64,000 nt of DNA from Albidovulum sediminicola. Lineage in GTDB: Bacteria; Pseudomonadota; Alphaproteobacteria; Rhodobacterales; Rhodobacteraceae. Positions 1-64,000 of the stretch are shown here, piece by piece. The DNA lies in contig NZ_JAOWLA010000005.1 of assembly GCF_025751575.1 (NCBI RefSeq), positions 62,001 through 126,000 on the forward strand, read 5' to 3'. The notes beneath the pieces are model-generated. The model was not told the origin of the DNA. It made no database searches and saw only the letters and a program-made list of their open reading frames with translations. Position 1 is the first letter of the stretch. Each line of letters begins with the position of its first letter. The position numbers and the translations under genes are program-made.

Positions 1-500
1 CGGCCGATGGCCGCGTCCGCAAACTCGATCCGGAAGTCGATCTCAAGCGTCTCTGCCGGGTCGAGGCGGGCGAAGGCCGCGCCGTCGCGCACCTCAACCG
101 GCTTAAGGACCTCGAAGCAGCGTACCGTTTCATCAAGCGAGCGCAGCCCACGGGCCAGGATACCCGCGACGAAGGGGGCGGCGGAGCCGTCAAGGATCGG
201 AACTTCGGGGCCGTCGATCTCGATCAGCGCGTTATGCACGCCGCAGCCCGCGAGGGCGGCCATGATATGTTCAATGGTCGAGACGGACACGCCCGCCGCG
301 TTCTCGATCCGGGTGCAGAGCTGCGCCGGGATCACCGCATCCCAGATCGCGGGCACCATCGGGTCCGCACCGATCACGTCGGTGCGGCGGAACCACACCC
401 CGTAATTGGCCGAAGCGGCGTGCACACGCATCCGCGCCGCGCGACCCGAGTGCAGGCCAACGCCGGTGAAGGTCGCCGTGGATCTGATCGTCGTCTGCAA
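1..500 (-). CDS. lpxC: UDP-3-O-acyl-N-acetylglucosamine deacetylase (LpxC), 3' end cut by window
   Basis: LpxC is the zinc deacetylase that commits UDP-3-O-acyl-GlcNAc to lipid A synthesis. The reverse strand reads openly for 166 codons and begins LQTTIRSTATFTGVGLHSG, the usual N-terminus of the family. It contains STIEHIMAAL, whose His is a known zinc ligand, and GPEVPILDGSAAPF. I chose TTG at 500 because the similarity starts there and a G-rich stretch (GGGGG) lies just upstream. The C-terminal half lies beyond the left edge. lpxC directly follows ftsZ in related genomes, as it does here, but an ftsZ terminator separates the two. Confidence 0.9.
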   Translation of the reverse strand, partial: MQTTIRSTATFTGVGLHSGRAARMRVHAASANYGVWFRRTDVIGADPMVPAIWDAVIPAQLCTRIENAAGVSVSTIEHIMAALAGCGVHNALIEIDGPEVPILDGSAAPFVAGILARGLRSLDETVRCFEVLKPVEVRDGAAFARLDPAETLEIDFRIEFADAAIG

Positions 501-679
501 GACTGCCCCCGAGTTTTCTGGGCCGAAACGCCGGGACGAAGCCCAAGGTCTTTTCGGCAAGGGTGAGGTAAACCCGCGGAGCAGAACACTCAATTCACTC
601 TTTGCAACGAACTGAAACAAAACCTTCACGAATGGGCAACGCCTTGCCGATTGGTCAAATTTCCCACTCAAGGTATTGT

Positions 680-713
680 AAAAAAAAGAAAAAGGGCCGA
701 AGGATTTCGGCCC
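680..713 (-). terminator. Intrinsic terminator of ftsZ
   Basis: Perfect 8-bp stem GGGCCGAA/TTCGGCCC (694-701 with 706-713) with a 4-nt loop. On the minus strand it is followed by a T-rich run (693-680) broken by a single C. It sits about 20 bp after the ftsZ stop and should separate ftsZ from lpxC. The rest of the 501-735 gap holds only AT-richer leader sequence for lpxC; I see no convincing promoter there. Confidence 0.85.
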
Positions 714-735
714 CAGTGAATGAAATGTTACAGGT

Positions 736-2328
736 TCAGTTCGCTTGCCGGCGCAGGAATGCCGGGATTTCGATGCGCTCCTGATCAGGATCGACCTCCT
801 GCTCGTCGTCATAGGCCGTGCTCAGGCGCGGCTGTTGGCGCATTGCGGGCGCTGACCGCTCGGTATGCTCGGAGGCATGTCCGGTCATCCGGTTGATCAG
901 CGTGTTGATGCCGAAGCGCGGACGCTCCGCCGGTTGCGGCGCCGGCTGGGCCGGGCGCTGCTGCGGTTGGCGCGCTTGCGGCTGGGGCTGCTGCGAGGGC
1001 TGGCGGCTGACCGCGGCCTGAAGACGGGCAAGCGCCTCGGGCGACGGCGTGCCCGGCGCGCGCGGACGCGGCGCGACGAAGGCACCGGCATCATCCTCGA
1101 CATGCAGGCTGCGGGCCTGGGCGACCTGGGCCGCCGTGGGCTGCGGCTGGTAGGCCGGGGGCGGCAGGTCATCTTCGGCCGCAGCCGCGGGCTCGTCGAA
1201 AAGCGTGCGGTCCTCTTGCGCGGCGGCGACCTGAGGCGCCGGTTGAGGGGCAGGCTGCGGCGAGGGCTCAGCCGCGCGGGGCACCTCGACCGGGGCCTGG
1301 CTGCGCTGGGTCAGCGGCTCGGCCAGGCTGCGGCGCGGCGCCGGGGTCTCGGCATCGGCCACGGCGGCGTCGATGCCGGTCGCGACGACCGAAACGCGCA
1401 TCATCCCGTCCATGCGGTCGTCGAGCGTGGAGCCGACGATGATGTTGGCGTCCGGGTCCACCTCTTCGCGGATGCGGTTCGCGGCCTCGTCCAGCTCGAA
1501 CAGGGTCAGGTCGGAGCCGCCGGTGATGTTGATGAGAACGCCCTTGGCGCCGCGCAGGCTGATCTCGTCCAGAAGCGGGTTGGCGATCGCCTTCTCCGCC
1601 GCCTGGATCGCGCGATCCTCGCCGCTGGCCTCGCCCGTGCCCATCATGGCCTTGCCCATCTCATCCATCACCGAGCGCACATCGGCGAAGTCGAGGTTGA
1701 TCAGGCCTGGGCGGACCATCAGATCGGTCACGCCCTTGACGCCCTGGTAGAGCACGTCGTCGGCCATCGCGAAGGCCTCGGTGAACGTGGTCTTTTCGTT
1801 CGCGAGACGGAACAGGTTCTGGTTCGGAATGATGATCAGCGTGTCGACGACCTTCTGGAGCGCCTCGATCCCCTCGTTTGCCTGGCGCATGCGCTTGGCG
1901 CCCTCGAACTGGAAGGGTTTGGTCACGACACCAACGGTCAGCACGCCAAGCTCGCGCGCGGCCTGGGCGATGATCGGCGCCGCACCGGTGCCGGTGCCGC
2001 CGCCCATGCCGGCGGTGATGAAGCACATGTGGGCGCCCGCGAGGTGATCGACGATCTCCTCGATCGTCTCTTCAGCCGCCGCGGCGCCGACCGCCGGACG
2101 CGCGCCGGCGCCCAGGCCTTCGGTCACTTTCACGCCCATCTGGACGCGGGCATTGGCCTTGGACTGCTGAAGGGCCTGAGCGTCGGTATTGGCGACCACA
2201 AACTCCACGCCCTCAAGCGCCTTGGCGATCATGTTGTTGACCGCGTTGCCACCCGCACCACCGACACCGAAGACCGTGATCCGCGGCTTCAGCTCTTCAT
2301 GCTCGCTCATCGTCAGATTCAGTGCCAT
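736..2328 (-). CDS. ftsZ: Cell division protein FtsZ
   Basis: Tubulin-like GTPase that forms the division ring. The protein has 530 residues. The GTPase core occupies about residues 14-320, with the tubulin signature GGGTGTG near 109-115 and the T7-loop NLDFADV near 206. A long Pro/Gln/Ala-rich linker (about 330-490), typical of alphaproteobacterial FtsZ, leads to a conserved C-terminal peptide, [12 protein letters not shown], which is the expected docking site for FtsA. The ATG at 2328 has GGGAA upstream. It follows ftsA with a 168-bp gap that holds a terminator-like hairpin and a promoter candidate, so ftsZ may be transcribed separately from ftsQA. Confidence 0.98.
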
Positions 2329-2383
2329 CGGTTCCCGCCTGTACTACCGGCCGTTTCGGCCATCTTGCCCCATAATTGACCCG

Positions 2384-2412
2384 ATTTTATCGACTGCCGC
2401 CGCCGAGGTCAC
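2384..2412 (-). promoter_or_regulatory. Candidate ftsZ promoter
   Basis: On the minus strand, GTGACC (2412-2407) and TAAAAT (2389-2384) are separated by 17 bp. This is a fair match to a housekeeping promoter. It lies just after the terminator-like hairpin and about 55 bp before the ftsZ ATG. Between it and the start codon is a small perfect hairpin, GGCCG-TTT-CGGCC (2349-2361), which would sit in the ftsZ leader. This was read by eye only. Confidence 0.4.
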
Positions 2413-2413
2413 G

Positions 2414-2460
2414 AAAAAAACACCCGCAGGCTACAAAATATAGAGATATATTTCGCGGGT
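2414..2460 (-). terminator. Terminator-like hairpin between ftsA and ftsZ
   Basis: On the minus strand an outer 6-bp stem (ACCCGC/GCGGGT, 2460-2455 with 2427-2422) encloses an AT-only stem (AAATATA/TATATTT, 2453-2447 with 2442-2436). A run of seven T (2420-2414) follows. The two stems are joined by an uneven internal loop, so strength is uncertain. It could end or attenuate ftsQA transcripts before ftsZ. Confidence 0.5.
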
Positions 2461-2496
2461 TCGGCGGCATTTCGCCAAGTCGTCAGAATGTTGCGG

Positions 2497-3828
2497 TTAC
2501 CAGTTGTCCTTGAACCATCTGACGGCCCTGCGCAACGACCGCGCGGGATAACGCTCGGCCGGGATCTCGAAATCCCACCACTCGTCCTGCGGATGCGCGG
2601 CAAAAAGGCAGAGCCCGACCGAGGACGAAAACGCAGGCCCCGTCGCCGCCTGCGGCAGCCCCTGCACGCGCAGCGGGCGGCCCAGGCGCACGTTCTGTCC
2701 CAGGATGCGGGCGGCCAGCCCGTCAAGGCCGGGGATCTGGCTTGCCCCGCCGGTCAGGACGATCTGCTGGCTGGGCAGTTGATCAAATCCGGCCGCATCC
2801 AGGATGGCGCGCACCTCTTCCAGGATCTCCTCGACCCGGGGGCGCATGATGCCGATCAGCTCGGTCCGGCTAACCTTACGGCGGTCCTTTTCCCAGTCGC
2901 CGCTGTCGCCGCCGATCTCGATCATCTCGCGGTCGTCCATGCCGGTCGCGTGGACGCCGCCGTGGATGGTCTTGATCCGCTCCGCGACCGGCACCGGCAC
3001 CTGGAGGCCCTTGGCGATGTCGCCCGTGACATGGTCGCCCCCCAGCCGCGCGCTTTCGGCGAAGATCATGTGCTTCTTGATGAAGATCGAGATCCCGGTC
3101 GCCCCACCGCCCATGTCGATACAGGCCGCGCCCAGTTCCTGCTCGTCCTCCACGAGGCTCGCCAGACCCGAGACATAGGCCGAGGACGCCAGCCCCGCCA
3201 ATTCGAGGTCGCAGCGCTTGATGCAGTAAAGCAGGTTCTGGACGGCGGGCGTGTCGATGGTCAGCAGATGCATGTCCACGGCCAGGCGGTTGCCGACATG
3301 TCCACGCGGGTCGCCGAAGCCCGTGCGGTGATCAACCGCGAAATTGACCGGGTGGGCGTGCAGCACCTCTCGTCCCTGGCCGAAGTCGGGCACGTCGCAG
3401 GCCGCGAGCACACGCGCCACGTCGGTTTCGCTGACCTGGCCTTCGGTCAGTTGCACATCGCCGGCCAGACCGTAGCTGCGCGGGTGCGCGCCGGAGAAGC
3501 AGGCGATGACGTGATCGACGCGCACCTGTGCCATCTTCTGCGCCGCCTGGACGGCGGTGCGGATGGCGCGCTCGGTCTCCTGCATCGTGTGGATCTCTCC
3601 GAAGCGGACACCGCGCGAGCGCGTCGTCGCGGCCCCGATCACGCGGAACTGCGACTGGCCTGCGAGGGGGCCCAACCCATCCTCTCGCTCAAGCTCCGGC
3701 CCGTCGAAGCGCAGCACAAGGCAAGCAATCTTCGAGGTCCCGACGTCAAGGATCGCGGTCACCCCCCGCTGCATCGCGGCCTGGCGCATGTTCCGCATCG
3801 CGCGTTGCGACTGGTAAAGATCGGTCAT
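2497..3828 (-). CDS. ftsA: Cell division protein FtsA
   Basis: Actin-like ATPase that anchors FtsZ filaments to the membrane and recruits later division proteins. The protein has 443 residues, near the usual length. It shows the N-terminal phosphate-loop region ILDVGTSKIACLV (about 26-38), the nucleotide-binding IDMGGGATGISIF (near 237) and VLTGGASQIPGLDGLA (near 358). The ATG at 3828 overlaps the ftsQ stop as ATGA, so the two are translationally coupled. It lies between ftsQ and ftsZ, the standard order. Confidence 0.97.
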   Translation of the reverse strand: MTDLYQSQRAMRNMRQAAMQRGVTAILDVGTSKIACLVLRFDGPELEREDGLGPLAGQSQFRVIGAATTRSRGVRFGEIHTMQETERAIRTAVQAAQKMAQVRVDHVIACFSGAHPRSYGLAGDVQLTEGQVSETDVARVLAACDVPDFGQGREVLHAHPVNFAVDHRTGFGDPRGHVGNRLAVDMHLLTIDTPAVQNLLYCIKRCDLELAGLASSAYVSGLASLVEDEQELGAACIDMGGGATGISIFIKKHMIFAESARLGGDHVTGDIAKGLQVPVPVAERIKTIHGGVHATGMDDREMIEIGGDSGDWEKDRRKVSRTELIGIMRPRVEEILEEVRAILDAAGFDQLPSQQIVLTGGASQIPGLDGLAARILGQNVRLGRPLRVQGLPQAATGPAFSSSVGLCLFAAHPQDEWWDFEIPAERYPARSLRRAVRWFKDNW

Positions 3829-4733
3829 TGCCCGTTCACCCTTGTCTCATCCACCGTTTCACCCCTGAGGCTCGCGATCGCGGCCTCGCTCAGCCGGATC
3901 GTGGGGCGGTAATCGTTGCGCATGTCCACGACCGTGACATCGCGCGCCAGAAGGTCCTCGGCCCGGTCAAGCTCGATCACATGGTTCAGGGCCGCGATCG
4001 CGTTCGCCTCGGGCAACAGGATGCGCTGGTCGCGGTCCAGGACCAGATCCCAGCGCCGCCCCCCCACCAGAACCAGACCGCGCAGGCGCGGAGCCAGCGG
4101 GCGCGCCTGCGCCAGAAGCGTCAGCGCCTCCTGCACGTGTTCGGCCGCCCCATCGCCCGCAATCACGGCCAGGTCGGCGCGTGCCTCGCGGGCGGTCAGG
4201 GTCGCGACCCGATGCCCCTCTGCATCCAGCATCTCCAGCCGCCCCGTCGGCGTGCGCCACAGGATCGCGGCCGTCCGCTCCGTCACGTCAACCTGGAGGA
4301 CGCCCCCCGGACGAATGCGCAGATCGACCGAGGCGACGGCATCGATCTGGGCGATCGTCGCGCGGAAGGTTTCAAGATCGATGCGGAAGGACGACGCCGG
4401 AAGCTCGACCGGCAGCATCGCCCGGATACCGGCCGCCACCGGATCTGAGGCGCCGTCGATCCGCATGAAGGTCACCATGAACTCGGGCCGTTCCTGCAAA
4501 TCCTGCTTGAGATGCGCGAAGCCCGAGGCCAGATGGGTGCGCCGCCCCTCGTCCTTGAGGTAAAGCCCGACCGCCAGCGCCAACGCCAGTGCGGGCAGCC
4601 CGACCCGCGTGAAGCGGCGCACCAGAGGCGTCAGCCACAGCCGATCCAGCCGGTAGGCCAGGCGCGAAGGCGCCGGATCGATACGCACGGGGTCCTGCCA
4701 GCGGGCTTGCCGGTCCCGTCTCAGCGCCCACAT
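3825..4733 (-). CDS. ftsQ: Cell division protein FtsQ
   Basis: Bitopic inner-membrane division protein that links early and late divisome parts. The protein has 302 residues: a basic cytoplasmic tail, one membrane segment near residues 45-62 ([16 protein letters not shown]), a POTRA-like region ([11 protein letters not shown]..., about 85-155) and the FtsQ domain. I chose ATG at 4733 (MWALRRDRQ) because the family N-terminus fits and it overlaps the end of ddl by 13 bp. The longer open frame upstream is only ddl read out of frame. The gene overlaps ftsA by 4 bp. Confidence 0.93.
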
Positions 4734-5644
4734 GACGCATCCTCCACGATCCAGCGGCACAGGTCGGGAAAGCTCATCCCTTCCGCCGCCGCCTGTTCCG
4801 GGGCGAGCGAGGTGGGTGTCATGCCCGGCTGGGTGTTCGTCTCCAGGATGAAAAGACCGTCGAGCCCGCGCGCCTCGTCCCAGCGGAAATCCGATCGCGA
4901 CAGGCCCCGGCACCCCAAGGCCCGGTGGGCCCGCAGCGACAGATCGCGGCAGGCCGCCGTGATAGCCTCGGGAACATCGGCAGGGCAAACGTGGCGCGAT
5001 CCGCCCGGCGCGTATTTCGCGTGATAGTCATACCAGCCGGTGGTGATGATCTCGGTCACGCAGAAGGCCCGGTCGCCAAGGATGGTGCAGGTCAACTCCC
5101 GCCCCGGCACATAGGTTTCGACCATCACCTCGTCCGGCATCTCGGGACCGAGTTGCGGCGGGGTGTTGGCATTCTCCGGCACGATATAGACCCCGACGGA
5201 GGAGCCTTCGGCATTGGGCTTGACCACATAGGGCGCGGCCATGACATGGCGCGCCATGACCTCCGCCTTCGGCGCGATCAGGCTTTCGACCACCGGCAGG
5301 CCCGCCGCGGCGAATGCCGCCTTGGCCCGCGTCTTGTCCATGGCCAGCGCGGAGGCCAGGACGCCCGAATGCGTGTAGGCCAGGCCCAGCCATTCCAGAA
5401 GGCCCTGAACGCAACCGTCCTCGCCCCAGCGGCCATGGAGGGCGTTGAAGCAGACATCGGGGCGAAGTTCGCTCAGGCGCGCGGCCAGGTCGCGGCCGGC
5501 ATCGACCTCGACCACCTCGTACCCCGCCTCCCGCAGTGCGGCGGCGCATTCGCGCCCGCTGACAAGCGAAACCTCGCGCTCGGCCGAGCGCCCGCCCATC
5601 AGTACCGCAACCTTGGGGGCTGTCCTGCTCGACCTGCCCGCCAA
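4721..5644 (-). CDS. ddl: D-alanine--D-alanine ligase
   Basis: ATP-grasp ligase that makes the D-Ala-D-Ala dipeptide for the peptidoglycan stem. The protein has 307 residues with [19 protein letters not shown] near the N-terminus (substrate serine), the ATP-grasp elements [18 protein letters not shown], and the metal-binding [12 protein letters not shown] near 272. The start is TTG at 5644, giving [14 protein letters not shown], with a purine-rich site (GAGGCGG) just upstream; no earlier in-frame ATG fits. It lies between murB and ftsQ in one operon. Confidence 0.96.
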
Positions 5645-5706
5645 ATCCGCCTCTGTCCGGGGCTTTGCGCCCCTGTTCTCGGACCCTTTGCGGGCCCTGA
5701 ATTCGC

Positions 5707-6636
5707 TTATGCCTCAGCCGCCGGTTCGCCGACGCGCATGATTTCCCACTCTAACGTCAAACCGCTTTGTTGGAAAACCCTTTTTCGGACTTCCTCGCCC
5801 AATCCCTCAAGATCGGCAGCGGTCGCGCCGCCGGCGTTGATCAGGAAATTCGAGTGCTTCTCGCTCATCTGCGCGCCGCCCCGCCGCGCGCCGCGCATGC
5901 CGGCGTCGTCGATCACCTTCCACGCCTTCAACTCATGCGTATCGTCGGCCCGCCCGGTCGAGGAGAACCCCGCCGGGTTGCGGAAGGTGGAGCCCGCCGA
6001 GCGGTCCCTGGTTGGCTGGGTGGCGTCGCGTTTCGCGATCTGCTCGGCCATCCGCGCCTCAAGTGCCGCGGGATCGCCCTCAGCGCCCTCGAAGGTGGCC
6101 GAGGTGATAACCCAGCCCTCGGGCAGATCGGTCTGGCGGTACCGGAACTTCAGGTCCGCCGCCGTCAGCGTCACGCACCGCCCGTCCCGCGTCACGGCAT
6201 TGGCCGAAACGAAATGGTCGGCGACATAGGACCCGTAGCAGCCTGCATTCATCCGCACCGCGCCGCCAATCGCGCCGGGGATCGTCCGGAGGAAGGTCAG
6301 ATCCACGCCCGCTTCCGCCGCGCGGCGCGCGACATGGGCGTCAAGCGCCGCCGCGCCGGCCGTGACGCGGCGCCCCTCGACCGAGATGGCGTTGAACCCC
6401 CGTCCCAACCGGATCACCACCGCCCGGATGCCCCCATCGCGCACGATCAGGTTGGAGCCCACGCCCATCGGAAAGACCGCGAATGACGGGGCGAGCGCCG
6501 CGAGGAACGCCGCCAGATCGTCCTCATCGGCGGGCTGAAACAGCCAGTCCGCAGGCCCGCCGACGCGCAACCAGGTCAGGTCGGCCAGCGGCCGGTTCGG
6601 GGTCAGTTGCCCGCGAACGGGCGGAAGAGCGGTCAT
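5707..6636 (-). CDS. murB: UDP-N-acetylenolpyruvoylglucosamine reductase (MurB)
   Basis: FAD/NADPH enzyme that reduces enolpyruvyl-UDP-GlcNAc to UDP-MurNAc in peptidoglycan synthesis. The protein has 309 residues. The FAD-binding stretches [16 protein letters not shown] and [17 protein letters not shown] are clear, and [10 protein letters not shown] carries the expected catalytic Ser near 225-234. The C-terminal [13 protein letters not shown] is also typical. ATG at 6636 has only a weak ribosome site, and a terminator hairpin ends about 20 bp upstream, so its transcription start is unclear. It heads the murB-ddl-ftsQ-ftsA run. Confidence 0.96.
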
Positions 6637-6655
6637 GCGGCACCGTCAGAAATCG

Positions 6656-6679
6656 AAAAAGGGCCGACAAGCGGCCCTT
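6656..6679 (-). terminator. Intrinsic terminator just upstream of murB
   Basis: Stem AAGGGCCG/CGGCCCTT (6659-6666 with 6672-6679), loop ACAAG; on the minus strand the left arm AAGGGCCG reads 6679-6672. A T-run (6660-6656) follows on that strand. It should end transcripts of the small genes at 6745-7240. It sits only 20 bp before the murB ATG, so it could also act as a leader attenuator. Confidence 0.75.
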
Positions 6680-6744
6680 CTTCTAAGATCAGATCAGGCA
6701 TAGGTACACAAGGTCGGTTCGCGCCCGCCCCTAGTCGACCCTGC

Positions 6745-6966
6745 TCAGGTCCCGCCGGTTACCGGCGCGGCGCTGCTTCCGCCCGAGGACGCCGCCGCCG
6801 CGATCAGCAGCAGCAGCAGCAGCGGGATGATGATCCCCGCGCTCGACGAGCTGGCCTGTTCGATGACGGGCTCCTGCTCCATGACCGGTTCGGCCATGCC
6901 GCCGGCCAGAGCCGGCCCCGAAATCAGCGCCACGGCAGCGGCGCAAGCAAATACCTTAGATTTCAT
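6745..6966 (-). CDS. Small exported hydrophobic protein, copy A
   Basis: I do not recognise a named function. The protein has 73 residues: a signal-peptide-like N-terminus (MKSKVFACAAAVALISGPA, cleavage likely after ALA), a short acidic stretch with the repeated pattern EPVMEQEPVIEQ, then a very hydrophobic segment (IIIPLLLLLLIAAAASS, about 46-62) and a Gly/Ser tail. ATG at 6966 has GGAGT upstream and is better than the ATG at 6978. It is a close paralogue of the gene at 7025-7240. A single membrane-spanning peptide exposed outside the cytoplasm is likely; the role is unknown. Confidence 0.7.
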   Translation of the reverse strand: MKSKVFACAAAVALISGPALAGGMAEPVMEQEPVIEQASSSSAGIIIPLLLLLLIAAAASSGGSSAAPVTGGT

Positions 6967-7024
6967 ATTCCACTCCATTCACAAACACCCCGACATCACG
7001 CTGGGGCCACTCTGGCTAAAGCCT

Positions 7025-7240
7025 TTAGTCCGGGATCGGCACCGGCGTGCTACCGCCGGACGACGCGGCTGCCGCAACGAACAACAGAAGCAACAGCGGG
7101 ATGATGATCCCCGCGCGCGAAGAACTCGCCTGCTCGATGACCGGTTCCTGCTCCATGATCGGCTCGGCCATGCCGCCAGCAAGCACCGGACCGCTCGCCA
7201 AGATCAACGCCGACACCATCCCGAAGACTCTTACACGCAT
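7025..7240 (-). CDS. Small exported hydrophobic protein, copy B
   Basis: 71-residue paralogue of the downstream small gene. From GGMAEP onward the two are nearly identical through EQEPVIEQASSS and IIIPLLLLL; the signal peptides and the last ten residues differ. ATG at 7240 follows a GGGGATTGGA stretch. The 130-bp gap above it is AT-richer than its surroundings and contains TTGACA on the minus strand (7306-7301), but no matching -10 was found. It lies between a DUF2484 gene and its own copy. Function unknown. Confidence 0.7.
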   Translation of the reverse strand: MRVRVFGMVSALILASGPVLAGGMAEPIMEQEPVIEQASSSRAGIIIPLLLLLFVAAAASSGGSTPVPIPD

Positions 7241-7370
7241 TCCAATCCCCTATCCCTAGCAAGATAAATTTACTGTGAGGCTGCGGCGACAGGCGCCTTC
7301 TGTCAAATACAATGTTGAAAACACCGTTGTTTTTGTTGTGTCAGCGGCCGCCGGGCTGCAATTCCGGCGC

Positions 7371-7622
7371 TCATCCCCTAGGCCTTGCGCATTTGCGGAG
7401 CCACCGCAGCAGGTAGATTGCCGGCCAGCGCAGAATCGACAACGCCCCCGCCAGGACGGCCAACCCGGCCCAAGGGCCGTTCTGCCAGAACACGCCCGCA
7501 AGGATCGGAAGCCCGACCGCGATCAAGACGTAGGCGGCACGCCAGTGGTAATCGCGCGAGGGCGTGAAGGCGATCGCCGTCGCCACGAGGAACCAGAGCG
7601 CCGCGGCGGCAAGCGAAAGCAT
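7371..7622 (-). CDS. DUF2484 family membrane protein, copy 2
   Basis: 83-residue protein with three hydrophobic stretches (MLSLAAAALWFLVATAIAF; AAYVLIAVGLPILAGVFW; GLAVLAGALSILRWPAIYLL). The pattern LW.LVAT..AF.P.R at the N-terminus and the ..LSI.R.P..YL.RW ending match the DUF2484 family, which is usually found between murC and murB in Rhodobacteraceae. ATG at 7622 shares one base with the stop of the preceding DUF2484 gene (TGATG), so the pair is coupled. The exact role of the family is not known; the position suggests envelope biogenesis. Confidence 0.75.
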   Translation of the reverse strand: MLSLAAAALWFLVATAIAFTPSRDYHWRAAYVLIAVGLPILAGVFWQNGPWAGLAVLAGALSILRWPAIYLLRWLRKCARPRG

Positions 7623-7864
7623 CAGCGGCCCACCCGCCCAAGCGCCCGGCGCGCCAGATAGAAGAGCGGCCGGCGAAACATCGACACGAACCCGGCTATC
7701 GCTGCGAAACACGCCCACACCCCGTATTCGAGGCCGACCATGCCGATCAGCACCGGCGCCGCGCCCAAAAGGAACAGTCCCGGCGCGAATTGGCGCCGCA
7801 TCGGCAGAAAGGCCGTGATCGTCGCGGCAATCACCCAAAGGCAAATAAGGATCTGCAAGGTCAT
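7622..7864 (-). CDS. DUF2484 family membrane protein, copy 1
   Basis: 80-residue inner-membrane protein starting MTLQILICLWVIAATITAF, followed by LPMRRQFAPGLFLLGAAPVL and ending FVSMFRRPLFYLARRA. This is the classic DUF2484 layout of two or three membrane segments and a basic C-terminus. ATG at 7864 overlaps the stop of the permease gene by 4 bp (ATGA). A second, more diverged copy follows immediately, which makes a tandem pair. Related genomes generally place such a gene between murC and murB, which supports the assignment here. Confidence 0.85.
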   Translation of the reverse strand: MTLQILICLWVIAATITAFLPMRRQFAPGLFLLGAAPVLIGMVGLEYGVWACFAAIAGFVSMFRRPLFYLARRALGRVGR

Positions 7865-9048
7865 CCGAACGCCCCTGCGGCCGCCGCCAACGCCGCCCCG
7901 GCGGCAAAGAGCCCCACCCAAGGTACGAAGACCGGCACGCGGAAGGGCGCATCGGGCGCGCGGCGCTTGATCAGGATCAGCGCCACATTGACCATTAGGA
8001 AAACCGTCAGCAGCACGGCAGAGGTCGCCTCTGCCAGCGCCACCACCGGCAGCGCCAGCGCGGCCCCGATCAGACCCGCGCCGACAAGCAAGGTCGCGCG
8101 GACCGGGGTGCCGAAACGCGGATGGGCGTGGTGAAAGGGTCGAAGCCAGCCCACGCGCCGCCCCAGGCCGAAAAGAACCCGCGCGGTCATGACGATCTGG
8201 GCGAGGACGCCGTTGGTCGCCGCCGCCACCGCGATCGCCGAGAGGAACACCGCGCTCCGCCCCGTCGCCGTTTCCCACAGAAGCGCCAGTGGCCGCTCGC
8301 TTTGCGCGACCAGCGCATGCGGTACGGCCCGGACGGCGGCCAGCGACACCGCGCCGTAAAGCACCGCCGTAATGACCAACGACAACAGGATGGCCCGTGG
8401 CAGGGTCCGGGCGGGGTCGCGCACTTCTTCGGCCATGTTCTCGATATTGTCGAAACCGATGAAGGCGAAGAAGCATAAGGAGATTGCGGCGGCCACGCCC
8501 GGCCAGTGCGGTGCGGCGGGCATGGTCCAGTCGGTGACCGGCTCCGCCAGGAAGCCGGCGCCCGCGACCACCAGCAGGCCCGCGACCTCGATCGCCGTCA
8601 AAACCGCGGCGAAGACCATGCTTTCCAGAACCCCCACCAGCGCGATCGCGACCAGTCCGAGCCCCATCGCGAGGATCAGCCAGGGCTCCGCGACCGGCAC
8701 CAGGGCGCCCAAATAGCCGACCCCACCGCGAAGGACGGCTGCCCCCGAAATCGTGCCCATCAGGACGATCGCCAGCCCGACCGCCAGCCCGATCGCGGTC
8801 GAGTTGAAGCCGCGTTCGACAAAGGCGACCTCCCCCGCCGCCTCGGGCATGCGCGTCGCAAGCTCGGCGTAGGAGAGCGCCGAGGGCACTGCGACAAGCC
8901 CCGCCATCAGAAAGGCGAGCGGCGCCCAGATACCCGAAAGCCCGATGACGGCGCCGACCAGAACATAGATCCCCGCACCGACGATCACGCCGACGCCATA
9001 AGCCGTCAGCAACCCAAGCCCAAGGCGGCGCTTCAGTTTTGCGGGCAT
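7861..9048 (-). CDS. APC-family amino acid permease
   Basis: 395-residue integral membrane transporter with about 11-12 hydrophobic segments. The start GLGLLTAYGVGVIVGAGIYV is the APC-superfamily first helix with the GxG substrate-site break, and FIGFDNIENMAEEVRDPARTLPRAI is the conserved loop after helix 6. It probably moves amino acids or related amines by proton symport or exchange; the substrate cannot be told from sequence. It is coupled to DUF2484 copy 1 by a 4-bp overlap. This transporter is not a usual member of the dcw cluster, so it looks like an insertion. Confidence 0.85.
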   Translation of the reverse strand: MPAKLKRRLGLGLLTAYGVGVIVGAGIYVLVGAVIGLSGIWAPLAFLMAGLVAVPSALSYAELATRMPEAAGEVAFVERGFNSTAIGLAVGLAIVLMGTISGAAVLRGGVGYLGALVPVAEPWLILAMGLGLVAIALVGVLESMVFAAVLTAIEVAGLLVVAGAGFLAEPVTDWTMPAAPHWPGVAAAISLCFFAFIGFDNIENMAEEVRDPARTLPRAILLSLVITAVLYGAVSLAAVRAVPHALVAQSERPLALLWETATGRSAVFLSAIAVAAATNGVLAQIVMTARVLFGLGRRVGWLRPFHHAHPRFGTPVRATLLVGAGLIGAALALPVVALAEATSAVLLTVFLMVNVALILIKRRAPDAPFRVPVFVPWVGLFAAGAALAAAAGAFG

Positions 9049-9135
9049 GGGGACGGACCGTGGTCGAGGCAGGTTGTCATGGCTGTTGATTAGTATGAGC
9101 CGATCAAGGGTGCAATGAATGCGCCGCCAAGTCGA

Positions 9136-10743
9136 TCAGGAAAGAGTGCCGCCCATCCCGTCGATGAACTCTTTCACCCAATGCGCAAGCTCGGGCACAT
9201 TTTCTTGCAGCGCGTCGATACCCTTATCCAGCTTGTTCGCGGCATCGGCCGCTTCGATCAACCTCTTCGCAAGGCTGACCTTGTTTGGTTTTGCGCCTTC
9301 GCCCGCTTCCGCCTTGTCGATGATAAAGGCACGCGCCGCCCTGGGCAGTGCCGCCGTCATGAAATACCAGGCGCTTTTTCTCGCATCCTCGCTGGATGAG
9401 GGATCGGAGATCACGGCCAATGCCTCAAAAGCCGCTCGTTTGAGCATGCCGTCCGAATCCAAATGCAATCCGAAGGCAGAGGTTATCAGCGTTCGCTTCC
9501 GCTCTGCCGACCACAGGTCGTAGCGAAGATCCGATTTGCGCTTCAATTGCTCCACGATCTCAGGGGAGGTCAGGCATATGTCCTCTGCACACCCCTCAAG
9601 ACCGGACAGAAAGCGCGTGACGTAGCTCTCGCCATAATATCCATCCGCGCGCGCGATGGTTTCCATCTCGGTCTTCGATGCCTCGATGGCCTTGAACAAT
9701 GTGTAGGGCTGGTCGGGATAGCGGCGCATGTCACGACGCAGCAGGTCGATGACGGGCTTGAAGGCAAGTTGCACTGACTGTCCAAAGTTCGCGGCCCGGA
9801 TCGCCTTGCAGCGCTTGTGGAAGTCGTCGATCAGCGACCTCACATCCCGGATGACGTCGGACATGTCGCGCGCTTCGACGGCGCTGGCGGTGAACTTGAC
9901 CTTTGCGTGGTCGAAGTCGATGCGCCAGGCGAACGGGTTTTCGCGGATGACGGCCGAGAGCTTGCCGAGGGCCTCCTGCTCCCGTCGCCATTCATCTTCG
10001 ATCTCGCGGATCTGCGCAGCAACCCCGTCCGGCCCCTGTTTCCATATATCCTCGGGGATAAGCGCCACGCGGCGCTGGAGGTCCCAGTCGAGTTGCTGGC
10101 CCGACAGCACCCCGTCCCACCAGCGGGTCCAGAAACCCCAACGGTCGGCGCCCTCGCGCGCCCAGATCGCGCGCATTTTTGCATCGGCAGAGGTGAACCA
10201 GTCGGGCGGATCGCCGGACCAAAGGGGCGCTTGCAAAGGATCCTCGCCGTTTTCGATCCGAATGGCATCTGTCCGCACCTGCACCCATAGCAAGGAGATG
10301 GCGGGGGCGGCGGCGCGGGCGGCGGCGTCGGCGTCGGCGAAGGCGGCGCGGGCGGAGGCGGCGGCGTCATCGGCGTAGGCGGCACGGGCGGCGGCGGCGG
10401 CGGCGGCGGCGGCGCGGGCGGCGACGTAGGCGGGGGCGGCGGCGTAGGCGGGGGCGGCGGCGCGGACGGCGGCGTAGGTGGGGGCGGCGCGGGCGGAGGC
10501 GCGAGCGGCGGCCTTGACCTCAGGGGTTGAATCTTTGCGCGCAACCCCTGAGGTTAGCAAAGCCCGCAGAAGTGGCAGCCATGTCAACTGACGTTCGCGT
10601 GCCCTTGTCGGTTGTTCGGCACCGAACAAAGGCAACACACCGCAAGCGATACGCTGCGCGATGGCGACCGCGTCGCCTTGGGGCCGGCCTCTCAGCCACG
10701 CCCTCAGGCTTTCCCCGTCCTTGATATCCGCTGCCTCAACCAT
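9136..10743 (-). CDS. Large Ala-rich protein of unknown function
   Basis: 535 residues; I do not recognise a characterised family. The N-terminus (1-75) looks helical and contains LTWLPLLRALLTSGVA. Residues about 78-148 are a low-complexity Ala/Arg/Tyr/Asp run. From about 151-260 comes a Trp-rich block (WTRWWDGVLSG; IPEDIWKQGPDGVAAQIREIE) resembling an uncharacterised module that I recall from other alphaproteobacterial proteins with Ala-rich N-termini. The C-terminal half is helical, charged and soluble. No signal peptide or membrane segment is seen. It starts 47 bp after murC, inside the cell-wall cluster where it is not normally found. Confidence 0.8.
   Translation of the reverse strand: MVEAADIKDGESLRAWLRGRPQGDAVAIAQRIACGVLPLFGAEQPTRARERQLTWLPLLRALLTSGVARKDSTPEVKAAARASARAAPTYAAVRAAAPAYAAAPAYVAARAAAAAAAAARAAYADDAAASARAAFADADAAARAAAPAISLLWVQVRTDAIRIENGEDPLQAPLWSGDPPDWFTSADAKMRAIWAREGADRWGFWTRWWDGVLSGQQLDWDLQRRVALIPEDIWKQGPDGVAAQIREIEDEWRREQEALGKLSAVIRENPFAWRIDFDHAKVKFTASAVEARDMSDVIRDVRSLIDDFHKRCKAIRAANFGQSVQLAFKPVIDLLRRDMRRYPDQPYTLFKAIEASKTEMETIARADGYYGESYVTRFLSGLEGCAEDICLTSPEIVEQLKRKSDLRYDLWSAERKRTLITSAFGLHLDSDGMLKRAAFEALAVISDPSSSEDARKSAWYFMTAALPRAARAFIIDKAEAGEGAKPNKVSLAKRLIEAADAANKLDKGIDALQENVPELAHWVKEFIDGMGGTLS
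10290..10515 (-). repeat. GC-only imperfect short tandem repeats coding an Ala-rich tract
   Basis: The plus strand is almost entirely GGCGGC/GGCGTA/GGCGCGG units in phase with codons, so repeat-length changes in multiples of three would keep the frame of the 9136-10743 gene open. It encodes roughly 70 residues, over half of them Ala. Such tracts are prone to slippage and to assembly error. Confidence 0.75.
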
Positions 10744-10790
10744 GCCGCAACGCTGGCCGAAAACCGGCGGTCACGCAAGGGGATAGGGCC

Positions 10791-12197
10791 TCAGCCCTTC
10801 AGCCGCTCCGGCAGGGCGTTGGCCCAGGTGCTGATGGTGCCGGCGCCGAGGCAGACGACCATGTCGCCGGGGCGGGCCTGTTCGCGGACCAGGCGCACAA
10901 GGTCGCCCTCATCCATGATCGCGCGGGCGTGGCGGTGGCCGTGGGCGATCAGCCCCGCGACCAGGTCATCGCGCGAGGCGCCGGGGATCGGGTCCTCGCC
11001 CGCCGCGTAGACTTCGGCGATGGCGACCACGTCGGCCTCGTTGAAGCAGGTGCAGAAGTCCTCGAAGAGGCTCGACAGGCGCGAGTAGCGGTGCGGCTGG
11101 TGGACGGCGATTACGCGACCCTTGGTCGCCTGGCGCGCGGCCTTCAGCACCGCCGCGATCTCCACCGGGTGGTGGCCGTAATCGTCGATGATGGTGACGC
11201 CGCCGACCTCGCCCACCTTGGTGAAGCGGCGGTTGACGCCGCCGAAGGCCGCGAGTGCCGCGCGGATCTCGTCCTTTTTCATGCCGAGGTGGCGCGCGAC
11301 CGCGACCGCGGCCAAAGCGTTCGAGACATTGTGGTCGCCCGGCATCGGCAGGGTGCAGCCCTCGATCACCGAACCCTCGCCCTCGCCCTGAAGCGCCACG
11401 TCGAAATGCGCGACCCCGTTTTCATAGGTCAGGTTCACCGCCCGCACGTCGGCCTGGGCGTTGAAGCCAAAGGTGACGACCCGGCGGTCCGCGATGCGCC
11501 CGACCAGCGCCTGCACCTCCGGGTGGTCGGTGCAGCAGACGGCCAGCCCGTAGAAGGGGATGTTGGAGACGAAGTCGTAAAACCCCTTGCGCAGGTTTTC
11601 GATCGTGCCCCAGTGCTCCATGTGCTCGGGGTCGATGTTGGTGACGATGGCGATGGTCGCGGGCAGGCGGTTGAAGCTGCCGTCGCTTTCGTCGGCCTCG
11701 ACCACCATCCATTCGCCAGCGCCCGCGCGCGCGTTTGATCCGTAAGCGTGGATGATGCCGCCGTTGATGACGGTCGGGTCGAAGCCGCCCTTGTCGAGAA
11801 GCGTTGCCACCATCGTGGTCGTGGTGGTCTTGCCATGCGTGCCCGCGACCGCGACGTTCGACCGCAGCCGCATCAACTCGGCCAGCATCTCGGCCCGGCG
11901 CACGACGGGCAGGCCGCGCTGGCGCGCCTCCTCCAACTCGGGGTTGCCACGCTTGATGGCGGAAGAGATGACGACAACGGCGGCCTCGCCGATGTTCTCG
12001 GCCTTCTGGCCTTCGAAGAAGGCGGCACCCAACCGGACGAGGCGGTCGGTGATCTTCGACGCCTTGGCGTCCGATCCCTGCACCCGGTAGCCCAGCGTCA
12101 TCAGGACCTCGGCGATGCCGGACATGCCGATGCCGCCGATGCCGATGAAGTGGATGGGGCCAAGCTCGCCGGGAAGTTTCGTCGCCGCTGCGTTCAT
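10791..12197 (-). CDS. murC: UDP-N-acetylmuramate--L-alanine ligase (MurC)
   Basis: Cytoplasmic Mur ligase that adds L-Ala to UDP-MurNAc, with ATP. The protein has 468 residues: N-terminal [18 protein letters not shown] (about 15-32), ATP loop [12 protein letters not shown] (near 118-129), substrate region EADESDGSF, and [12 protein letters not shown] in the C-terminal domain. I chose ATG at 12197, which overlaps the murG stop as ATGA; the 46 residues of upstream open frame are murG sequence in another frame. The downstream neighbour is the unknown Ala-rich gene rather than the usual DUF2484/murB. Confidence 0.97.
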
Positions 12198-13288
12198 CTG
12201 TTTTCTTTCGCTGCCAGAGCCTCGACCATGACGGCAAGCCGCCCGGTCGCGTCCGGGATGCCGTAGGCAAGGGCCCCATGGGCCATCTTCACCGCGGCAC
12301 CGGGGTTTTCGAGGATCGCGGCGACATGGCTGCAAAGCGTGGCGGCGTCAAGCTTCGATTCCGGAATCAGCACCGCCGCATCCGCCGCTGCAAGGCCATG
12401 GGCATTCGCCGTCTGGTGATCACCGGCCGCCGCCGCGAAGGGGATGAGGATCGAGGGGCGTCCGATGACCGAGATATCGGCGATCGAGGAAGCACCGGAG
12501 CGGGAGATGACCAGTTGCGCCTCCGACAGGCGCCGGGGCACGTCGGCGAAGAAGGGCGCGACCTCGGCCGCGATCCCGGCGGCGGCATAGGCCGCCATGA
12601 CCCGGTCCGCGTCCTCGGGCCGGGCCTGGTGGGCGACGCGCAGGTGCCCGCGCTGCCGCGCCGGCAGCGCAGCGAGCGCGGCGGGCACCATATCGGAGAG
12701 GATGCGCGCGCCCTGGCTGCCGCCGATCACAAGCAGGCTCATCGGGTAGTCCCCCGGCGGGATATAAGGCGCGCCCGCGCGTTCGAGCACGGCCGCGCGA
12801 ACCGGGTTGCCGGTGTGGGTCGCGCTCACGCCCTCGGGCAGTTCCGTGGGCCAGGTGCCGCAAGCCACCTGATCGACGCGCAGCGCGAAAAGCCGGTTGA
12901 CCCGGCCCAGGACGCCGTTCTGTTCATGGATCATGCGCGGCAGACGCAGGATCGTCGCCGCCGCCAGCGCGGGGATCGTGGGGTAGCCGCCAAAACCCAC
13001 GACAACGGTTGGCCGGTCCCGGCGCAGGGCCCAGACCGCCGAAAGAATGCCGCCCGCGATGCGGAAGGGCGCGGCCAGCTTGGCGAGCGGGCCGCCGCGC
13101 GCGAAGGTGGCGGAGGCGACGGTCTCGATCTCGACCCCCTTGGGGAACCCCCCGACATAGCGCGCGCCGCGCTCGTCCGTCGAAAGCTTCACCCGCCAGC
13201 CCTGCGCCAGCATCGCCTCGGCCAGGGCCTGCGCGGGAAACATGTGGCCGCCGGTCCCGCCGGCGGCAATCAGCAAGAGCCGTCCCAT
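12194..13288 (-). CDS. murG: UDP-GlcNAc:undecaprenyl-PP-MurNAc-pentapeptide transferase (MurG)
   Basis: GT28 glycosyltransferase that makes lipid II from lipid I at the inner face of the membrane. The protein has 364 residues. The glycine-rich loop [19 protein letters not shown] (7-25) and a second Gly-rich loop, [14 protein letters not shown] (near 186), are present, and the UDP-GlcNAc site [12 protein letters not shown] lies near 260. ATG at 13288 starts one base after the ftsW stop codon region, and its end overlaps murC by 4 bp, so ftsW-murG-murC are one transcription unit. Confidence 0.97.
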
Positions 13289-13289
13289 A

Positions 13290-14456
13290 TCAGCGCCCCC
13301 GCCGTCCGATGATATCGCTGATGCGCCCTTGCGGCCGGCTGCGGGTGAAGGCCAGCAGCATGCCCACCGCGATCCCGCTCGCGATGACGGAGGAGCCGCC
13401 GTAGCTGACGAAGGGCAGCGTCATGCCCTTGGCGGGCAGAAGCCGCACCGCCACCCCCATGTTGATCAGCGCCTGCACCCCGAAGGCACAGGCCAGCCCC
13501 GTCCCGGCCAGCCGGATGAACGGATCGCGTTCACGCATCAGCCGGAAGAGGGAGCGCACCGTGATGAAGGCATAAAGGGTGATGATCATCAGGACCATGA
13601 TCAGCCCGTATTCCTCGGCCGCGACGGCAATGATGAAGTCGGTATGCGCGTCGGGAAGCGACCATTTCACCGTCCCCTCGCCCACGCCGACGCCGAAGAT
13701 GCCCCCCTCCTGGATCGCGTTCGTCGCGTAGCCGATCTGGGTGCGCGGGTCGATCTCGGACGACAGGAACCCGTCGATCCGGCGCGCGAAATGCTCGGAG
13801 GCGTTGTAGGCCGTCAGCCCGCCAGCCACGACCATCCCCGCGACGACGGTCAGAAGCAGGAAAGGTGCGCCGCCGACGAAATACATCACGCCCCAGGCGA
13901 AGAGCACAAGGCAGGCCTGACCGAAATCGGGCTGCATGGCAAGCAGCAGCACGATCACCAGCGTCAGGACGAAGGAATAAAGCCGCCCCGGCGGGCCGTT
14001 GATTTCCTGTGCGGCGGCCATAAGCCAGGCCGTCAGGATCACGTAGCCGGGCTTGAGGAACTCCGACGGCTGGAACGAGGCGAAGCCCAGCGAATACCAG
14101 CGCACCGCACCCTTGCCGAAGTCGGTTCCCAGGAACGGCAGGAACATCAGCGCGACGAAGGCGCCCAGAAAGCCCAGGACCCCAAGCCGGCGCACCATGT
14201 CGGGTGACATCATCGAAGTGATCATCATCGCCACGATGGCCGTGGCGCCAAAGACCGCCTGCCGCGACACGTAGTAGAAGGGATCGAGCCCGTTCTTCTC
14301 CGCCAGCGGGACAGAGGCCGCAAGTCCGAGAAGCAGGCCAAGGCCGAAAAGGGCGATCACTGCCCCCAGCGCCCAGCGGTCGATCGTGCGCCACCAGCGT
14401 GGAAGGATTGGCTCGCCCGCGCGCGCGGGCACGGAGCCGAAGACCATTTCAGTCAT
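13290..14456 (-). CDS. ftsW: Septal peptidoglycan polymerase FtsW
   Basis: SEDS-family membrane glycosyltransferase that polymerises septal peptidoglycan with its partner PBP. The protein has 388 residues and about ten membrane segments. Family marks include [19 protein letters not shown] (near 131), [16 protein letters not shown] (near 174; the Asp is the presumed catalytic residue) and [17 protein letters not shown] (near 341). It heads ftsW-murG-murC. The 192-bp gap above holds the rpoH terminator and then a GC-rich leader in which I saw no clear promoter. Confidence 0.96.
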
Positions 14457-14595
14457 GGGATACCGCCGTCTCTGCCTCTGTCCGCCCGTTTTCCGGGTCT
14501 GTGCGGAACTCTAGCGAAGGACCGGGCGAAAGGCCAGCAAAACTCGTGCGCGGAACCGCCGGGCGGCGGGGTTTTGCCGGGCCGGATCGGGCAGT

Positions 14596-14625
14596 AAAAA
14601 GCGGCCGCCCGAACCGGGGCGGCCG
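14596..14625 (-). terminator. Intrinsic terminator of rpoH
   Basis: Perfect 9-bp stem CGGCCGCCC/GGGCGGCCG (14602-14610 with 14617-14625) with a 6-nt loop, followed on the minus strand by TTTTT (14600-14596). It begins about 24 bp after the rpoH stop and should stop rpoH transcripts from entering ftsW. Confidence 0.85.
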
Positions 14626-14648
14626 TTTGTCTGGGTGGGTGCGAAACC

Positions 14649-15542
14649 TCAGTTCGCGGGCAGCATCCCCTGCTCGCGCGCCAGTTGCTTCATGCGGGTC
14701 TGGAGCTTTTCGAAGGCCCGCACCTCGATCTGACGGATCCGCTCGCGGCTGACGTCGTAGCGCGTCGAGAGGTCCTCTAGCGTCATCGGATCCTCGCGCA
14801 GGCGCCGCTCGATCAGGATGTCGCGCTCCCGCTCGTTGAGCGCTTCCATCGCGCGGTCCATCAGAGCGCGGCGCGCCTCAAGCTCCTCGGCCTCGGCATA
14901 GGCCCCGGCCTGGTCGGCGTCCTCGTCCTCCAGCCAGTCCTGCCACTGGCTGCCGCCGTCCTCCGCCCCGATCTGGGCGTTAAGCGAGGCGTCGGAGCCC
15001 GACAGGCGCCGGTTCATGTCGATGACCTCGTCCTCCGAAACATTGAGGTCGCGAGCGATCTGGGCGACGTTTTCGGGGCGCAGGTCGCCCTCCTCCAGCG
15101 CACCGATCTTCGACTTGGCCTTGCGCAGGTTGAAGAACAGCTTCTTCTGCGCCGAGGTCGTGCCGAGCTTCACCAGGCTCCAGGACCGCAGGATATATTC
15201 CTGGATCGAGGCGCGGATCCACCACATCGCATAGGTCGCGAGCCGGAAGCCCCTTTCGGGGTCGAAACGCTTGACCGCCTGCATCAGGCCCACATTCGCT
15301 TCCGAGATCACCTCGGCCTGGGGAAGCCCGTAGCCGCGGTAGCCCATCGCGATCTTCGCCGCGAGCCGCAGGTGAGAGGTCACGAGCTTGTGGGCGGCGG
15401 GCGCGTCCTCATGATCGGCCCAACGCTTGGCAAGCATGTATTCTTCTTCAGGCTCCAGCAGCGGGAACTTGCGGATTTCCTGCAAATAGCGGTTCAGGCC
15501 CTGTTCAGGACTGGGTGCGGGAAGATTGCTGTAACTCGTCAT
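14649..15542 (-). CDS. rpoH: RNA polymerase heat-shock sigma factor RpoH (sigma-32)
   Basis: 297-residue sigma-70-family factor that directs heat-shock and protein-quality genes. Region 2 holds HLRLAAKIAMGYRGYGLPQAE and YAMWWIRASIQEYILRSWS. The RpoH-specific box QKKLFFNLRK follows near residue 133. The C-terminal region 4 helix-turn-helix is LEDLSTRYDVSRERIRQIEV. ATG at 15542 has a GGGAG site upstream. A perfect alphaproteobacterial sigma-32 promoter lies 29-60 bp upstream, so the gene probably activates itself. A terminator follows. Confidence 0.95.
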   Translation of the reverse strand: MTSYSNLPAPSPEQGLNRYLQEIRKFPLLEPEEEYMLAKRWADHEDAPAAHKLVTSHLRLAAKIAMGYRGYGLPQAEVISEANVGLMQAVKRFDPERGFRLATYAMWWIRASIQEYILRSWSLVKLGTTSAQKKLFFNLRKAKSKIGALEEGDLRPENVAQIARDLNVSEDEVIDMNRRLSGSDASLNAQIGAEDGGSQWQDWLEDEDADQAGAYAEAEELEARRALMDRAMEALNERERDILIERRLREDPMTLEDLSTRYDVSRERIRQIEVRAFEKLQTRMKQLAREQGMLPAN

Positions 15543-15570
15543 ACTTACCCCGTTTCTCCCTTCGGACCCG

Positions 15571-15602
15571 CGAAAATAGGGCCGTCAGGGTTTGTGTTCA
15601 AG
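15571..15602 (-). promoter_or_regulatory. Sigma-32-type promoter of rpoH
   Basis: On the minus strand CTTG (15602-15599), 18 bp, then CCTATTTTCG (15580-15571). This fits the alphaproteobacterial RpoH consensus CTTG-N17/18-CYTATNTNNG at every fixed position. The implied transcription start is about 20-25 bp before the rpoH ATG. It suggests positive autoregulation. Confidence 0.75.
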
Positions 15603-15728
15603 CCGCCACAACCGCGCAGGCGCGCAGTCTGGCACTCCTCTTTGAACGCAAGATGAACATTCTTCCGTCGCGATACGAGATTTGTGACATTCCGCTCACG
15701 CGGTTGTCAGGACGGTTTCAGAACGATT

Positions 15729-16775
15729 TCAGGTCGGGCCTGCGCCCTGCAGGACGTCAAGCAGCGCGGCCATATCGGCCGGAAGCGGGCTTTCGAACTC
15801 CAGCCACTCCCCCGTGACCGGATGGGAAAATCCCAGCGCCGCGGCGTGGAGCGCCTGGCGGGGGAACAGGGCCGCGGCCTCCACCGCCGCCTCCCCGACC
15901 GCCTTGGGCGACAGCTTTCGCCGCCCGCCATAGGTCTGGTCGCCCACCAGCCCGTGACCGACATGGGCCATGTGCACGCGGATCTGATGCGTGCGCCCGG
16001 TTTCAAGCCAGCACTCCACCAGCGCTGCGGCCGGCGGCGCGCCGAAGCTCTCAAGCACCCTGACGCGCGTGACCGCGTGCCGCCCGCCTTGGAACAGCAC
16101 CGCCTGGCGCTGTCGGTCGGTCTTGTGGCGGGCAAGCTGGGTCGTGATCTTGAGGATGCCGCCGGGCTCGAAGCTCGTGCCCTTGACGCCATGCAGGCGC
16201 GGGTCGTTGGCGTCGGGCGCGCCCTGGACGATCGCCAGGTAGCGCCGCTTGACCGTGTGCTTTTCGAACTGCTTGGCAAGCCCGTGATGCGCGCGGTCCG
16301 ACTTGGCGACCACCAGAAGCCCGGTCGTATCCTTGTCGATGCGATGCACGATCCCCGGCCGCCGTTCGCCGCCGATGCCGGACAGCGTATCGCCGCAGTG
16401 ATGCAGAAGCGCGTTGACGAGCGTGCCGTCATAGGACCCCGGCGCAGGGTGGACGACCATGCCCGCGGGCTTGTCGATCACGATCAGGTCGGCGTCTTCC
16501 CAGACGACGCTCAGCGGGATGTCCTGTGCCCGCGTCTCGACCACCTCGGCCGGGCCCAGCGCGATCTCATAGACCTCGCCCTCCGCCACGCGGGCCTTCG
16601 GATTGTCCATGACTGCGCCGTCGCGGCGCACGGCGCCTTCGGCCAAGAGCTTCGCCAGGCGCGAGCGTGACAGCGCCGCTTCCTCTGGCACATCGCGGGT
16701 CAGCGCCTTATCAAGGCGGTCGGGCGGGTTTTCCCCGATCGTCACGCTCAGAATGCGGTCCGAAAGGTCAGACAT
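15729..16775 (-). CDS. rluD: 23S rRNA pseudouridine synthase, RluD-like
   Basis: RluA-family enzyme that isomerises uridines in 23S rRNA. The protein has 348 residues: an S4 RNA-binding domain (about 17-80, LSRSRLAKLLAEGAVRRDG) and then the catalytic domain. The catalytic Asp is in HRIDKDTTGLLVVAK, and DKPAGMVVHPAPG and LVNALLHHC are RluD-type signatures. I chose ATG at 16775; it shares the CATG palindrome with the ATG of the divergent gene at 16774. The RluD/RluC distinction is by overall pattern only. It lies upstream of rpoH, about 190 bp away, and on the same strand. Confidence 0.88.
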   Translation of the reverse strand: MSDLSDRILSVTIGENPPDRLDKALTRDVPEEAALSRSRLAKLLAEGAVRRDGAVMDNPKARVAEGEVYEIALGPAEVVETRAQDIPLSVVWEDADLIVIDKPAGMVVHPAPGSYDGTLVNALLHHCGDTLSGIGGERRPGIVHRIDKDTTGLLVVAKSDRAHHGLAKQFEKHTVKRRYLAIVQGAPDANDPRLHGVKGTSFEPGGILKITTQLARHKTDRQRQAVLFQGGRHAVTRVRVLESFGAPPAAALVECWLETGRTHQIRVHMAHVGHGLVGDQTYGGRRKLSPKAVGEAAVEAAALFPRQALHAAALGFSHPVTGEWLEFESPLPADMAALLDVLQGAGPT

Positions 16776-17094
16776 GAACGATGCTCCAGAGGCCGGGCCG
16801 GGTGTCAGCCCCGCCGATCTCAGATTTCTCAAGCGGCTTGTCACGGTCTTGGCCGGGACGATGATCCTTGGCCTCATAACGATCATGGCGCTGCTTGTCA
16901 TCCGCCTCCAGGCGGTCGAGCGTCCAGCCCCCGTCCTGCCGGAGGCGGTGAGCCTGCCCGAGGGCGTCACCCCCGAGGCAATCACCTTCGGGCGCGGCTG
17001 GTATGCGGTCGTGACCAGCGACGACCGCATCCTGATCTTCGATGCGGACAGCCATAAGATGCTGTCCGAAACCGCGATCACCCTGCCGCGCTAG
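16774..17094 (+). CDS. DUF6476-like small membrane protein
   Basis: 106 residues with a cytoplasmic N-terminus, one strong membrane segment near 26-48 ([21 protein letters not shown]) and a C-terminal domain carrying [20 protein letters not shown], which looks like a short beta repeat outside the membrane. The pattern [12 protein letters not shown] at the start of the segment matches DUF6476, which in Rhodobacteraceae is generally divergent from the RluA-family gene as here. Its ATG (16774) overlaps the rluD ATG by two bases. The 3' end overlaps the convergent fusion gene by 17 bp. Function unknown. Confidence 0.75.
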
Positions 17095-20000
17095 GTCCCG
17101 ACGCGGCCAGATCGGCAAAGGCCCGCTCTAGCGCGTCGCAGAGGATATCGGCCTCCGCCCGTCCGAACACCATCGGCGGCTTGAACTTCAGCACGTTGTC
17201 AAGCGGACCGTCGGTCGAGGCGAGAACCCCCTGCTGGCGGATATGGTTGACGATCCAGCCCGCCTCGGCCGTGGCGGGTTCCAGCGTCTCTTGGTTGCGC
17301 ACCAGCTCGACGCCCGAAAACAGGCCCCGCCCGCGCACATCCCCGATCAGCGGCGCACGCCGCGCCATGTCGCGGAAGCGGTCCAGCATGTAGCGGCCTG
17401 TTTCCAGCGCCGTCTGCTGAAGGCCCTCGCCCTCGATCACGTCGAGGACGGCCATGCCGACGGCCATCGACACCGGGTTGCCGCCGAAGGAGTTGAAATA
17501 CTCCATGCCGTTGGCGAACGTCGCGGCAAGTTCGCGTGTGGTGACGACGGCAGCAAGGGGGTGGCCGTTGCCGATGGGCTTGCCCATCACCACGATATCC
17601 GGAACGACGCCCTGCAACTCGAACCCCCAGAAGGTCTCGCCCACGCGACCGAAGCCACATTGCACCTCATCCGCGATGCAAAGCCCGCCTGCGGCGCGGA
17701 CCTGTTCGTAAACCGATTTCAGGTAGCCGTCGGGATAGACGACCTGCCCGCCCACGCCCGAGATGCTTTCGGCGATGAAGGCGGCGGCGGATGTACCGGT
17801 CTTGGCCCGGACCGCTTCAAGACAGCGCGCCACATCGCCCGCATAGGCCCGTCCCGAAGCCTCGGACATGCCCTTGTGGGGGCCGCGGTAGGGGTCGGGG
17901 AAGGCCGCGATCTCGACGAAGTCGGGCTGGGGATAGCCGCCCTTGCGCTTGAACTTGTAGGGGCTGACATCGACCATGCCGCCCGAGTTGCCGTGATAGG
18001 CCCAGTCGAGCACCACGGTCGATTTCTTGCCCATGGCCGTGCGCGCGATGCGCAGCGCCAGCTCGTTCGCCTCGGTGCCCGAGTTCACGAAATAGGCGAC
18101 CTTAAGATCGCCGGGCAGTTTCGCGGTCAGCCGTTCGGAATAGTCGAGGATCAGCTCGCTCAGGTAGCGGGTGTTGGTGTTCAGGATCCCGGCCTGCCGC
18201 GCGATCGCGGCCACCACCTGCGGGTTGCAGTGCCCGACATGGGTGATGTTGTTGACCGCGTCCAGATAGCGCCGGCCGGAATGGTCGATCAGCCAGGGCC
18301 CCTCGCCCCGCACCATCTTCAGCTTCTCCGCGTAGGAGATCGACAGCGACGGGCCGATGGCGCGCGCGCGCCGCGCCAGAAGCTCGGCGGGGGGATGCGG
18401 GTCGAGGGTGAAGCTTTCGGGCGCGAGCCGCAGGATCAGGTTCGGGTCGATGCAGATGTCGGACCAGACATCCCAGTGGCTGTCATGCCCGACGCCGAAG
18501 AAGTTGCCCCCGTCCTGCGCCAGCATGTCGGTCATGATCTGGAAATGCAGATGCGGCGACCAGCCACCGTTTTCGTGCCAGTCGCCGAGGTGGCCGACAA
18601 GCTGTCCCGCCTCGATCCGTTGGCCCGTCTGGGCGAGACCCGGAAGTGTCCCCGCAAGGTGGCCGTAGAGGGTCCAGAACCGCACCCCTTCCGGGGTCGC
18701 GTGCTCAAGGATCAGCGTGTGGCCGTAGTCGAGCGGGTCGGCATTGTAGGCGACGAAGGCCACCGTGCCTGCGAGCGGCGCGTGAACCGGCGTGCCCTTG
18801 GCGGCAAAGATGTCGATGCCGGTGTGGCGCGTGCGCCGCTCGGGGCTGGCGGCGTCGGCGAACTGGTCGCTGGCATAGACCGAGCGCCGCTCGCCATAGG
18901 GACCGAAGCCGTAGAAGGCGACATTCTCGGGCAGGTTCGCGGGGCGCTGGCCCGCGAACCACGCATCAAAGGCGCGGTCGGAAAAGGCCGGCATGCCGGG
19001 ATGCGAGCCATCGGTCAGAAGCGCGATCCGTGCGGCGCGGCCGGGGTCGGGCTGGACGACGGGGATCGGCTTCGCCTGCGCCAGATGCGCGCGCACCGAC
19101 GCCGCGGCGCGGGTCGCGTCAAACCCCGCAGCCTTGCGGCAGAGCCCCACCATGAATTCCGGATCAACCCGCTCCAGCCGCTCCAGCACCGCGAAGGCGG
19201 GGCCCTGGCTGATCGTCAGATAGGCGTTGTCCGGGTGCTCCTTCGCCCGGCGGGAGGAGATGCAGACGCTCATCGCCAGCCGCATCCGCATCAGGTCGAA
19301 AAGCACCTCCGCCTCGTCCTCAGTAATCGGAAAGTCCGCGACATAGCCACGAATCACCGCCCGGATAGCGGCATAAAGGTCGGGTGCGTCGAGGATCGCA
19401 TAGGCCAGCGTGATCGCCAGTTCGTTGATCGTGCGCCCGTGGGCCATGTCGCCGAAGTCGATCAGGCCGGCGACATGGTCCGGGTTCGCGCCGTCAACGA
19501 TCACGTTGTTGTCGTTGGCGTCCTGATGCAAGACCGATGCGCGAAGTCCGGGCAGGCGCGGCGCGACGCGGGTGCGGTAGCGCCCGAAGAGCGCGCCCAC
19601 CAGCGCGCGGCGGGCCGGATCAGCGATGTCATCGGCCCAGCTTTCCACCCCGGCCGCGTTGTCCAGCGACCACAGGAACCCCTCGCGGAAGGCCGCCGGA
19701 TGGCCGAAGCCCTGCATCGCGCGCGTCAGCCGGCCCATGAAGCCCCCCAGGCTTTCAAGCTGCCCAAGGCTCCTCGGCGCAGACGACAGCAGCGGCCCCT
19801 CGACCCAGGTGACAAGCCGCACCTGGCCCAGGCCGTGGCCGGTTTCGGCCTCGGCCCCGTCGCTGCCCTCAAGGGTCGGGACGACGCGCGGGATCCCGGC
19901 CATGCCCTGCCCCTCCAGGTGCTTCATCACCGCCGTCTGGAGCGCGATCTGCCCCCTGTCCTCCCCCGCGTTCGAGATCTTGAGGACATAGCGCCGCCCC

Positions 20001-20137
20001 CCGGCCTCCAGCCGCGCGTTCTGATCGCGTTCGGAGATCAGCGGATGCAGCTTCCCTTCCAGCCCCCAATGCCGGCGGGCGAGTTCGGCGAGCCGGTGAT
20101 CGTCAAGCGCGGGCGGTGGGGTCTCAAAAGCGGACAT
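17078..20137 (-). CDS. Fusion protein: APH-type kinase + M23 peptidase domain + class III aminotransferase/phospholyase
   Basis: 1019 residues with three enzymes in one chain. Residues about 1-340 are an aminoglycoside/choline-kinase-like domain (HQD at 204-206, DFGD at 227-230). Residues about 410-560 are an M23 domain with its metal residues intact (HTGID, H438 and D442; HLHF, H529/H531). Residues about 570-1019 are a class III PLP enzyme ([12 protein letters not shown]; likely PLP lysine K853 in MGKPIGNG). The kinase and PLP parts resemble the hydroxylysine kinase/phospholyase and ethanolamine-phosphate phospholyase families, so phosphorylation then elimination of an amino alcohol is likely. 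The role of M23 is unclear. ATG at 20137 has AGGAAG upstream. Confidence 0.88.
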
Positions 20138-20314
20138 GGGGCTTCCTGACGGCAAGTTGCTGGAACGGTTGCCAAACCACGCCGCAGGGCGCCGGAAGAT
20201 CGGCGCGGCGGACGCGGTCCGGCCTCCCGCCGCTTCTAACACCGCTTCGCGGCGATGAACCAGCCCCGGGGCCCGAAATCCCGACCCAACGACGACCCCA
20301 TTGGGCCAGCTTGA

Positions 20315-21202
20315 CTAGGCGAGCCTGTCGGCCAGGAACGCGACGGTGCGCGCCCAAGCGAGTTCCGCCGCCGCTGCGTCGTAGCGGGGCGTGGTATCGT
20401 TGTGGAATCCGTGGTTGGCGCCCTCATAGATGAAGGCCTGATAATCCGTTCCGGCGGCCTTCAGTGCGGCTTCATAGCCCGGCCAGCCCGCGTTCACCCG
20501 ATCGTCGAGGCCCGCGTAGTGAATCATCAGCGCCGCCTTGATCCGCGGCACATCGCCCGCATCCGGCTGACGGCCGTAGAACGGCACGGCGGCTTTCAGT
20601 TCCGGATAGGCCACCGCGGCGGCGTTCGCGGCGCCGCCGCCGTAGCAGAACCCGATGATGCCGACCTTGCCGGTGGACCCTTCGTGCGCCATCAGATGCT
20701 CCACTGCGGCGAAGAAGTCGTTCATCAGCTTGACCGGATCGACCTGCCTTTGCAGTTCGCGTCCCGCCTCGTCATTGCCTGGATAGCCCCCGACGGAACT
20801 CAACCCGTCGGGCGCCAACGCCATGAATCCCGCCTTGGCCAGCCGCCGGGCCACGTCCTCGATGTGGGGGTTCAGGCCACGGTTCTCATGCACCACGACG
20901 ACCGCGGGCAACCGCCCCGTCGCCGCGGCGGGCCGCACCAAGTAACCGCGCACCATCCCATTCCCCTGCGGTGAGGGGTAGTCGATGTAGTCGGCGCGAA
21001 TGCCGGGGTCGTTGACGCTGACCTGTTCGGCCAGTGCGTAGTCCGGGCTCATCATTCCCAGGATCGCCGAGGCGGTCAGCCCGCCAACCGCGTATTTCGC
21101 GGCACGGTCCAGAAAGTCGCGCTTGGTGATCAGGCCGTGGGCGTAGAAATCGTAAAGCTCAAGCAATTCGGGCGCGAAGTCGCGTGCGGTCAAACGAGTC
21201 AT
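20315..21202 (-). CDS. Dienelactone hydrolase family protein, probably exported
   Basis: 295-residue alpha/beta hydrolase. The catalytic triad is visible: Cys in [10 protein letters not shown], Asp in AGLDDRVN and His in GANHGFHND. The N-terminus (about 28-58) has a Tat-like pattern, [20 protein letters not shown] with only one Arg in the pair, then a hydrophobic stretch, so it may be exported, as in YghX-like relatives. ATG at 21202 has GGGAGG upstream. It may cleave lactones or esters; the substrate is not known. Neighbours do not suggest an aromatic pathway. The 178-bp gap between it and the fusion gene holds nothing I can call. Confidence 0.88.
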
Positions 21203-21345
21203 CTCGGCCTCCCTGCATCAATGCCCGGAGGCTAGCACGGGACGAGTGTTTGCGGTCTCACGGGCGCGTGACATGCGCCGCGCTCGACAGCGGGGGGCCC
21301 GCGTGCGACCTTGCCGGAAACCGGCCCGGACCGATGGGGGAACCG

Positions 21346-21756
21346 ATGCAGACCCACTTCCTGATCGAGACCACGGGCCCCGGCCTTTACGAATTCACCG
21401 ACCAGGTGCGCGCCTTCGTCCGTGGCAAAGGGGACGGGTTGCTGACGCTTTTCGTGCGCCACACCTCCTGCTCGCTCGCGATCCAGGAAAATGCCGACCC
21501 CGAGGTGCGCAGCGACCTGACCGCCTTCTTCGACCGGCTGGTTCCGCCCTCGGACCACCCCGCGATGGCCTATCTGACGCATACCTACGAGGGGCCCGAC
21601 GACATGCCCGCCCATATCAAGGCCGCGCTTCTGCCCGTCAGCCTCTCCATCCCCGTCATGGCGGGGCACCCGGCGCTTGGCACCTGGCAGGGCGTCTATC
21701 TGTTCGAGCATCGCCGCCGCCCGCACCGGCGCGAGGTCGCCGGGCATTTCGCCTGA
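21346..21756 (+). CDS. YjbQ (UPF0047) family protein
   Basis: 136-residue small protein of the YjbQ/UPF0047 family. Family marks are LLTLFVRHTSCSLAIQENADP, PSDHPAMAYLTHTYEGPDD and GTWQGVYLFEHR; the conserved His and Asp/Glu residues form a possible metal site. Members show weak thiamin-phosphate-synthase-like or phosphatase activity, but the true role is unsettled. ATG at 21346 follows GGGGGAA and is preferred over the ATG at 21334. It stands alone, divergent from the hydrolase gene and upstream of nrdR. Confidence 0.88.
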   Translation: MQTHFLIETTGPGLYEFTDQVRAFVRGKGDGLLTLFVRHTSCSLAIQENADPEVRSDLTAFFDRLVPPSDHPAMAYLTHTYEGPDDMPAHIKAALLPVSLSIPVMAGHPALGTWQGVYLFEHRRRPHRREVAGHFA

Positions 21757-21805
21757 GGGCGCGAAGCTGAGTCCCGGAAGCCACAGATCGCACCGCCAAG
21801 ATCTG

Positions 21806-21823
21806 GTGGGTCGGCCTACCCAC
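21806..21823. promoter_or_regulatory. Inverted repeat upstream of nrdR
   Basis: Perfect 6-bp inverted repeat GTGGGT-N6-ACCCAC, about 70 bp before the nrdR ATG. A TATAGT that could be a -10 element lies 30 bp further on. It does not look like a standard NrdR box. It may be an operator or chance. Confidence 0.3.
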
Positions 21824-21891
21824 TACCCAACGAATCGGTTGCCCCCTATAGTGCCTGTGGAAACACCCACTCTGACCCCGAGGGAGAGGCG

Positions 21892-22359
21892 ATGCGCTGC
21901 CCGTTTTGCGGAAATGTCGATACGCAGGTGAAAGATAGCCGTCCGGCGGAAGACCATGTGGCGATCCGCAGGCGGCGCTTCTGCCCGGCCTGCGGCGGCC
22001 GCTTCACCACATACGAGCGGGTGCAGCTGCGCGACCTCGTGGTCATCAAGTCCTCTGGCAAGCGCGAGGATTTCGATCGCGGCAAGCTGGAACGCTCCAT
22101 CCGGATCGCGATGCAGAAGCGCCCGATCGAGCCGGAGCGGATCGACCAGATGATCTCGGGCATCGTGCGGCGGCTGGAGTCGCTGGGCGATACCGACATC
22201 CCCTCGAAGACGATCGGCGAGATCGTGATGGAGACGCTGGCCCGGATCGACACCGTGGCATACGTCCGTTTCGCCAGCGTCTACAAGAACTTCCAGGCCG
22301 CCGACGACTTCGACAAGTTCGTGTCGGAACTGCGCCCGGCCTCCCCGGCGGAAGAGTGA
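21892..22359 (+). CDS. nrdR: Transcriptional repressor NrdR
   Basis: 155-residue nucleotide-sensing repressor of ribonucleotide reductase genes. The zinc ribbon is intact: CPFCGN at the N-terminus and CPACGGRF at about 31-38. The ATP-cone domain (about 49-139) contains [23 protein letters not shown] at 21892 follows GGGAGAGG. The stop overlaps the ribD start as GTGA, the common nrdR-ribD pairing in alphaproteobacteria. Confidence 0.97.
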
Positions 22360-23453
22360 GCGCAGAGGCCGACCAGCGGTTCATGGCGTTGGCCATCGCG
22401 CTTGGCGCACGGGGGCTGGGTCGTGTCTGGCCCAACCCGGCAGTCGGCTGCGTGATCGTGAGCGGCGGGCGCATCGTCGGACGCGGCTGGACCCAGGACG
22501 GCGGCCGCCCCCATGCGGAAACCCAGGCCCTGGCGCAGGCGGGCGCCGCCGCGCGGGGTGCGACGGCTTATGTGAGCCTTGAGCCTTGCGCGCATCACGG
22601 CAAGACGCCCCCCTGTGCCGAAGCGCTGGTCAAGGCGGGCGTCGCGCGCGTTGTCAGCGCGATCACCGACCCCGACCCGCGCGTTGCGGGCCGCGGGCAT
22701 CAGATCCTGAGGGGCGCGGGCATCCCCGTGACGACCGGGGTCCTCGCGCGGGACGCGGAGGCCGCCCAGACCGGCTTCCTCAGCCGCGTTCGCGACGGTC
22801 GTCCGATGGTCACGTTGAAGCTTGCGACCAGTTTCGACGGGCGCATCGCGACGGCCTCGGGCGAAAGCCGCTGGATCACCGGGCCGGAGGCGCGGCGCAT
22901 GGTTCACGCCATGCGCGCCACCCATGACGCGGTCATGGTGGGGGGTGGGACCGCGCGCGCCGACGACCCGGCGCTGACGGTGCGCGGTCTCGGCGTGACG
23001 CGCCAGCCGGTCCGTGTCGTCTGCGCGCGGCTCTTGGACCTTCCGACCGGCGGCACCCTGGCGCATAGCGTCACGCGGGCGCCGCTTTGGCTGCTGCACG
23101 GCCCCGCCGCGCCAAAGGCCGCCCGCGACATCTGGACCCGGCTCGGCGCGCGCCTGATCGAGGTTGCGGAGGAGGACGGCGCCCTTTCGCCAAACGCCCT
23201 GCTGCGCGTTTTGGGGGCCGAGGGGCTGACGCGGGTCTTCTGCGAGGGCGGCGGCCAGTTCGCGGCCGCCCTCCTGCGCGCCGGGCTGGTGGACGAGATC
23301 CGGCACTTTTCGGCAGGCCTCGCGCTTGGCGCAGATGGCCGGCCCGCCCTTGGAACGCTCGCCCTAGATGCACTGGCCGGCGCGCCGCGCTTCCGGCTGA
23401 GGGACCAATGCGTGGTCGGGGCCGACACCGTCACCCACTGGGTCCGCGCCTGA
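22356..23453 (+). CDS. ribD: Bifunctional pyrimidine deaminase/reductase RibD
   Basis: Second and third steps of riboflavin synthesis. The protein has 365 residues. The N-terminal deaminase zinc site is [11 protein letters not shown] plus [21 protein letters not shown] (His, Cys, Cys). The C-terminal reductase (about 150-365) has [23 protein letters not shown] and the NADPH-site pattern [14 protein letters not shown]. The start is GTG at 22356 and overlaps the nrdR stop. The rest of the rib genes resume 4.7 kb downstream after a capsule operon on the other strand. Confidence 0.95.
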
Positions 23454-23465
23454 AGGCCGGGAGCC

Positions 23466-25514
23466 CTAGCGCCAGAGCCAGTTCTGGCTCGCGAAAAGCC
23501 CCTGAAGCTTCGACAGGATGCGGTTGGCTCGGCCCGGCGCCGGAACCTCGTGCTTGACCAGCCGGTCGAGGATCACCTCCACCGGACAGGGTAGCCCGGT
23601 GACGGGATCTCTATAGCGTGGATAGGTGACAAGGGCGGCGTGAACGAGCGCCAGAAGGCTCGCGCGGCCCCGGCGCGGGGGCTGCGGGAACAGATCGCGC
23701 GTCAGCCCCCAGCCCGCGTAGAAGGGCATGCCCAGCGTGGTGACGGGCTTGCCCCGGATCAGCGCCTCGAACCCCAGGCCCGAGGTGATGGTCCAGACCT
23801 CGTCCGCGGCCTCAATCAGGCGCACGGGATCGGCACGCGGCACGACCGTATCGGCGAAACGCAGCGCCTCGCCCTCTGGCAAAAGGCCCGCGCGCAGCCC
23901 CGCCTCCACGTCCGGGTGGGGCTTGTAAAGGATCACGGCATCGGGATTTTCCGCCCGCACCCGTTCCAGCAGCGCAAGGTTCGTGCGTTCCGCCCCCGCG
24001 CCGAGACGCACCGAGGCGTCATCCTCCACCTGACCCGGCACGAGGATCCGGCGCCCTTTGGGCAGTTCGGGCAGCGCGTCAGAGGCGAGGTTGTATTTCG
24101 AAAGGCCCGAGAGCGTCAGCCGCCGGATCAGGCGTTCGGCCCGCGCGGCCCCGCCCGGCGGCAGACCGGCCGCGATCAGCGCCTCAAGGTCACTGGGGCG
24201 CGAGGGGTCGTAGTAGATGCCCGCGCGGTCCGCCACGAGCGAAAGCGGCGGCACCAGCTCCGCCCCCAGACCACGAGAGCGCAGGAACCCGTCCTCCACC
24301 CGCCGGACCGGGACATCCCCGACCGCCTGCCCGAGCACTTCGTTTTCCTTGCCGGCCCAGATGAGGATATCCCGCCCGCTGCGCCGCGCCCTGAGCACAG
24401 CCTTGCCCGGATCGTCCTGGAACACCAGGCGCCGTTCGCGCCCGAAGGCGCCTTGCAGATGCCCGCGCTTCCACAGCCGCATCCCCACCGCGACATGGCC
24501 GCGCCGGTCGTCGCGGTAGGCGCGCACGTCGGCTTCCAACTGGTCCACGGCCGCTTCGAAAGTGCACAAGCGATCGCGCGCGCGATCATACCAGGTGGGG
24601 GCCATGATCATCGCCGCGGCAAAAAGCTGCGCGCGCGTCAGACGTTTCTGCCGCCGCGCGACGGGGTTTTCGTCCTGCGTCAGGCCCCAGCCCGCATAGA
24701 AGGGCTGGCCGAAAACCCGCGGGCGGTGGCCCGCCAGGATCGCCTCGAACCCCATCTGGGAGGAGACGGTGTAAACCGCAATCGCCCCATCCAGAAGCGC
24801 CCAGGGCGAGACGGGATCGCTCAGCAGGCTGACCCAGCCCACCGCATGGGTCTGGTCGTAATGGCCGCGCCGGTGGCCGCTGGCGGCCTCCGGATGTGAC
24901 TTGATCACGATGCGCGCGCCGGGATGTTCCTCCTGCGCGATCACCAGCATCTCCCGGAAGGTCGCGGCGGAGGCGCCGCCATGGCGGATCGAGGCGTCGT
25001 TGCGCGTCTGGTCGATGATCAGCACATAGCCCGGGGGCGGAACCTCAAGTTCCGGATCGAAGCCGTTGTATTTGGACAGGTGCAGGTGCTTGAGCCGTTC
25101 GATCCCCTCGCGCGCGCGCCCCAAAACCACGGTGTCATCCAGCGGTTCGCGGCGGATGATCTCCTCGATCAGCGAAGGCGCGGCGCCGTCGAAATGAACG
25201 CCCACCGGGTCGATCAAGAGGCCGAGCGGCGGCTCCCCCGACCGTCCGGGCCGGAGCGAGCGCAGGAACGCGTCCTCCACCCGCACGATCCCGGCGCCCG
25301 TCCGCGCGGCCACGGCCTCCCCCCTGGGCGCGGTCGGGCTTCGGCCCCAGACGCCAACCAGGTCGTCCTTGCCGGGAATGCCGAGCCGCAAGTCATAGCC
25401 GCTGAGCGCGAGGATCCGGCGCACCCGGTCGTTGGTCAGAAATCCGCCGTTGAAGACGTAAAGGCGCCGCTTGTCCTCCTGCCCGGCGCCCCCCTGTCGC
25501 GGCGCGCGCGTCAC
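23466..25514 (-). CDS. kpsC: Capsule export protein KpsC, dual Kdo transferase
   Basis: 682-residue cytoplasmic enzyme that builds the Kdo linker on the lipid anchor of group 2-type capsules. It has two homologous halves: about 1-330 with GYVLIIDQTRNDASIRHGG, SHPEAASGHRRGHY and FGQPFYAGWGLTQDE, and about 350-682 with ILVPGQVEDDASVRLGAGAE, LYKPHPDVEAGLRAG and LGMPFYAGWGLTRD. Such halves carry the two beta-Kdo transferase activities in known KpsC. The start is GTG at 25514 and overlaps the stop of the lipoprotein gene by 4 bp; the 24 upstream residues of open frame are not likely coding. It is the last gene of kpsS-lipoprotein-kpsC. Confidence 0.93.
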   Translation of the reverse strand: MTRAPRQGGAGQEDKRRLYVFNGGFLTNDRVRRILALSGYDLRLGIPGKDDLVGVWGRSPTAPRGEAVAARTGAGIVRVEDAFLRSLRPGRSGEPPLGLLIDPVGVHFDGAAPSLIEEIIRREPLDDTVVLGRAREGIERLKHLHLSKYNGFDPELEVPPPGYVLIIDQTRNDASIRHGGASAATFREMLVIAQEEHPGARIVIKSHPEAASGHRRGHYDQTHAVGWVSLLSDPVSPWALLDGAIAVYTVSSQMGFEAILAGHRPRVFGQPFYAGWGLTQDENPVARRQKRLTRAQLFAAAMIMAPTWYDRARDRLCTFEAAVDQLEADVRAYRDDRRGHVAVGMRLWKRGHLQGAFGRERRLVFQDDPGKAVLRARRSGRDILIWAGKENEVLGQAVGDVPVRRVEDGFLRSRGLGAELVPPLSLVADRAGIYYDPSRPSDLEALIAAGLPPGGAARAERLIRRLTLSGLSKYNLASDALPELPKGRRILVPGQVEDDASVRLGAGAERTNLALLERVRAENPDAVILYKPHPDVEAGLRAGLLPEGEALRFADTVVPRADPVRLIEAADEVWTITSGLGFEALIRGKPVTTLGMPFYAGWGLTRDLFPQPPRRGRASLLALVHAALVTYPRYRDPVTGLPCPVEVILDRLVKHEVPAPGRANRILSKLQGLFASQNWLWR

Positions 25515-26644
25515 CCTCCGGCCGCGCTCGAGATCGCGTTGGCCGAACTTGCGGTGCCGGTCAGCACCGAAAGCGTTTTCTGCCACTGGACGTAGGGCGC
25601 TTCGGTCACATAGATCGTGTCGCCGTCGCGGATCACGAAATCACGCGCGTTGAAGATGCCGTCGGGCTGGGTCAGGTCCAGCACATAGGCCACCCGCTGA
25701 GGCTCCTTCAGGCCCGCCTGGCCCAGCACCGCCGCCGCGATCGCGGGGCTTTCGTCGCGCATGATGAAAAGACCCTTGGGGTCGGCCAAATGGGTGTTGA
25801 GGCCGCCGACCTTGGCCACCGCCTCAAGCGCGGTCAGGTTGGGCGTGTCGAAGTCCACCCGCGCCTGCGCGCCGGTCGCGCCCAGCGCGGTGAAGGTGCG
25901 GGTATCCTTTTCCACCAGGATCACGTCGCCGCCGCGCAGCGCGATGTCCATGTTGGGATTCTTGTAGAGATCCTTCAGCCACACGCTTCCCGTGCGCCCG
26001 TGCCGGGTGACCGTGATCTGCGCGGTTTCGGGGTCGACCGCCACGCCGCCCGCACGCGCCAGCATCGCCGACAGCGTGCGCGTCGGCCGCTCGATCGGGA
26101 ACACGCCCTGGGCACCGGTATTGCCGAGGACCGAAACGGTCGCCCCGTCCCCCGCCGCGCGCGCCACCGTGACCTGCGGGTCCGGCGTCTGGTCCTTCAG
26201 CTTGTCGGTGATCGCCTGGCGCAGCGTCTCGGGCGTATTGCCAGAGGCGCGGACCCGGCCCGCGTAGGGCACGAAGATGAAGCCCTCGTCATCGACCTGT
26301 AGCTGCTCTAGCCCCGTCGCGTTGACCCCCTTGCCGGCAAGCAGCCCGTCATCAACGTTTTCCCAGATCGTCAGCGACAGCGTATCGCCCGGATGGATCA
26401 CGTCCGAGCCCACGACACCGGCCGTGATGAACTCCCTTGAGAAGCCAAGCTCCGGCGATTTGGACGCGGCGCGCGCAACCCGTTCGTCCACGGGCACGAT
26501 ATAGGTCGAGCCCATCTTCTCCACCGAACCGGCAAGGATCTCCCCCTTGCTGGGGCCTGAACGGGGCAGCCCGCATCCCGCAAGCGAGACCGACAGCGAA
26601 AGCACCACAATCGATTTTGCGCCAAGGCCGAATACGCTTTTCAA
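25511..26644 (-). CDS. Outer-membrane polysaccharide export lipoprotein (Wza/KpsD family)
   Basis: 377-residue exporter subunit. It has a signal peptide with lipobox LAGC (Cys near 24), a polysaccharide-export domain starting GDTLSLTIWENVDDG, and SLBB-type domains that include VSVLGNTGAQGVFPI and FTALGATGAQARV. It should form the outer-membrane channel through which capsule leaves the cell. I chose TTG at 26644: it has a strong GGGGGA site and starts directly at the signal peptide, whereas the longer frame to 26716 would put a charged 24-residue tail in front. It is shorter than E. coli KpsD. No ABC transporter genes (kpsMTE) lie in the window. Confidence 0.85.
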   Translation of the reverse strand: MKSVFGLGAKSIVVLSLSVSLAGCGLPRSGPSKGEILAGSVEKMGSTYIVPVDERVARAASKSPELGFSREFITAGVVGSDVIHPGDTLSLTIWENVDDGLLAGKGVNATGLEQLQVDDEGFIFVPYAGRVRASGNTPETLRQAITDKLKDQTPDPQVTVARAAGDGATVSVLGNTGAQGVFPIERPTRTLSAMLARAGGVAVDPETAQITVTRHGRTGSVWLKDLYKNPNMDIALRGGDVILVEKDTRTFTALGATGAQARVDFDTPNLTALEAVAKVGGLNTHLADPKGLFIMRDESPAIAAAVLGQAGLKEPQRVAYVLDLTQPDGIFNARDFVIRDGDTIYVTEAPYVQWQKTLSVLTGTASSANAISSAAGG

Positions 26645-26736
26645 GAAGTCCCCCGTCTGGGCCGGTTTGTCCCGCCCGGTCTGATTGCGCCTGTTTTGCC
26701 GGCACAGTAACGGCAATCCCGCGCGAGAGAAAGCGC

Positions 26737-28023
26737 CTAGGCGGAGCTTCTGAGCGGCTGTCGCGGCGAAGCCATACCCGCGGCCAGCGCGTCATAGGGA
26801 TCGCAGTCGGCCAGCATCATCTCCACGGCCTGTCGCAACAGGATCCGGCGCCCGCGGCTGGAATAGAACCCGCCCGGAATCTGAGAGGTTTCAAGAAGAT
26901 ACTGGCGGTAATCGGCATAGGCCGCCATATCCGGCCGGTCCTCCGCCGCGAAAAAACGGTCAAGCGGCAGGCCGGAGACGAATTCCGGCTTGTCATAGAC
27001 CGCGCGGCCAAAGGCCTTGAGCGGAAGCCCCCGCCAGAGCGCCTGCTGCGCCGCGGTCGAGTTGACCGTCACGACCGTTCGCGCGCGCCCCAGAAGCGCG
27101 GCGAGCTTTCCGCCGCGCAGGAAATGCACGCGCGCACCCACGCCCAGCCGCCGGGCGGCACCGCGCAGCGCCCTCTGAACCGGCGCGCGGCCATCCTCCA
27201 GCGGATGGGCCTTGAAGACGAGGTGGTGATCGCGCGGCGCGCCCGCCGCGAACCCCTCAAGACAAAGCTCGATGAATTCGGTCTGCGAGGCGAAGGGGGA
27301 ATGGGCGCGAAAGCTCGCATCATGTTCCAGTTGCAGAAGTACCAGGTGGTAGGGAAAGCCGCCCCGCTTGACCCTGCGCGTGCTGATCCAGCGTTCGACC
27401 CGGTGCAGCGGCATCAGCAGCAGGCGGCGCAGGTGCAGGCGGAACTCCTCCCGGACCGAGATGCCGCGATGGGGCGTGAAGTCCCGGTAGCGGCGGTTCA
27501 TCGCCATCACGAAGAAATGGTAAAGCGCGCCATAGAAGACATGCTGGCGCAGGTCGCCCCAATGCGCAGGCGCCTCGGGCGGCTCGACACCGCTGCATGC
27601 CAGGACGGCACGCATCGCCGCCACGTCCAGATCCATCAGCCGCGAATGACCGTTCGAGCCGCCGCGCTCATAGGTCACCCAATAGGGCCTGAGGTAACCT
27701 TCCTCGAACACATGGATACGCAAACCAAGCGCGCGCGCCTGCCGGATCGCCTCGGCATGGACGGGGCGGGTGTCGCCGTAAAGCACCAGATCGGTGATGC
27801 GCAGACTGGCCAGCAGCTCCGCGCAGACGCCAGGCCAGTCGACCGCGCGGCCGGAGTAGGGGATGTAATTCCCGCGACCGAACAGCCCGCGCCAGAACAC
27901 CTCGTCGCCGCGGTTGAAGCCGACGCGCCAGACCGTGGCACCGGCGGAGCGAAGCGCATCGGCCAACTGGCCGAAGAAGGGGCCGTGCGGTCCCTGCAGC
28001 ATCAGTATCCGCCGCTCTTCCAC
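26737..28023 (-). CDS. kpsS: Capsule export protein KpsS, Kdo transferase
   Basis: 428-residue KpsS-family enzyme; known members add the first Kdo to phosphatidylglycerol as the capsule anchor. The diagnostic start LMLQGPHGPFFGQLADAL, then RVGFNRGDEVFW, HVFEEGYLRPYW, VFKAHPLEDGR and VTVNSTAAQQALW, are all seen. I chose GTG at 28023 because GGAGG stands 3-4 bp upstream and the family N-terminus begins there; the long open frame above it runs antisense to ribE. It is first gene of the capsule operon and divergent from ribE. Confidence 0.92.
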   Translation of the reverse strand: MEERRILMLQGPHGPFFGQLADALRSAGATVWRVGFNRGDEVFWRGLFGRGNYIPYSGRAVDWPGVCAELLASLRITDLVLYGDTRPVHAEAIRQARALGLRIHVFEEGYLRPYWVTYERGGSNGHSRLMDLDVAAMRAVLACSGVEPPEAPAHWGDLRQHVFYGALYHFFVMAMNRRYRDFTPHRGISVREEFRLHLRRLLLMPLHRVERWISTRRVKRGGFPYHLVLLQLEHDASFRAHSPFASQTEFIELCLEGFAAGAPRDHHLVFKAHPLEDGRAPVQRALRGAARRLGVGARVHFLRGGKLAALLGRARTVVTVNSTAAQQALWRGLPLKAFGRAVYDKPEFVSGLPLDRFFAAEDRPDMAAYADYRQYLLETSQIPGGFYSSRGRRILLRQAVEMMLADCDPYDALAAGMASPRQPLRSSA

Positions 28024-28095
28024 GCGCCTCCGAACGATCGTTTGATATGCCTCCGGCTTCCTTAGACCGCGCGCATCCTGCCCGCCACCCTGATC

Positions 28096-28117
28096 GCCGC
28101 TCACAGCGGCTTTTCTT
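28096..28117 (+). terminator. Intrinsic terminator in the leader of ribE (no gene before it)
   Basis: Stem GCCGCT/AGCGGC (28096-28101 with 28105-28110), loop CAC, then TTTTCTT, in the plus direction. No plus-strand gene precedes it in the 70 bp back to the divergent kpsS start. It may attenuate ribE, end a short RNA, or stop antisense reading. No FMN-riboswitch pattern is visible. Confidence 0.65.
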
Positions 28118-28131
28118 AGGCCGGGAAGATT

Positions 28132-28146
28132 AATTCGCGGCGAATT
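28132..28146. promoter_or_regulatory. Small palindrome between kpsS and ribE
   Basis: AATTCG-CGG-CGAATT, a perfect 6-bp inverted repeat in an AT-richer patch of the divergent control region. It could be an operator for kpsS or ribE. There is no further support. Confidence 0.3.
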
Positions 28147-28212
28147 CCGCCCGGGGGTTGCGACACCCAACGCGGCGGGATACGCATTTTGCGAACTCAA
28201 AGGGGGCTCAGC

Positions 28213-28815
28213 ATGTTCACCGGCATCGTCACCGACATGGGCGAAATCATCGCGCTGGAACAGCAGGGCGACCTTCGGGCGCGGATCGCGACCGCCTACC
28301 CGGTCGAGACGATCGATCTTGGCGCCTCGATCGCCTGCGAAGGCGTGTGCCTGACCGTGATCGCGACCGGAACCGAACCGCGCGGCTGGTTCGATGTCCA
28401 GATCTCGGCCGAGTCCGTGTCCAAGACCAATATCGGCGCCTGGACCCTCGGCAAGCGGATCAACCTGGAGCGCGCGCTGAAGGTCGGGGACGAACTGGGC
28501 GGCCACATCGTCTCGGGCCATGTCGATGGCGTGGCCGAGATCCTGAGCGCGGAGGCGGAGGGCGATTCCACCCGCTTCACCTTCCGCGCGCCCGACAGCC
28601 TGGCGGGGTTCATCGCCCCCAAGGGCTCCGTCGCGCTGAATGGCACCTCGCTGACCGTGAACGAGGTTGATGGCGCGACCTTCGGCGTGAACATCATCCC
28701 CCATACCAAGGCGGTCACAACCTGGGGCGCCGCGCGCGCCGGCGACCAGGTGAACCTGGAGATCGACACCCTCGCCCGCTATGTCGCGCGGCTTCGGGAT
28801 TGGGCCGGCCGGTGA
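28213..28815 (+). CDS. ribE: Riboflavin synthase alpha chain
   Basis: Dismutates two 6,7-dimethyl-8-ribityllumazines to riboflavin. The 200-residue protein has two lumazine-binding repeats: MFTGIVTDMGEIIALE with CEGVCLTVIA (about 49-58), and then GGHIVSGHVDGVAEIL with LNGTSLTVNEV. ATG at 28213 follows AGGGGGC. It opens the second rib block (ribE, unknown gene, ribB, ribH, nusB). Confidence 0.96.
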   Translation: MFTGIVTDMGEIIALEQQGDLRARIATAYPVETIDLGASIACEGVCLTVIATGTEPRGWFDVQISAESVSKTNIGAWTLGKRINLERALKVGDELGGHIVSGHVDGVAEILSAEAEGDSTRFTFRAPDSLAGFIAPKGSVALNGTSLTVNEVDGATFGVNIIPHTKAVTTWGAARAGDQVNLEIDTLARYVARLRDWAGR

Positions 28816-28822
28816 GGGTGCG

Positions 28823-29416
28823 GTGAGCGGGCCGGGCCATAACGGCGGTCCCGCGCTGGAACCCGGCGGGGGCTGGCGGCGCCATTGCTGGCGCGCGGCC
28901 CGCGCGGCGCTGCTGCCCACCCTGCCGATCGAGGTCGTGCGCACCCGCGTGCGGCGCGCCACCGAACTTGGGCTCGACTACAAGACCTATGCCGGCGTTC
29001 GCGCGACGACGGGGCGCGATCTGGTGGCATTCCTCTTTTCGACGAACGCGCTCCGGCTGCTGCGCGAGGGCGACCGGATGCGACGTGAAGAGGCGCGGCG
29101 CCTGGCCGCGATCACGCGCGCCGACCGTCTGCTGGCCACCCAGCCCCCGCTTGACGCCGAGGCGATCCGCGCGGAGCTTGCGGCGCAGGGCGTGACCATC
29201 CGGGCCACCACCGCCGCCCCGGGCCTGAGTGCCAGCTGGTCCGAGACCGGGCGCCACCTGCGCGGCTTCCTGGCGGGCTGCGCGCACCCGGCGGACGGGG
29301 TCCTGCTGGTCGGCGAAACCGACCTGGAGCGCGACTGGGTGGCAGCGGCGCGTCTGGCGGGCTACCTGACCGCCGACGCCTACTTCGGCCGGATCATGGC
29401 GGCAGCAGGGCGATAA
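28823..29416 (+). CDS. Conserved protein of unknown function within the rib operon
   Basis: 197 residues, not recognised as a characterised family. It starts MSGPGHNGGPALEPGGGW; GHNGGP is a motif seen at the N-terminus of many small alphaproteobacterial proteins. The body is Ala/Arg/Leu-rich and helical (RRATELGLDYKTYAGVRATTGRD; FSTNALRLLREGD), with no signal peptide or membrane segment. I chose GTG at 28823, seven bases after the ribE stop, over the upstream start that overlaps ribE. Position suggests transcription with the rib genes; a link to flavin metabolism is only guilt by association. Confidence 0.75.
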   Translation: MSGPGHNGGPALEPGGGWRRHCWRAARAALLPTLPIEVVRTRVRRATELGLDYKTYAGVRATTGRDLVAFLFSTNALRLLREGDRMRREEARRLAAITRADRLLATQPPLDAEAIRAELAAQGVTIRATTAAPGLSASWSETGRHLRGFLAGCAHPADGVLLVGETDLERDWVAAARLAGYLTADAYFGRIMAAAGR

Positions 29417-29492
29417 GAGTCGTGTCCGGGCTGGCAAAACGGTCCGGCTTCCGCTATCGCCATCTGCAACATTTCCGAAACGGGCGAAGACG

Positions 29493-30587
29493 ATGACCGA
29501 CGATCTCAAATCCGCCATCTCTCCCACCGAAGAGATCATCGCAGAGGCCCGTGCGGGCCGCATGTTCATCCTCGTCGATCACGAGGACCGGGAAAACGAG
29601 GGCGACCTCGTGATTCCCGCGCAGATGGCGACGCCACAGGCGGTCAACTTCATGGCCACCCACGGGCGCGGCCTGATCTGCCTGACGCTGAGCGCCGCAC
29701 GGATCGACGCGTTGGGTCTGCAGCCGATGTCGATGAAGAACTCCTCTCGTAACGAAACCGCCTTCACCGTATCGATCGAGGCGCGCGAAGGGATCGAAAC
29801 CGGCATCTCCGCCCATGACCGAGCGCGGACCATCGCCGTCGCGATCGACCCTTCGAAGGGACCGGCGGACCTCGCGACGCCGGGCCACATTTTTCCGCTG
29901 CGCGCCCGCGACGGGGGCGTTCTGGTCCGCGCCGGCCATACCGAGGCCGCGACCGACGTCGCGCGGCTGGCGGGCCTGATGCCCGCGGGCGTGATCTGCG
30001 AGATCATGAATGACGACGGCACCATGGCGCGGCTGCCGGACCTGGTGAAGTTCGCGGCCAAGCATTCGCTGAAGATCGGGACGATTTCCGACCTGATCGC
30101 CTATCGCCGCCGCCACGACAACCTGGTGCGCGAAACCGACCGGAGCACCGTGCACTCGGCCTATGGCGGCGAATGGACCATGCGGATCTTCACTGACCAG
30201 ACCGAGGGCACGGAACACGTCGTCCTGACCAAGGGCGACATCACCAGCCCCGAACCCGTGCTGGTCCGCACCCACTCGCTGAGCGTACTTGAGGACGTGC
30301 TTGCTCTGGGCCCGACGCCCGAGGGCGAGCTGGCCCGCGCGATGCGCATCATCGCCGAAAAGGGCCGCGGCGCGGTTTGCCTGTTCCGCGATCCGCGCGC
30401 CAAGCTGGTCGTCACCGAGGACGAGGGCCCGCGCACCATCAAGCAAACCGGGCTGGGGGCGCAGATCCTTTCGAACATGGGGATCAAGCAGCTGATCCTG
30501 CTGACGGATTCCCCCATGACCCGCTACCTGGGTCTTGACGCCTACGACCTGCACATCGTCGGCACCCATCCGATCGCCGGGAACTGA
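29493..30587 (+). CDS. ribB: 3,4-dihydroxy-2-butanone-4-phosphate synthase with degenerate GTP cyclohydrolase II domain
   Basis: The N-terminal domain (about 1-205) makes the four-carbon unit of riboflavin from ribulose 5-phosphate. Its acidic metal loop DHEDRENEGDL lies at 29-39, with THGRGLICL and HIFPLRARDGGVLVRAGHTEA following. The C-terminal domain (about 208-364) is RibA-like by fold pattern (GILSNMG-type ending ILSNMGIKQLILLTDSP), but the zinc Cys motif of GTP cyclohydrolase II is absent: the place reads VLVRTHSLSVLEDVLALG. So this half is probably not a cyclohydrolase, and another ribA is needed elsewhere. The upstream 76 bp shows no riboswitch. Confidence 0.93.
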   Translation: MTDDLKSAISPTEEIIAEARAGRMFILVDHEDRENEGDLVIPAQMATPQAVNFMATHGRGLICLTLSAARIDALGLQPMSMKNSSRNETAFTVSIEAREGIETGISAHDRARTIAVAIDPSKGPADLATPGHIFPLRARDGGVLVRAGHTEAATDVARLAGLMPAGVICEIMNDDGTMARLPDLVKFAAKHSLKIGTISDLIAYRRRHDNLVRETDRSTVHSAYGGEWTMRIFTDQTEGTEHVVLTKGDITSPEPVLVRTHSLSVLEDVLALGPTPEGELARAMRIIAEKGRGAVCLFRDPRAKLVVTEDEGPRTIKQTGLGAQILSNMGIKQLILLTDSPMTRYLGLDAYDLHIVGTHPIAGN

Positions 30588-30590
30588 GAC

Positions 30591-31142
30591 ATGGCCGCAA
30601 GCGAAACCCACCATATCCTGGACCTGCCGCGCTTCGACAAGCCGGTGAAGCTCCTGATCGTGGTGGCGCCTTACTACAAGGACATCGCCGACAACCTCGT
30701 CGCCGGGGCAAGGGCGGTTGCGGCAGAGGCGGGTGCCAGCGTCGAGTTGATCGAGGTTCCGGGCGCGCTCGAGGTGCCGGCGGCCATCGGCATGGCCTTC
30801 CGCATGGCCGATTACGACGGCTTCGTGGCGCTTGGCTGCGTGATCCGGGGCGAAACCACCCATTACGACACGGTCTGCAACGATAGTTCGCGCGGGCTGA
30901 CGATGCTGGGCCTTTCGGGTGCCTGCGTGGGCAACGGCATCCTGACGGTGGAAAACCGCGACCAGGCGGTCGTGCGCGCCGACCCGGCAGGGCAAAACAA
31001 GGGCGGCGGCGCCGCGGCGGCGGCCTTGCATCTGGTCGCGCTTTCCCGCAAATGGGCGCGCCAGACCAAGGGGATCGGCTTCAAGCCTGCGGGCGAGGAG
31101 TTCCGGATCGCCGACACCAACGAAGGACCCACCCGCGCATGA
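30591..31142 (+). CDS. ribH: 6,7-dimethyl-8-ribityllumazine synthase
   Basis: Condenses the RibB and RibD products into lumazine, the substrate of RibE. The protein has 183 residues with VEVPGALEVPAAI-type substrate loop (IEVPGALEVPAAIGMAF) and the catalytic His in CVIRGETTHYDTVCND. The tail is a little longer than in E. coli. It starts 3 bp after ribB, and its stop overlaps nusB as ATGA. Confidence 0.95.
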   Translation: MAASETHHILDLPRFDKPVKLLIVVAPYYKDIADNLVAGARAVAAEAGASVELIEVPGALEVPAAIGMAFRMADYDGFVALGCVIRGETTHYDTVCNDSSRGLTMLGLSGACVGNGILTVENRDQAVVRADPAGQNKGGGAAAAALHLVALSRKWARQTKGIGFKPAGEEFRIADTNEGPTRA

Positions 31143-31624
31143 CCGCCGACACGCCGCGAAAGCTCTCCACTGATGAAAAGCGCCAACGGCGCTCTGCCGC
31201 ACGGCTTTATGCGGTGCAGGCGCTGTTCCAGATGGAGGCCTCCGGCCAGGCCCTTGACCGCGTCGCGCGGGAATTCGAGACGCATCGCTTCGGCGCCGTC
31301 TACGAAGGTGACGAGATGGCCGAGGGCGATCCCGGGCTCTTTCGCGCGATCCTTGAGGAAGCGGTAAGCCTTCAGGCGAAGATCGACCAGATGACCGACC
31401 GCGCCCTGGTAGCGAAATGGCCCATCGACCGTATCGATCCGGTCTTGCGGGCCCTCTTCCGCGCGGCGGGGGCCGAGCTTGTCCTGCCCGCGACGCCGCC
31501 CAAGGTCGTCATCACCGAATATGTGGACGTCGCCCGCGCCTTCTTTCCCGAGGGCAAGGAGCCGAAGTTCGTCAACGCGGTTCTCGACCATATGGCGCGC
31601 GAGGCCAAGCCCGAGGCGTTCTGA
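31139..31624 (+). CDS. nusB: Transcription antitermination factor NusB
   Basis: 161-residue RNA-binding factor for rRNA antitermination. Typical features are RRSAARLYAVQALFQME at the N-terminus and the C-terminal ILRAL-type helix with TPPKVVITEYVDVARAFF and FVNAVLDHMA. ATG at 31139 overlaps the ribH stop; a longer frame upstream is ribH read in another phase. The ribH-nusB pairing is widespread. Confidence 0.94.
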   Translation: MTADTPRKLSTDEKRQRRSAARLYAVQALFQMEASGQALDRVAREFETHRFGAVYEGDEMAEGDPGLFRAILEEAVSLQAKIDQMTDRALVAKWPIDRIDPVLRALFRAAGAELVLPATPPKVVITEYVDVARAFFPEGKEPKFVNAVLDHMAREAKPEAF

Positions 31625-31691
31625 TCTGCGGCGACGCGCCGCTGGCAGATCGCGCGCGATCGCGTAGAATGGGCCGCGACAGGAGGTCGCC

Positions 31692-32018
31692 ATGCCCGCA
31701 CTCGTCCGCCTTTACATCGTCAACGTCCTGATCGGCTTCGCGCTCTCCGCCGTCTTCACGGCGCTGCTGCTCTGGCTCGATGTGGCCGGGCTGCGCCATC
31801 TGGCCACCGCCGTGAACGGCGGCTGGATCGGCGTCCTGATGCTTTTCGTGTCGAACGGCATCGTCTTTGCCGGCGTGCAGTTCGCCATCACGATCATGGG
31901 CATGGCCGAGGACGGCCAAGGCGGTGGCGGCACCCGGCGCCCGGTGGGGCGCCTGCCGGAGTTGGTGCGGGCCGTGGCCCGTGGCACCAAGGACACAAGG
32001 CCCCTCAACCGGCCCTGA
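31692..32018 (+). CDS. Small two-segment membrane protein, unknown function
   Basis: 108 residues with two hydrophobic stretches (about 5-27, VRLYIVNVLIGFALSAVFTALLL in part, and about 45-68, IGVLMLFVSNGIVFAGVQFAI), a polar Gly-rich linker and a basic tail. It resembles uncharacterised proteins often found beside nusB in Rhodobacteraceae. ATG at 31692 follows GGAGGTCGCC, a strong ribosome site. Its 3' end overlaps the convergent kinase gene by 14 bp. Confidence 0.75.
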   Translation: MPALVRLYIVNVLIGFALSAVFTALLLWLDVAGLRHLATAVNGGWIGVLMLFVSNGIVFAGVQFAITIMGMAEDGQGGGGTRRPVGRLPELVRAVARGTKDTRPLNRP

Positions 32019-32907
32019 CCGCCGCAAGGTGGCGGGCAAACTCCGGCGTCGCCATCAACGCCTTGCAGCGGGCGAAGCGGCCGTCGGCATAGGCGCGGAA
32101 ATCGTCCGCCGGATTGCCGTTGGCAAGCTGGATCAGCCCCCAGAGCGTCCAGAGCAGGTCGCACATCGCCTTGTAGATGACCATCCTTCCCCGGTCGCCC
32201 GCCCCCGGCGCCCCCTCGAAATAGGCGCGCAGCATCTCTTCATCCTGATCCGCGTCGAAGCCCCCCTCGACCGAGAGATCGCCCAGATCCCACATCGGAT
32301 CATTCATGCCGGAATATTCCCAATCGACGATCCACATCCGCCCCCCGGTATCGAGGAAATTTTCGCACAACGGGTCGCAGTGGCAGGGCGCCAGCGGCAG
32401 CGGATGGGCCGAAAGCGCGGCGCGCACCGCCTCGGCCTCACGCACAACGTCGTGATAGCCTTCGGGCAGGGCCACGTCCTTGGTCGCGAGGATGCCAAGG
32501 TAGTCGTCGATCATCGCGAAAAGCTCGAACCGGAAGGGGAAGACCGCGCCCGACTCGTGCAGCTTGCGGAACGCCTGCCCGGCCCGGCCCGGCGCGCCCG
32601 GCCGGGTTCGGAAATGTTCGGGGCTCATCGTGACGGCCCCGTCGATGAAGCGCGTCACCATCACGCCCGTCGCCTCGTCCACATGGATGACCTCGGGGCT
32701 GACACCGGCGCGCGCGGCTTCCCGTGCGGCGACGGCCTCGTTGGCGCGGTCGATGTATTCCTCGGTGCCCTTGCCGGGAATGCGCAGGCAGAAATCCCCC
32801 GCGCGAAAGACAAGGTTCGTAAGCCCGCCAAGCCGCTGCGGTTCCCCCGCCCCCCGAAGCGCGGCAATGCCCGCGATGGCGTCGCGCGCCAGATCCAGAT
32901 CGCTCAT
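32005..32907 (-). CDS. Choline/ethanolamine-kinase-like phosphotransferase, copy 2
   Basis: 300-residue APH/choline-kinase-fold enzyme, expected to phosphorylate a small hydroxyl substrate with ATP. N-terminal GGLTNLVFRAGDFCLRIPG (about 28-46) is the nucleotide loop, HCDPLCENFL the catalytic loop and WIVDWEYSGMNDPMWDLGD the metal loop (DxE). ATG at 32907 overlaps the stop of the upstream flavoprotein (ATGA). It is the last gene of the seven-gene locus. The substrate is unknown; choline, an N-methylethanolamine or similar is plausible. Confidence 0.87.
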   Translation of the reverse strand: MSDLDLARDAIAGIAALRGAGEPQRLGGLTNLVFRAGDFCLRIPGKGTEEYIDRANEAVAAREAARAGVSPEVIHVDEATGVMVTRFIDGAVTMSPEHFRTRPGAPGRAGQAFRKLHESGAVFPFRFELFAMIDDYLGILATKDVALPEGYHDVVREAEAVRAALSAHPLPLAPCHCDPLCENFLDTGGRMWIVDWEYSGMNDPMWDLGDLSVEGGFDADQDEEMLRAYFEGAPGAGDRGRMVIYKAMCDLLWTLWGLIQLANGNPADDFRAYADGRFARCKALMATPEFARHLAAVRAG

Positions 32908-35312
32908 GCCTTCAGCCTTTCCATCTTCGCGTCGTAAAGGCACCGTGGGCCGCGAGTGGCGGCATAGGAGGTGCCGAAGGCTTCGATGGTGAGGCCCTGC
33001 TCGCCCGCCAATTCGGCGGGCAGGTAGGCGAAACCGATGGTCTTGCCCAGGTGGTGCCCATAGCCCGCGCTGGTCAGCGAGGCGACGGGGCGTCCGCCGT
33101 GCAGGACGGTTTCGCCAGAAAGGAAGGGGGCGAACCCCTCCACCGTCAGGGTGACGAGCTTGCGCCGGGGCGCCCCGGCCGCCAGCAGCGCGGCCCGCCC
33201 GGTGAACTCCCCCTTGTCGAGCGCAACGGCAAAGCCCAGGCCTGCTTCCAGCGGCGTAGTCTCGGGCGTGATGTCGGCGGACCAGTAAAGATAGCCCTTC
33301 TCCAACCGGCAGCTTTCGATGGCGCGGTAGCCCGCGTCGCGGATGCCATGGGCCGCGCCCGCCGCCTTCAACGTGTCGTAGACATGGCCTGCGTATTCGG
33401 TCGGGATGTAAAGCTCCCACCCAAGCTCGCCGACATAGCCCACCCGGACAGCCAGCGCCGGGGCCTGCCCCACCACGATCTCCTGCGCGGAGAGGAACGG
33501 AAAGGCCGTGCTCGACAGGTCCGCATCGGCCACCGAGGACAGCACTTCGCGTGCCTTCGGTCCGCAGATATTCAGGACCGCATGGGCGTTGGTCACGTCG
33601 CGCAGGGCCAGACAGTCCGGCAACTGCCGGGTGATCCAGTTCGCGTCACGCACCCCGAATCCCGAGCCCGTGACGATCAGGAAATCCTCCGTTCCCCGGT
33701 GCAGGATCGTCAGGTCGGCCTCGATCCCGCCGCGCCCATTCAGAAGCTGGGTGTAGATCGCGCGGCCGGGTGGGCCCGAGATATCGGCGGCGGCGATGCG
33801 GTTCAGTGCCGTCTGTGCGCCGGGACCCAAAAGTTCGAATTTTGAAAATGAGGTTTGGTCGATCAGAGCCACACCCTCGCGGATCGCCCGCACCTCGGCG
33901 GCCACGGCAGTGTGCCAGCCGGGCTTGCCCTCGAAGCTGGGGGTGTCGGTGGCGGATGGGTCGGATGCGCTGAACCAATTCGCCCGTTCCCATCCGAACC
34001 GCGCCCCGAACACCGCGCCCGCCGCTTTCAGCGGTTCGAATAAAGGTGATCGCCTAAGACCCCGCCCAGCATGATGTTCTTCGCCCGGCCAGTGCACCTT
34101 GTAATAGGCCCCGTAGGCCTCCACCGCGCGCGCGGCGAGCCAGGCGGCCCGCGCGTGCGGCGCCCCGAAGCGGCGCGCATCGAAGGACCAGAGGTCCAGC
34201 CCCGGGTCGCCATGCAGGATCCAGTTCGCCATCGCCTCCCCCGCCCCGCCCGAGGCGGCGATCCCTGCGGTAAATCCGCAGGCGAGGTAGAAATTATCCA
34301 ATTCTGGCGCAAGACCCATGATCGGCTCGCCATCGGCCGAAACGGGGATCGGGCCGTTGATCACGGTCTTGATACCGGTGTCGTTGAGGACCGGGAGCCG
34401 CTCTGCCGCGGGAAGGGCGAAAAGCTCCAGCCGGTCCATGTTGGCCGGGAAAAGCTCCCTCCCGAAGTCGAAGGGTGCCCACTGGTTCCACAGCGCGCGC
34501 GTGCCATCCTCCCAGCCGCCGATGGCCCAGGACCCGCCGACATCCGGCTTGAGGTAGAAGTTGTGGTCGGGGTCGCGCAGGGTGGTCAGGTTGTCCGGCA
34601 CGTCGAGACCTTTTTCGGTCACGAAGTACTGATGTTCGACCACGCCCGCCGCCACCGGGACCCCCGCCATCGCGCCCACGCGCCGCGCCCAGTAGCCCGC
34701 CGCGTTCACCACGATATCGGCGGAGATCGTCCCATGGTCGGTCACCACGCCCATCGCGCGCCGCCCCTCGACGACGATATCGGTGACGGTCACACCCTCC
34801 TCAATCCGGACGCCACCCCTGCGGGCGCTCGCGGCGAAAGCCATCGTCACGGCGTAGGGGTCGATATAGCCGTCACTCGGAATCCAGGCCGCACCCACGA
34901 CGCCCTTCGGGTCGATATGCGGGAACATCCCCCGCGCCTCCTCGGGGGAGACCAGATGCGCCTCGAAACCGAAGCTTTTTGCCAGTTGGATCGAGCGACG
35001 GATCTCGCTCCACCGCGCGTCAGAGGCCGCAAGACGGAGGGAACCGACCTTCTTCCAGTCGGTCGCCATGCCGGATTCGTCTGCCAGCCGGTCAAAGACC
35101 GCGACAGAGTTCTGCATGAGCCGCGTCAGCGACCGCTTGCCGCGCAACTGCCCCACAAGCCCTGCCGCGTGCCAGGTGGACCCATGCGTCACCTGCGCCT
35201 TTTCCAGCACCAGGACATCGCGTTCGCCCGCGCGCGCCAGGTGATAGGCGATGGCGCAGCCGATGGCGCCCGCGCCGATGATGACGATCCTTGCGTGACG
35301 GTCCGCCTTCAT
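32904..35312 (-). CDS. Dimethylglycine/sarcosine dehydrogenase-like flavoprotein, copy 2
   Basis: 802 residues. The N-terminal DAO-type FAD domain (about 1-400) has IIGAGAIGCAIAYHLARAG and GSTWHAAGLVGQLRG; the His (H48) matches the residue that binds FAD covalently in dimethylglycine dehydrogenase. The C-terminal half is a GcvT-like folate domain (YTQLLNGRGGIEADLTI; ESCRLEKGYLYWSADITPE). Such enzymes oxidise an N-methyl group and pass the carbon to tetrahydrofolate. It overlaps both neighbours by 4 bp and is a paralogue of the gene just upstream, so it may act on a sequential or related substrate. Confidence 0.9.
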   Translation of the reverse strand: MKADRHARIVIIGAGAIGCAIAYHLARAGERDVLVLEKAQVTHGSTWHAAGLVGQLRGKRSLTRLMQNSVAVFDRLADESGMATDWKKVGSLRLAASDARWSEIRRSIQLAKSFGFEAHLVSPEEARGMFPHIDPKGVVGAAWIPSDGYIDPYAVTMAFAASARRGGVRIEEGVTVTDIVVEGRRAMGVVTDHGTISADIVVNAAGYWARRVGAMAGVPVAAGVVEHQYFVTEKGLDVPDNLTTLRDPDHNFYLKPDVGGSWAIGGWEDGTRALWNQWAPFDFGRELFPANMDRLELFALPAAERLPVLNDTGIKTVINGPIPVSADGEPIMGLAPELDNFYLACGFTAGIAASGGAGEAMANWILHGDPGLDLWSFDARRFGAPHARAAWLAARAVEAYGAYYKVHWPGEEHHAGRGLRRSPLFEPLKAAGAVFGARFGWERANWFSASDPSATDTPSFEGKPGWHTAVAAEVRAIREGVALIDQTSFSKFELLGPGAQTALNRIAAADISGPPGRAIYTQLLNGRGGIEADLTILHRGTEDFLIVTGSGFGVRDANWITRQLPDCLALRDVTNAHAVLNICGPKAREVLSSVADADLSSTAFPFLSAQEIVVGQAPALAVRVGYVGELGWELYIPTEYAGHVYDTLKAAGAAHGIRDAGYRAIESCRLEKGYLYWSADITPETTPLEAGLGFAVALDKGEFTGRAALLAAGAPRRKLVTLTVEGFAPFLSGETVLHGGRPVASLTSAGYGHHLGKTIGFAYLPAELAGEQGLTIEAFGTSYAATRGPRCLYDAKMERLKA

Positions 35313-37747
35313 GCCTTCACCTTCAGATTTTCCGGGTCGTAAAGGGGCTGAAGCGCGATGCGTGCCGGGAAGCGTTCGTTCGCGACCACGAGCTCATAGC
35401 TGCCAGATGTCAGGTAGTCGTCGCTGACCCCCTCGGCGTTGCGCACATAGCCGTAGCCGATGGACCGGCCAAGCGTGTAGCCATAACCGCCCGAGGTCAG
35501 GTATCCGACCGCCTGCCCGTCGCGCAGGATCGTCTCCCGCCCGACCAGAACGGCCGCCGGATCGTCCAGCGTGAAACCCGCGAGCCGCTTCTTCAGGGGC
35601 TGACCCGCCACCGCCTCAAGCGCGGCGCGCCCGATGAAGTCGGCGTTGCGGCGCATCTTGACCGCCCAGCCCAGCCCCGCCTCGAAGGGCGTGTCATTGG
35701 GCGTGATGTCCGAGGACCAGGCGCGATAGCCCTTTTCGAGCCGCAGGGACTCGATCGCCCGGTAGCCCACGGGGCGGATGGCGTGATCCGCGCCCGCCGC
35801 CATCAGCGCGTCGAAGACCGCCCCCGTGACGGCGAGCGGCACATGCAACTCCCATCCCAGCTCGCCCACATAGGTGATCCGCAGCGCCCGGACCGTCGCG
35901 CCCGCGATGGAGATCTCGCGGACATGGCCGAAGGGGAAGGCGACATCCGAGACATCGGCATCCGTGACCCGCGCCAGAACCTCCCGCGCGCGCGGCCCCA
36001 TCAGCGACAGCGTCCCCCAGTCCTCGGTGATATCGCGGATGGCGACGTCGCCTTCGGGCAGGTGTTCGGCGATCCAGGCCAGGTCATGGGTACGGAACCC
36101 CGTGCCGGTGACGATGTAGAACCGGTCCTCGGCCAGCCGCGCGACGGTCAGGTCGGCCTCGATCCCGCCGCGGGTGTTCAGAAGCTGCGTGTAGGTCAGC
36201 CGCCCGGGCGCCTTCGTCACGTCATTCGCGCAGACGTAGTCCAGCGCCCGCGCGGCGTCCCGCCCCGTCACCTCGTATTTCGCGAAGGACGACTGGTCGA
36301 ACAGCCCCACCGCCTCGCGGACGTGGCGATGTTCCTCGCCCACATGGGGGAACCAGTTCTGGCGCCCCATGGCGTAGATGTCGCGCGCCTCCACCCCCTC
36401 GGGCGCGAACCAGTTCGGCCGCTCCCACCCCAGCTTCGATCCGAAGACCGCGCGATGGCTCTTGAGCCGGTCATAGAGAGGCGAGGTGATGCGCGGGCGG
36501 CCGGATGTGTATTCCTCGTGCGGGAAACCGATGGTGTAGTGCTTGCCATAGGCTTCGCAGGTACGGTCCGACACCCATTGCTGGTCGCGGTGCATCTGGG
36601 AAAAGCGGCGGATGTCCACAACCCAGAGGTCAAGCGGCGCCTCCTCGTTCACCACCCAGTCCGCCAACACCCAGCCCGCACCGCCGCCCGAGGCGATGCC
36701 AAAGGCGTTGAAGCCCGCGCCGACGTACATGTTCGCGCATTCCTGCGCCGGGCCCAGGATGAAATTTCCGTCCGGCGTGAAGCTTTCGGGGCCGTTGATC
36801 ATCTGCTTGACGCCGACCTCGGCCAGCGCCGGGACCCGCTCGATCGCCTGCACCAGGTGCTGCTCGAAATGGTCGTAGTCGTCCTCGAACAGGTGGAACT
36901 GCCAGTCGTTGGGGATATCGCCCGTGGGCAGAGGCTGGGGGTTCGGTTCATACCCGCCCATGACCAGCCCGCCGACCTCTTCCTTGAAATAGGTCCGCCG
37001 GTCGGGGTCACGGATGGTGGCCGCGTCCGCCGCCAGCCCGTCGATCTTCTCGGTCACGATATACTGATGGCGGACGGCCTGAAGGGGCACGTTGATCCCG
37101 GCCATCGCCCCCACCTGCCGCGCCCACTGCCCGGCGCAGTTCACGACCTTTTCGCAAGCGATCTCGCCTTGCGTAGTCTTGACCGAGGTGATGCGGTTGC
37201 CCTTCATTCCAAAGCCCGTCACCCCGACCCCTTCGAAGATCTTCGCCCCGTGCATGCGGGCCCCCTTGGCCAGCGACTGCGTGATGTCCGAGGGGCTGGC
37301 CTGCCCGTCCGTCGGCAACCAGCTTGCCCCGACAAGGTCCGCAGTCTCCATCAGCGGCCACATGCGCTTGACCTCCGCGGGCGAGATCAGATGCATCTCC
37401 ATCCCGAAGCTTCCCGCGGTCGTGGCCAGCCGCTTGTATTCAGTCCAGCGGTCCTGATTGGTGGCCAGGCGCAGGCAGCCGCTCATCTTCCAGCCGGTCT
37501 CCAGTCCCGTTTCCGCGGCCAGTCCCTTGTAAAGCTCGACCGAGTATTTCAGCACCCGCGTGATCGAGGCGGAGGAGCGCAACTGCCCCACAAGCCCCGC
37601 CGCGTGCCAGGTGGAGCCAGAGGTCAGCCTGCCCTGCTCGATCAGCACGACATCGGCCTTGTGATCGCGCGCCAGGTGATAAGCGGTGGAACAGCCGATG
37701 ATTCCGCCGCCAATGACGACGATCTGGGCATGTGTAGGCAACGTCAT
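35309..37747 (-). CDS. Dimethylglycine/sarcosine dehydrogenase-like flavoprotein, copy 1
   Basis: 812 residues with the same plan as its downstream paralogue: FAD domain (VIGGGIIGCSTAYHLARD; H48 in STWHAAG, the expected covalent-FAD His), then linker and GcvT-type folate domain (YTQLLNTRGGIEADLTV; YRAIESLRLEKGYRAW). I chose ATG at 37747, which overlaps the stop of kinase copy 1 (ATGA); the longer frame is antisense or out-of-frame kinase sequence. The substrate is likely a secondary or tertiary N-methyl amine. The overlapping starts indicate tight co-expression with both kinases. Confidence 0.9.
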   Translation of the reverse strand: MTLPTHAQIVVIGGGIIGCSTAYHLARDHKADVVLIEQGRLTSGSTWHAAGLVGQLRSSASITRVLKYSVELYKGLAAETGLETGWKMSGCLRLATNQDRWTEYKRLATTAGSFGMEMHLISPAEVKRMWPLMETADLVGASWLPTDGQASPSDITQSLAKGARMHGAKIFEGVGVTGFGMKGNRITSVKTTQGEIACEKVVNCAGQWARQVGAMAGINVPLQAVRHQYIVTEKIDGLAADAATIRDPDRRTYFKEEVGGLVMGGYEPNPQPLPTGDIPNDWQFHLFEDDYDHFEQHLVQAIERVPALAEVGVKQMINGPESFTPDGNFILGPAQECANMYVGAGFNAFGIASGGGAGWVLADWVVNEEAPLDLWVVDIRRFSQMHRDQQWVSDRTCEAYGKHYTIGFPHEEYTSGRPRITSPLYDRLKSHRAVFGSKLGWERPNWFAPEGVEARDIYAMGRQNWFPHVGEEHRHVREAVGLFDQSSFAKYEVTGRDAARALDYVCANDVTKAPGRLTYTQLLNTRGGIEADLTVARLAEDRFYIVTGTGFRTHDLAWIAEHLPEGDVAIRDITEDWGTLSLMGPRAREVLARVTDADVSDVAFPFGHVREISIAGATVRALRITYVGELGWELHVPLAVTGAVFDALMAAGADHAIRPVGYRAIESLRLEKGYRAWSSDITPNDTPFEAGLGWAVKMRRNADFIGRAALEAVAGQPLKKRLAGFTLDDPAAVLVGRETILRDGQAVGYLTSGGYGYTLGRSIGYGYVRNAEGVSDDYLTSGSYELVVANERFPARIALQPLYDPENLKVKA

Positions 37748-38631
37748 GATGAGGTCTTTCCGTGTCGGGTGTGATAGCGGTCGAGGGCGGCGCCGAGCCG
37801 CCCCAGGTAGTCGCGCGCGTGGGCGTCGTAGTCGGCGCCGGGCGCGGCCAGGAAGATCTCCGACACCATCGCCCACATCGCCTCCCGCGCGAGCGAGGCG
37901 CATTGCATCGCCTCGAAGGCGCGCAGCAGCGCGGCATCGGGCGCGGCGCCGAAATAGGCGACCAGCAGCGCGCGCGCCTCGTCATCAGACATCCCCGCGT
38001 TGGAGGCCGCGCCTGCGAGATCGAACATCGCCGTCCCGAAGGCCGCATATTCAAAGTCGATCAGCCACACCCGCCCCCCGGCATCCTCAAGGAAATTGCC
38101 GGGCAAAAGGTCGTGATGGCCGAAGATGATCGGCAGCGGCACCTGCGCGGCCTCCATCTCGGCCGCGACTGCGGTCAGCCAAGGCAGCTCGGGTGCAAAC
38201 CGGCTGCCGTTGTCCGCCAGCGTCCGCGCGTAGTCGCGGATCACATGGAAAACCCAGAAAATCGCGCCGGGGCCCGAGACCTCGGCCGGCATGTCGGTAT
38301 GGAAGGCCTGCAAAAGCCGGGCGATGCGGTCGGGGTTGGCGCGCATGTCGACCTCCTCCCAGGTCCGCGCCTCCAGGAAGGCAGAGACCATGACGCCCGG
38401 CCCGGCATGTTCGACCGCGGGCGCGAAACCCGTCCGGTGCGCCGCGCGCGCAGCGATCACCTCGGACGCGCGGCTGACATGGTGAAAGGGGAAGTCCTTG
38501 CCGAAGCGCACGACATGCGCGCCCGCCGCATCACGCACTTTCCAGCTCTCGTTCGAAAGCCCCCCAGACAACCGCTCGGCCCGGACCTCTCCCTGCCAGC
38601 AGGGCAGCGCCCGGATGCGTCTCAGGCTCAT
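37744..38631 (-). CDS. Choline/ethanolamine-kinase-like phosphotransferase, copy 1
   Basis: 295 residues of the APH/choline-kinase fold: LSGGLSNESWKVRD near the N-terminus, FGHHDLLPGNFLEDAGG as catalytic loop and VWLIDFEYAAFGTAMFDLAG as metal loop. It is only distantly alike to copy 2, so the pair need not share a substrate. ATG at 38631 has GGGAGAGGG directly upstream. It lies between the importer genes and the two flavoproteins, which suggests that the imported compound is phosphorylated at or soon after entry. Confidence 0.87.
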   Translation of the reverse strand: MSLRRIRALPCWQGEVRAERLSGGLSNESWKVRDAAGAHVVRFGKDFPFHHVSRASEVIAARAAHRTGFAPAVEHAGPGVMVSAFLEARTWEEVDMRANPDRIARLLQAFHTDMPAEVSGPGAIFWVFHVIRDYARTLADNGSRFAPELPWLTAVAAEMEAAQVPLPIIFGHHDLLPGNFLEDAGGRVWLIDFEYAAFGTAMFDLAGAASNAGMSDDEARALLVAYFGAAPDAALLRAFEAMQCASLAREAMWAMVSEIFLAAPGADYDAHARDYLGRLGAALDRYHTRHGKTSS

Positions 38632-38640
38632 CCCCTCTCC

Positions 38641-38675
38641 CTTTCTTCATTGCCCCAAATACCCCCGCCGGAGGC
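38641..38675 (-). repeat. Rhodobacteraceae-type dispersed intergenic repeat
   Basis: On the minus strand GCCTCCGGCGGGGGTATTT, then GGGGCAATGAAGAAAG. I recognise this as a variant of a short element found many times between genes in Rhodobacteraceae genomes. It lies between the permease stop and kinase copy 1 and overlaps the kinase ribosome-binding region. It is the only copy I found in the window. Confidence 0.55.
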
Positions 38676-38713
38676 TTCCGCAGCCGACACCCGCGCGCCT
38701 GCCGCAAGCCCGG

Positions 38714-40705
38714 TCATGCCGCCTCCAGCCCCAGCCGCGCCCGCGCCGCGCGGGCGGAGGCGGAGATCAGCCGGTCCGTGATGATGGCGATGAAGGCCAC
38801 CGCCAGGCCCGCGACCAGCCCGCGCCCCGGGTCGGCCTTGGTCAGCGCGATATAGACCTCCTGCCCCAGGTCGCGCGTGCCCACGAGCGCGGTGATCACC
38901 AGCATCGAGAGCGCGAACATCACGGTCTGGTTCAGGCCCAGCAGGATCTCGGGCAGCGCCAGCCGCAGCTTGATCCGCCACAGGATCTGCCCCTGCGTGC
39001 AGCCCATCGCGCGCCCCGCCTCGACAAGGCGCGGATCGACGCTCTTCAGCCCCAGCACCGTGTAGCGGACGGCGGGTACCAGGGCGTAGGCCACGACCGC
39101 GATCATGGCGGTGAAGTCGCCCACACGGAAAAGCATCACCGCAGGCATGAGGTAGACGAAGGAGGGCAGCGTCTGAAGCGTGTCGATGATGACCCGCACG
39201 GGTGCCCAGATCGCATCGCGCTCGGCGGATAGGATACCGACCGGCAGGCCGATCAGCATCGCGAAAACGGTCGAGATCCCGCAAAGATAGACGGTGATCG
39301 CGGCCTTTTCCCACTGGCCGGTCGCCGCGATCAGCCCCGCCAGCGCCGCGACCAGAAGGCCCAGCCGCCAGCCACCAAGCCGCCAGCCGCCATAGGCCAG
39401 AAGGGCGACCACGCCCGCCCAGGGCAACCCGCCCAGGAACCGCTTGAACGGCACCAGGAGGTTCAGCAGCACGGCGTTCTTCACCGCCTCGATCGTGTCG
39501 AAGAAATTGACGTTGATCCATTCCACGACCCGGCTCCAGAAGGTACCGGTCGACAGTTCATAGGCCGCCGGCCAACGCTGGAGCGCCGGAAGCGCCAGGC
39601 CCGCGAGCCCCGCGACGAGGATCAGCGCCAGCCCGGACAGAAGGTAGGGATGGCGCGCGACGATCCCGCCCACCGGCGCCGGTTCGGGCCGGAGCCGAGC
39701 GAATGCCTGGCTCAGCCGGTCCAGCGCGACGGCCAGCGCGACGATGGCCAGCCCCGCCTCAAGCCCCGCGCCGAAGTCGAGCCTGCGAAGCGCGGCCAGC
39801 ACGTCGAAGCCAAGCCCCCCCGCCCCGATCATGGAGGCGATGATGACCATGTTCAGGCTCAGCATGATCACCTGATTGACCCCCACCATCAGCGGGTCCT
39901 TCGAGGCAGGCACCATCACCCGCCAAAGCATCTGGCGGCGCGTGCAGCCGACCATGCGGCCAAGATCGGTCAGCTCCGAGGGGACACGCCGAAGCGCCAG
40001 TTCCGTGATCCGCGTCATCGGCGGCATGGCGTAGATCAGCGTCGCCACCACCGCCGCCGTGGGGCCGAAGCCGAACAGGATCAGGATCGGCACCAGGTAG
40101 GCAAAGACCGGGATTGTCTGCATCAGGTCCAGCACCGGGCGGATCGCACGCTCGAACCAGGGGTGGCGGAAGGCGAGGATGCCCAGCAGCAGCCCGCCCG
40201 CGACGCCCAGCGGGACCGCCACCAGGATCGAGGCCAGCGTGACCATCGCGCTTTGCCACTGGCCGAAGACCAGAACGAAGATCAGGCAGCCCGCCACCAG
40301 CGCGGCCAGTCGCACGCCCCCCGCGTACCGGCCCAGAAGCGCGCCCGAGCCGATGACCGCAACCCAGGACAGCGGCGGCAGGATCTGCACCGCCTGCGAC
40401 CCCTCCCCCTTCAGGAAGCCGCTCGACAGCAGGCTAAGGACGAAGCGGTAGGGCACGTCCAGAACCGCCGCGATGAAGCGCGTGAACTCGGCAAAGGTGA
40501 ACAGGCCGAAGCTCGCCTCGTTCAGAAGCCATTTGGTGAAGGCGGAGATCCAGCGCGCGGCGGGAATGCGCATCGACTTCGGGTAGTCGAAGGCCCAGGG
40601 AAGAAGCCCCTCACCATAGCTCCAGAGCGCCCAGAAAAGCACCAGCGCCACGACCCAGCCCGTCCAGACCGGAAAGCGGCGCGTGATCCTTGGGCGGGTC
40701 GCCAT
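38714..40705 (-). CDS. ABC importer permease, two fused ProW-like domains
   Basis: 663 residues holding two complete binding-protein-dependent permease domains. The first EAA-type loop is ELALRRVPSELTDLGRMVGCTRRQ and the second is LGLKSVDPRLVEAGRAMGCTQGQ, each followed by similar helices. Normal ProW permeases have one domain and act as dimers. A fused form is known in the TMAO importer TmoXVW of Ruegeria, which also shares the gene order seen here. It should form the membrane channel for the binding protein at 41825 and the ATPase at 40709. Confidence 0.92.
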   Translation of the reverse strand: MATRPRITRRFPVWTGWVVALVLFWALWSYGEGLLPWAFDYPKSMRIPAARWISAFTKWLLNEASFGLFTFAEFTRFIAAVLDVPYRFVLSLLSSGFLKGEGSQAVQILPPLSWVAVIGSGALLGRYAGGVRLAALVAGCLIFVLVFGQWQSAMVTLASILVAVPLGVAGGLLLGILAFRHPWFERAIRPVLDLMQTIPVFAYLVPILILFGFGPTAAVVATLIYAMPPMTRITELALRRVPSELTDLGRMVGCTRRQMLWRVMVPASKDPLMVGVNQVIMLSLNMVIIASMIGAGGLGFDVLAALRRLDFGAGLEAGLAIVALAVALDRLSQAFARLRPEPAPVGGIVARHPYLLSGLALILVAGLAGLALPALQRWPAAYELSTGTFWSRVVEWINVNFFDTIEAVKNAVLLNLLVPFKRFLGGLPWAGVVALLAYGGWRLGGWRLGLLVAALAGLIAATGQWEKAAITVYLCGISTVFAMLIGLPVGILSAERDAIWAPVRVIIDTLQTLPSFVYLMPAVMLFRVGDFTAMIAVVAYALVPAVRYTVLGLKSVDPRLVEAGRAMGCTQGQILWRIKLRLALPEILLGLNQTVMFALSMLVITALVGTRDLGQEVYIALTKADPGRGLVAGLAVAFIAIITDRLISASARAARARLGLEAA

Positions 40706-40708
40706 GGC

Positions 40709-41749
40709 TCAGCCCCCCAGCATCAGCGCGACGACGTCATCGCGGTAAAGATGGCCCAGCGTTTCCCCCTGTGCCCCGGTGACGCGCAGCGCCAATGCGC
40801 CGTCAAGGAACATCGGCGCGGCTTCCGCCACGGTGGTGCGGGCAGGCACGATACCCGCGGGCGGCTCGCCCTTTGCCGGGCGCATGGCGGTCTCGACCTT
40901 CACCACCTTGGCGCGCGGCACCGCGCGGGTGAACTCGCGCACATAGTCCGTCGCGGGGTTGAGGACGATGTCCTCGGGCGTGCCCTGCTGGACGATCGCG
41001 CCGTCCTTCATGATGGCGATGCGGTCGGCCAGGCGGATCGCCTCGTCGAAATCATGGGTGATGAAGACGATGGTCTTTTTCAGCACCGATTGCAGGCGGA
41101 TGAACTCGTCCTGCATCTCGCGCCGGATCAGCGGGTCGAGGGCGGAGAACGGCTCGTCCAGGAACCACAGCTCGGGCTCCACGGCCAGAGACCGGGCGAT
41201 GCCGACCCGTTGCTGCTGCCCGCCCGACAACTGCCGTGGCAGGGCGTTTTCGCGCCCCGCCAACCCTACCAGCGCGATCATCTTGCGCGCTCGGTCTTCG
41301 CGTTCGGCCCGCGCCACGCCCTGCACATCGAGCGGGAAGGCTACGTTGTCGAGAACGCTCAGGTGCGGCAGAAGCGCGAAGTGCTGGAAGACCATGCCCA
41401 TCTTGTGGCGCCGGATCTCGATCATCTCGGCCTCGCTGGCCGACAGGAGGTCGCGCCCGTGGAACAGGACCTCGCCCGCCGTCGGTTCGACCAGGCGCGA
41501 CATGAGCCGGACGAGCGTCGATTTCCCCGACCCCGAAAGGCCCATGATCACGAAGATCTCGCCCTCGCGCACCTGCAGGTTAACATCGCGCACCGCAGGG
41601 ACGAGGCCCGCCGCCGACAGCCGCCCCGCCGTTGCCTCCGCCCCCAGCGCGGTAAGCGTTTCGCGGGCGCGCGGGCCGAACAGCTTCCAGAGGTTCCGGC
41701 AGACGAGCTTCGCGCCTTCGGATGGATCATTGGCAGGCGTTTCGGTCAT
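40709..41749 (-). CDS. ABC importer ATPase, ProV/OpuAA-like
   Basis: 346 residues. Walker A is GLSGSGKST, the signature LSGGQQQRVGIARS, Walker B WFLDEPFSALDP and the switch His FITHDFDEA. The N-terminal extension (CRNLWKLFGPRA) and C-terminal CBS-like region (about 275-346) are typical of the betaine-type ProV subclass. It powers uptake with the permease 3 bp downstream. A strong hairpin lies between it and the binding-protein gene. Confidence 0.93.
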   Translation of the reverse strand: MTETPANDPSEGAKLVCRNLWKLFGPRARETLTALGAEATAGRLSAAGLVPAVRDVNLQVREGEIFVIMGLSGSGKSTLVRLMSRLVEPTAGEVLFHGRDLLSASEAEMIEIRRHKMGMVFQHFALLPHLSVLDNVAFPLDVQGVARAEREDRARKMIALVGLAGRENALPRQLSGGQQQRVGIARSLAVEPELWFLDEPFSALDPLIRREMQDEFIRLQSVLKKTIVFITHDFDEAIRLADRIAIMKDGAIVQQGTPEDIVLNPATDYVREFTRAVPRAKVVKVETAMRPAKGEPPAGIVPARTTVAEAAPMFLDGALALRVTGAQGETLGHLYRDDVVALMLGG

Positions 41750-41775
41750 GGGCAGTCCTGAGGGCGCAACTTCCC

Positions 41776-41800
41776 GGCCGCCCGCGCGCCGCGGGCGGTC
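41776..41800 (-). promoter_or_regulatory. Strong hairpin between binding protein and ATPase genes
   Basis: Perfect 9-bp GC stem CCGCCCGCG/CGCGGGCGG (41778-41786 with 41790-41798), loop CGC, with a further pair at the base. No T-run follows on the minus strand. Hairpins at this place in binding-protein operons usually protect the upstream mRNA or partly stop reading, so that more binding protein than ATPase is made. Confidence 0.6.
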
Positions 41801-41824
41801 CGGCGTTTCATCCGGTCGGGTTCG

Positions 41825-42778
41825 TTACTGGCCGATCCAGGCCTTCCAGCGGCCCTCGTTCGCGGCCATCCAGCCGGCGGTGACCTGCTCAACGGTCTGG
41901 CCGTTCAGATCGACCTCGGTGATCATCGCGCCCATCTCGGCGTTGTCGATGGTGAAGGCCTTGATGGCCTCGTAGGCGCCCGGCCACTTGTCCTTCACCC
42001 CGGCCCAGCCGACCTTCCAGATCTCGCCGAAGGGCTTGCCGCAGTCATAGGCCATGTCGGGGTTCATGCCCCAAGCGGGATCGTTGTAGCATTCGGCCGT
42101 GTATTCGGGGAATTCGACCCATTCGCCCTCGTATTTCGCGGGCGCCCAATGCGGCGCATAGATCCAGAGCATGATGGGCGCCTGACGCTGGTAGGCGCTC
42201 TCAAGCTCGGCGAAAAGCGCGGCATCCGTGCCCGCGTGGATCACCTCGAACGGCAGGTCCAGGGCCTCGACCCGTTCATCGTCAAAGCCGCCCCAGGTCA
42301 CGGGTCCGCCCAGATAACGCCCTTTCGGCGCGGTTTCGGCGGTCGAGAACGCCTCGGCGCAGGCCTCGTCCTTGAGCGCCTCCCAGTTGGGCAGACCGGG
42401 GCATTTTTCCTTCATGTAGGTGGGATACCACCATTCCTCCTTGGCCTTCATGCCCGTCGGGCCGAACACCTCGGTCTTGCCGGTGGCGGTGGAGGCGTCC
42501 ATCGCGTCGCGCCCCGTCGTCTCCCACATCTCCATCGCGACGTGGAGGTCGCCGCTTTCCAGCCCCGCGAACTGCGCGAGGTAGTCGGCCTGGACGTATT
42601 CGACGTTGTAGCCCGCCTGTTTCAGCACCTCTCCCATCAGGTTGGTGGTGATGAGCTGGCCGGTCCAGTCATGCAGGGTCAGCTTGATCGGGTCGTTCGA
42701 CTCCTGCCCCCAGCCCGCGGCCGCCGTCATGGCAAGCACAGAGGCGGCAAGGCCGCACTTCAAGAATGTCTTTGGCAT
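41825..42778 (-). CDS. Glycine-betaine/TMAO-type substrate-binding protein (OpuAC family)
   Basis: 317-residue periplasmic binding protein. The signal peptide (about 1-26, FLKCGLAASVLAMTAAAGWG) is followed by LTLHDWTGQLITTNLMGEVL. It is rich in Trp and Tyr where betaine-type proteins form an aromatic cage (MEMWETTG; EEWWYPTYM; WIYAPHWAPAKYEGEW), so a methylated, positively charged ligand is likely. I chose ATG at 42778 with AGGGAGA upstream; the longer frame adds an unlikely 29-residue tail. First gene of the seven-gene locus, divergent from the DeoR-type regulator. Confidence 0.92.
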   Translation of the reverse strand: MPKTFLKCGLAASVLAMTAAAGWGQESNDPIKLTLHDWTGQLITTNLMGEVLKQAGYNVEYVQADYLAQFAGLESGDLHVAMEMWETTGRDAMDASTATGKTEVFGPTGMKAKEEWWYPTYMKEKCPGLPNWEALKDEACAEAFSTAETAPKGRYLGGPVTWGGFDDERVEALDLPFEVIHAGTDAALFAELESAYQRQAPIMLWIYAPHWAPAKYEGEWVEFPEYTAECYNDPAWGMNPDMAYDCGKPFGEIWKVGWAGVKDKWPGAYEAIKAFTIDNAEMGAMITEVDLNGQTVEQVTAGWMAANEGRWKAWIGQ

Positions 42779-42900
42779 GGCAATCTCCCTGTTCGGCCAG
42801 CTTGTGCCAGCCATCCTGGGACGACCCTGTCCGGCCAAGTTCCCCGTCGGCGTCCCTCGAGCCAAGTAGGGACCGGCAGGGCGATTCCGTCAATCCCGTA

Positions 42901-42920
42901 TTGTGGTTTTTTGTGATTTT
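42901..42920. promoter_or_regulatory. Candidate operator: two 10-bp direct repeats
   Basis: TTGTGGTTTT directly followed by TTGTGATTTT, an AT-rich pair in the 190-bp control region between the binding-protein gene and the DeoR-type gene. DeoR/GlpR-family proteins often bind short direct T-rich repeats, so this may be the operator for both directions. Confidence 0.4.
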
Positions 42921-42994
42921 TGCGCCCGTTTGCTGACCGATGATTGTGCAGTTGCGAGAGATTTCATATGCTCTGCGGAAAATACGGTCACACC

Positions 42995-43750
42995 ATGCTC
43001 TCCAAACGCCACACCGACATTCTTCAGATCCTTGAGGCCGAAGGCTCGGTCTCGATCGCGGCACTGGCCGAACGGCTGGGCGTCTCGCTTGAAACCGTGC
43101 GTCGCGACGTGAAGCCCTTAAGCGAGGCGGGCCGGGTCGTGCGCATTCACGGCGCGGTCGGCCTGGCCGGCCAGATCGGCGAGGCGCCGTTCCAGAAGCG
43201 GATGCGCGAAAACGCCGCCGCCAAGCAGGCAATCGCGCGGGCGGTCACGGAGATGATCCGCGATGGGGACTCGGTGATGCTCGATACCGGAACGACGACC
43301 AGCTACGTCGCGCGCGAACTGACACGGCGGCGGCGGCTGACGGTGGTCACGAACTCCTCCGACATCGCGCGGACGCTGGCGACGGTCAACGGCAACCGGG
43401 TTTACATGGCGGGGGGCGAGTTGCGCAGCGATTCCGGCGCGGCCTTCGGCAAGTCGGCGCTGGATTTCGTCAGCCGATTTGCCGTGACCCACGCGATCAT
43501 CTCGGCCGGCGCGGTGGACCAGGACGGCGTCATGGACTTCGACCTGGAGGAGGCGGAGATCGGGCGCCTGCTGCTGACCCGTGCCGAACGGCGCATGGCC
43601 GTCACCGACCATAGCAAGTTCGGCCGCCGCGGGCTGATCCACGTCTGCGGGTTCGCGGACCTAGACATGCTGGTGACCGACCGCGCGCCCCCGTCCGCCA
43701 TCGCCGCCGCGCTGGAGGCGGCGGGCACGGCGCTGAAGGTCGCGCCGTAG
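42995..43750 (+). CDS. DeoR/GlpR-family transcriptional regulator
   Basis: 251 residues. The N-terminal helix-turn-helix is SIAALAERLGVSLETVRRDV (about 19-38), and the C-terminal DeoRC effector domain has DTGTTTSYVARELTRR, VVTNSSDIA and ISAGAVDQDGVMDFDLEEAEI. Members sense phosphorylated metabolites, which fits the two kinases in the divergent operon. I chose ATG at 42995 (MLSKRHTDILQIL) because the family starts there; ATG at 42968 is the alternative and neither has a strong ribosome site. It ends 7 bp before the convergent FAD oxidoreductase. Confidence 0.9.
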   Translation: MLSKRHTDILQILEAEGSVSIAALAERLGVSLETVRRDVKPLSEAGRVVRIHGAVGLAGQIGEAPFQKRMRENAAAKQAIARAVTEMIRDGDSVMLDTGTTTSYVARELTRRRRLTVVTNSSDIARTLATVNGNRVYMAGGELRSDSGAAFGKSALDFVSRFAVTHAIISAGAVDQDGVMDFDLEEAEIGRLLLTRAERRMAVTDHSKFGRRGLIHVCGFADLDMLVTDRAPPSAIAAALEAAGTALKVAP

Positions 43751-43757
43751 CTCTGGC

Positions 43758-45014
43758 TCAGGCCGGCAGCATATGCGTCAGTACCGCCCCGGTTTCGTAG
43801 TAAAGCGCGCGCAGGCCGGGCAGCGTTTCGGGCCGCGCCGGTCGGATCGTGACCGGGAAGGCCTCGCCCTCCCCCAACGCCCAACGGGCGGCCGCCCGCC
43901 CGAACACCGTCCCCGGAGAGATGCCGCGCCCAGAGTAACCCCAGATCGAAATGGCGCCCGGCGCGGTCTCGGCGACCTTGGGCAGGTGATCGCCGGTCAT
44001 GGCGATGCGGCCCGACCAGGCGGCCTCGATCCCGATGCCCGCAAGCGCGGGGAAGACGGCCGCGATGCGGCGGCGCGCCCAATTGCGGTGCACGGCGGCG
44101 CCGAAATCCTCAAGGTTGCCGACAGAGCCGAGCAGGAGCCGCCCCGCCCGGTCAAGCCGGTAGGAGGTCATGACCGTCGCCGTGTCCCAGCAGCCCTCCC
44201 CACCAGGCAAGATCCGCGCGCGCTGCGCGGCGCTCAGGGGTTCGGTCGCAAGCTGGAAGTAATGGACCGGTGTAAGCGGACCGGGACTGGCGCCGGAACT
44301 GGCGTAGGCATTGGTCGCCTGAATCAGCCGGCGCGCACGGACCGTCCCCCCATCGGTCCGGACGATCCATTGCCCGCCCGCCGGCTCGATCGCCCGCGCG
44401 GGGCTCCGTTCATGCAGCGATGCGCCCGCCAGGATCGCGGCCCGCGCCAGGCCCATCGCATATGCCAGTGGCTGAATCGTGCCCGCGCGCCCGTCCCAAA
44501 GCGCCCCGGCGAAGCGGCCCGCCCCGACGCGGGCAGCGGTTTCGGCCGCGTCCAGAAGCCTGACCGGCGCCTGGCGGCGGATCTGCTGGTCGCGGCGGGA
44601 CTGAAGGTCACGCAGCCCGGCGGCGCTATGGGCCAGGTGCAGGGTGCCGTTGCGCACCGCCTCGCAGTCGATCCCGTGGCGGGCGATCAGATCGAAGACC
44701 AGATCCGGCCCCGCCGCCAAAGCGGCGTTCAGGCACTGACCCTCGGTGGCGCCCAGCGCCGCCTCGACCTCATCCGGCGGGGTCCAGAGACCCGCGTTCA
44801 CCAGCCCGACATTGCGCCCCGATCCGCCATGGCCGATGGTTTCCGCCTCAAGCAGAACCACGCGGGCCCCGGCCTCGGCCAGGTGCAGCGCCGCCGACAG
44901 CCCCGTGAAACCGCCGCCCACCACCACGACATCCGCCGTGACCTCCCCCGCAAGCGGGGCAAGGTCCAGGGGCGCGCCGCAGGTCATCCGCCACAGGTTC
45001 TGGGTCGCTGTCAT
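43758..45014 (-). CDS. FAD-dependent oxidoreductase, DAO/PuuB-like
   Basis: 418-residue flavoprotein of the D-amino-acid-oxidase superfamily. VVVVGGGFTGLSAALHLAEAG (about 28-48) is the FAD loop, IGHGGSGRNVGLVNAG follows, and GYSGRGISPGTVFGRAAA is the C-terminal FAD site. It resembles gamma-glutamylputrescine oxidase and other amine oxidases; the substrate is not clear. ATG at 45014 has GGAG upstream. It lacks a folate domain, unlike the flavoproteins of the neighbouring locus, and is convergent with the DeoR-type gene, so it need not be part of that pathway. Confidence 0.88.
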   Translation of the reverse strand: MTATQNLWRMTCGAPLDLAPLAGEVTADVVVVGGGFTGLSAALHLAEAGARVVLLEAETIGHGGSGRNVGLVNAGLWTPPDEVEAALGATEGQCLNAALAAGPDLVFDLIARHGIDCEAVRNGTLHLAHSAAGLRDLQSRRDQQIRRQAPVRLLDAAETAARVGAGRFAGALWDGRAGTIQPLAYAMGLARAAILAGASLHERSPARAIEPAGGQWIVRTDGGTVRARRLIQATNAYASSGASPGPLTPVHYFQLATEPLSAAQRARILPGGEGCWDTATVMTSYRLDRAGRLLLGSVGNLEDFGAAVHRNWARRRIAAVFPALAGIGIEAAWSGRIAMTGDHLPKVAETAPGAISIWGYSGRGISPGTVFGRAAARWALGEGEAFPVTIRPARPETLPGLRALYYETGAVLTHMLPA

Positions 45015-45179
45015 CGCCGCTCTCCGAAACATCGCTGGCGTCAGTAAGCATGAAACGCTACCGGTTGGAATAGGCTGCGCCCATGCCGTGCGCCCATCGA
45101 CTTTGCGCGGGGCATTGCGCCAGATCAACGCGGGGCAAGGCGGCTTCCTGCATCTCTGGGGCAGCGAGAGCGAGGCGGG

Positions 45180-45887
45180 ATGAGTGAACTGATCTTCCGA
45201 AGCGAGGGCCTGACCAAGGTTTATCGCACCGGCGATGTCAGCGTCTACGCGCTGCGCGGCGTGGATATGCGGCTTCATGCCGGGGAACTGACGGTCCTGC
45301 TTGGCCCCTCGGGCAGTGGCAAGTCCACGCTTTTGAACATCCTCGGCGGGCTCGACCGCGCGAGCGAGGGCCGCGCCTGGTTCCGCGATCACGAGCTGAC
45401 CGCGATGACGGACCGGGAATTGACGGCCTACCGGCGCGACCATGTGGGCTTCGTGTTCCAGTTCTACAACCTCGTGGCCTCATTGACCGCACGCGAGAAC
45501 GTGGAGCTCGTGACCGAGATCGCGCGCGCGCCCATGCCCGCGGCGGAGGCCTTGGCGATGGTCGGGCTCGACCATCGGCTTGACCACTTCCCGGCCCAGC
45601 TTTCGGGGGGCGAGCAGCAGCGCGTGGCGATCGCCCGCGCCATCGCCAAGCGGCCGGAGGTTCTGTTGTGCGACGAGCCGACCGGCGCGCTTGACAGCAA
45701 GACCGGCATCCAGGTGCTGGAGGCGCTTGAGCGCATCAACCGCGACCTCGGCACCACGACCGTCGTCATCACCCATAACGCCGGCATCCAGGCCATGGCG
45801 CATCGCGTCGTGTTCTTCGCCGACGGCCGGATCAACGAGGTACGCGAAAACGCGACCCGCGCGCGGCCAGCCGAGATCACCTGGTGA
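45180..45887 (+). CDS. ABC exporter ATPase, MacB/LolD type
   Basis: 235 residues. Walker [14 protein letters not shown], signature [16 protein letters not shown], Walker [13 protein letters not shown] and switch VVITHNAGI. The DEPTGALD and [20 protein letters not shown] patterns are typical of the MacB/LolD/DevA group, which works with FtsX-type permeases. It overlaps the permease gene by 4 bp and is first of a three-gene export set. The 165-bp gap above it, shared with the divergent FAD oxidoreductase, shows no clear promoter. Confidence 0.93.
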
Positions 45888-48256
45888 CGGCGATGCATGT
45901 GCTCGACCGCAAGCTTCTGCGCGATCTCAGACGGATGTGGGCCCAGGTTCTGGCCATCGCCCTGGTCCTGGCCTGCGGCGTGATGATCCTGGTGCTGGCG
46001 ATCGGTGTGCAACGCTCGCTCGAAGACACGCTGGAGGCCTATTACGAACGCAACCGCTTCGCGGAGGTGTTTTCGGGCGCCAAGCGCGCGCCCGACATGC
46101 TCCTGTCCGAGATCCGGGCGCTACCGGGGGTGCGCGTGGCCGAGACGCGGATTGTGGGCCAGGTCGTCCTTGATCTGCCCGGGCTTGAGGAACCCGCCGC
46201 GGGGCGCGTGGTCTCGCTGCCCGATGTGGACGTCCCCGCGCTCAACCTCCCGCTGGTACTGACCGGCCGACCACCCGCCCCCGACGCGGTGGACGAGGTC
46301 ATGGTCACCCGCGCCTTCGCCGAGGCGAACGGCTTTGTCCCCGGCGACCGTTTTTCGGCCAACCTTAACGGACGCAAGCGGACGCTGACGATCACCGGCA
46401 CCGCGCTGTCGCCGGAGTATATCTATGTGCTGGGCCCCGGCGCGATGCTGCCCGACAACCGCCGCTTCGGCATCCTGTGGATGCCGCGCCGGGCGCTGGC
46501 CGCGGCCTTCGACCTGCAAGGCGCCTTCAACGACGTGTCGCTCGCCCTCACGCGGGACGGCCGGGCGGAGGAAGTGATCCCCGCGCTTGACCAGCTGCTC
46601 GCGCCCTACGGCGGCGCCGGTGCCTATGGCCGAGCCGAACAGGCCTCCCATGTCTTCATCGAGGGGGAACTGACCCAGCTCAGGGCGCTGGCGCGGATTC
46701 TGCCGCCGATCTTCTTCCTGATCTCCGCCTTTCTTGTGAACATGGTGCTTGCGCGGATCGTGACGCTGGAACGGGGCGTGATCGGCCTCATGAAGGCGCT
46801 CGGCTATTCCGACGCCGCGGTGGCAGGACATTTCCTCAAGCTCGCGACGCTTGTGTCGCTGATCGGCATCGCCATCGGCTGGAGCGTGGGAAGCTGGCTC
46901 GCGCAAGGGATGGCAAAGCTTTACACCGAGTTCTTCGAGTTTCCCTACCTGGTCTTCCAGCCCCGTGCGGGAAGCTATGCGATCTCGGCCGCGGCGGGCG
47001 TGGCGACCGCCGGGCTGGGCGCCATCCAGGGCGTGATGCGCGCGGTGCGCATGCCGCCCGCGGTCGCCATGGTGCCCCCCGCCCCGCCCAGCTTCAAGCG
47101 CGGGGCGGTTGATCGCATGGCCACCTGGGCCCGGTTCTCGCAGCCCTCGATGATGGTGCTCAGGGGGATCGGCCGCTGGCCCGGGCGCGCGGCGTTTTCG
47201 ATCCTCGCCATCGCCGCGTCGGTCGCGATCCTGATGTCGGCCTCTTTCTTCCCCGACTCGCTGGACGAGATTATCGACACCAGCTTCTTCCGCCAGAACC
47301 GCCAGGACGCGATGCTCATCCTGACGGGCGACCGCGCCGACAGCGTGGTCGAGGACGCCCGCCACCTGCCCGGCGTGCTGGCGGCGGAGCCCATGCAGTA
47401 TCTGCCCGCCGTTCTGCGCCACGGGCACCTGTCGCGCCGCATCGCGGTCGAGGCGCGCGACCCCGATGCGACGCTGAGCCGGGTGACGGACGCGGCGGGC
47501 CGCCCCGTCACACCCGCCGGCGACGGCATCGTCCTGTCGGACCGGCTGGCCGAGCGTCTGGACGTGGTTCCGGGCGACCGGATCGAGATGCAGTTACTGA
47601 CCGGACGGCGCGAAACCCTGACGCTGCCCGTCAGCGCGACTGCCACGGTCTATTTCGGACTGGGGGCCTACATGGACCGCGCGGCGATGGCGCGGCTCCT
47701 GCGACAGCCGCCACAGGCGAGCGTCGTCAACGTCGCGATGGATCGGGACAAGGCGCGGGCGCTTTACGCCGCCGCGAAGGACACGCCTGGGCTCGCCGGA
47801 ACGGTGCTGCTGTTCCAGACGCGCACGGCCTTCAGCGAGACCATCGCGCGCAACATCCTCAACACGACGGTCGTCTATATCGTGATCGCGGTCCTCATCA
47901 CCGTGGGCGTCACCTACAACGGGGCGCGCATCCAGTTGTCCGAGCGGGCGCGCGAACTCGCCAGCCTGCGCATCATCGGCTTCACCCGGGCCGAGGTTTC
48001 CTACATCCTGATGGGTGAGCTGATGCTGTTGAGCTTCCTGGCGCAACCTGTCGGCTGGGCGATGGGCTGGGCTTTCGCCTATGCGCAGGTAAAGTCCTTT
48101 TCATCGGACCTTTACACGCTGCCCTTCGTGATGACCTCTGCCACCTATGCCAAGGCCAGCCTCGTGGTGCTGGCCGCCTCCGCCGTCGCGGCGCTGATCG
48201 TGCGGCGCCGGATCGACCGCCTCGACCTGGTCGCGGTCATGAAAACAAGGGAGTAA
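45884..48256 (+). CDS. ABC exporter permease, FtsX/MacB-like with two FtsX domains
   Basis: 790 residues with an N-terminal membrane segment ([20 protein letters not shown]), a large periplasmic part, FtsX-domain helices near 275-400, a second anchor near 430 ([21 protein letters not shown]), a second periplasmic part and C-terminal FtsX helices with [22 protein letters not shown] at 45884 overlaps the ATPase stop (GTGA); ATG at 45893 is an alternative. It likely moves lipids, peptides or small toxic compounds from the inner membrane or periplasm with its ATPase and adaptor. Confidence 0.9.
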
Positions 48257-48259
48257 GCG

Positions 48260-49471
48260 ATGCCGACCAAGCTGCGTTCGATCGCGATGGGACTTGCCGC
48301 CACGGGCGCGGTCGCGGGGCTTCTGTGGGTAGCGCTGCGGCCTGAGGCCGTGCCCGTCGATCTGGCCACGGTCGCCTCCGGCCCGATGGAGGTCACGATC
48401 AACGGCGATGGCGTCACCCGCATCCGCAATATCTACGAGGTCGCGGCCCCCGTCTCCGGCAAGGCGCTCCGCTCTCCGGTCGAGGTCGGCGACGCCGTCA
48501 GCGCCCGCCAGACGATCGTCGCGCGGGTGGAACCCGTCGATCCGGGCCTGCTGGACCTGCGCAGCCGCAATCAGGCCGAGGCCGCCGTGAAGGAGGCCGA
48601 GGCGGCCGTCAGCCTCGCGCTCACGCAGATCGCCAAGGCCGAGGCTGATGTTGCCTATGTCAAATCGCAATACGACCGGGCGGAGGCGCTCTCGAACCGT
48701 GGGGTGTTCTCTCTGACCCAGCTTGAGGACGCCGCCCAACTTCTGAAGGTGCAGGAGGCCGCCCTGGCCGCCGCCCGCGCCCAGCACCAGCTTTCGATCG
48801 GGACGCTTGAACGCGCCCGCGCGGCGCTGATCGGTCCCGAAAGCGACGGCGCGGCCGGCACCTGCTGCGTCGAGATCACGGCCCCCACCGATGGCGTGGT
48901 GCTGTCGCTGACCAATGTCAGCGAACGCCCGGTCACGGCGGGCGCGGTGCTGCTGTCGGTCGGCCAACCCCAGGACCTGGAGATCGTGGTCGATCTTCTG
49001 TCCTCGGACGCGGTGCGCGTCCGGCCCGGCGCGCGCGCCGAGATCCTGCGCTGGGGCGGGGCCGGCACCCTGGAGGCGACGGTGCGAGAGGTCGAGCCCG
49101 CCGGCTTCACCAAGGTCAGCGCGCTTGGCATCGAGGAGCAGCGCGTGAACGTGATCCTAGACTTGGTCACCCCGCCGGAGGGGCGGGCCGGGCTGGGCGA
49201 CGGGTTTGCCGTCTTCGCCCGCATCGTCGAATGGCAGACCGATGCTGCGCTATTGCTGCCGGTGGGGGCAATCTTCCGCGATGATGGCGGCTGGGCAGTC
49301 TTTGCCGCCCGCGGCGGTCACGCGGCCCTGACCCCGGTCCGCATCGGCCACATGAACGACGGGGTGGCCGAGGTTCTGGGCGGTCTGGACGCGGGCGCAA
49401 AGGTGATCACCCATCCCAGCGACCGGATCGCCGACGGCACGCCCATCGCCGACCGGGAAACGCTGAAGTAG
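48260..49471 (+). CDS. HlyD/MacA-type periplasmic adaptor
   Basis: 403 residues: one N-terminal membrane anchor (about 8-28), a lipoyl-like half (NIYEVAAPVSGKALRSPVEVGD), a long coiled-coil hairpin (about 90-180, rich in Ala/Glu/Lys) and the second lipoyl half (VEITAPTDGVVLSL), then beta-barrel and membrane-proximal parts. The coil is long enough to reach an outer-membrane channel. Starts 3 bp after the permease, completing an ATPase-permease-adaptor export system. A 12-bp direct repeat lies just after it. Confidence 0.92.
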   Translation: MPTKLRSIAMGLAATGAVAGLLWVALRPEAVPVDLATVASGPMEVTINGDGVTRIRNIYEVAAPVSGKALRSPVEVGDAVSARQTIVARVEPVDPGLLDLRSRNQAEAAVKEAEAAVSLALTQIAKAEADVAYVKSQYDRAEALSNRGVFSLTQLEDAAQLLKVQEAALAAARAQHQLSIGTLERARAALIGPESDGAAGTCCVEITAPTDGVVLSLTNVSERPVTAGAVLLSVGQPQDLEIVVDLLSSDAVRVRPGARAEILRWGGAGTLEATVREVEPAGFTKVSALGIEEQRVNVILDLVTPPEGRAGLGDGFAVFARIVEWQTDAALLLPVGAIFRDDGGWAVFAARGGHAALTPVRIGHMNDGVAEVLGGLDAGAKVITHPSDRIADGTPIADRETLK

Positions 49472-49484
49472 GGCCGCCGCGCCC

Positions 49485-49511
49485 GCCCTACCCGCCCTCG
49501 CCCTACCCGCC
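49485..49511. repeat. Short direct repeat between convergent genes
   Basis: GCCCTACCCGCC occurs twice (49485-49496 and 49500-49511) with a 3-bp spacer. The first copy also pairs with GTAGGGC at 49468-49474, so a weak hairpin can form between the adaptor and dipeptidase genes. No T-run is present. Confidence 0.5.
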
Positions 49512-50555
49512 CCAGGTGCGCTGAAGCAGCGCCAGCCAGTTCTCATGCGCGATCTTGCGCACCAGCGCCTCGCCGAAGCCATGCGCAGCCAGGGCTTCCA
49601 GCAAGGCCTGCTGCCCCCGCACGTCGCCGATCCCGGCTGGCATGGTGGCGCCGTCGAAATCAGAGCCAAGACCCAGGCGATCCTCACCCAGGATGCCCAG
49701 CAGGTGATCAAGATGGCGCAGAACGGGGTCCCACCCGGCGAAGGTCGACTTGCGCCCGTCCTCGCGCAGGAAGATGGTCGCGTAGTTCAGGCCGACCATC
49801 CCGTCCGAATCCCGGATCACGCGCAGTTGCCGGTCGGTCAGGTTCCGTGTGGACCGCGTGACCGCGTGGGCGTTGGAATGCGTCGCCACCAGCGGCGCGT
49901 CCGAGATCGCGGCGATATCGTCGAAACCCTTCTCGTTCAGGTGGCTGAGGTCGATCATGATCTTCAGCTGGTTGCATTCCCGCACCAGACGCTTGCCGGC
50001 CTCGGTCAGGCCATCGCCGGTGTCGGGATCGCCGGGGAAGCGGAAAGGAACGCCATGGCCGAAGACCGTGGGGCGCGACCAGACCGGACCCAGAGACCTG
50101 AGGCCCGCGGCGTGCCAGACATGCAGCGCATCAAGGTCCTCGCCGATCGCCTCGGCACCCTCCATATGCATGATCGCGGCGATGCGCCCGGCGGCCATGG
50201 CATCGCGGATGTCGGCGACCGAGCGGCAGATCGAAAGCTCTCCGGTGCGCTCAAGCCACAGCAGGTGGCCCGCCATCGCCATCGCGACGGGCTGTGCCGC
50301 GTCGGCGCCAATCAGCTCGGGCAGCGGCAGGTCATAGGGCGGCGCGTCCATGATCGCCTCATACTCCGCGTCGTCATGGGCCGCGGGCGACGGGATGTAG
50401 ATCGCGAAAAAACCGCCGGCGAACCCACCCGCCCGCATGCGCGGCAGGTCCATGTGGCCCTGGCCGGTCCCCGGGTTCCAGATCTTGTCCCGGTTGGCGG
50501 GGTCGCGCATGAGACGCAACAGGAAATCGTTATGGCCGTCGAACACGGGGATCAT
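49503..50555 (-). CDS. Membrane dipeptidase (renal dipeptidase family, M19)
   Basis: 350-residue zinc dipeptidase of the M19/amidohydrolase fold. Metal residues are visible in FDGHNDFLLRL (HxD at the N-terminus), HMEGAEAI (bridging Glu), and the later His-bearing stretches VATHSNAHAV; GLGSDFDGATMPAGI is the C-terminal signature. No signal peptide is evident, so it is probably cytoplasmic despite the family name. It cleaves dipeptides, often with D-residues, and may serve peptidoglycan recycling. Start ATG at 50555; convergent with the adaptor gene. Confidence 0.93.
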   Translation of the reverse strand: MIPVFDGHNDFLLRLMRDPANRDKIWNPGTGQGHMDLPRMRAGGFAGGFFAIYIPSPAAHDDAEYEAIMDAPPYDLPLPELIGADAAQPVAMAMAGHLLWLERTGELSICRSVADIRDAMAAGRIAAIMHMEGAEAIGEDLDALHVWHAAGLRSLGPVWSRPTVFGHGVPFRFPGDPDTGDGLTEAGKRLVRECNQLKIMIDLSHLNEKGFDDIAAISDAPLVATHSNAHAVTRSTRNLTDRQLRVIRDSDGMVGLNYATIFLREDGRKSTFAGWDPVLRHLDHLLGILGEDRLGLGSDFDGATMPAGIGDVRGQQALLEALAAHGFGEALVRKIAHENWLALLQRTWGG

Positions 50556-50649
50556 GGCTGCCCTTTCGGTAGAAACTGACTCGCCCGTGACGCGGGCAGC
50601 GCCAGACTGCCCCGCGGATCAGGTGCCCCGCAAGGGGCCACGGGCGCGC

Positions 50650-51480
50650 TCAGATCCGGCCTTCGGCGCGCCACTCTTCCAGCTTCTCGCGGCTGACCTC
50701 GAAATGCATGCTGTCCTCGCGGCCGAAACCGGCGCCCCAGATCCAGCCCGCATCGCGGAAGAAATCCGCAAGGATCGTGAGGCCAAGCTGGGTCTGCCCG
50801 TCGCCGAGCGTGTCCAGCCGCCCGTCGATGTTGAGGTCGATCGACAGCCCGAAGGCATGTGAGGACAGCGAGGTCTCGGACCCGCGCACGAAGCGCACGC
50901 AGAGCGATCCGGCGGTGTTGATCCGGTCGTACAAATCCTGATCCGTCGCGCGGATACGCTCGAACACCTCGCGCAGGCTGTCCACGGCAGGCTTGAGCAT
51001 CTTGACGCGGACCGGCCCGACCTGCTCGGTCACCAGCATCCCGGCAAGGGTCGGATTGGTCATTTCCTGGCACTGATCGTTGTAGCTTTCGCGCGGCTGG
51101 CCGAACATCTCGATCAGGAAATCCGTCGTGGGGACGTGAAGCGTGGTGTTCAACTCCCTCCGCCCGGCGACCAGAACAACCTGAGCGTAGCTGTCGATGA
51201 TCCCGTTCGGGCCGAAATTATCGACAAATCCCTGCTGATCGGGGGCGACATTGACCATGGGCCCGGACCCGATGCGCGCGACCTCTCCCTGAAGGCGTTC
51301 GACCGAACTGCGCAGCGCCTCGACCTGCTCGCGCAGCATCTCGATCTCGATCCGCGCGCCGCTGTCGACGGCAGGACCGCCGAAGTCGTCCTCGGTTCCG
51401 AACACCATCGGCGTGACGTACCAGATCACAGGGGCAAGCATGATCGCGACCGCGATCAGGATGGCCGGCAAGAACCGCAT
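50650..51480 (-). CDS. Membrane-anchored M15-type D-Ala-D-Ala carboxypeptidase-like protein
   Basis: 276 residues with an N-terminal membrane anchor (about 4-27), a short coiled coil (about 44-67, IEMLREQVEALRSSVERLQ) and a periplasmic M15 domain. The metal residues are intact: SSHAFGLSIDLNI (SxHxxGxxxD) and WGAGFGREDSMHFEV. It should cut or trim peptidoglycan stem peptides near the inner membrane. It lies divergent from an OmpA-like gene and 4 kb from T6SS genes, so a role in letting the secretion machine cross the wall is possible but not shown. Confidence 0.85.
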   Translation of the reverse strand: MRFLPAILIAVAIMLAPVIWYVTPMVFGTEDDFGGPAVDSGARIEIEMLREQVEALRSSVERLQGEVARIGSGPMVNVAPDQQGFVDNFGPNGIIDSYAQVVLVAGRRELNTTLHVPTTDFLIEMFGQPRESYNDQCQEMTNPTLAGMLVTEQVGPVRVKMLKPAVDSLREVFERIRATDQDLYDRINTAGSLCVRFVRGSETSLSSHAFGLSIDLNIDGRLDTLGDGQTQLGLTILADFFRDAGWIWGAGFGREDSMHFEVSREKLEEWRAEGRI

Positions 51481-51658
51481 GACAAACTCTCTCTCGTGCC
51501 CGCCAAAACGGCGGCCGGTTGATTCTGTTGCACGCCGTCCGACAAGTCAACAAAGGCGCCAGTGCGTCATAGAAAGGACGCAAATTCATTGTCGCCTGAC
51601 GGGCGCTGGTATAACCTTCAAAGCGATAGTTGCCGAATAACAGGGAAAGTACGATCAA

Positions 51659-52225
51659 ATGTTTAGAAACGCGCTCTTTGGCGCCGGCGTTGCGCTGGCC
51701 GTATCCCTGGCAGGCGCCCCGCTTCTGGCCCAGTCAACCGACGGCGAAATGACCGCCGAGGAAATCGCGGAGCTTTTTGCCAAGCAGAAGACCCGCGGCC
51801 TGGTGCTGGCCCCCTCGACGGCGGCCACGACGGTGACGGATACCGCCGCCGCCGCAGTCGCCGAACCGGCCTACCAGCCGGTCGCGGCCGAGGAACAGAT
51901 CAACCTCAGCATCTCTTTCGACTACAACTCCTCCGCGTTGCGCGCCGACCAGGAACCGAAGCTGGCCACCATGTGCACGGTCATGAAGTCGGTCGATGTG
52001 AGCCGCTTCCAGGTCATCGGCCACACCGATTCCTCGGGCAGCGCCGCCTACAACCAGACCCTGTCCGAGGCGCGCGCCCAAGCGGTCGTGGACTACCTCG
52101 TCAGCGACTGCGGCCTGCCGGCGGACCGGGTGATGGCCGTTGGCGCGGGCGAAACCACCCCGCTTGATCCGGCACAGCCAGCGGCGGACGTGAACCGCCG
52201 GGTCGAATTCCAGGCGCTTGGCTGA
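51659..52225 (+). CDS. OmpA-family peptidoglycan-binding protein
   Basis: 188 residues: signal peptide (about 1-24, ending PLLAQ), a short linker, and a C-terminal OmpA domain (about 80-188) with SISFDYNSSALRADQ, VIGHTDSSGSAAYNQTLSEARA and GAGETTPLDP, closing on VNRRVEFQ. The Asp and Arg that hold diaminopimelate are present. It has no beta-barrel, so it is a soluble or loosely attached periplasmic protein. It starts 35 bp before ppkA on the same strand and may be co-transcribed with it. Confidence 0.9.
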   Translation: MFRNALFGAGVALAVSLAGAPLLAQSTDGEMTAEEIAELFAKQKTRGLVLAPSTAATTVTDTAAAAVAEPAYQPVAAEEQINLSISFDYNSSALRADQEPKLATMCTVMKSVDVSRFQVIGHTDSSGSAAYNQTLSEARAQAVVDYLVSDCGLPADRVMAVGAGETTPLDPAQPAADVNRRVEFQALG

Positions 52226-52259
52226 TCATCCCCCGGAACGCGAAGACGGATAACCGCCG

Positions 52260-54407
52260 ATGAACGAGTCACGCCCAGGCGACGCCTTCCGGCCCGGGGA
52301 TCTGCTGAACAACACCTATCGGATCGAAGCGCTATTGGGGCGCGGCGGCACCTCCGAGGTCTATCGCGCACGCAGCGAGATCTCGGGCCGGGTCGTGGCC
52401 CTCAAGGCGCTGCGGTCCGAGTTTTCCGGAAACGAGGACTTCCTGCTGCTGATGACGCGGGAAGAGGAGATGCGCGACATCCGCCATGACGCGGTCGTGC
52501 GCTATTCCGACAACCAGCGGACGCCCGAGGGCACCGTCTATCTGGTGATGGACTATGTGGACGGCCCGGGCCTTGACCGCAAGCTGCGCGAAGGCGGCAT
52601 GTCGGCCGAGGACCTGCTGGTCATCGGTGCCCGCGTCGCCGAGGGGCTGGAGGCCGCGCATTCCAAGAACATCGTCCACCGCGATCTGTCGCCGGACAAC
52701 ATTATCCTGCGCAACGGCAACCCGGCCGAAGCGGTGATCATCGACTTCGGGATCGCCAAGGATACCAATCCGGGCGCGGCGACGATCGTCGGTAATGAGT
52801 TTGCCGGAAAATACGCCTATGCCGCCCCCGAACAGCTCAGCGGCCGGACCGATGCGCGGTCGGATCTGTATTCGCTGGGCGCGCTCTTGCTGGCCACTTT
52901 CCGCGGACGGCCGCCCAATGCTGGCTCCAACCCGATGGAGGTTTTGCAAAAGAAGGGTGAGCCGCTGGACACCGAGGGCGTGCCGGAGCCCTTGAAATCG
53001 CTCATCGCGAAGATGTCCCACCCGGACCCCGACCAGCGCTTCCAGAGCGCGGCCGAAGTCGTGGCGGCAATCCGCTCGGGCGGGGCGGGCGCGGCCGCGC
53101 CGCTTGAGGACAAGACGGTCATCGTCGCCCGCCCGAAGGCGGAGGCGCCGAAGGCCGCCGGTAAGACGCCTCTGGCCAAGCCCTCCGCGACGCCCGCCCA
53201 GGGCAAGAGCAAGCTTCCGCTGATCATGGCGCTTCTGCTGCTTCTCGCCGGCGGGGGCGGGGCGGGCGCCTATTTCTCCGGCTTGCTGGGTCCGTCGCTG
53301 CCGATGGCCGACCCCTTTACCTTCACCGCCTCGAAGCCCAAAGGCGGCGTGCCCGAAGCCACGGGCTTCGCGCCCTCGCAAGAGGTGCAGCGCGCGCTGG
53401 CCCAGGAGATCGCCCGACAAAGCGGGACCGCCGAACTGTCGCTCGCGCGCGGGGACATCGAGCCCGGCTGGGGCGCGGATGTCGGCCTGCTGCTCTCCAC
53501 GGTGGCGGTGCTGGACGACTGGCAGCTCTCGGTCAGCGACATGACCTTTTCCGTCTCCGGCCAGACCGCCGACCCGGGCAAGGAGGAAAGTGTTACCGCG
53601 CTGCTCAACACCACCCTGCCCGGCGGGATGAGCGGAAGCGTGGACATCACGCGCGAGGTGCTGCGCCTGCCCACGGCGAATGTTCAGACGATCATGGACC
53701 AGATCGCCGACTGCGGCCCGCTGACGCAAGAGGCCGCCCCGGCTGAAGGTTACGGCGAGGCGGACAAGGTCGTCGTCTCGGGCCGGCTGGCGGACAACGG
53801 GTCGCGCATCCGCCTTTACGACGCGCTGCGCGAGGCCGCGGGCGACCGGGATGTCGTGATCGACGCGGAAATCCTGAACCCCGCACTTTGCCTGATCGAA
53901 ACCCGCCTGCCCTCCGCCCCCAGCGGCGGGTTCGGGATCAAGTTCGGCTTCGGCGACAGCGCCGATCCCAACCCCTCCGGCCGCTATTTCGTCGGCGAAA
54001 ACCCCGTGATCGACGTAAAGATCCCTGCCGGGATCACCGACGGGTTCCTCTATGTCTCGGTCCTTGACGTGTCGGGGAACGTCTTCCACCTGCTCCCGAA
54101 CCAGACCCGCACCGGCAACGCCGTCGCGGCGCTGCGCGCGGGCCAGTCGGGCGAGGTGCCGGTGCGCGTGGCCTATGGCCTGACCGAGGCGCAAGGGACA
54201 GCAAAGCTCGCCTTCACGGTGGATGCAAGCTCACTCGGCAAGAGCAAGGTAATGGTGCTTTACGCCAAGGCGCCGCTGTTCAAGACGATGCGCGACATCT
54301 CCGAACCGGCCGCGAACTACGCGCAGGCGCTCGCGGACCTGCAATCGGGCGGCACGGCTTCTGTGGCCTCGATCGACAGCCGTATCCTGACGACGGCCCA
54401 GCCCTAA
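52260..54407 (+). CDS. ppkA: T6SS-associated Ser/Thr protein kinase PpkA
   Basis: 715-residue receptor-type kinase. The cytoplasmic kinase domain (about 20-280) has LLGRGGTSEVYRAR, the VALKAL lysine, HRDLSPDNIIL and IDFGIAKD, so it should be active. A membrane segment follows near 322-340 (LIMALLLLLAGGGGAGAYF), then a periplasmic part ending in a DUF4384-like domain (SGRYFVGENPVIDVKI; FLYVSVLDVSGNVFHLLPN). In known T6SSs PpkA triggers secretion by phosphorylating Fha or TssL. It is convergent with pppA, its expected opposing phosphatase, across a perfect hairpin. Confidence 0.9.
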   Translation: MNESRPGDAFRPGDLLNNTYRIEALLGRGGTSEVYRARSEISGRVVALKALRSEFSGNEDFLLLMTREEEMRDIRHDAVVRYSDNQRTPEGTVYLVMDYVDGPGLDRKLREGGMSAEDLLVIGARVAEGLEAAHSKNIVHRDLSPDNIILRNGNPAEAVIIDFGIAKDTNPGAATIVGNEFAGKYAYAAPEQLSGRTDARSDLYSLGALLLATFRGRPPNAGSNPMEVLQKKGEPLDTEGVPEPLKSLIAKMSHPDPDQRFQSAAEVVAAIRSGGAGAAAPLEDKTVIVARPKAEAPKAAGKTPLAKPSATPAQGKSKLPLIMALLLLLAGGGGAGAYFSGLLGPSLPMADPFTFTASKPKGGVPEATGFAPSQEVQRALAQEIARQSGTAELSLARGDIEPGWGADVGLLLSTVAVLDDWQLSVSDMTFSVSGQTADPGKEESVTALLNTTLPGGMSGSVDITREVLRLPTANVQTIMDQIADCGPLTQEAAPAEGYGEADKVVVSGRLADNGSRIRLYDALREAAGDRDVVIDAEILNPALCLIETRLPSAPSGGFGIKFGFGDSADPNPSGRYFVGENPVIDVKIPAGITDGFLYVSVLDVSGNVFHLLPNQTRTGNAVAALRAGQSGEVPVRVAYGLTEAQGTAKLAFTVDASSLGKSKVMVLYAKAPLFKTMRDISEPAANYAQALADLQSGGTASVASIDSRILTTAQP

Positions 54408-54416
54408 GGCTGGGCC
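54395..54416. terminator. Perfect hairpin between convergent ppkA and pppA
   Basis: GGCCCAGCC-CTAA-GGCTGGGCC, a flawless 9-bp stem; the loop contains the ppkA stop codon. It has no T-run on either side, so it is a possible two-way terminator or mRNA-stabilising stem rather than a classical terminator. Confidence 0.5.
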
Positions 54417-54422
54417 ACCGGC

Positions 54423-55145
54423 CTAGATCGCATCGACCACGATGATGGAGATGTTGTCGGCGCCGCCCCCGTCAAGCGCGACCTGAAGAAGCGCATCGGC
54501 CACCGTCTCGATCGGGTCGCGCGCGAGGATGCGGCGGATCATCCCGGTCGTGGCGTATTTGTTGAGCCCGTCTGAACACAGCAGGAACCGGTCGCCCGGA
54601 TTGACCTCGCCCCGGATCTTGTCGAGTTCGAGCTCGTCCCCCACGCCGACCGCCCGCGTGATCGCGTTGGACTGCGGGTGGGCGTCGGCCTCGTCCCAAG
54701 TCATCTGCCCGGACAGCACGAACTCCGCCACCAGCGAATGGTCGGTGGTCAGAACCTCGATCTCACCGTCGCGTAACCGGTACAGGCGGCTGTCGCCCGC
54801 CCAGAAGCACAGGAAATGACCATTGGCCAGCATCAGCGAAACGACCGTCGCCCCGATCGTGGTCACGCCGCGCCTGTCGGCCTCCTGCCGGATGACGCCA
54901 TGCGCGCGGGTGATCGCCGCGCGCAATTCCTGCATCTTCTCCCGTGGCTCAAGCCCCGGGGGCAACATGGCGACCGCATCGACGACGCACTGGCTGGCGA
55001 ACTCCCCGCCCTCATGTCCCCCCATCCCGTCCGAGACCACCCAGACATCCTGTTCCGGCATCGCCAGGATCGAATCCTCGTTCAGCTTGCGGACGCGTCC
55101 CACATGCGTCGTCGCGCTGAAACGGACGTGAAAGCCCGAGCTCAT
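54423..55145 (-). CDS. pppA: T6SS-associated protein phosphatase PppA (PP2C)
   Basis: 240-residue PP2C phosphatase. Metal motifs are VRKLNEDSILA, VWVVSDGMGGHEGGEFAS, FLLCSDGLNKY and DGGGADNISIIVV. It should reverse PpkA-dependent threonine phosphorylation and so switch secretion off. ATG at 55145 overlaps the tagF stop (ATGA); the long upstream frame is tagF in another phase. In Agrobacterium TagF and PppA are one fused protein; here they are adjacent coupled genes. Confidence 0.93.
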   Translation of the reverse strand: MSSGFHVRFSATTHVGRVRKLNEDSILAMPEQDVWVVSDGMGGHEGGEFASQCVVDAVAMLPPGLEPREKMQELRAAITRAHGVIRQEADRRGVTTIGATVVSLMLANGHFLCFWAGDSRLYRLRDGEIEVLTTDHSLVAEFVLSGQMTWDEADAHPQSNAITRAVGVGDELELDKIRGEVNPGDRFLLCSDGLNKYATTGMIRRILARDPIETVADALLQVALDGGGADNISIIVVDAI

Positions 55146-55819
55146 GCGGCCTCCCTTCTTTGCCAGATCGCGGCGGTGAGGTCGAAGAGCCCGACCGATG
55201 CCGCCTCGTCCGGCAACCCCTCGAGGATCATCAATCGCGGGCCACTCTCGGCCTCGGCGCTCCAGACGCTGGGCGCGCGGAAGTCGCGCGCAAGGCATCC
55301 CGCCGCGAGCGCAGGTAGCGGCCCACCTGCCCCGCCAGAGGTCACCACGGCGCGGCCCGGCGCCAAGGTCACGCTGGCCGGGTCCACACCCGGTTGCCAA
55401 GCGATCTGGCCCAGCCGTTCGGCCAGCGCATCGCGCGGCAGATCGTCGAGCGCAGAGAGCGCCAGATCCTCCAGCGCCTCGAAGACGGGGGCGGCGTCGA
55501 AATGGGCGGAGACCGGGTTCAGTTCGCCCTGCGGCGTCGCGACAAGGGTCAGCGGAAACTGCCGTCCCACCCGATCGACCGAAGGCATCAGGACACCCAG
55601 GGCCGGGTTTGGCCCAGCCAACCCCGGCGCCAGCGTGAACCGCCAGATCGGCGCGGACATATAGCAGTCGTGCCAGCCCTCCCCCAGGCGGTCGCGCGCG
55701 GCAAGGATGGCGCGCTGAAGCCAGCCATCCCAGACATTGACGAAGCCGGGCGCGACCTCCAGCCGGAAGAAGTCGCCAAGCGCGGGCATCTTTCCGAAGG
55801 CGCCGAACCCACCCGCCAT
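55142..55819 (-). CDS. tagF: T6SS accessory repressor TagF
   Basis: 225-residue TagF. The N-terminal GAFGKMPALGDFFRLEVAPGF and SAPIWRFTLAPGLAGPN, with GVLMPSVDRVGRQFPLTL, are the family signature. In other bacteria TagF blocks the machine after translation, partly by holding Fha. Its start shares one base with the tssM stop (TGATG) and its end overlaps pppA by 4 bp, so tssM-tagF-pppA are translated together. Confidence 0.92.
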   Translation of the reverse strand: MAGGFGAFGKMPALGDFFRLEVAPGFVNVWDGWLQRAILAARDRLGEGWHDCYMSAPIWRFTLAPGLAGPNPALGVLMPSVDRVGRQFPLTLVATPQGELNPVSAHFDAAPVFEALEDLALSALDDLPRDALAERLGQIAWQPGVDPASVTLAPGRAVVTSGGAGGPLPALAAGCLARDFRAPSVWSAEAESGPRLMILEGLPDEAASVGLFDLTAAIWQRREAA

Positions 55820-58800
55820 CAGAACGACTTCGGACAGGCGAACTTGGAGATGGCCGGCAGCGCGAAGGGGTTGAAGACCGACCCCGCCTGAAGCTGGAAG
55901 ATCGCGATCCGCCCGCCGACGTTGAAGATCACGCGGTTTCGGTCGGCGACGTTGGTGGCCCGCACGTCCGCGGCGTCAAGCATCCGGAACCACGCCCAGG
56001 GGCCGTCCTTCATGAAGCTGTTCTCGGCGTTCTTGGCCGAGGGTTCCAGCTCCAGCTTCGCGACACCGACGCCGCCGGGCCAGGTGACGGCGACCGGCGC
56101 GGGTTCGCGGTGGTTGAAGACGATCTCCGTCCCGTCGATGTTCAGTGTCACCTTCTTGGCCTTGGGGTCCAGCGCCTCCGGCGTCACCTGGAAGCTGACC
56201 GCCGGGGTCGGCCCGCCCGCGAAGAAGGCGTCGCGGATCTCGGCCGCATACTGGAACTGCTGGAGCACCGAGGCCGAAATGCCCAGGTCCACGTCGTTCA
56301 CCTTCTTCCAGCTCCAGGGCCGCGCGCGGGTATCGACATACTGGAACAGGTTTTCGTTGAAGAAGCTGTCGATCATGCCGCTTGGCGCGAAGAGCTTGGC
56401 GAAATCCGCGATGGCGATATCGGCCCGCGACCCGCGCGTGAACGGATAGCGGTTATCCAGCGCCTGTTCGCAGAAGGGCAGCACCGTCGCCTGCCAGCGC
56501 GCGTTGATCGAGGCGCGCGTCCCCCCCGCGGTGATCCCCGACGAGCCGGAGGAGATCTGCGTGGCCCAGCGCTGCATCGGGCCCGGCAGGCGGCCGGCCT
56601 CCTGCTGGAACTGCTGAAGGGCGCTGACCTCGCCCGTCGGCTGGGCGACCCCGCCCGAGAACGACATCTTGTTCAACTCCTGATAGACCAGCGTCAGCGT
56701 CTGCATCAGCAGGTCCAGTTGCGAGGGCTGGCCCTCGCCCCGCGCCACCAGGTCGTGCAGCCAGGAAAAGCGGTCGGTGACGTATTCGCCCGGTTGCTTA
56801 GGCGCGACGGTCTGTTCGCCCTGAAGGACCGTGCTGCTTGTCAGCGCATTCAGGAAAATCTGGCTTTGCACGTCGAGGTTCGAATGCAACTCCAACTGGC
56901 CGACCTGGCTCAGCCCCTCGGTGACGCCGCTGGTTTCGACAAGCCCGCGCCTCTGCGTCAGGTTCGTTTCCGCGGCGATGGCCATCAGCACGTTGGTGAT
57001 GGGCGAGGTCGGGCCGGACAGCACGTTCGTGACCTCGACCGCGTGGCTGAGCGATTCCATCGGCACGATGTCGAGATCCGAGAGGATCCCGTCATAGCGC
57101 GCGATGTAGTCGTTGTAATAAAGGTCGAGCACGTCGCGGCTGATCGCCAGCAGTGCTGCCTCGCTCTGTTCAGAGGCACCGCGCGGCCCCAGCACCCAGC
57201 TTTCGCTCTGGATGCGCTTGGCAACGCCCAGCGCCTCGCCCAGGAAGACGTTGTTGAAACCGTTGTAGGTAAAGATCCCTTCGACCCCGTCGGTCAGCGC
57301 CTTTCCCGAGTTGCGCAGCATCACACGCGAGATTGCGGGCCCGCCCACCTCGGACAGCCGCCATGCGGGCAGTGCCGCCGCGGCGGGGCTGTTGACGATG
57401 CCGTTGTAGATGCGCTGCGCCAGCGACATTTCCGACAGGATGCCCTGCACCTGTTCGACCAGCGGGCCGTTCAGCAGGATCTCCTGCATGGGCTGGGTCA
57501 GCATCGCCTCCAGATGTTGCGACAGGTCCGCGCGCATCTCCTCGCGCGAAGGCCCGGGATAGGCCAGCGACCAGTCGATCTTCATCCATTCGGCGATCAT
57601 GTCCTGGTTCATCGGCCCTTGCAGACCAAGCATCAGGTAGATCTTCAGCGCCTCATAGAGGAAGTCGTGGTTGTTCATGTTGGCCTGCATCTGCTCCTCA
57701 AGACGCAGAAGAAGGCGGGGGAGAAAATGGGTGTTGAGCGCGGCGCGATAGGTCTGCTGGGCCTGCGTGCCGATGACCTGGCCCTGGTAAAGGCCCCAGG
57801 TCAGGGCGCCGTCCGGCTCCGGATCGCCAAGCGCGGGGTTGCCCGGCATGTCGCGCAGGATGTTCAGCGCGGGCACGATCGCGGGCAGGTCGGTGTCGCC
57901 GATGGGGCTTCCCGGAATCGCCTCGGCCATCTGCTGGAAGGTGTCAGCCTGCGTCGCGGCGTTCGCGATCATGTCGCGGTTGCCCATGAAGCTGCGCGCC
58001 CAAAGCCCGAAGCCCCCGATGGCCAGAAGCGTCATCGCGGTGATCGCGATGCGTTTGGTCCAGCGGTAGCGCCGTTCCACCTTGTCGTCGGCAGAAACCA
58101 GCCCCGCCTCGCGGAAGATCACATTCTCGAAAAGCCGGGTCAGGAAGAAGGACCGCCCCGTTCCCCTGCCCGAGCCGATGGCCTGGCGCCCGATCCCGAA
58201 GGTGCGCGCCATGTTCATCATCAGCCGGTCGATCGGCGTGCCTTCCTGCGTGCCGGAGGTGAAATAGACCCCGCGCAGCATATGGCGCTGCTCGAACCGG
58301 TTGTCCTGGAAGACCTGCGCCAGGAAATCGCGCGCCACCTGCCGGACCGAGGCCACCTGCCCCGGGAACGCCGCGATCAGGCTGCGGCGCTGGTGATCGG
58401 TCTCTGACTGAAGTTTTTCAAGCGACTGCCCGTTCAACCGTTGCAGCAGAAGCGAGAACTCCTGGTCGAAATTCGCGATGGGCGAGACCTCGCCCTTCGA
58501 CTTCTCAAGCGGGAAGGTGAAGCCCCAGACCTGTTCGCGGTCCTCCTTGCCGAGCGTGTCGTAGAACTCGGAAAAGCCCGCGATCAGGTCGGCCTTGGTG
58601 AAAAGCACATACACTGGGAAGCGCACGCCCAGCTTCTCACGCAGCTCATGCAGGCGGCGGCGCACGGCGTTGGCGTGTTCCTTCTGCGTCGTCTCGTCCT
58701 GCATCGACAGATCGGAAAGCGAGATCGCGATCATCGCCCCGTTGATCGGCTGGCGCTTGCGGTACTTCTTCAGAAGGCTCAGGAACCCCAGCCAGGTGCC

Positions 58801-59385
58801 GCTGTCGGTTTCCGCGTCGCTTTCCTGCGTCGTGTAGCGGCCTGCGGTGTCGATCATCACGGCGTTGTCGGTGAACCACCAGTCGCAGTTGCGCGTGCCG
58901 CCCACCCCGCCGATGGCGCTTTTGCCCATCGCCTCGGCGAGGGGAAACTGGAGGCCGGAATTGACGATGGCCGTGGTCTTGCCCGCGCCCGGCGGGCCGA
59001 TCATGACGTACCAGGGAAGTTCGTAAAGGTGCCTGCGCCCGAGCTTCGACTTACGCAGCGCGCCAAGCGCGGTCTTCATCTTGTCGCGCAGTTCGGCCAG
59101 TTCCTGCGCGGTCATGTCGGGCTCTGCCTCGACCGAGGTCAGGTCCTCCTCCATCTTCCGGTTGCGGCGGCGGCGCAGGAACCAGCGCAGCGTCATGATC
59201 AGGAAGGCGATGACGAACATCGCCGCGATCGTGATCGCGCGGGACATCACGCTGTCGAGCGGGCGCCAGTCGCCCCAGTGGAAGAGCGGACCGAAGTACC
59301 AGATCAGGCCGCCGAAGATGATCGCCAGGATCAGGATGACGAAGTTCAGCGTACCCAGGAGGTGTCGTATTTTGCGAAAGATCAT
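55819..59385 (-). CDS. tssM: T6SS membrane complex protein TssM (IcmF)
   Basis: 1188 residues. Two N-terminal membrane segments (about 14-34 and 50-70) and a third near 448-468 (IAITAMTLLAIGGFGLWA) flank a cytoplasmic NTPase domain with Walker A GPPGAGKTT at 130-138. The long periplasmic part (about 470-1188) holds the IcmF and C-terminal domains that bind TssJ in other systems. Walker A is intact, so ATP use is possible. The start shares one base with the tssL stop (TGATG). Confidence 0.96.
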   Translation of the reverse strand: MIFRKIRHLLGTLNFVILILAIIFGGLIWYFGPLFHWGDWRPLDSVMSRAITIAAMFVIAFLIMTLRWFLRRRRNRKMEEDLTSVEAEPDMTAQELAELRDKMKTALGALRKSKLGRRHLYELPWYVMIGPPGAGKTTAIVNSGLQFPLAEAMGKSAIGGVGGTRNCDWWFTDNAVMIDTAGRYTTQESDAETDSGTWLGFLSLLKKYRKRQPINGAMIAISLSDLSMQDETTQKEHANAVRRRLHELREKLGVRFPVYVLFTKADLIAGFSEFYDTLGKEDREQVWGFTFPLEKSKGEVSPIANFDQEFSLLLQRLNGQSLEKLQSETDHQRRSLIAAFPGQVASVRQVARDFLAQVFQDNRFEQRHMLRGVYFTSGTQEGTPIDRLMMNMARTFGIGRQAIGSGRGTGRSFFLTRLFENVIFREAGLVSADDKVERRYRWTKRIAITAMTLLAIGGFGLWARSFMGNRDMIANAATQADTFQQMAEAIPGSPIGDTDLPAIVPALNILRDMPGNPALGDPEPDGALTWGLYQGQVIGTQAQQTYRAALNTHFLPRLLLRLEEQMQANMNNHDFLYEALKIYLMLGLQGPMNQDMIAEWMKIDWSLAYPGPSREEMRADLSQHLEAMLTQPMQEILLNGPLVEQVQGILSEMSLAQRIYNGIVNSPAAAALPAWRLSEVGGPAISRVMLRNSGKALTDGVEGIFTYNGFNNVFLGEALGVAKRIQSESWVLGPRGASEQSEAALLAISRDVLDLYYNDYIARYDGILSDLDIVPMESLSHAVEVTNVLSGPTSPITNVLMAIAAETNLTQRRGLVETSGVTEGLSQVGQLELHSNLDVQSQIFLNALTSSTVLQGEQTVAPKQPGEYVTDRFSWLHDLVARGEGQPSQLDLLMQTLTLVYQELNKMSFSGGVAQPTGEVSALQQFQQEAGRLPGPMQRWATQISSGSSGITAGGTRASINARWQATVLPFCEQALDNRYPFTRGSRADIAIADFAKLFAPSGMIDSFFNENLFQYVDTRARPWSWKKVNDVDLGISASVLQQFQYAAEIRDAFFAGGPTPAVSFQVTPEALDPKAKKVTLNIDGTEIVFNHREPAPVAVTWPGGVGVAKLELEPSAKNAENSFMKDGPWAWFRMLDAADVRATNVADRNRVIFNVGGRIAIFQLQAGSVFNPFALPAISKFACPKSF

Positions 59386-60863
59386 CAGCCGTCAGCCTTC
59401 ACCAGAAGGACCTCGATGCGGCGGTTCTTGGCCCGCCCCTCTTTGGTATTGTTGCTCTCGATGGGTTCCTTGTCGGCCCGCCCCTCGGCGCTTAACCGGG
59501 AGGTGTCCTGAAGCTTGTTCGCCATCACCTTCATCACGCTTTCGGCCCGCGCCAGCGACAGGTGCATGTTGGACGGGAAGCGCGAGGATTTGATCGGCAC
59601 GTTGTCGGAATGGCCGACCACAATGACCGGCCCCTTGGAATCGTTCAACGCCGTCGCGACCCGTTCCAGCTTGACCAGGAACTCATCCTTCACTTGATCA
59701 GAGCCGGACCCGAACATGCCCGCACCCGCGATCCGGATGATGATGATGTTGCCCTTTTCGAACACGTTCACCAGCCCCTCTTCGATCTCGGGCTTGAGGA
59801 ACTCCGCCACTTTGACGGATTCGCTTTCGGGCTGCGGAGGCGGCGGCGGGGGCGGCGGCGCGCGGCGCAGAAGTTCCGGCACCGCCGATGTTTCGAGCGC
59901 CGACAGTTGGCCGATCAGCCGTTCGGAGCGCACGCCCAGCGCATAGGACAGACCCGCGTAGCCCAGGGACATGATCACGGTCGCGACCCCGGCCGCGATC
60001 CAGACCGCCTTCCAGGCCGAAAGCGGCTTGTGCGGAATGTCGAGGCCTTCCCAGTTGGGCGACAGGTCCCGCTCCACCGGGCCGCGCTGGCCCCGGATGA
60101 TCCGGGCCAGGCCGTTGCGGACTTGGAGGTGCTTGTCGCTGCCGCCCTGTTCGACACGCAAGCGCCCCTCGAAGCCCAGCGACAGGCACATGTAGAGGAA
60201 TTCGAGCATGTCGATATTCGCCCCCGGCGCCTGTTCAAGCCGCGCCAGAAGGTCATAGAAGCGATCGCCACCCACCGTTTCGCGGTGGAAGGTCGCGACC
60301 ATCGACTGCACCGCCCAGGATGACTGCCCGCCCCAGGGCGTGTTCAGCACCACATCGTCGATCGTGGCACAAAGCGCGTAGCGCGCGACCTTGACCGTCT
60401 GCGCCTCGACCCCCGCCTGAAGCGCGCGGTTCTCAAAGGCGCGCACCTCGGCGATCACGCTTTGGCGCAGCTTGTCGGCATCCATGTGCTGGGCACGGTT
60501 GCGGATGCGCCCGATCAGCGAAAAAAGCGTGGCCGCGCAGGCGTTCAGCGTGTTCATGCCCGTCATCGACAGGGCCAGCGCCGCCGCGCCATCGGCATCC
60601 TGCCGGGGACCGGGCTCGGCGGGGCGCTGGGGCTGCTGCGGCACGCCGTAGCCCATGGGATCGGTCATTGCATCCTGCCCTGGCGCGGGCGCGTTCTGCG
60701 GCGGCTGCTGGGGATAGGCGCCCTGCGGTCCGTAACCGGGCTGGGGCGGATAACCGGGCTGCGCGGGCGCCGCGCCGCCGGCCGGGCGCCGGCCACCGGG
60801 ATTGGGACGGATCACCGTGCGTTCGTTGTCGTCCGGTTCGGCAAAGGGGTCCTTGTTCGACAT
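59385..60863 (-). CDS. tssL: T6SS membrane complex protein TssL (DotU) with OmpA domain
   Basis: 492 residues. A Pro/Gly-rich N-terminal tail (1-85) carries DNERTVIRPNPGGRR; Thr16 there matches the kind of threonine phosphorylated by PpkA in Agrobacterium TssL. The DotU domain (about 95-270) follows, then a membrane segment near 292-315 and a periplasmic OmpA domain (about 370-490, VIVVGHSDNVPIKSSRFPSN; GRADKEPIESN) that should clamp peptidoglycan. ATG at 60863. It forms the trans-envelope complex with TssM. Confidence 0.95.
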   Translation of the reverse strand: MSNKDPFAEPDDNERTVIRPNPGGRRPAGGAAPAQPGYPPQPGYGPQGAYPQQPPQNAPAPGQDAMTDPMGYGVPQQPQRPAEPGPRQDADGAAALALSMTGMNTLNACAATLFSLIGRIRNRAQHMDADKLRQSVIAEVRAFENRALQAGVEAQTVKVARYALCATIDDVVLNTPWGGQSSWAVQSMVATFHRETVGGDRFYDLLARLEQAPGANIDMLEFLYMCLSLGFEGRLRVEQGGSDKHLQVRNGLARIIRGQRGPVERDLSPNWEGLDIPHKPLSAWKAVWIAAGVATVIMSLGYAGLSYALGVRSERLIGQLSALETSAVPELLRRAPPPPPPPPQPESESVKVAEFLKPEIEEGLVNVFEKGNIIIIRIAGAGMFGSGSDQVKDEFLVKLERVATALNDSKGPVIVVGHSDNVPIKSSRFPSNMHLSLARAESVMKVMANKLQDTSRLSAEGRADKEPIESNNTKEGRAKNRRIEVLLVKADG

Positions 60864-60881
60864 CTTCCGTCCCTCCCTCCG

Positions 60882-62219
60882 TCAGCCCTGACGGATCGCC
60901 CAGAGCTCCATGGAGAGCCCCGGGTAATCGCCCGACACATGCACCGCGATCCCGCCCGAGGTGGTCATCTTGCCCCAGTATGCGCTTTCGCTGTCCAGTT
61001 CGAAATAGACCACGCCCGCGTGATAGGGGATCTGGCGCGGCGCCACCGGCAACGGGCGCAGCGTGATCCCCGGCAAGGCGGAGTTCACCAGTTGACGGAT
61101 TTCCTCCACCGGGCCGATCTTCGCGTGGCCGGAGAAGTGCCGCCGGATCGTCTCGGCGGGAACATCGGCCTTGACGGCCAGAACGAAGCCCGCTCGGTTG
61201 ATCAGCTTGCGATCCGCGATGATCCCGACGCTGATGCCGTACTTGCGCGGGTCGAGCGCGATCGCGATGGCCGTCTGCTCGATGACCGAGGACAGATACT
61301 GACGCAGCACCCGGATCACCGGGTTGAAGGTCGATGTCAGCTCGCCATGCCGGTAGGGCGGGAATTCCGGCGGGTGCTTTTCGCCCGCCATGAAGGTCGC
61401 AAGCTCCCCCGCAAGCGCCACGCATTCACGATAGGCGCGTTCGGGATGCACGTTCTCGATCGACAGCATGTGGCGGAAGACCGGCAGCGTCCGGTTCACC
61501 ACCATCAGTAGCAGGAAGTCCGACACATCCGCCACGCCCTTCGCCCCGCCCTCGGCCAGGCGGCCGGCAAGCGCGACCATCCGGTGCGCCAGCAGCCCCT
61601 CGATCTCGCGCACGAAATCGAAAAGCGGCGGCGCCGCGCGCAGATCGATGGCCGAGGCGATGAAGCCCCGGTCCAGCACGATCTCGCGGTCCGACTTCAC
61701 CTCGATGATGCGGGCGATCGGCATGACGAGCCGGTCGGCAAGGTCATCGACCGCCAGCGCGAAGGACAGCCGCAGCTTCGCGACCCCGATGCTGGAGGCC
61801 TTGCGGTCGCGGCCCATGGAATCCATGATCTCCATCTCGGCGGGCTTGTAGCGGCTGGCCGATTGCTCTGCGCCCGACAGATCCACCTCGACCGCACCTG
61901 CCCGGCGCTGCGGCACGGTCAGGTAGACGACGCAGTCCTTCACCGTCTCCGGCACTTCGAGCGATACCGGGTGGTCCTCGACCTGCGGCACGCGGAAGAC
62001 GGCGCCATCGGGGGTGATCCCGGAGCAGGCACGGATCGCGAACTTGCCGATCTTGAGCAGTTCCTCGTCGATCTCAAGCGTCGAACATCCCCAGAAATAG
62101 GGCATGACCCGCCGCGCCACGCCCGAGACCAGCGCCTCCGCATAGCGATCCGACTGCTGGAAATGATGCGGCTGAAGGAACAGGCCTTCGGTCCACAGAA
62201 CCTTGCTTTCCCAGGACAA
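60882..62219 (-). CDS. tssK: T6SS baseplate protein TssK
   Basis: 445-residue TssK, the trimeric adaptor that joins the baseplate to TssL/TssM. The start VLWTEGLFLQPHHFQQSDRY is the family signature, and the C-terminus has FYFELDSESAYW-like sequence (VYFELDSESAYWG). The start is TTG at 62219 (MSWESK), with GGGGAGAAG upstream; no in-frame ATG lies near. It follows tagH with a 63-bp gap that holds a small hairpin (62245-62257). Confidence 0.95.
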   Translation of the reverse strand: MSWESKVLWTEGLFLQPHHFQQSDRYAEALVSGVARRVMPYFWGCSTLEIDEELLKIGKFAIRACSGITPDGAVFRVPQVEDHPVSLEVPETVKDCVVYLTVPQRRAGAVEVDLSGAEQSASRYKPAEMEIMDSMGRDRKASSIGVAKLRLSFALAVDDLADRLVMPIARIIEVKSDREIVLDRGFIASAIDLRAAPPLFDFVREIEGLLAHRMVALAGRLAEGGAKGVADVSDFLLLMVVNRTLPVFRHMLSIENVHPERAYRECVALAGELATFMAGEKHPPEFPPYRHGELTSTFNPVIRVLRQYLSSVIEQTAIAIALDPRKYGISVGIIADRKLINRAGFVLAVKADVPAETIRRHFSGHAKIGPVEEIRQLVNSALPGITLRPLPVAPRQIPYHAGVVYFELDSESAYWGKMTTSGGIAVHVSGDYPGLSMELWAIRQG

Positions 62220-62282
62220 ACGCGCTTCTCCCCGCTTTATTCACCCGCCTTCGGCGGCCTTATGACTTTACCCCGGACCGGC

Positions 62283-63866
62283 CTATTTCAGCCGGTCCAG
62301 TTGTTCCTGATAGGCGCGCGAGAACTCGCGCGCGAAGAGGTCGTGGAAATCGTTCTCCGCCTGATCGGAGATCTCCGCATACATCTTTTCGTAGACTTCC
62401 CAATAGCGGGCCTTCTTGCCCTTCAAGAAGTCGCCGATGCCGCCGCCGCCCTGGATCTTTTCCTCCAGCGCCTTGGGATCGAGGCGCTTGAGCACGCCCT
62501 TCAGCGCCGCCTCCATCCCCGTGACCATCGCGACCTCATGGGCCTTGATGTCGTTGAGCGCCTGTTCGGTCGCGGCGGAGGCGTCCAGATAGCCGCGCGC
62601 GGTCGGCTTGACCATCGCCTCGATCGCCTGTTCCGGGCTGATCGAGAACTTCAGCGGGTTGTTTCCGCCCGCGCTGATCATGGTCTGGTTGATCCGGAAC
62701 TCGCCCTTGATCGAGGTCCGGGTCATCAGGATCTCCCGGATCCCCTCGATCATCAGCTTCAGGACCGAGCCCATCCGGCCCAGCGTCGCGGCCAGGTCCT
62801 CGTCCCTGAGGTTCAGCTCGGCCGCGCCCAGCGCCTCAAGGAAGGCGCGCGCGGCGGCGGCATCGGCGGGCGAGCCGGCAGGTTGGGCGGCGGCCGGGGC
62901 GGCTGGCGCCGGCGGGTTCACTGCGGGCACCGCAGCCTTCGGGGGCGTGACCGTCGCCTCGGCCGGCGGCGCCGGGGTCGGCTCCGGTGCCGCGGCCTTG
63001 GGAGGCTGAGGCTCTGCCCGGGCCGCGGGTTGCGGCGCCGGTTCGGACGTGTCCGGGTTCAGGAAATCGTCGTCGAAATCCGGGATCGCCTGCGCGGGCG
63101 GGGTCGCCGCCGGGGGTGGTGCCGGGGGTTTCGGGGCGGGGGCCTTCGGAGCGGGCGGCGGACTGGCCTTGGGCGATGCACCGGGTGCCAGGAAATCCTC
63201 GTCCCAGTCGTCGGGAATGATCGAGGCGCGCTGCGACGGCGTGAAGCTGTCCTCGATCGAGGGGTTGTGGTAGCGCTGCGCGGGGCCGCCCTTGTCGGGC
63301 TCCTCCAACGGCGCGAGAAGATCGTTTTCGCCAAGCGGCGGCAACAACGGGTCTTCCGGCTCCTCCCGCTTCAGGCCCTTGGGGCCGGTGGGCTGCGATG
63401 ACCCAAGGAGGTCGTCCAGAAAATCGCCCTTGCCGCTTCCATGCGTATCCTCAAGCAGCGCCAGCGGGTCGGGTGCGCGCCCGGCCTGCCCGTGCGACAC
63501 CGGCCCGTCGGACAGGGGATCGGGGATATGGGCCATGGGATCGCGCGGCGCCTGCCCGAAGCTGACCAGAAGCTCATATCCGCCAAGACTAAGGATATCG
63601 CCGTCGTTGAGCGGCGTCGGCACGCTGCCCAGGGGCACCTTGCCGTAGTTCAGGAAAGTCCCGTTGGTCGACAGATCGACCACGACGACATTGCCGTTGT
63701 GATCCTCGATCACGCAATGGCGCTTGGAGATCATCCGGTCCGGGTCCGGCAACACCAGGTCGTTCTCGGGCCCGCGCCCGATGGTGAGGTTGGTACCGTT
63801 CATCACCACCGGCCGTGCCTGGCCCGGCATCATGCCTGTGGACTGGAATCTGAGCGTAACTGCCAT
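62283..63866 (-). CDS. tagH: T6SS FHA-domain protein TagH (Fha)
   Basis: 527 residues. The N-terminal FHA domain (about 20-100) has IGRGPENDLVLPDPDRMISKRH and STNGTFLNYGKVPLG, with the phosphothreonine-binding Arg, Ser and Asn in place. A long Pro/Ala-rich linker follows (about 230-340). The C-terminal TagH region (about 345-527) has NQTMISAGGNNPLKFS and ends in a helical tail. In Agrobacterium Fha binds phospho-TssL and so starts secretion. ATG at 63866 lies 9 bp after the PAAR gene stop. Confidence 0.94.
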   Translation of the reverse strand: MAVTLRFQSTGMMPGQARPVVMNGTNLTIGRGPENDLVLPDPDRMISKRHCVIEDHNGNVVVVDLSTNGTFLNYGKVPLGSVPTPLNDGDILSLGGYELLVSFGQAPRDPMAHIPDPLSDGPVSHGQAGRAPDPLALLEDTHGSGKGDFLDDLLGSSQPTGPKGLKREEPEDPLLPPLGENDLLAPLEEPDKGGPAQRYHNPSIEDSFTPSQRASIIPDDWDEDFLAPGASPKASPPPAPKAPAPKPPAPPPAATPPAQAIPDFDDDFLNPDTSEPAPQPAARAEPQPPKAAAPEPTPAPPAEATVTPPKAAVPAVNPPAPAAPAAAQPAGSPADAAAARAFLEALGAAELNLRDEDLAATLGRMGSVLKLMIEGIREILMTRTSIKGEFRINQTMISAGGNNPLKFSISPEQAIEAMVKPTARGYLDASAATEQALNDIKAHEVAMVTGMEAALKGVLKRLDPKALEEKIQGGGGIGDFLKGKKARYWEVYEKMYAEISDQAENDFHDLFAREFSRAYQEQLDRLK

Positions 63867-63875
63867 TCTTCTATC

Positions 63876-64000
63876 TTAACCGCCCGTCAATACCGTGAAA
63901 CATCCGAGCGTTATCGGCCCGCCGCAGGCGCAATTGTCAAGTACGCGCGCGGCAGGAAGGCTGCAGATAAGCACCGTGGCGGAGCCCTTGATGATCGGGT
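63876..64000 (-). CDS. PAAR-domain spike-tip protein, C-terminal end only
   Basis: The reverse strand reads openly from the right edge to TAA at 63878-63876, giving 40 residues. They show the PAAR repeat pattern: PIIKGSATVLI, then LPAARVLDNCACGG and PITLGCFTVLTGG, which matches the usual G.PTV.I.G.PAAR..D...CGG.I..G..TV..GG. PAAR proteins cap the VgrG spike of T6SS. The gene is cut by the window edge and lies 9 bp before tagH in the same direction, so it heads this part of the T6SS operon. Confidence 0.85.
   Translation of the reverse strand, partial: PIIKGSATVLICSLPAARVLDNCACGGPITLGCFTVLTGG

What the first reader, a model, noticed from the sequence alone, without database searches (positions are those of the whole stretch)
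32005..43750. Seven-gene uptake and breakdown locus: betaine/TMAO-type importer, two kinases, two DMGDH-like flavoproteins, DeoR regulator
Seen: binding protein, ATPase, fused permease, kinase, two tandem folate-linked flavoproteins and a second kinase on one strand. The last five junctions among kinase 1, both flavoproteins and kinase 2 are ATGA overlaps. A DeoR-type gene is divergent. Known: the importer class binds methylated ammonium compounds; DMGDH-type enzymes demethylate amines to tetrahydrofolate; DeoR-type proteins usually sense phosphorylated metabolites. Inference: the compound is imported, phosphorylated and demethylated as a phospho-ester, and the phospho-compound is the inducer. 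Ordinary choline or betaine pathways do not use kinases together with DMGDH enzymes.
Basis: partly seen in the sequence, partly recalled or inferred. Interest (0 to 1): 0.75.

Follow-up and report, generated by a model that had tools for sequence, protein, structure and literature searches.

The report
Phospho-demethylation pathway for methylated ethanolamines
A conserved bacterial gene cluster appears to import N-methylated ethanolamines, attach a phosphate, strip the methyl groups into one-carbon metabolism and pass the remaining ethanolamine to a known degradation route, a pathway I could not find described in the papers I could search.

Summary
The eight genes are real: ProX/V/W-type importer, kinase 1, flavoprotein 1, flavoprotein 2, kinase 2 and a divergent DeoR regulator. 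Three junctions, not five, are ATGA overlaps. Across 127 mapped loci the core is kinase 1-flavoprotein 1 (adjacent in 116 of 121 loci holding kinase 1), usually with DeoR; flavoprotein 2-kinase 2 is an optional second pair. Evidence for N-methylated ethanolamines: (1) in seven loci an EutH ethanolamine permease stands where no ProXVW is found; (2) kinase 2 keeps the choline-cage residues of LicA; (3) 10 of 22 roseobacter-type loci add an inositol-monophosphatase-family gene, so kinase and phosphatase would bracket the demethylase; (4) a Salipiger plasmid runs importer-kinase-flavoprotein-ETF-FolD-PurU into ethanolamine gamma-glutamylation genes. The window's genome has a complete operon of that ethanolamine type; 31 of 33 kinase-1 genomes have its key enzyme against 61 of 116 others, and the remaining two have a phosphoethanolamine-lyase-like fusion, as the window does. 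Best reading: import, phosphorylation, folate-coupled demethylation of the phosphoester, then dephosphorylation or phospho-lyase cleavage.

The parts
42995..43750 (+). DeoR/GlpR-type regulator, 251 aa, ATG start
   Evidence: HTH_DeoR and DeoRC; gene. DeoR relative within eight genes of kinase 1 in 81 of 101 loci with at least 5 kb on each side.
42902..42927 (-). Putative DeoR operator: three direct repeats GGKCA-N2-AAA-N2-CACAAAA-N2-CCACA just upstream of a TTGAC -35-like box
   Evidence: 51 of 91 DeoR intergenic regions match with at most 4 mismatches, 0 of 1,820 dinucleotide shuffles; window 1 mismatch. 17 roseobacter-type regions have 4-10 mismatches.
41825..42778 (-). ProX-like binding protein (317 aa)
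   Evidence: OpuAC 171.8 bits; best solved relative 4xz6 = TmoX, 245 bits. Aromatic box W38, W85, W162, W205, Y207, W211 and E114 identical in 56 of 56 rows.
40709..41749 (-). ProV-like ATPase (346 aa)
   Evidence: TIGR01186 proV 344.2 bits, cut-off 326.6.
38714..40705 (-). Fused ProW-like permease (663 aa)
   Evidence: Two BPD_transp_1 stretches; TIGR03416 409.3 bits, cut-off 363.
37744..38631 (-). Kinase 1, choline/ethanolamine-kinase family (295 aa)
   Evidence: APH and Choline_kinase over cut-off; AlphaFold model pLDDT 94.3, best Foldseek PDB matches 3dxq, then P. vivax ethanolamine kinase 2qg7 and LicA.
35309..37747 (-). Flavoprotein 1, DMGDH-family (812 aa)
   Evidence: Pfam; human DMGDH 5l46 554 bits; covalent-FAD His48, dyad His227/Tyr253 and Asp532 invariant in 19 rows of flavoproteins 1 and 2.
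32904..35312 (-). Flavoprotein 2, DMGDH-family (802 aa), 45% identical to flavoprotein 1
   Evidence: Pfam; rat DMGDH 4pab 496 bits; same catalytic residues.
32005..32907 (-). Kinase 2, choline/ethanolamine-kinase family (300 aa)
   Evidence: 3dxq 547 bits, LicA 103 bits. LicA residues T29, D176, Y197, E213, W251, W254, Y268 kept in 61-63 of 63 rows; V178 is Leu in 63 of 63.
17078..20137 (-). Not in the operon, possible downstream step: fused APH kinase - M23 - class III PLP protein (1019 aa)
   Evidence: Pfam; PLP part best solved match 6tor human ethanolamine-phosphate phospho-lyase 442 bits, then 5g4i phospholyase 346 bits; NF004799 1203.9 bits, cut-off 1128.

Best explanation
The operon is a catabolic module for N-methylated ethanolamines (N,N-dimethyl- and/or N-methylethanolamine). 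ProXVW imports the amine (in relatives EutH stands instead). Kinases of the choline/ethanolamine-kinase type phosphorylate the hydroxyl. The phosphate traps the compound and gives the DMGDH-type flavoproteins an anionic handle in place of the carboxylate of dimethylglycine; they oxidise N-methyl groups, pass electrons to ETF and the carbon to tetrahydrofolate, leaving phosphoethanolamine. This is dephosphorylated (an IMPase-family gene in roseobacter relatives) and enters the gamma-glutamylation route of ethanolamine, or is cleaved by an ethanolamine-phosphate phospho-lyase-like enzyme. DeoR represses from one operator and is probably released by a phosphorylated intermediate. Shown by sequence: genes, families, conserved catalytic and cage residues, operator, linkage and co-occurrence. 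Inferred: substrate identity, phosphorylation before demethylation, phosphoester as flavoprotein substrate, inducer, division of labour between the two pairs (kinase 2-flavoprotein 2 for the more methylated, kinase 1-flavoprotein 1 for the less methylated amine).
For: EutH (PF04346, 416.9 bits) beside flavoprotein 1 in 7 loci (L030, L066, L072, L081, L087, L099, L170; six on the same strand), none of them with ProX, flavoprotein 2 or kinase 2 in the stretch. Kinase 2 cage (residues from PMC4364537). Importer box with TmoX F106 replaced by Gly/Ala and W222 by Tyr (PMC8918994). IMPase-family gene in 10 of 22 roseobacter-type loci with at least 5 kb on both sides, 0 of 79 of the other type; the Salipiger one resembles histidinol-phosphatase HisN, 233.6 bits, under the cut-off 275.15. 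Salipiger plasmid: IMPase-DeoR | ProXVW-kinase 1-flavoprotein 1-ETF beta-ETF alpha (annotated 'FAD-binding protein')-FolD-PurU-amidohydrolase-GS-like-ALDH-Fe-ADH-GlyA-serine ammonia-lyase, the enzyme set of the Phaeobacter ethanolamine operon (PMC10132767). The window's genome has RpiR-amidohydrolase-TRAP x3-GS-ALDH-ADH complete at C24. GS-like enzyme in 31 of 33 kinase-1 genomes against 61 of 116 others, p 4.7e-6; GS or phospho-lyase-like in 33 of 33 against 68 of 116, p 4e-7, not corrected for kinship.
Against: No substrate was tested. No gene for a phosphatase lies in the window's operon, and none of the 79 loci of its own type has the IMPase. In 39 of those 79 loci neither ProX nor EutH is within eight genes of kinase 1. 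Kinase 1 has lost Glu213 (Asn in 122 of 122) and one Trp of the LicA cage and has invariant Arg249-Glu250, so its substrate may differ from choline-like amines. I could not examine the flavoprotein pocket for phosphate binding. The Eto-type linkage with all enzymes is seen in one record (Salipiger). Exclusive use of EutH or ProXVW is weak statistically (5 and 35 of 79, both 0; not tested for significance). A phosphoester demethylase of this family is without precedent known to me.
Confidence: 0.6

Rival explanations
1. Same substrate, other order: the flavoproteins demethylate the free amine and the kinases phosphorylate the product ethanolamine for a phospho-lyase.
For: Kinase 1 has a modified cage with Asn for Glu213 and Glu250 where kinase 2 has Trp253 (hhalign), which could suit a less methylated amine; Foldseek ranks an ethanolamine kinase second; the window carries a phospho-lyase-like fusion and phospho-lyase-like proteins occur in 12 of 33 kinase-1 genomes against 15 of 116, p 0.004.
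Against: The window's phospho-lyase-like protein has its own kinase domain. In roseobacter-type loci a phosphatase joins the kinase, which would be futile if phosphorylation came after demethylation. Kinase 2 has the full methyl-ammonium cage.
Confidence: 0.14
2. The substrate is another N-methylated hydroxy-amine, for example an N-methyl hydroxy-amino acid or amino sugar, and the family resemblance to choline kinase is only general.
For: Arg249-Glu250 invariant in 122 of 122 kinase 1 rows; APH-family kinases take many alcohols; IMPase-family enzymes take many phosphates; DeoR-type proteins often sense sugar phosphates (general knowledge).
Against: EutH in 7 loci, LicA cage in kinase 2, TmoX-like box in the importer, linkage to ethanolamine catabolism in Salipiger.
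Confidence: 0.13
3. The module serves choline: kinases make phosphocholine and the flavoproteins act on it or on later free dimethylglycine and sarcosine.
For: Kinase 2 has a complete choline cage; the permease scores over the cut-off of the choline-permease model TIGR03416.
Against: A flavin amine oxidation needs a free electron pair on nitrogen, so quaternary phosphocholine cannot be demethylated this way (general knowledge). At least five other own-genome paralogues score higher against human DMGDH than either flavoprotein, and flavoproteins 1 and 2 fall with three own paralogues in a 100/100 clade apart from human DMGDH and nine others (midpoint root). The binding protein scores far below the choline-binding model TIGR03414 (30.1 against 379 bits).
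Confidence: 0.08
4. Detoxification or salvage rather than catabolism, for example removing methylated phospho-alcohols that leak from lipid turnover.
For: 39 of 79 loci of the window's type have no ProX or EutH near by; kinase 2 is paired with a SAM methyltransferase gene in 33 of 79 such loci.
Against: Where present, high-conservation uptake genes share the operon and the operator.
Confidence: 0.05

Closest known systems
Dimethylglycine dehydrogenase / dimethylglycine oxidase family (5l46, 4p9s, 1pj5)
   Same: Domain order, covalent-FAD His, catalytic His/Tyr dyad, folate-domain Asp, Ala instead of the oxidase Pro in STWHAAGL.
   Different: 34-36% identity to human DMGDH; separate clade from it on the tree; always beside a kinase rather than beside betaine demethylation genes in the loci mapped.
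Choline/ethanolamine kinases: LicA, Mesorhizobium loti 3dxq, P. vivax ethanolamine kinase
   Same: Fold, Brenner-type motif, cage in kinase 2. 3dxq is a close relative of kinase 2 (547 bits).
   Different: Here in a catabolic operon, not in cell-wall or lipid synthesis; kinase 1 lacks Glu213 and one Trp.
TmoX (TMAO-binding protein of Ruegeria pomeroyi, 4xz6)
   Same: Best solved relative of ProX; four of the pocket residues W55, W102, E131, W177 kept.
   Different: F106 is Gly/Ala, F220 is Trp, W222 is Tyr, which suggests another, probably larger ligand.
Roseobacter ethanolamine route (EtoX TRAP and gamma-glutamylation, PMC10132767)
   Same: Its enzyme families directly follow the module in Salipiger and the full operon type is in the window's genome.
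   Different: Starts from free ethanolamine and has no kinase or demethylase; here it would be the downstream part.
Ethanolamine-phosphate phospho-lyase (6tor) and bacterial phospholyase 5g4i
   Same: C-terminal domain of the fusion at 17078-20137 matches at 442 and 346 bits.
   Different: Fused to an APH kinase and an M23 domain; hydroxylysine-phosphate lyase activity cannot be excluded.

Membership tests
DMGDH-type folate-linked flavoprotein demethylases | DAO + FAO_M + GCV_T + GCV_T_C domains | tested here: met
   Both flavoproteins, over cut-offs
DMGDH-type folate-linked flavoprotein demethylases | Covalent-FAD His, His/Tyr dyad, folate-domain Asp | tested here: met
   Alignments; invariant in 19 rows (14 flavoprotein 1, 5 flavoprotein 2)
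Dimethylglycine dehydrogenase proper | Closest own-genome relative of known DMGDH | tested here: not met
   Human DMGDH scores 505-521 bits with flavoprotein 1 and 430-464 with flavoprotein 2, but 556-612 with five other own paralogues; separate clade
Dimethylglycine dehydrogenase proper | Activity on dimethylglycine | not testable with these tools
   -
Choline/ethanolamine kinase (kinase 2) | Choline_kinase domain and LicA choline-pocket residues | tested here: met
   58.4 bits, cut-off 29; seven residues in 61-63 of 63 rows, V178 replaced by Leu
Choline/ethanolamine kinase (kinase 1) | Same pocket residues | tested here: inconclusive
   Asp, Tyr197 and one Trp kept; Glu213 is Asn in 122 of 122; one Trp lost; Tyr268 position is Tyr in 114 and His in 8 (window His). 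Which Trp is lost differs between alignments
Methyl-ammonium binding proteins (OpuAC/TmoX class) | Aromatic box | tested here: met
   Invariant in 56 rows
TmoX proper | Full TMAO pocket incl. F106, F220, W222 | tested here: not met
   Gly/Ala, Trp, Tyr at these places
GntI guanitoxin kinase | Score over the NCBIfam cut-off 357 | tested here: not met
   117.8 and 154.7 bits
Eto ethanolamine operon in the window's genome | RpiR, amidohydrolase, TRAP trio, GS-like, ALDH, Fe-ADH together | tested here: met
   G000:C24, L239; substrate not tested
EutBC ethanolamine ammonia-lyase route | EutB present | tested here: not met
   0 matches in the own genome; 1 of 33 kinase-1 genomes against 10 of 116, p 0.46

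The most novel reading that the evidence does not exclude
A phosphate is used as a removable handle: a kinase and a phosphatase bracket a new clade of DMGDH-type flavoproteins that demethylate phospho-dimethyl- and phospho-monomethylethanolamine, so that methylated ethanolamines from membrane lipids and industry feed both the folate pool and the ethanolamine route in many Alphaproteobacteria.
Probability: 0.5. Interest if true: 0.78.

Novelty: new variant of a known kind. Interest (0 to 1): 0.62.

Why it matters
Methylethanolamines are head groups of methylated membrane lipids, breakdown products of choline compounds and industrial chemicals; I found no described bacterial gene set that consumes them through phosphoesters (searches, open-licence PMC papers only). 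If true it adds a phosphorylated-substrate branch to the DMGDH family, assigns function to a kinase family with an orphan crystal structure (3dxq), and links lipid head-group nitrogen to folate one-carbon metabolism. It is directly testable with a handful of purified proteins.

Tried and rejected
Pathway completed by a class III PLP enzyme next door: the gene upstream of DeoR in L039 is PbfA, a phosphonate enzyme (677 bits, cut-off 525), with PhnW/PhnA/PhnY-like neighbours judged by eye; L040 holds a 93% identical gene. Rejected as part of the module.

Adenosyl-B12 ethanolamine lyase as the end of the route: EutB absent from the own genome.

Regulon expansion with the operator: only one site in the own genome (in one search, with 3 mismatches allowed, the backward control also gave one match), so no further target genes.

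Shinella linkage (L035, L226): GS-like, RpiR and amidohydrolase genes lie beside DeoR, but no ALDH/ADH of the route in the 30-kb stretch; not counted as evidence.

Pocket geometry from models: the tools gave no coordinates to the script box, so flavoprotein 1 (pLDDT 81.9, weak around residue 44-50 that carries the FAD His) was not used further and no fold search was run on it.

Literature: ten paper searches. No listing described this module. PMC4744692 on Roseobacter choline metabolism has no occurrence of 'kinase' in its main text.

Not examined: loci L179 and L180 (the weak, distant hits) gave no gene map. Rows dropped: L022 was left out of the first kinase alignment because its reference held a stop codon; the same genome's locus is in the maps as L146. 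In the tally 20 of 121 loci with less than 5 kb on a side were set aside; some species may be counted twice, because named and unnamed collections overlap.
Full report
Observation. The genes are present at the stated coordinates, with the families named. Gene order from the divergent promoter: proX, proV, fused proW, kinase 1, flavoprotein 1, flavoprotein 2, kinase 2 (minus strand), and DeoR on the plus strand. Three junctions are ATGA overlaps; the finding's 'five' is wrong. The host is a 4.13-Mb Rhodobacteraceae-type genome; the nearest named genome in the scan is Defluviimonas sp. WL0002 (L036; 85-94% identity for the eight proteins).

What is conserved. The next gene on the same strand is flavoprotein 1 in 116 of 121. 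Among 101 loci with at least 5 kb on both sides, 79 are of the window's type (kinase 1 at least 55% identical) and 22 of a roseobacter type. Window type, within eight genes of kinase 1: flavoprotein 1 in 78, DeoR 67, ProX 35, EutH 5, kinase 2 44, flavoprotein 2 9, SAM methyltransferase 33, IMPase 0; ProX with EutH 0, neither 39. Roseobacter type: flavoprotein 1 19, DeoR 14, ProX 14, EutH 0, kinase 2 8, flavoprotein 2 8, IMPase 10. Flavoprotein 2 never occurs without kinase 2 (17 of 17). In some roseobacter-type loci the pair flavoprotein 2-kinase 2 is a unit of its own beside a DeoR gene (L156, L157, L164, L184). So the finding's locus is two kinase-flavoprotein pairs behind one importer. Kinase 1 is found in 33 of 149 genomes of the family and 24 of 398 of the phylum, 23 of these in the same class.

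Regulation. Between DeoR and proX (or kinase 1 where the importer is missing) lie three direct repeats directly before a TTGAC box. At most 4 mismatches to GGKCANNAAANNCACAAAANNCCACA: 51 of 91 regions, 0 of 1,820 shuffles; the window has 1 mismatch; the 17 roseobacter-type regions have 4 to 10, so the motif in this form belongs to the window's type. The own genome has one site. The operon is thus a small closed regulon.

Clue 1, the importer. ProX is closest to TmoX among solved structures. The TMAO pocket listed in PMC8918994 (passages read) maps to W38, W85, G89, E114, W162, W205, Y207; all but G89 (52 Gly, 4 Ala) are identical in 56 rows. The methyl-ammonium box is kept and the pocket is remodelled. 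In seven loci EutH follows or adjoins flavoprotein 1 and no ProX, kinase 2 or flavoprotein 2 is in the stretch; EutH is the ethanolamine permease family. Two unrelated importers for one module, one for methyl-ammonium compounds and one for ethanolamine, intersect at methylated ethanolamines.

Clue 2, the kinases. In kinase 2 the LicA pocket (PMC4364537, passages read) is complete but for V178 to Leu. Kinase 1 keeps catalytic Asp174, Tyr195 and one Trp, but Glu213 is Asn in 122 of 122 rows and, by profile-profile alignment, Glu250 stands where kinase 2 has Trp253; an earlier profile alignment pairs its Trp the other way. Kinase 1 may therefore take a less methylated amine. Its model matches 3dxq, P. 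vivax ethanolamine kinase and LicA best.

Clue 3, the flavoproteins. Both keep the residues needed for covalent FAD, amine oxidation and folate transfer (DMGDH facts from PMC5082570, passages read; DMGO residue numbers also from its reference list). They are not the genome's best DMGDH candidates and belong with three own paralogues to a clade apart from human DMGDH and nine others (midpoint root, long branches present). The genome has 14 FAO_M proteins.

Clue 4, what follows. Ten of 22 roseobacter-type loci (and L155, L162, L177 with shorter stretches) hold an inositol-monophosphatase-family gene; the Salipiger copy is nearest to histidinol-phosphatase, an amino-alcohol phosphatase, under that model's cut-off. 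In Salipiger abyssi plasmid pPABY1 one strand reads ProXVW, kinase 1, flavoprotein 1, ETF genes, FolD, PurU, amidohydrolase, GS-like, ALDH, Fe-ADH, GlyA, serine ammonia-lyase, with IMPase and DeoR divergent. The middle block equals the enzyme set of the Phaeobacter ethanolamine operon (PMC10132767, passages read). The window's genome holds an operon with the full set including the TRAP transporter. This suggests: methyl groups to methylene-tetrahydrofolate, ethanolamine to gamma-glutamyl compounds and glycine, and in Salipiger both joined by GlyA to serine and pyruvate.

Co-occurrence in 149 family genomes (thresholds chosen by me): GS-like enzyme 31 of 33 with kinase 1, 61 of 116 without (p 4.7e-6); phospho-lyase-like 12 of 33 and 15 of 116 (p 0.004; six of the 27 genomes match only with the PLP part at their best); either 33 of 33 and 68 of 116 (p 4e-7); EutB 1 of 33 and 10 of 116 (p 0.46). 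Kinship was not corrected for; nearly every genome is from a different genus (148 genera).

The window's second piece. At 17078-20137, about 12 kb away behind unrelated genes, lies an APH-M23-PLP fusion whose PLP part matches human ethanolamine-phosphate phospho-lyase best. A shorter APH-PLP fusion is on contig C22. They could cleave phosphoethanolamine, but hydroxylysine phosphate is an alternative, and the nearness may be chance.

Mechanism. Kinase plus phosphatase in one gene cluster makes sense only if the phosphate is needed for the step between them; the enzyme between them is the flavoprotein. I therefore favour demethylation of phosphoesters. This remains an inference: no assay exists, the phosphatase is absent from the window's type of locus, and the flavoprotein pocket could not be inspected.

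Novelty. Six searches aimed at this pathway listed no paper that describes it; only open-licence PMC text was searched. I rate it a new variant of a known kind: an uptake-and-demethylation operon with a phosphorylated intermediate.

Noticed in passing
window 17078-20137 (-); own genome C22 (L224:7311-9632): Two fused kinase / class III PLP proteins in one genome, one with an M23 peptidase domain between.
   Followed up: partly
L035, L060, L077 and 30 other loci: In rhizobial-type loci kinase 2 is paired with a divergent SAM methyltransferase (Methyltransf_11); methyltransferase and flavoprotein 2 never occur together (0 of 101). Unexplained.
   Followed up: partly
window 38654-38675 (-): 22-bp element between permease and kinase 1 with 19 matches in the genome at up to 2 mismatches, 0 for the backward control; looks like a dispersed intergenic repeat.
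   Followed up: partly
window 43758-45014 (-): FAD oxidoreductase convergent with DeoR, nearest to L-pipecolate oxidase AmaA (438 bits, under the cut-off 600).
   Followed up: no
L039 775-4875, L040: Phosphonate-degradation genes (PbfA; others by eye) directly upstream of the module in two related MAGs.
   Followed up: partly
L217, L218 (own genome C11, C69): Two further tandem pairs of DMGDH-like flavoproteins, each beside an MttB-family methyltransferase gene.
   Followed up: partly
window 22383-31624: Riboflavin synthesis genes and nusB next to the operon, recognised by eye from translations; no family search run.
   Followed up: no
L061, L050, L051, L058, L080, L081: An amidohydrolase gene with nucleoside-type ABC permease clusters close to the module in several rhizobial-type loci (clusters 7, 23, 24; names by eye).
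   Followed up: no
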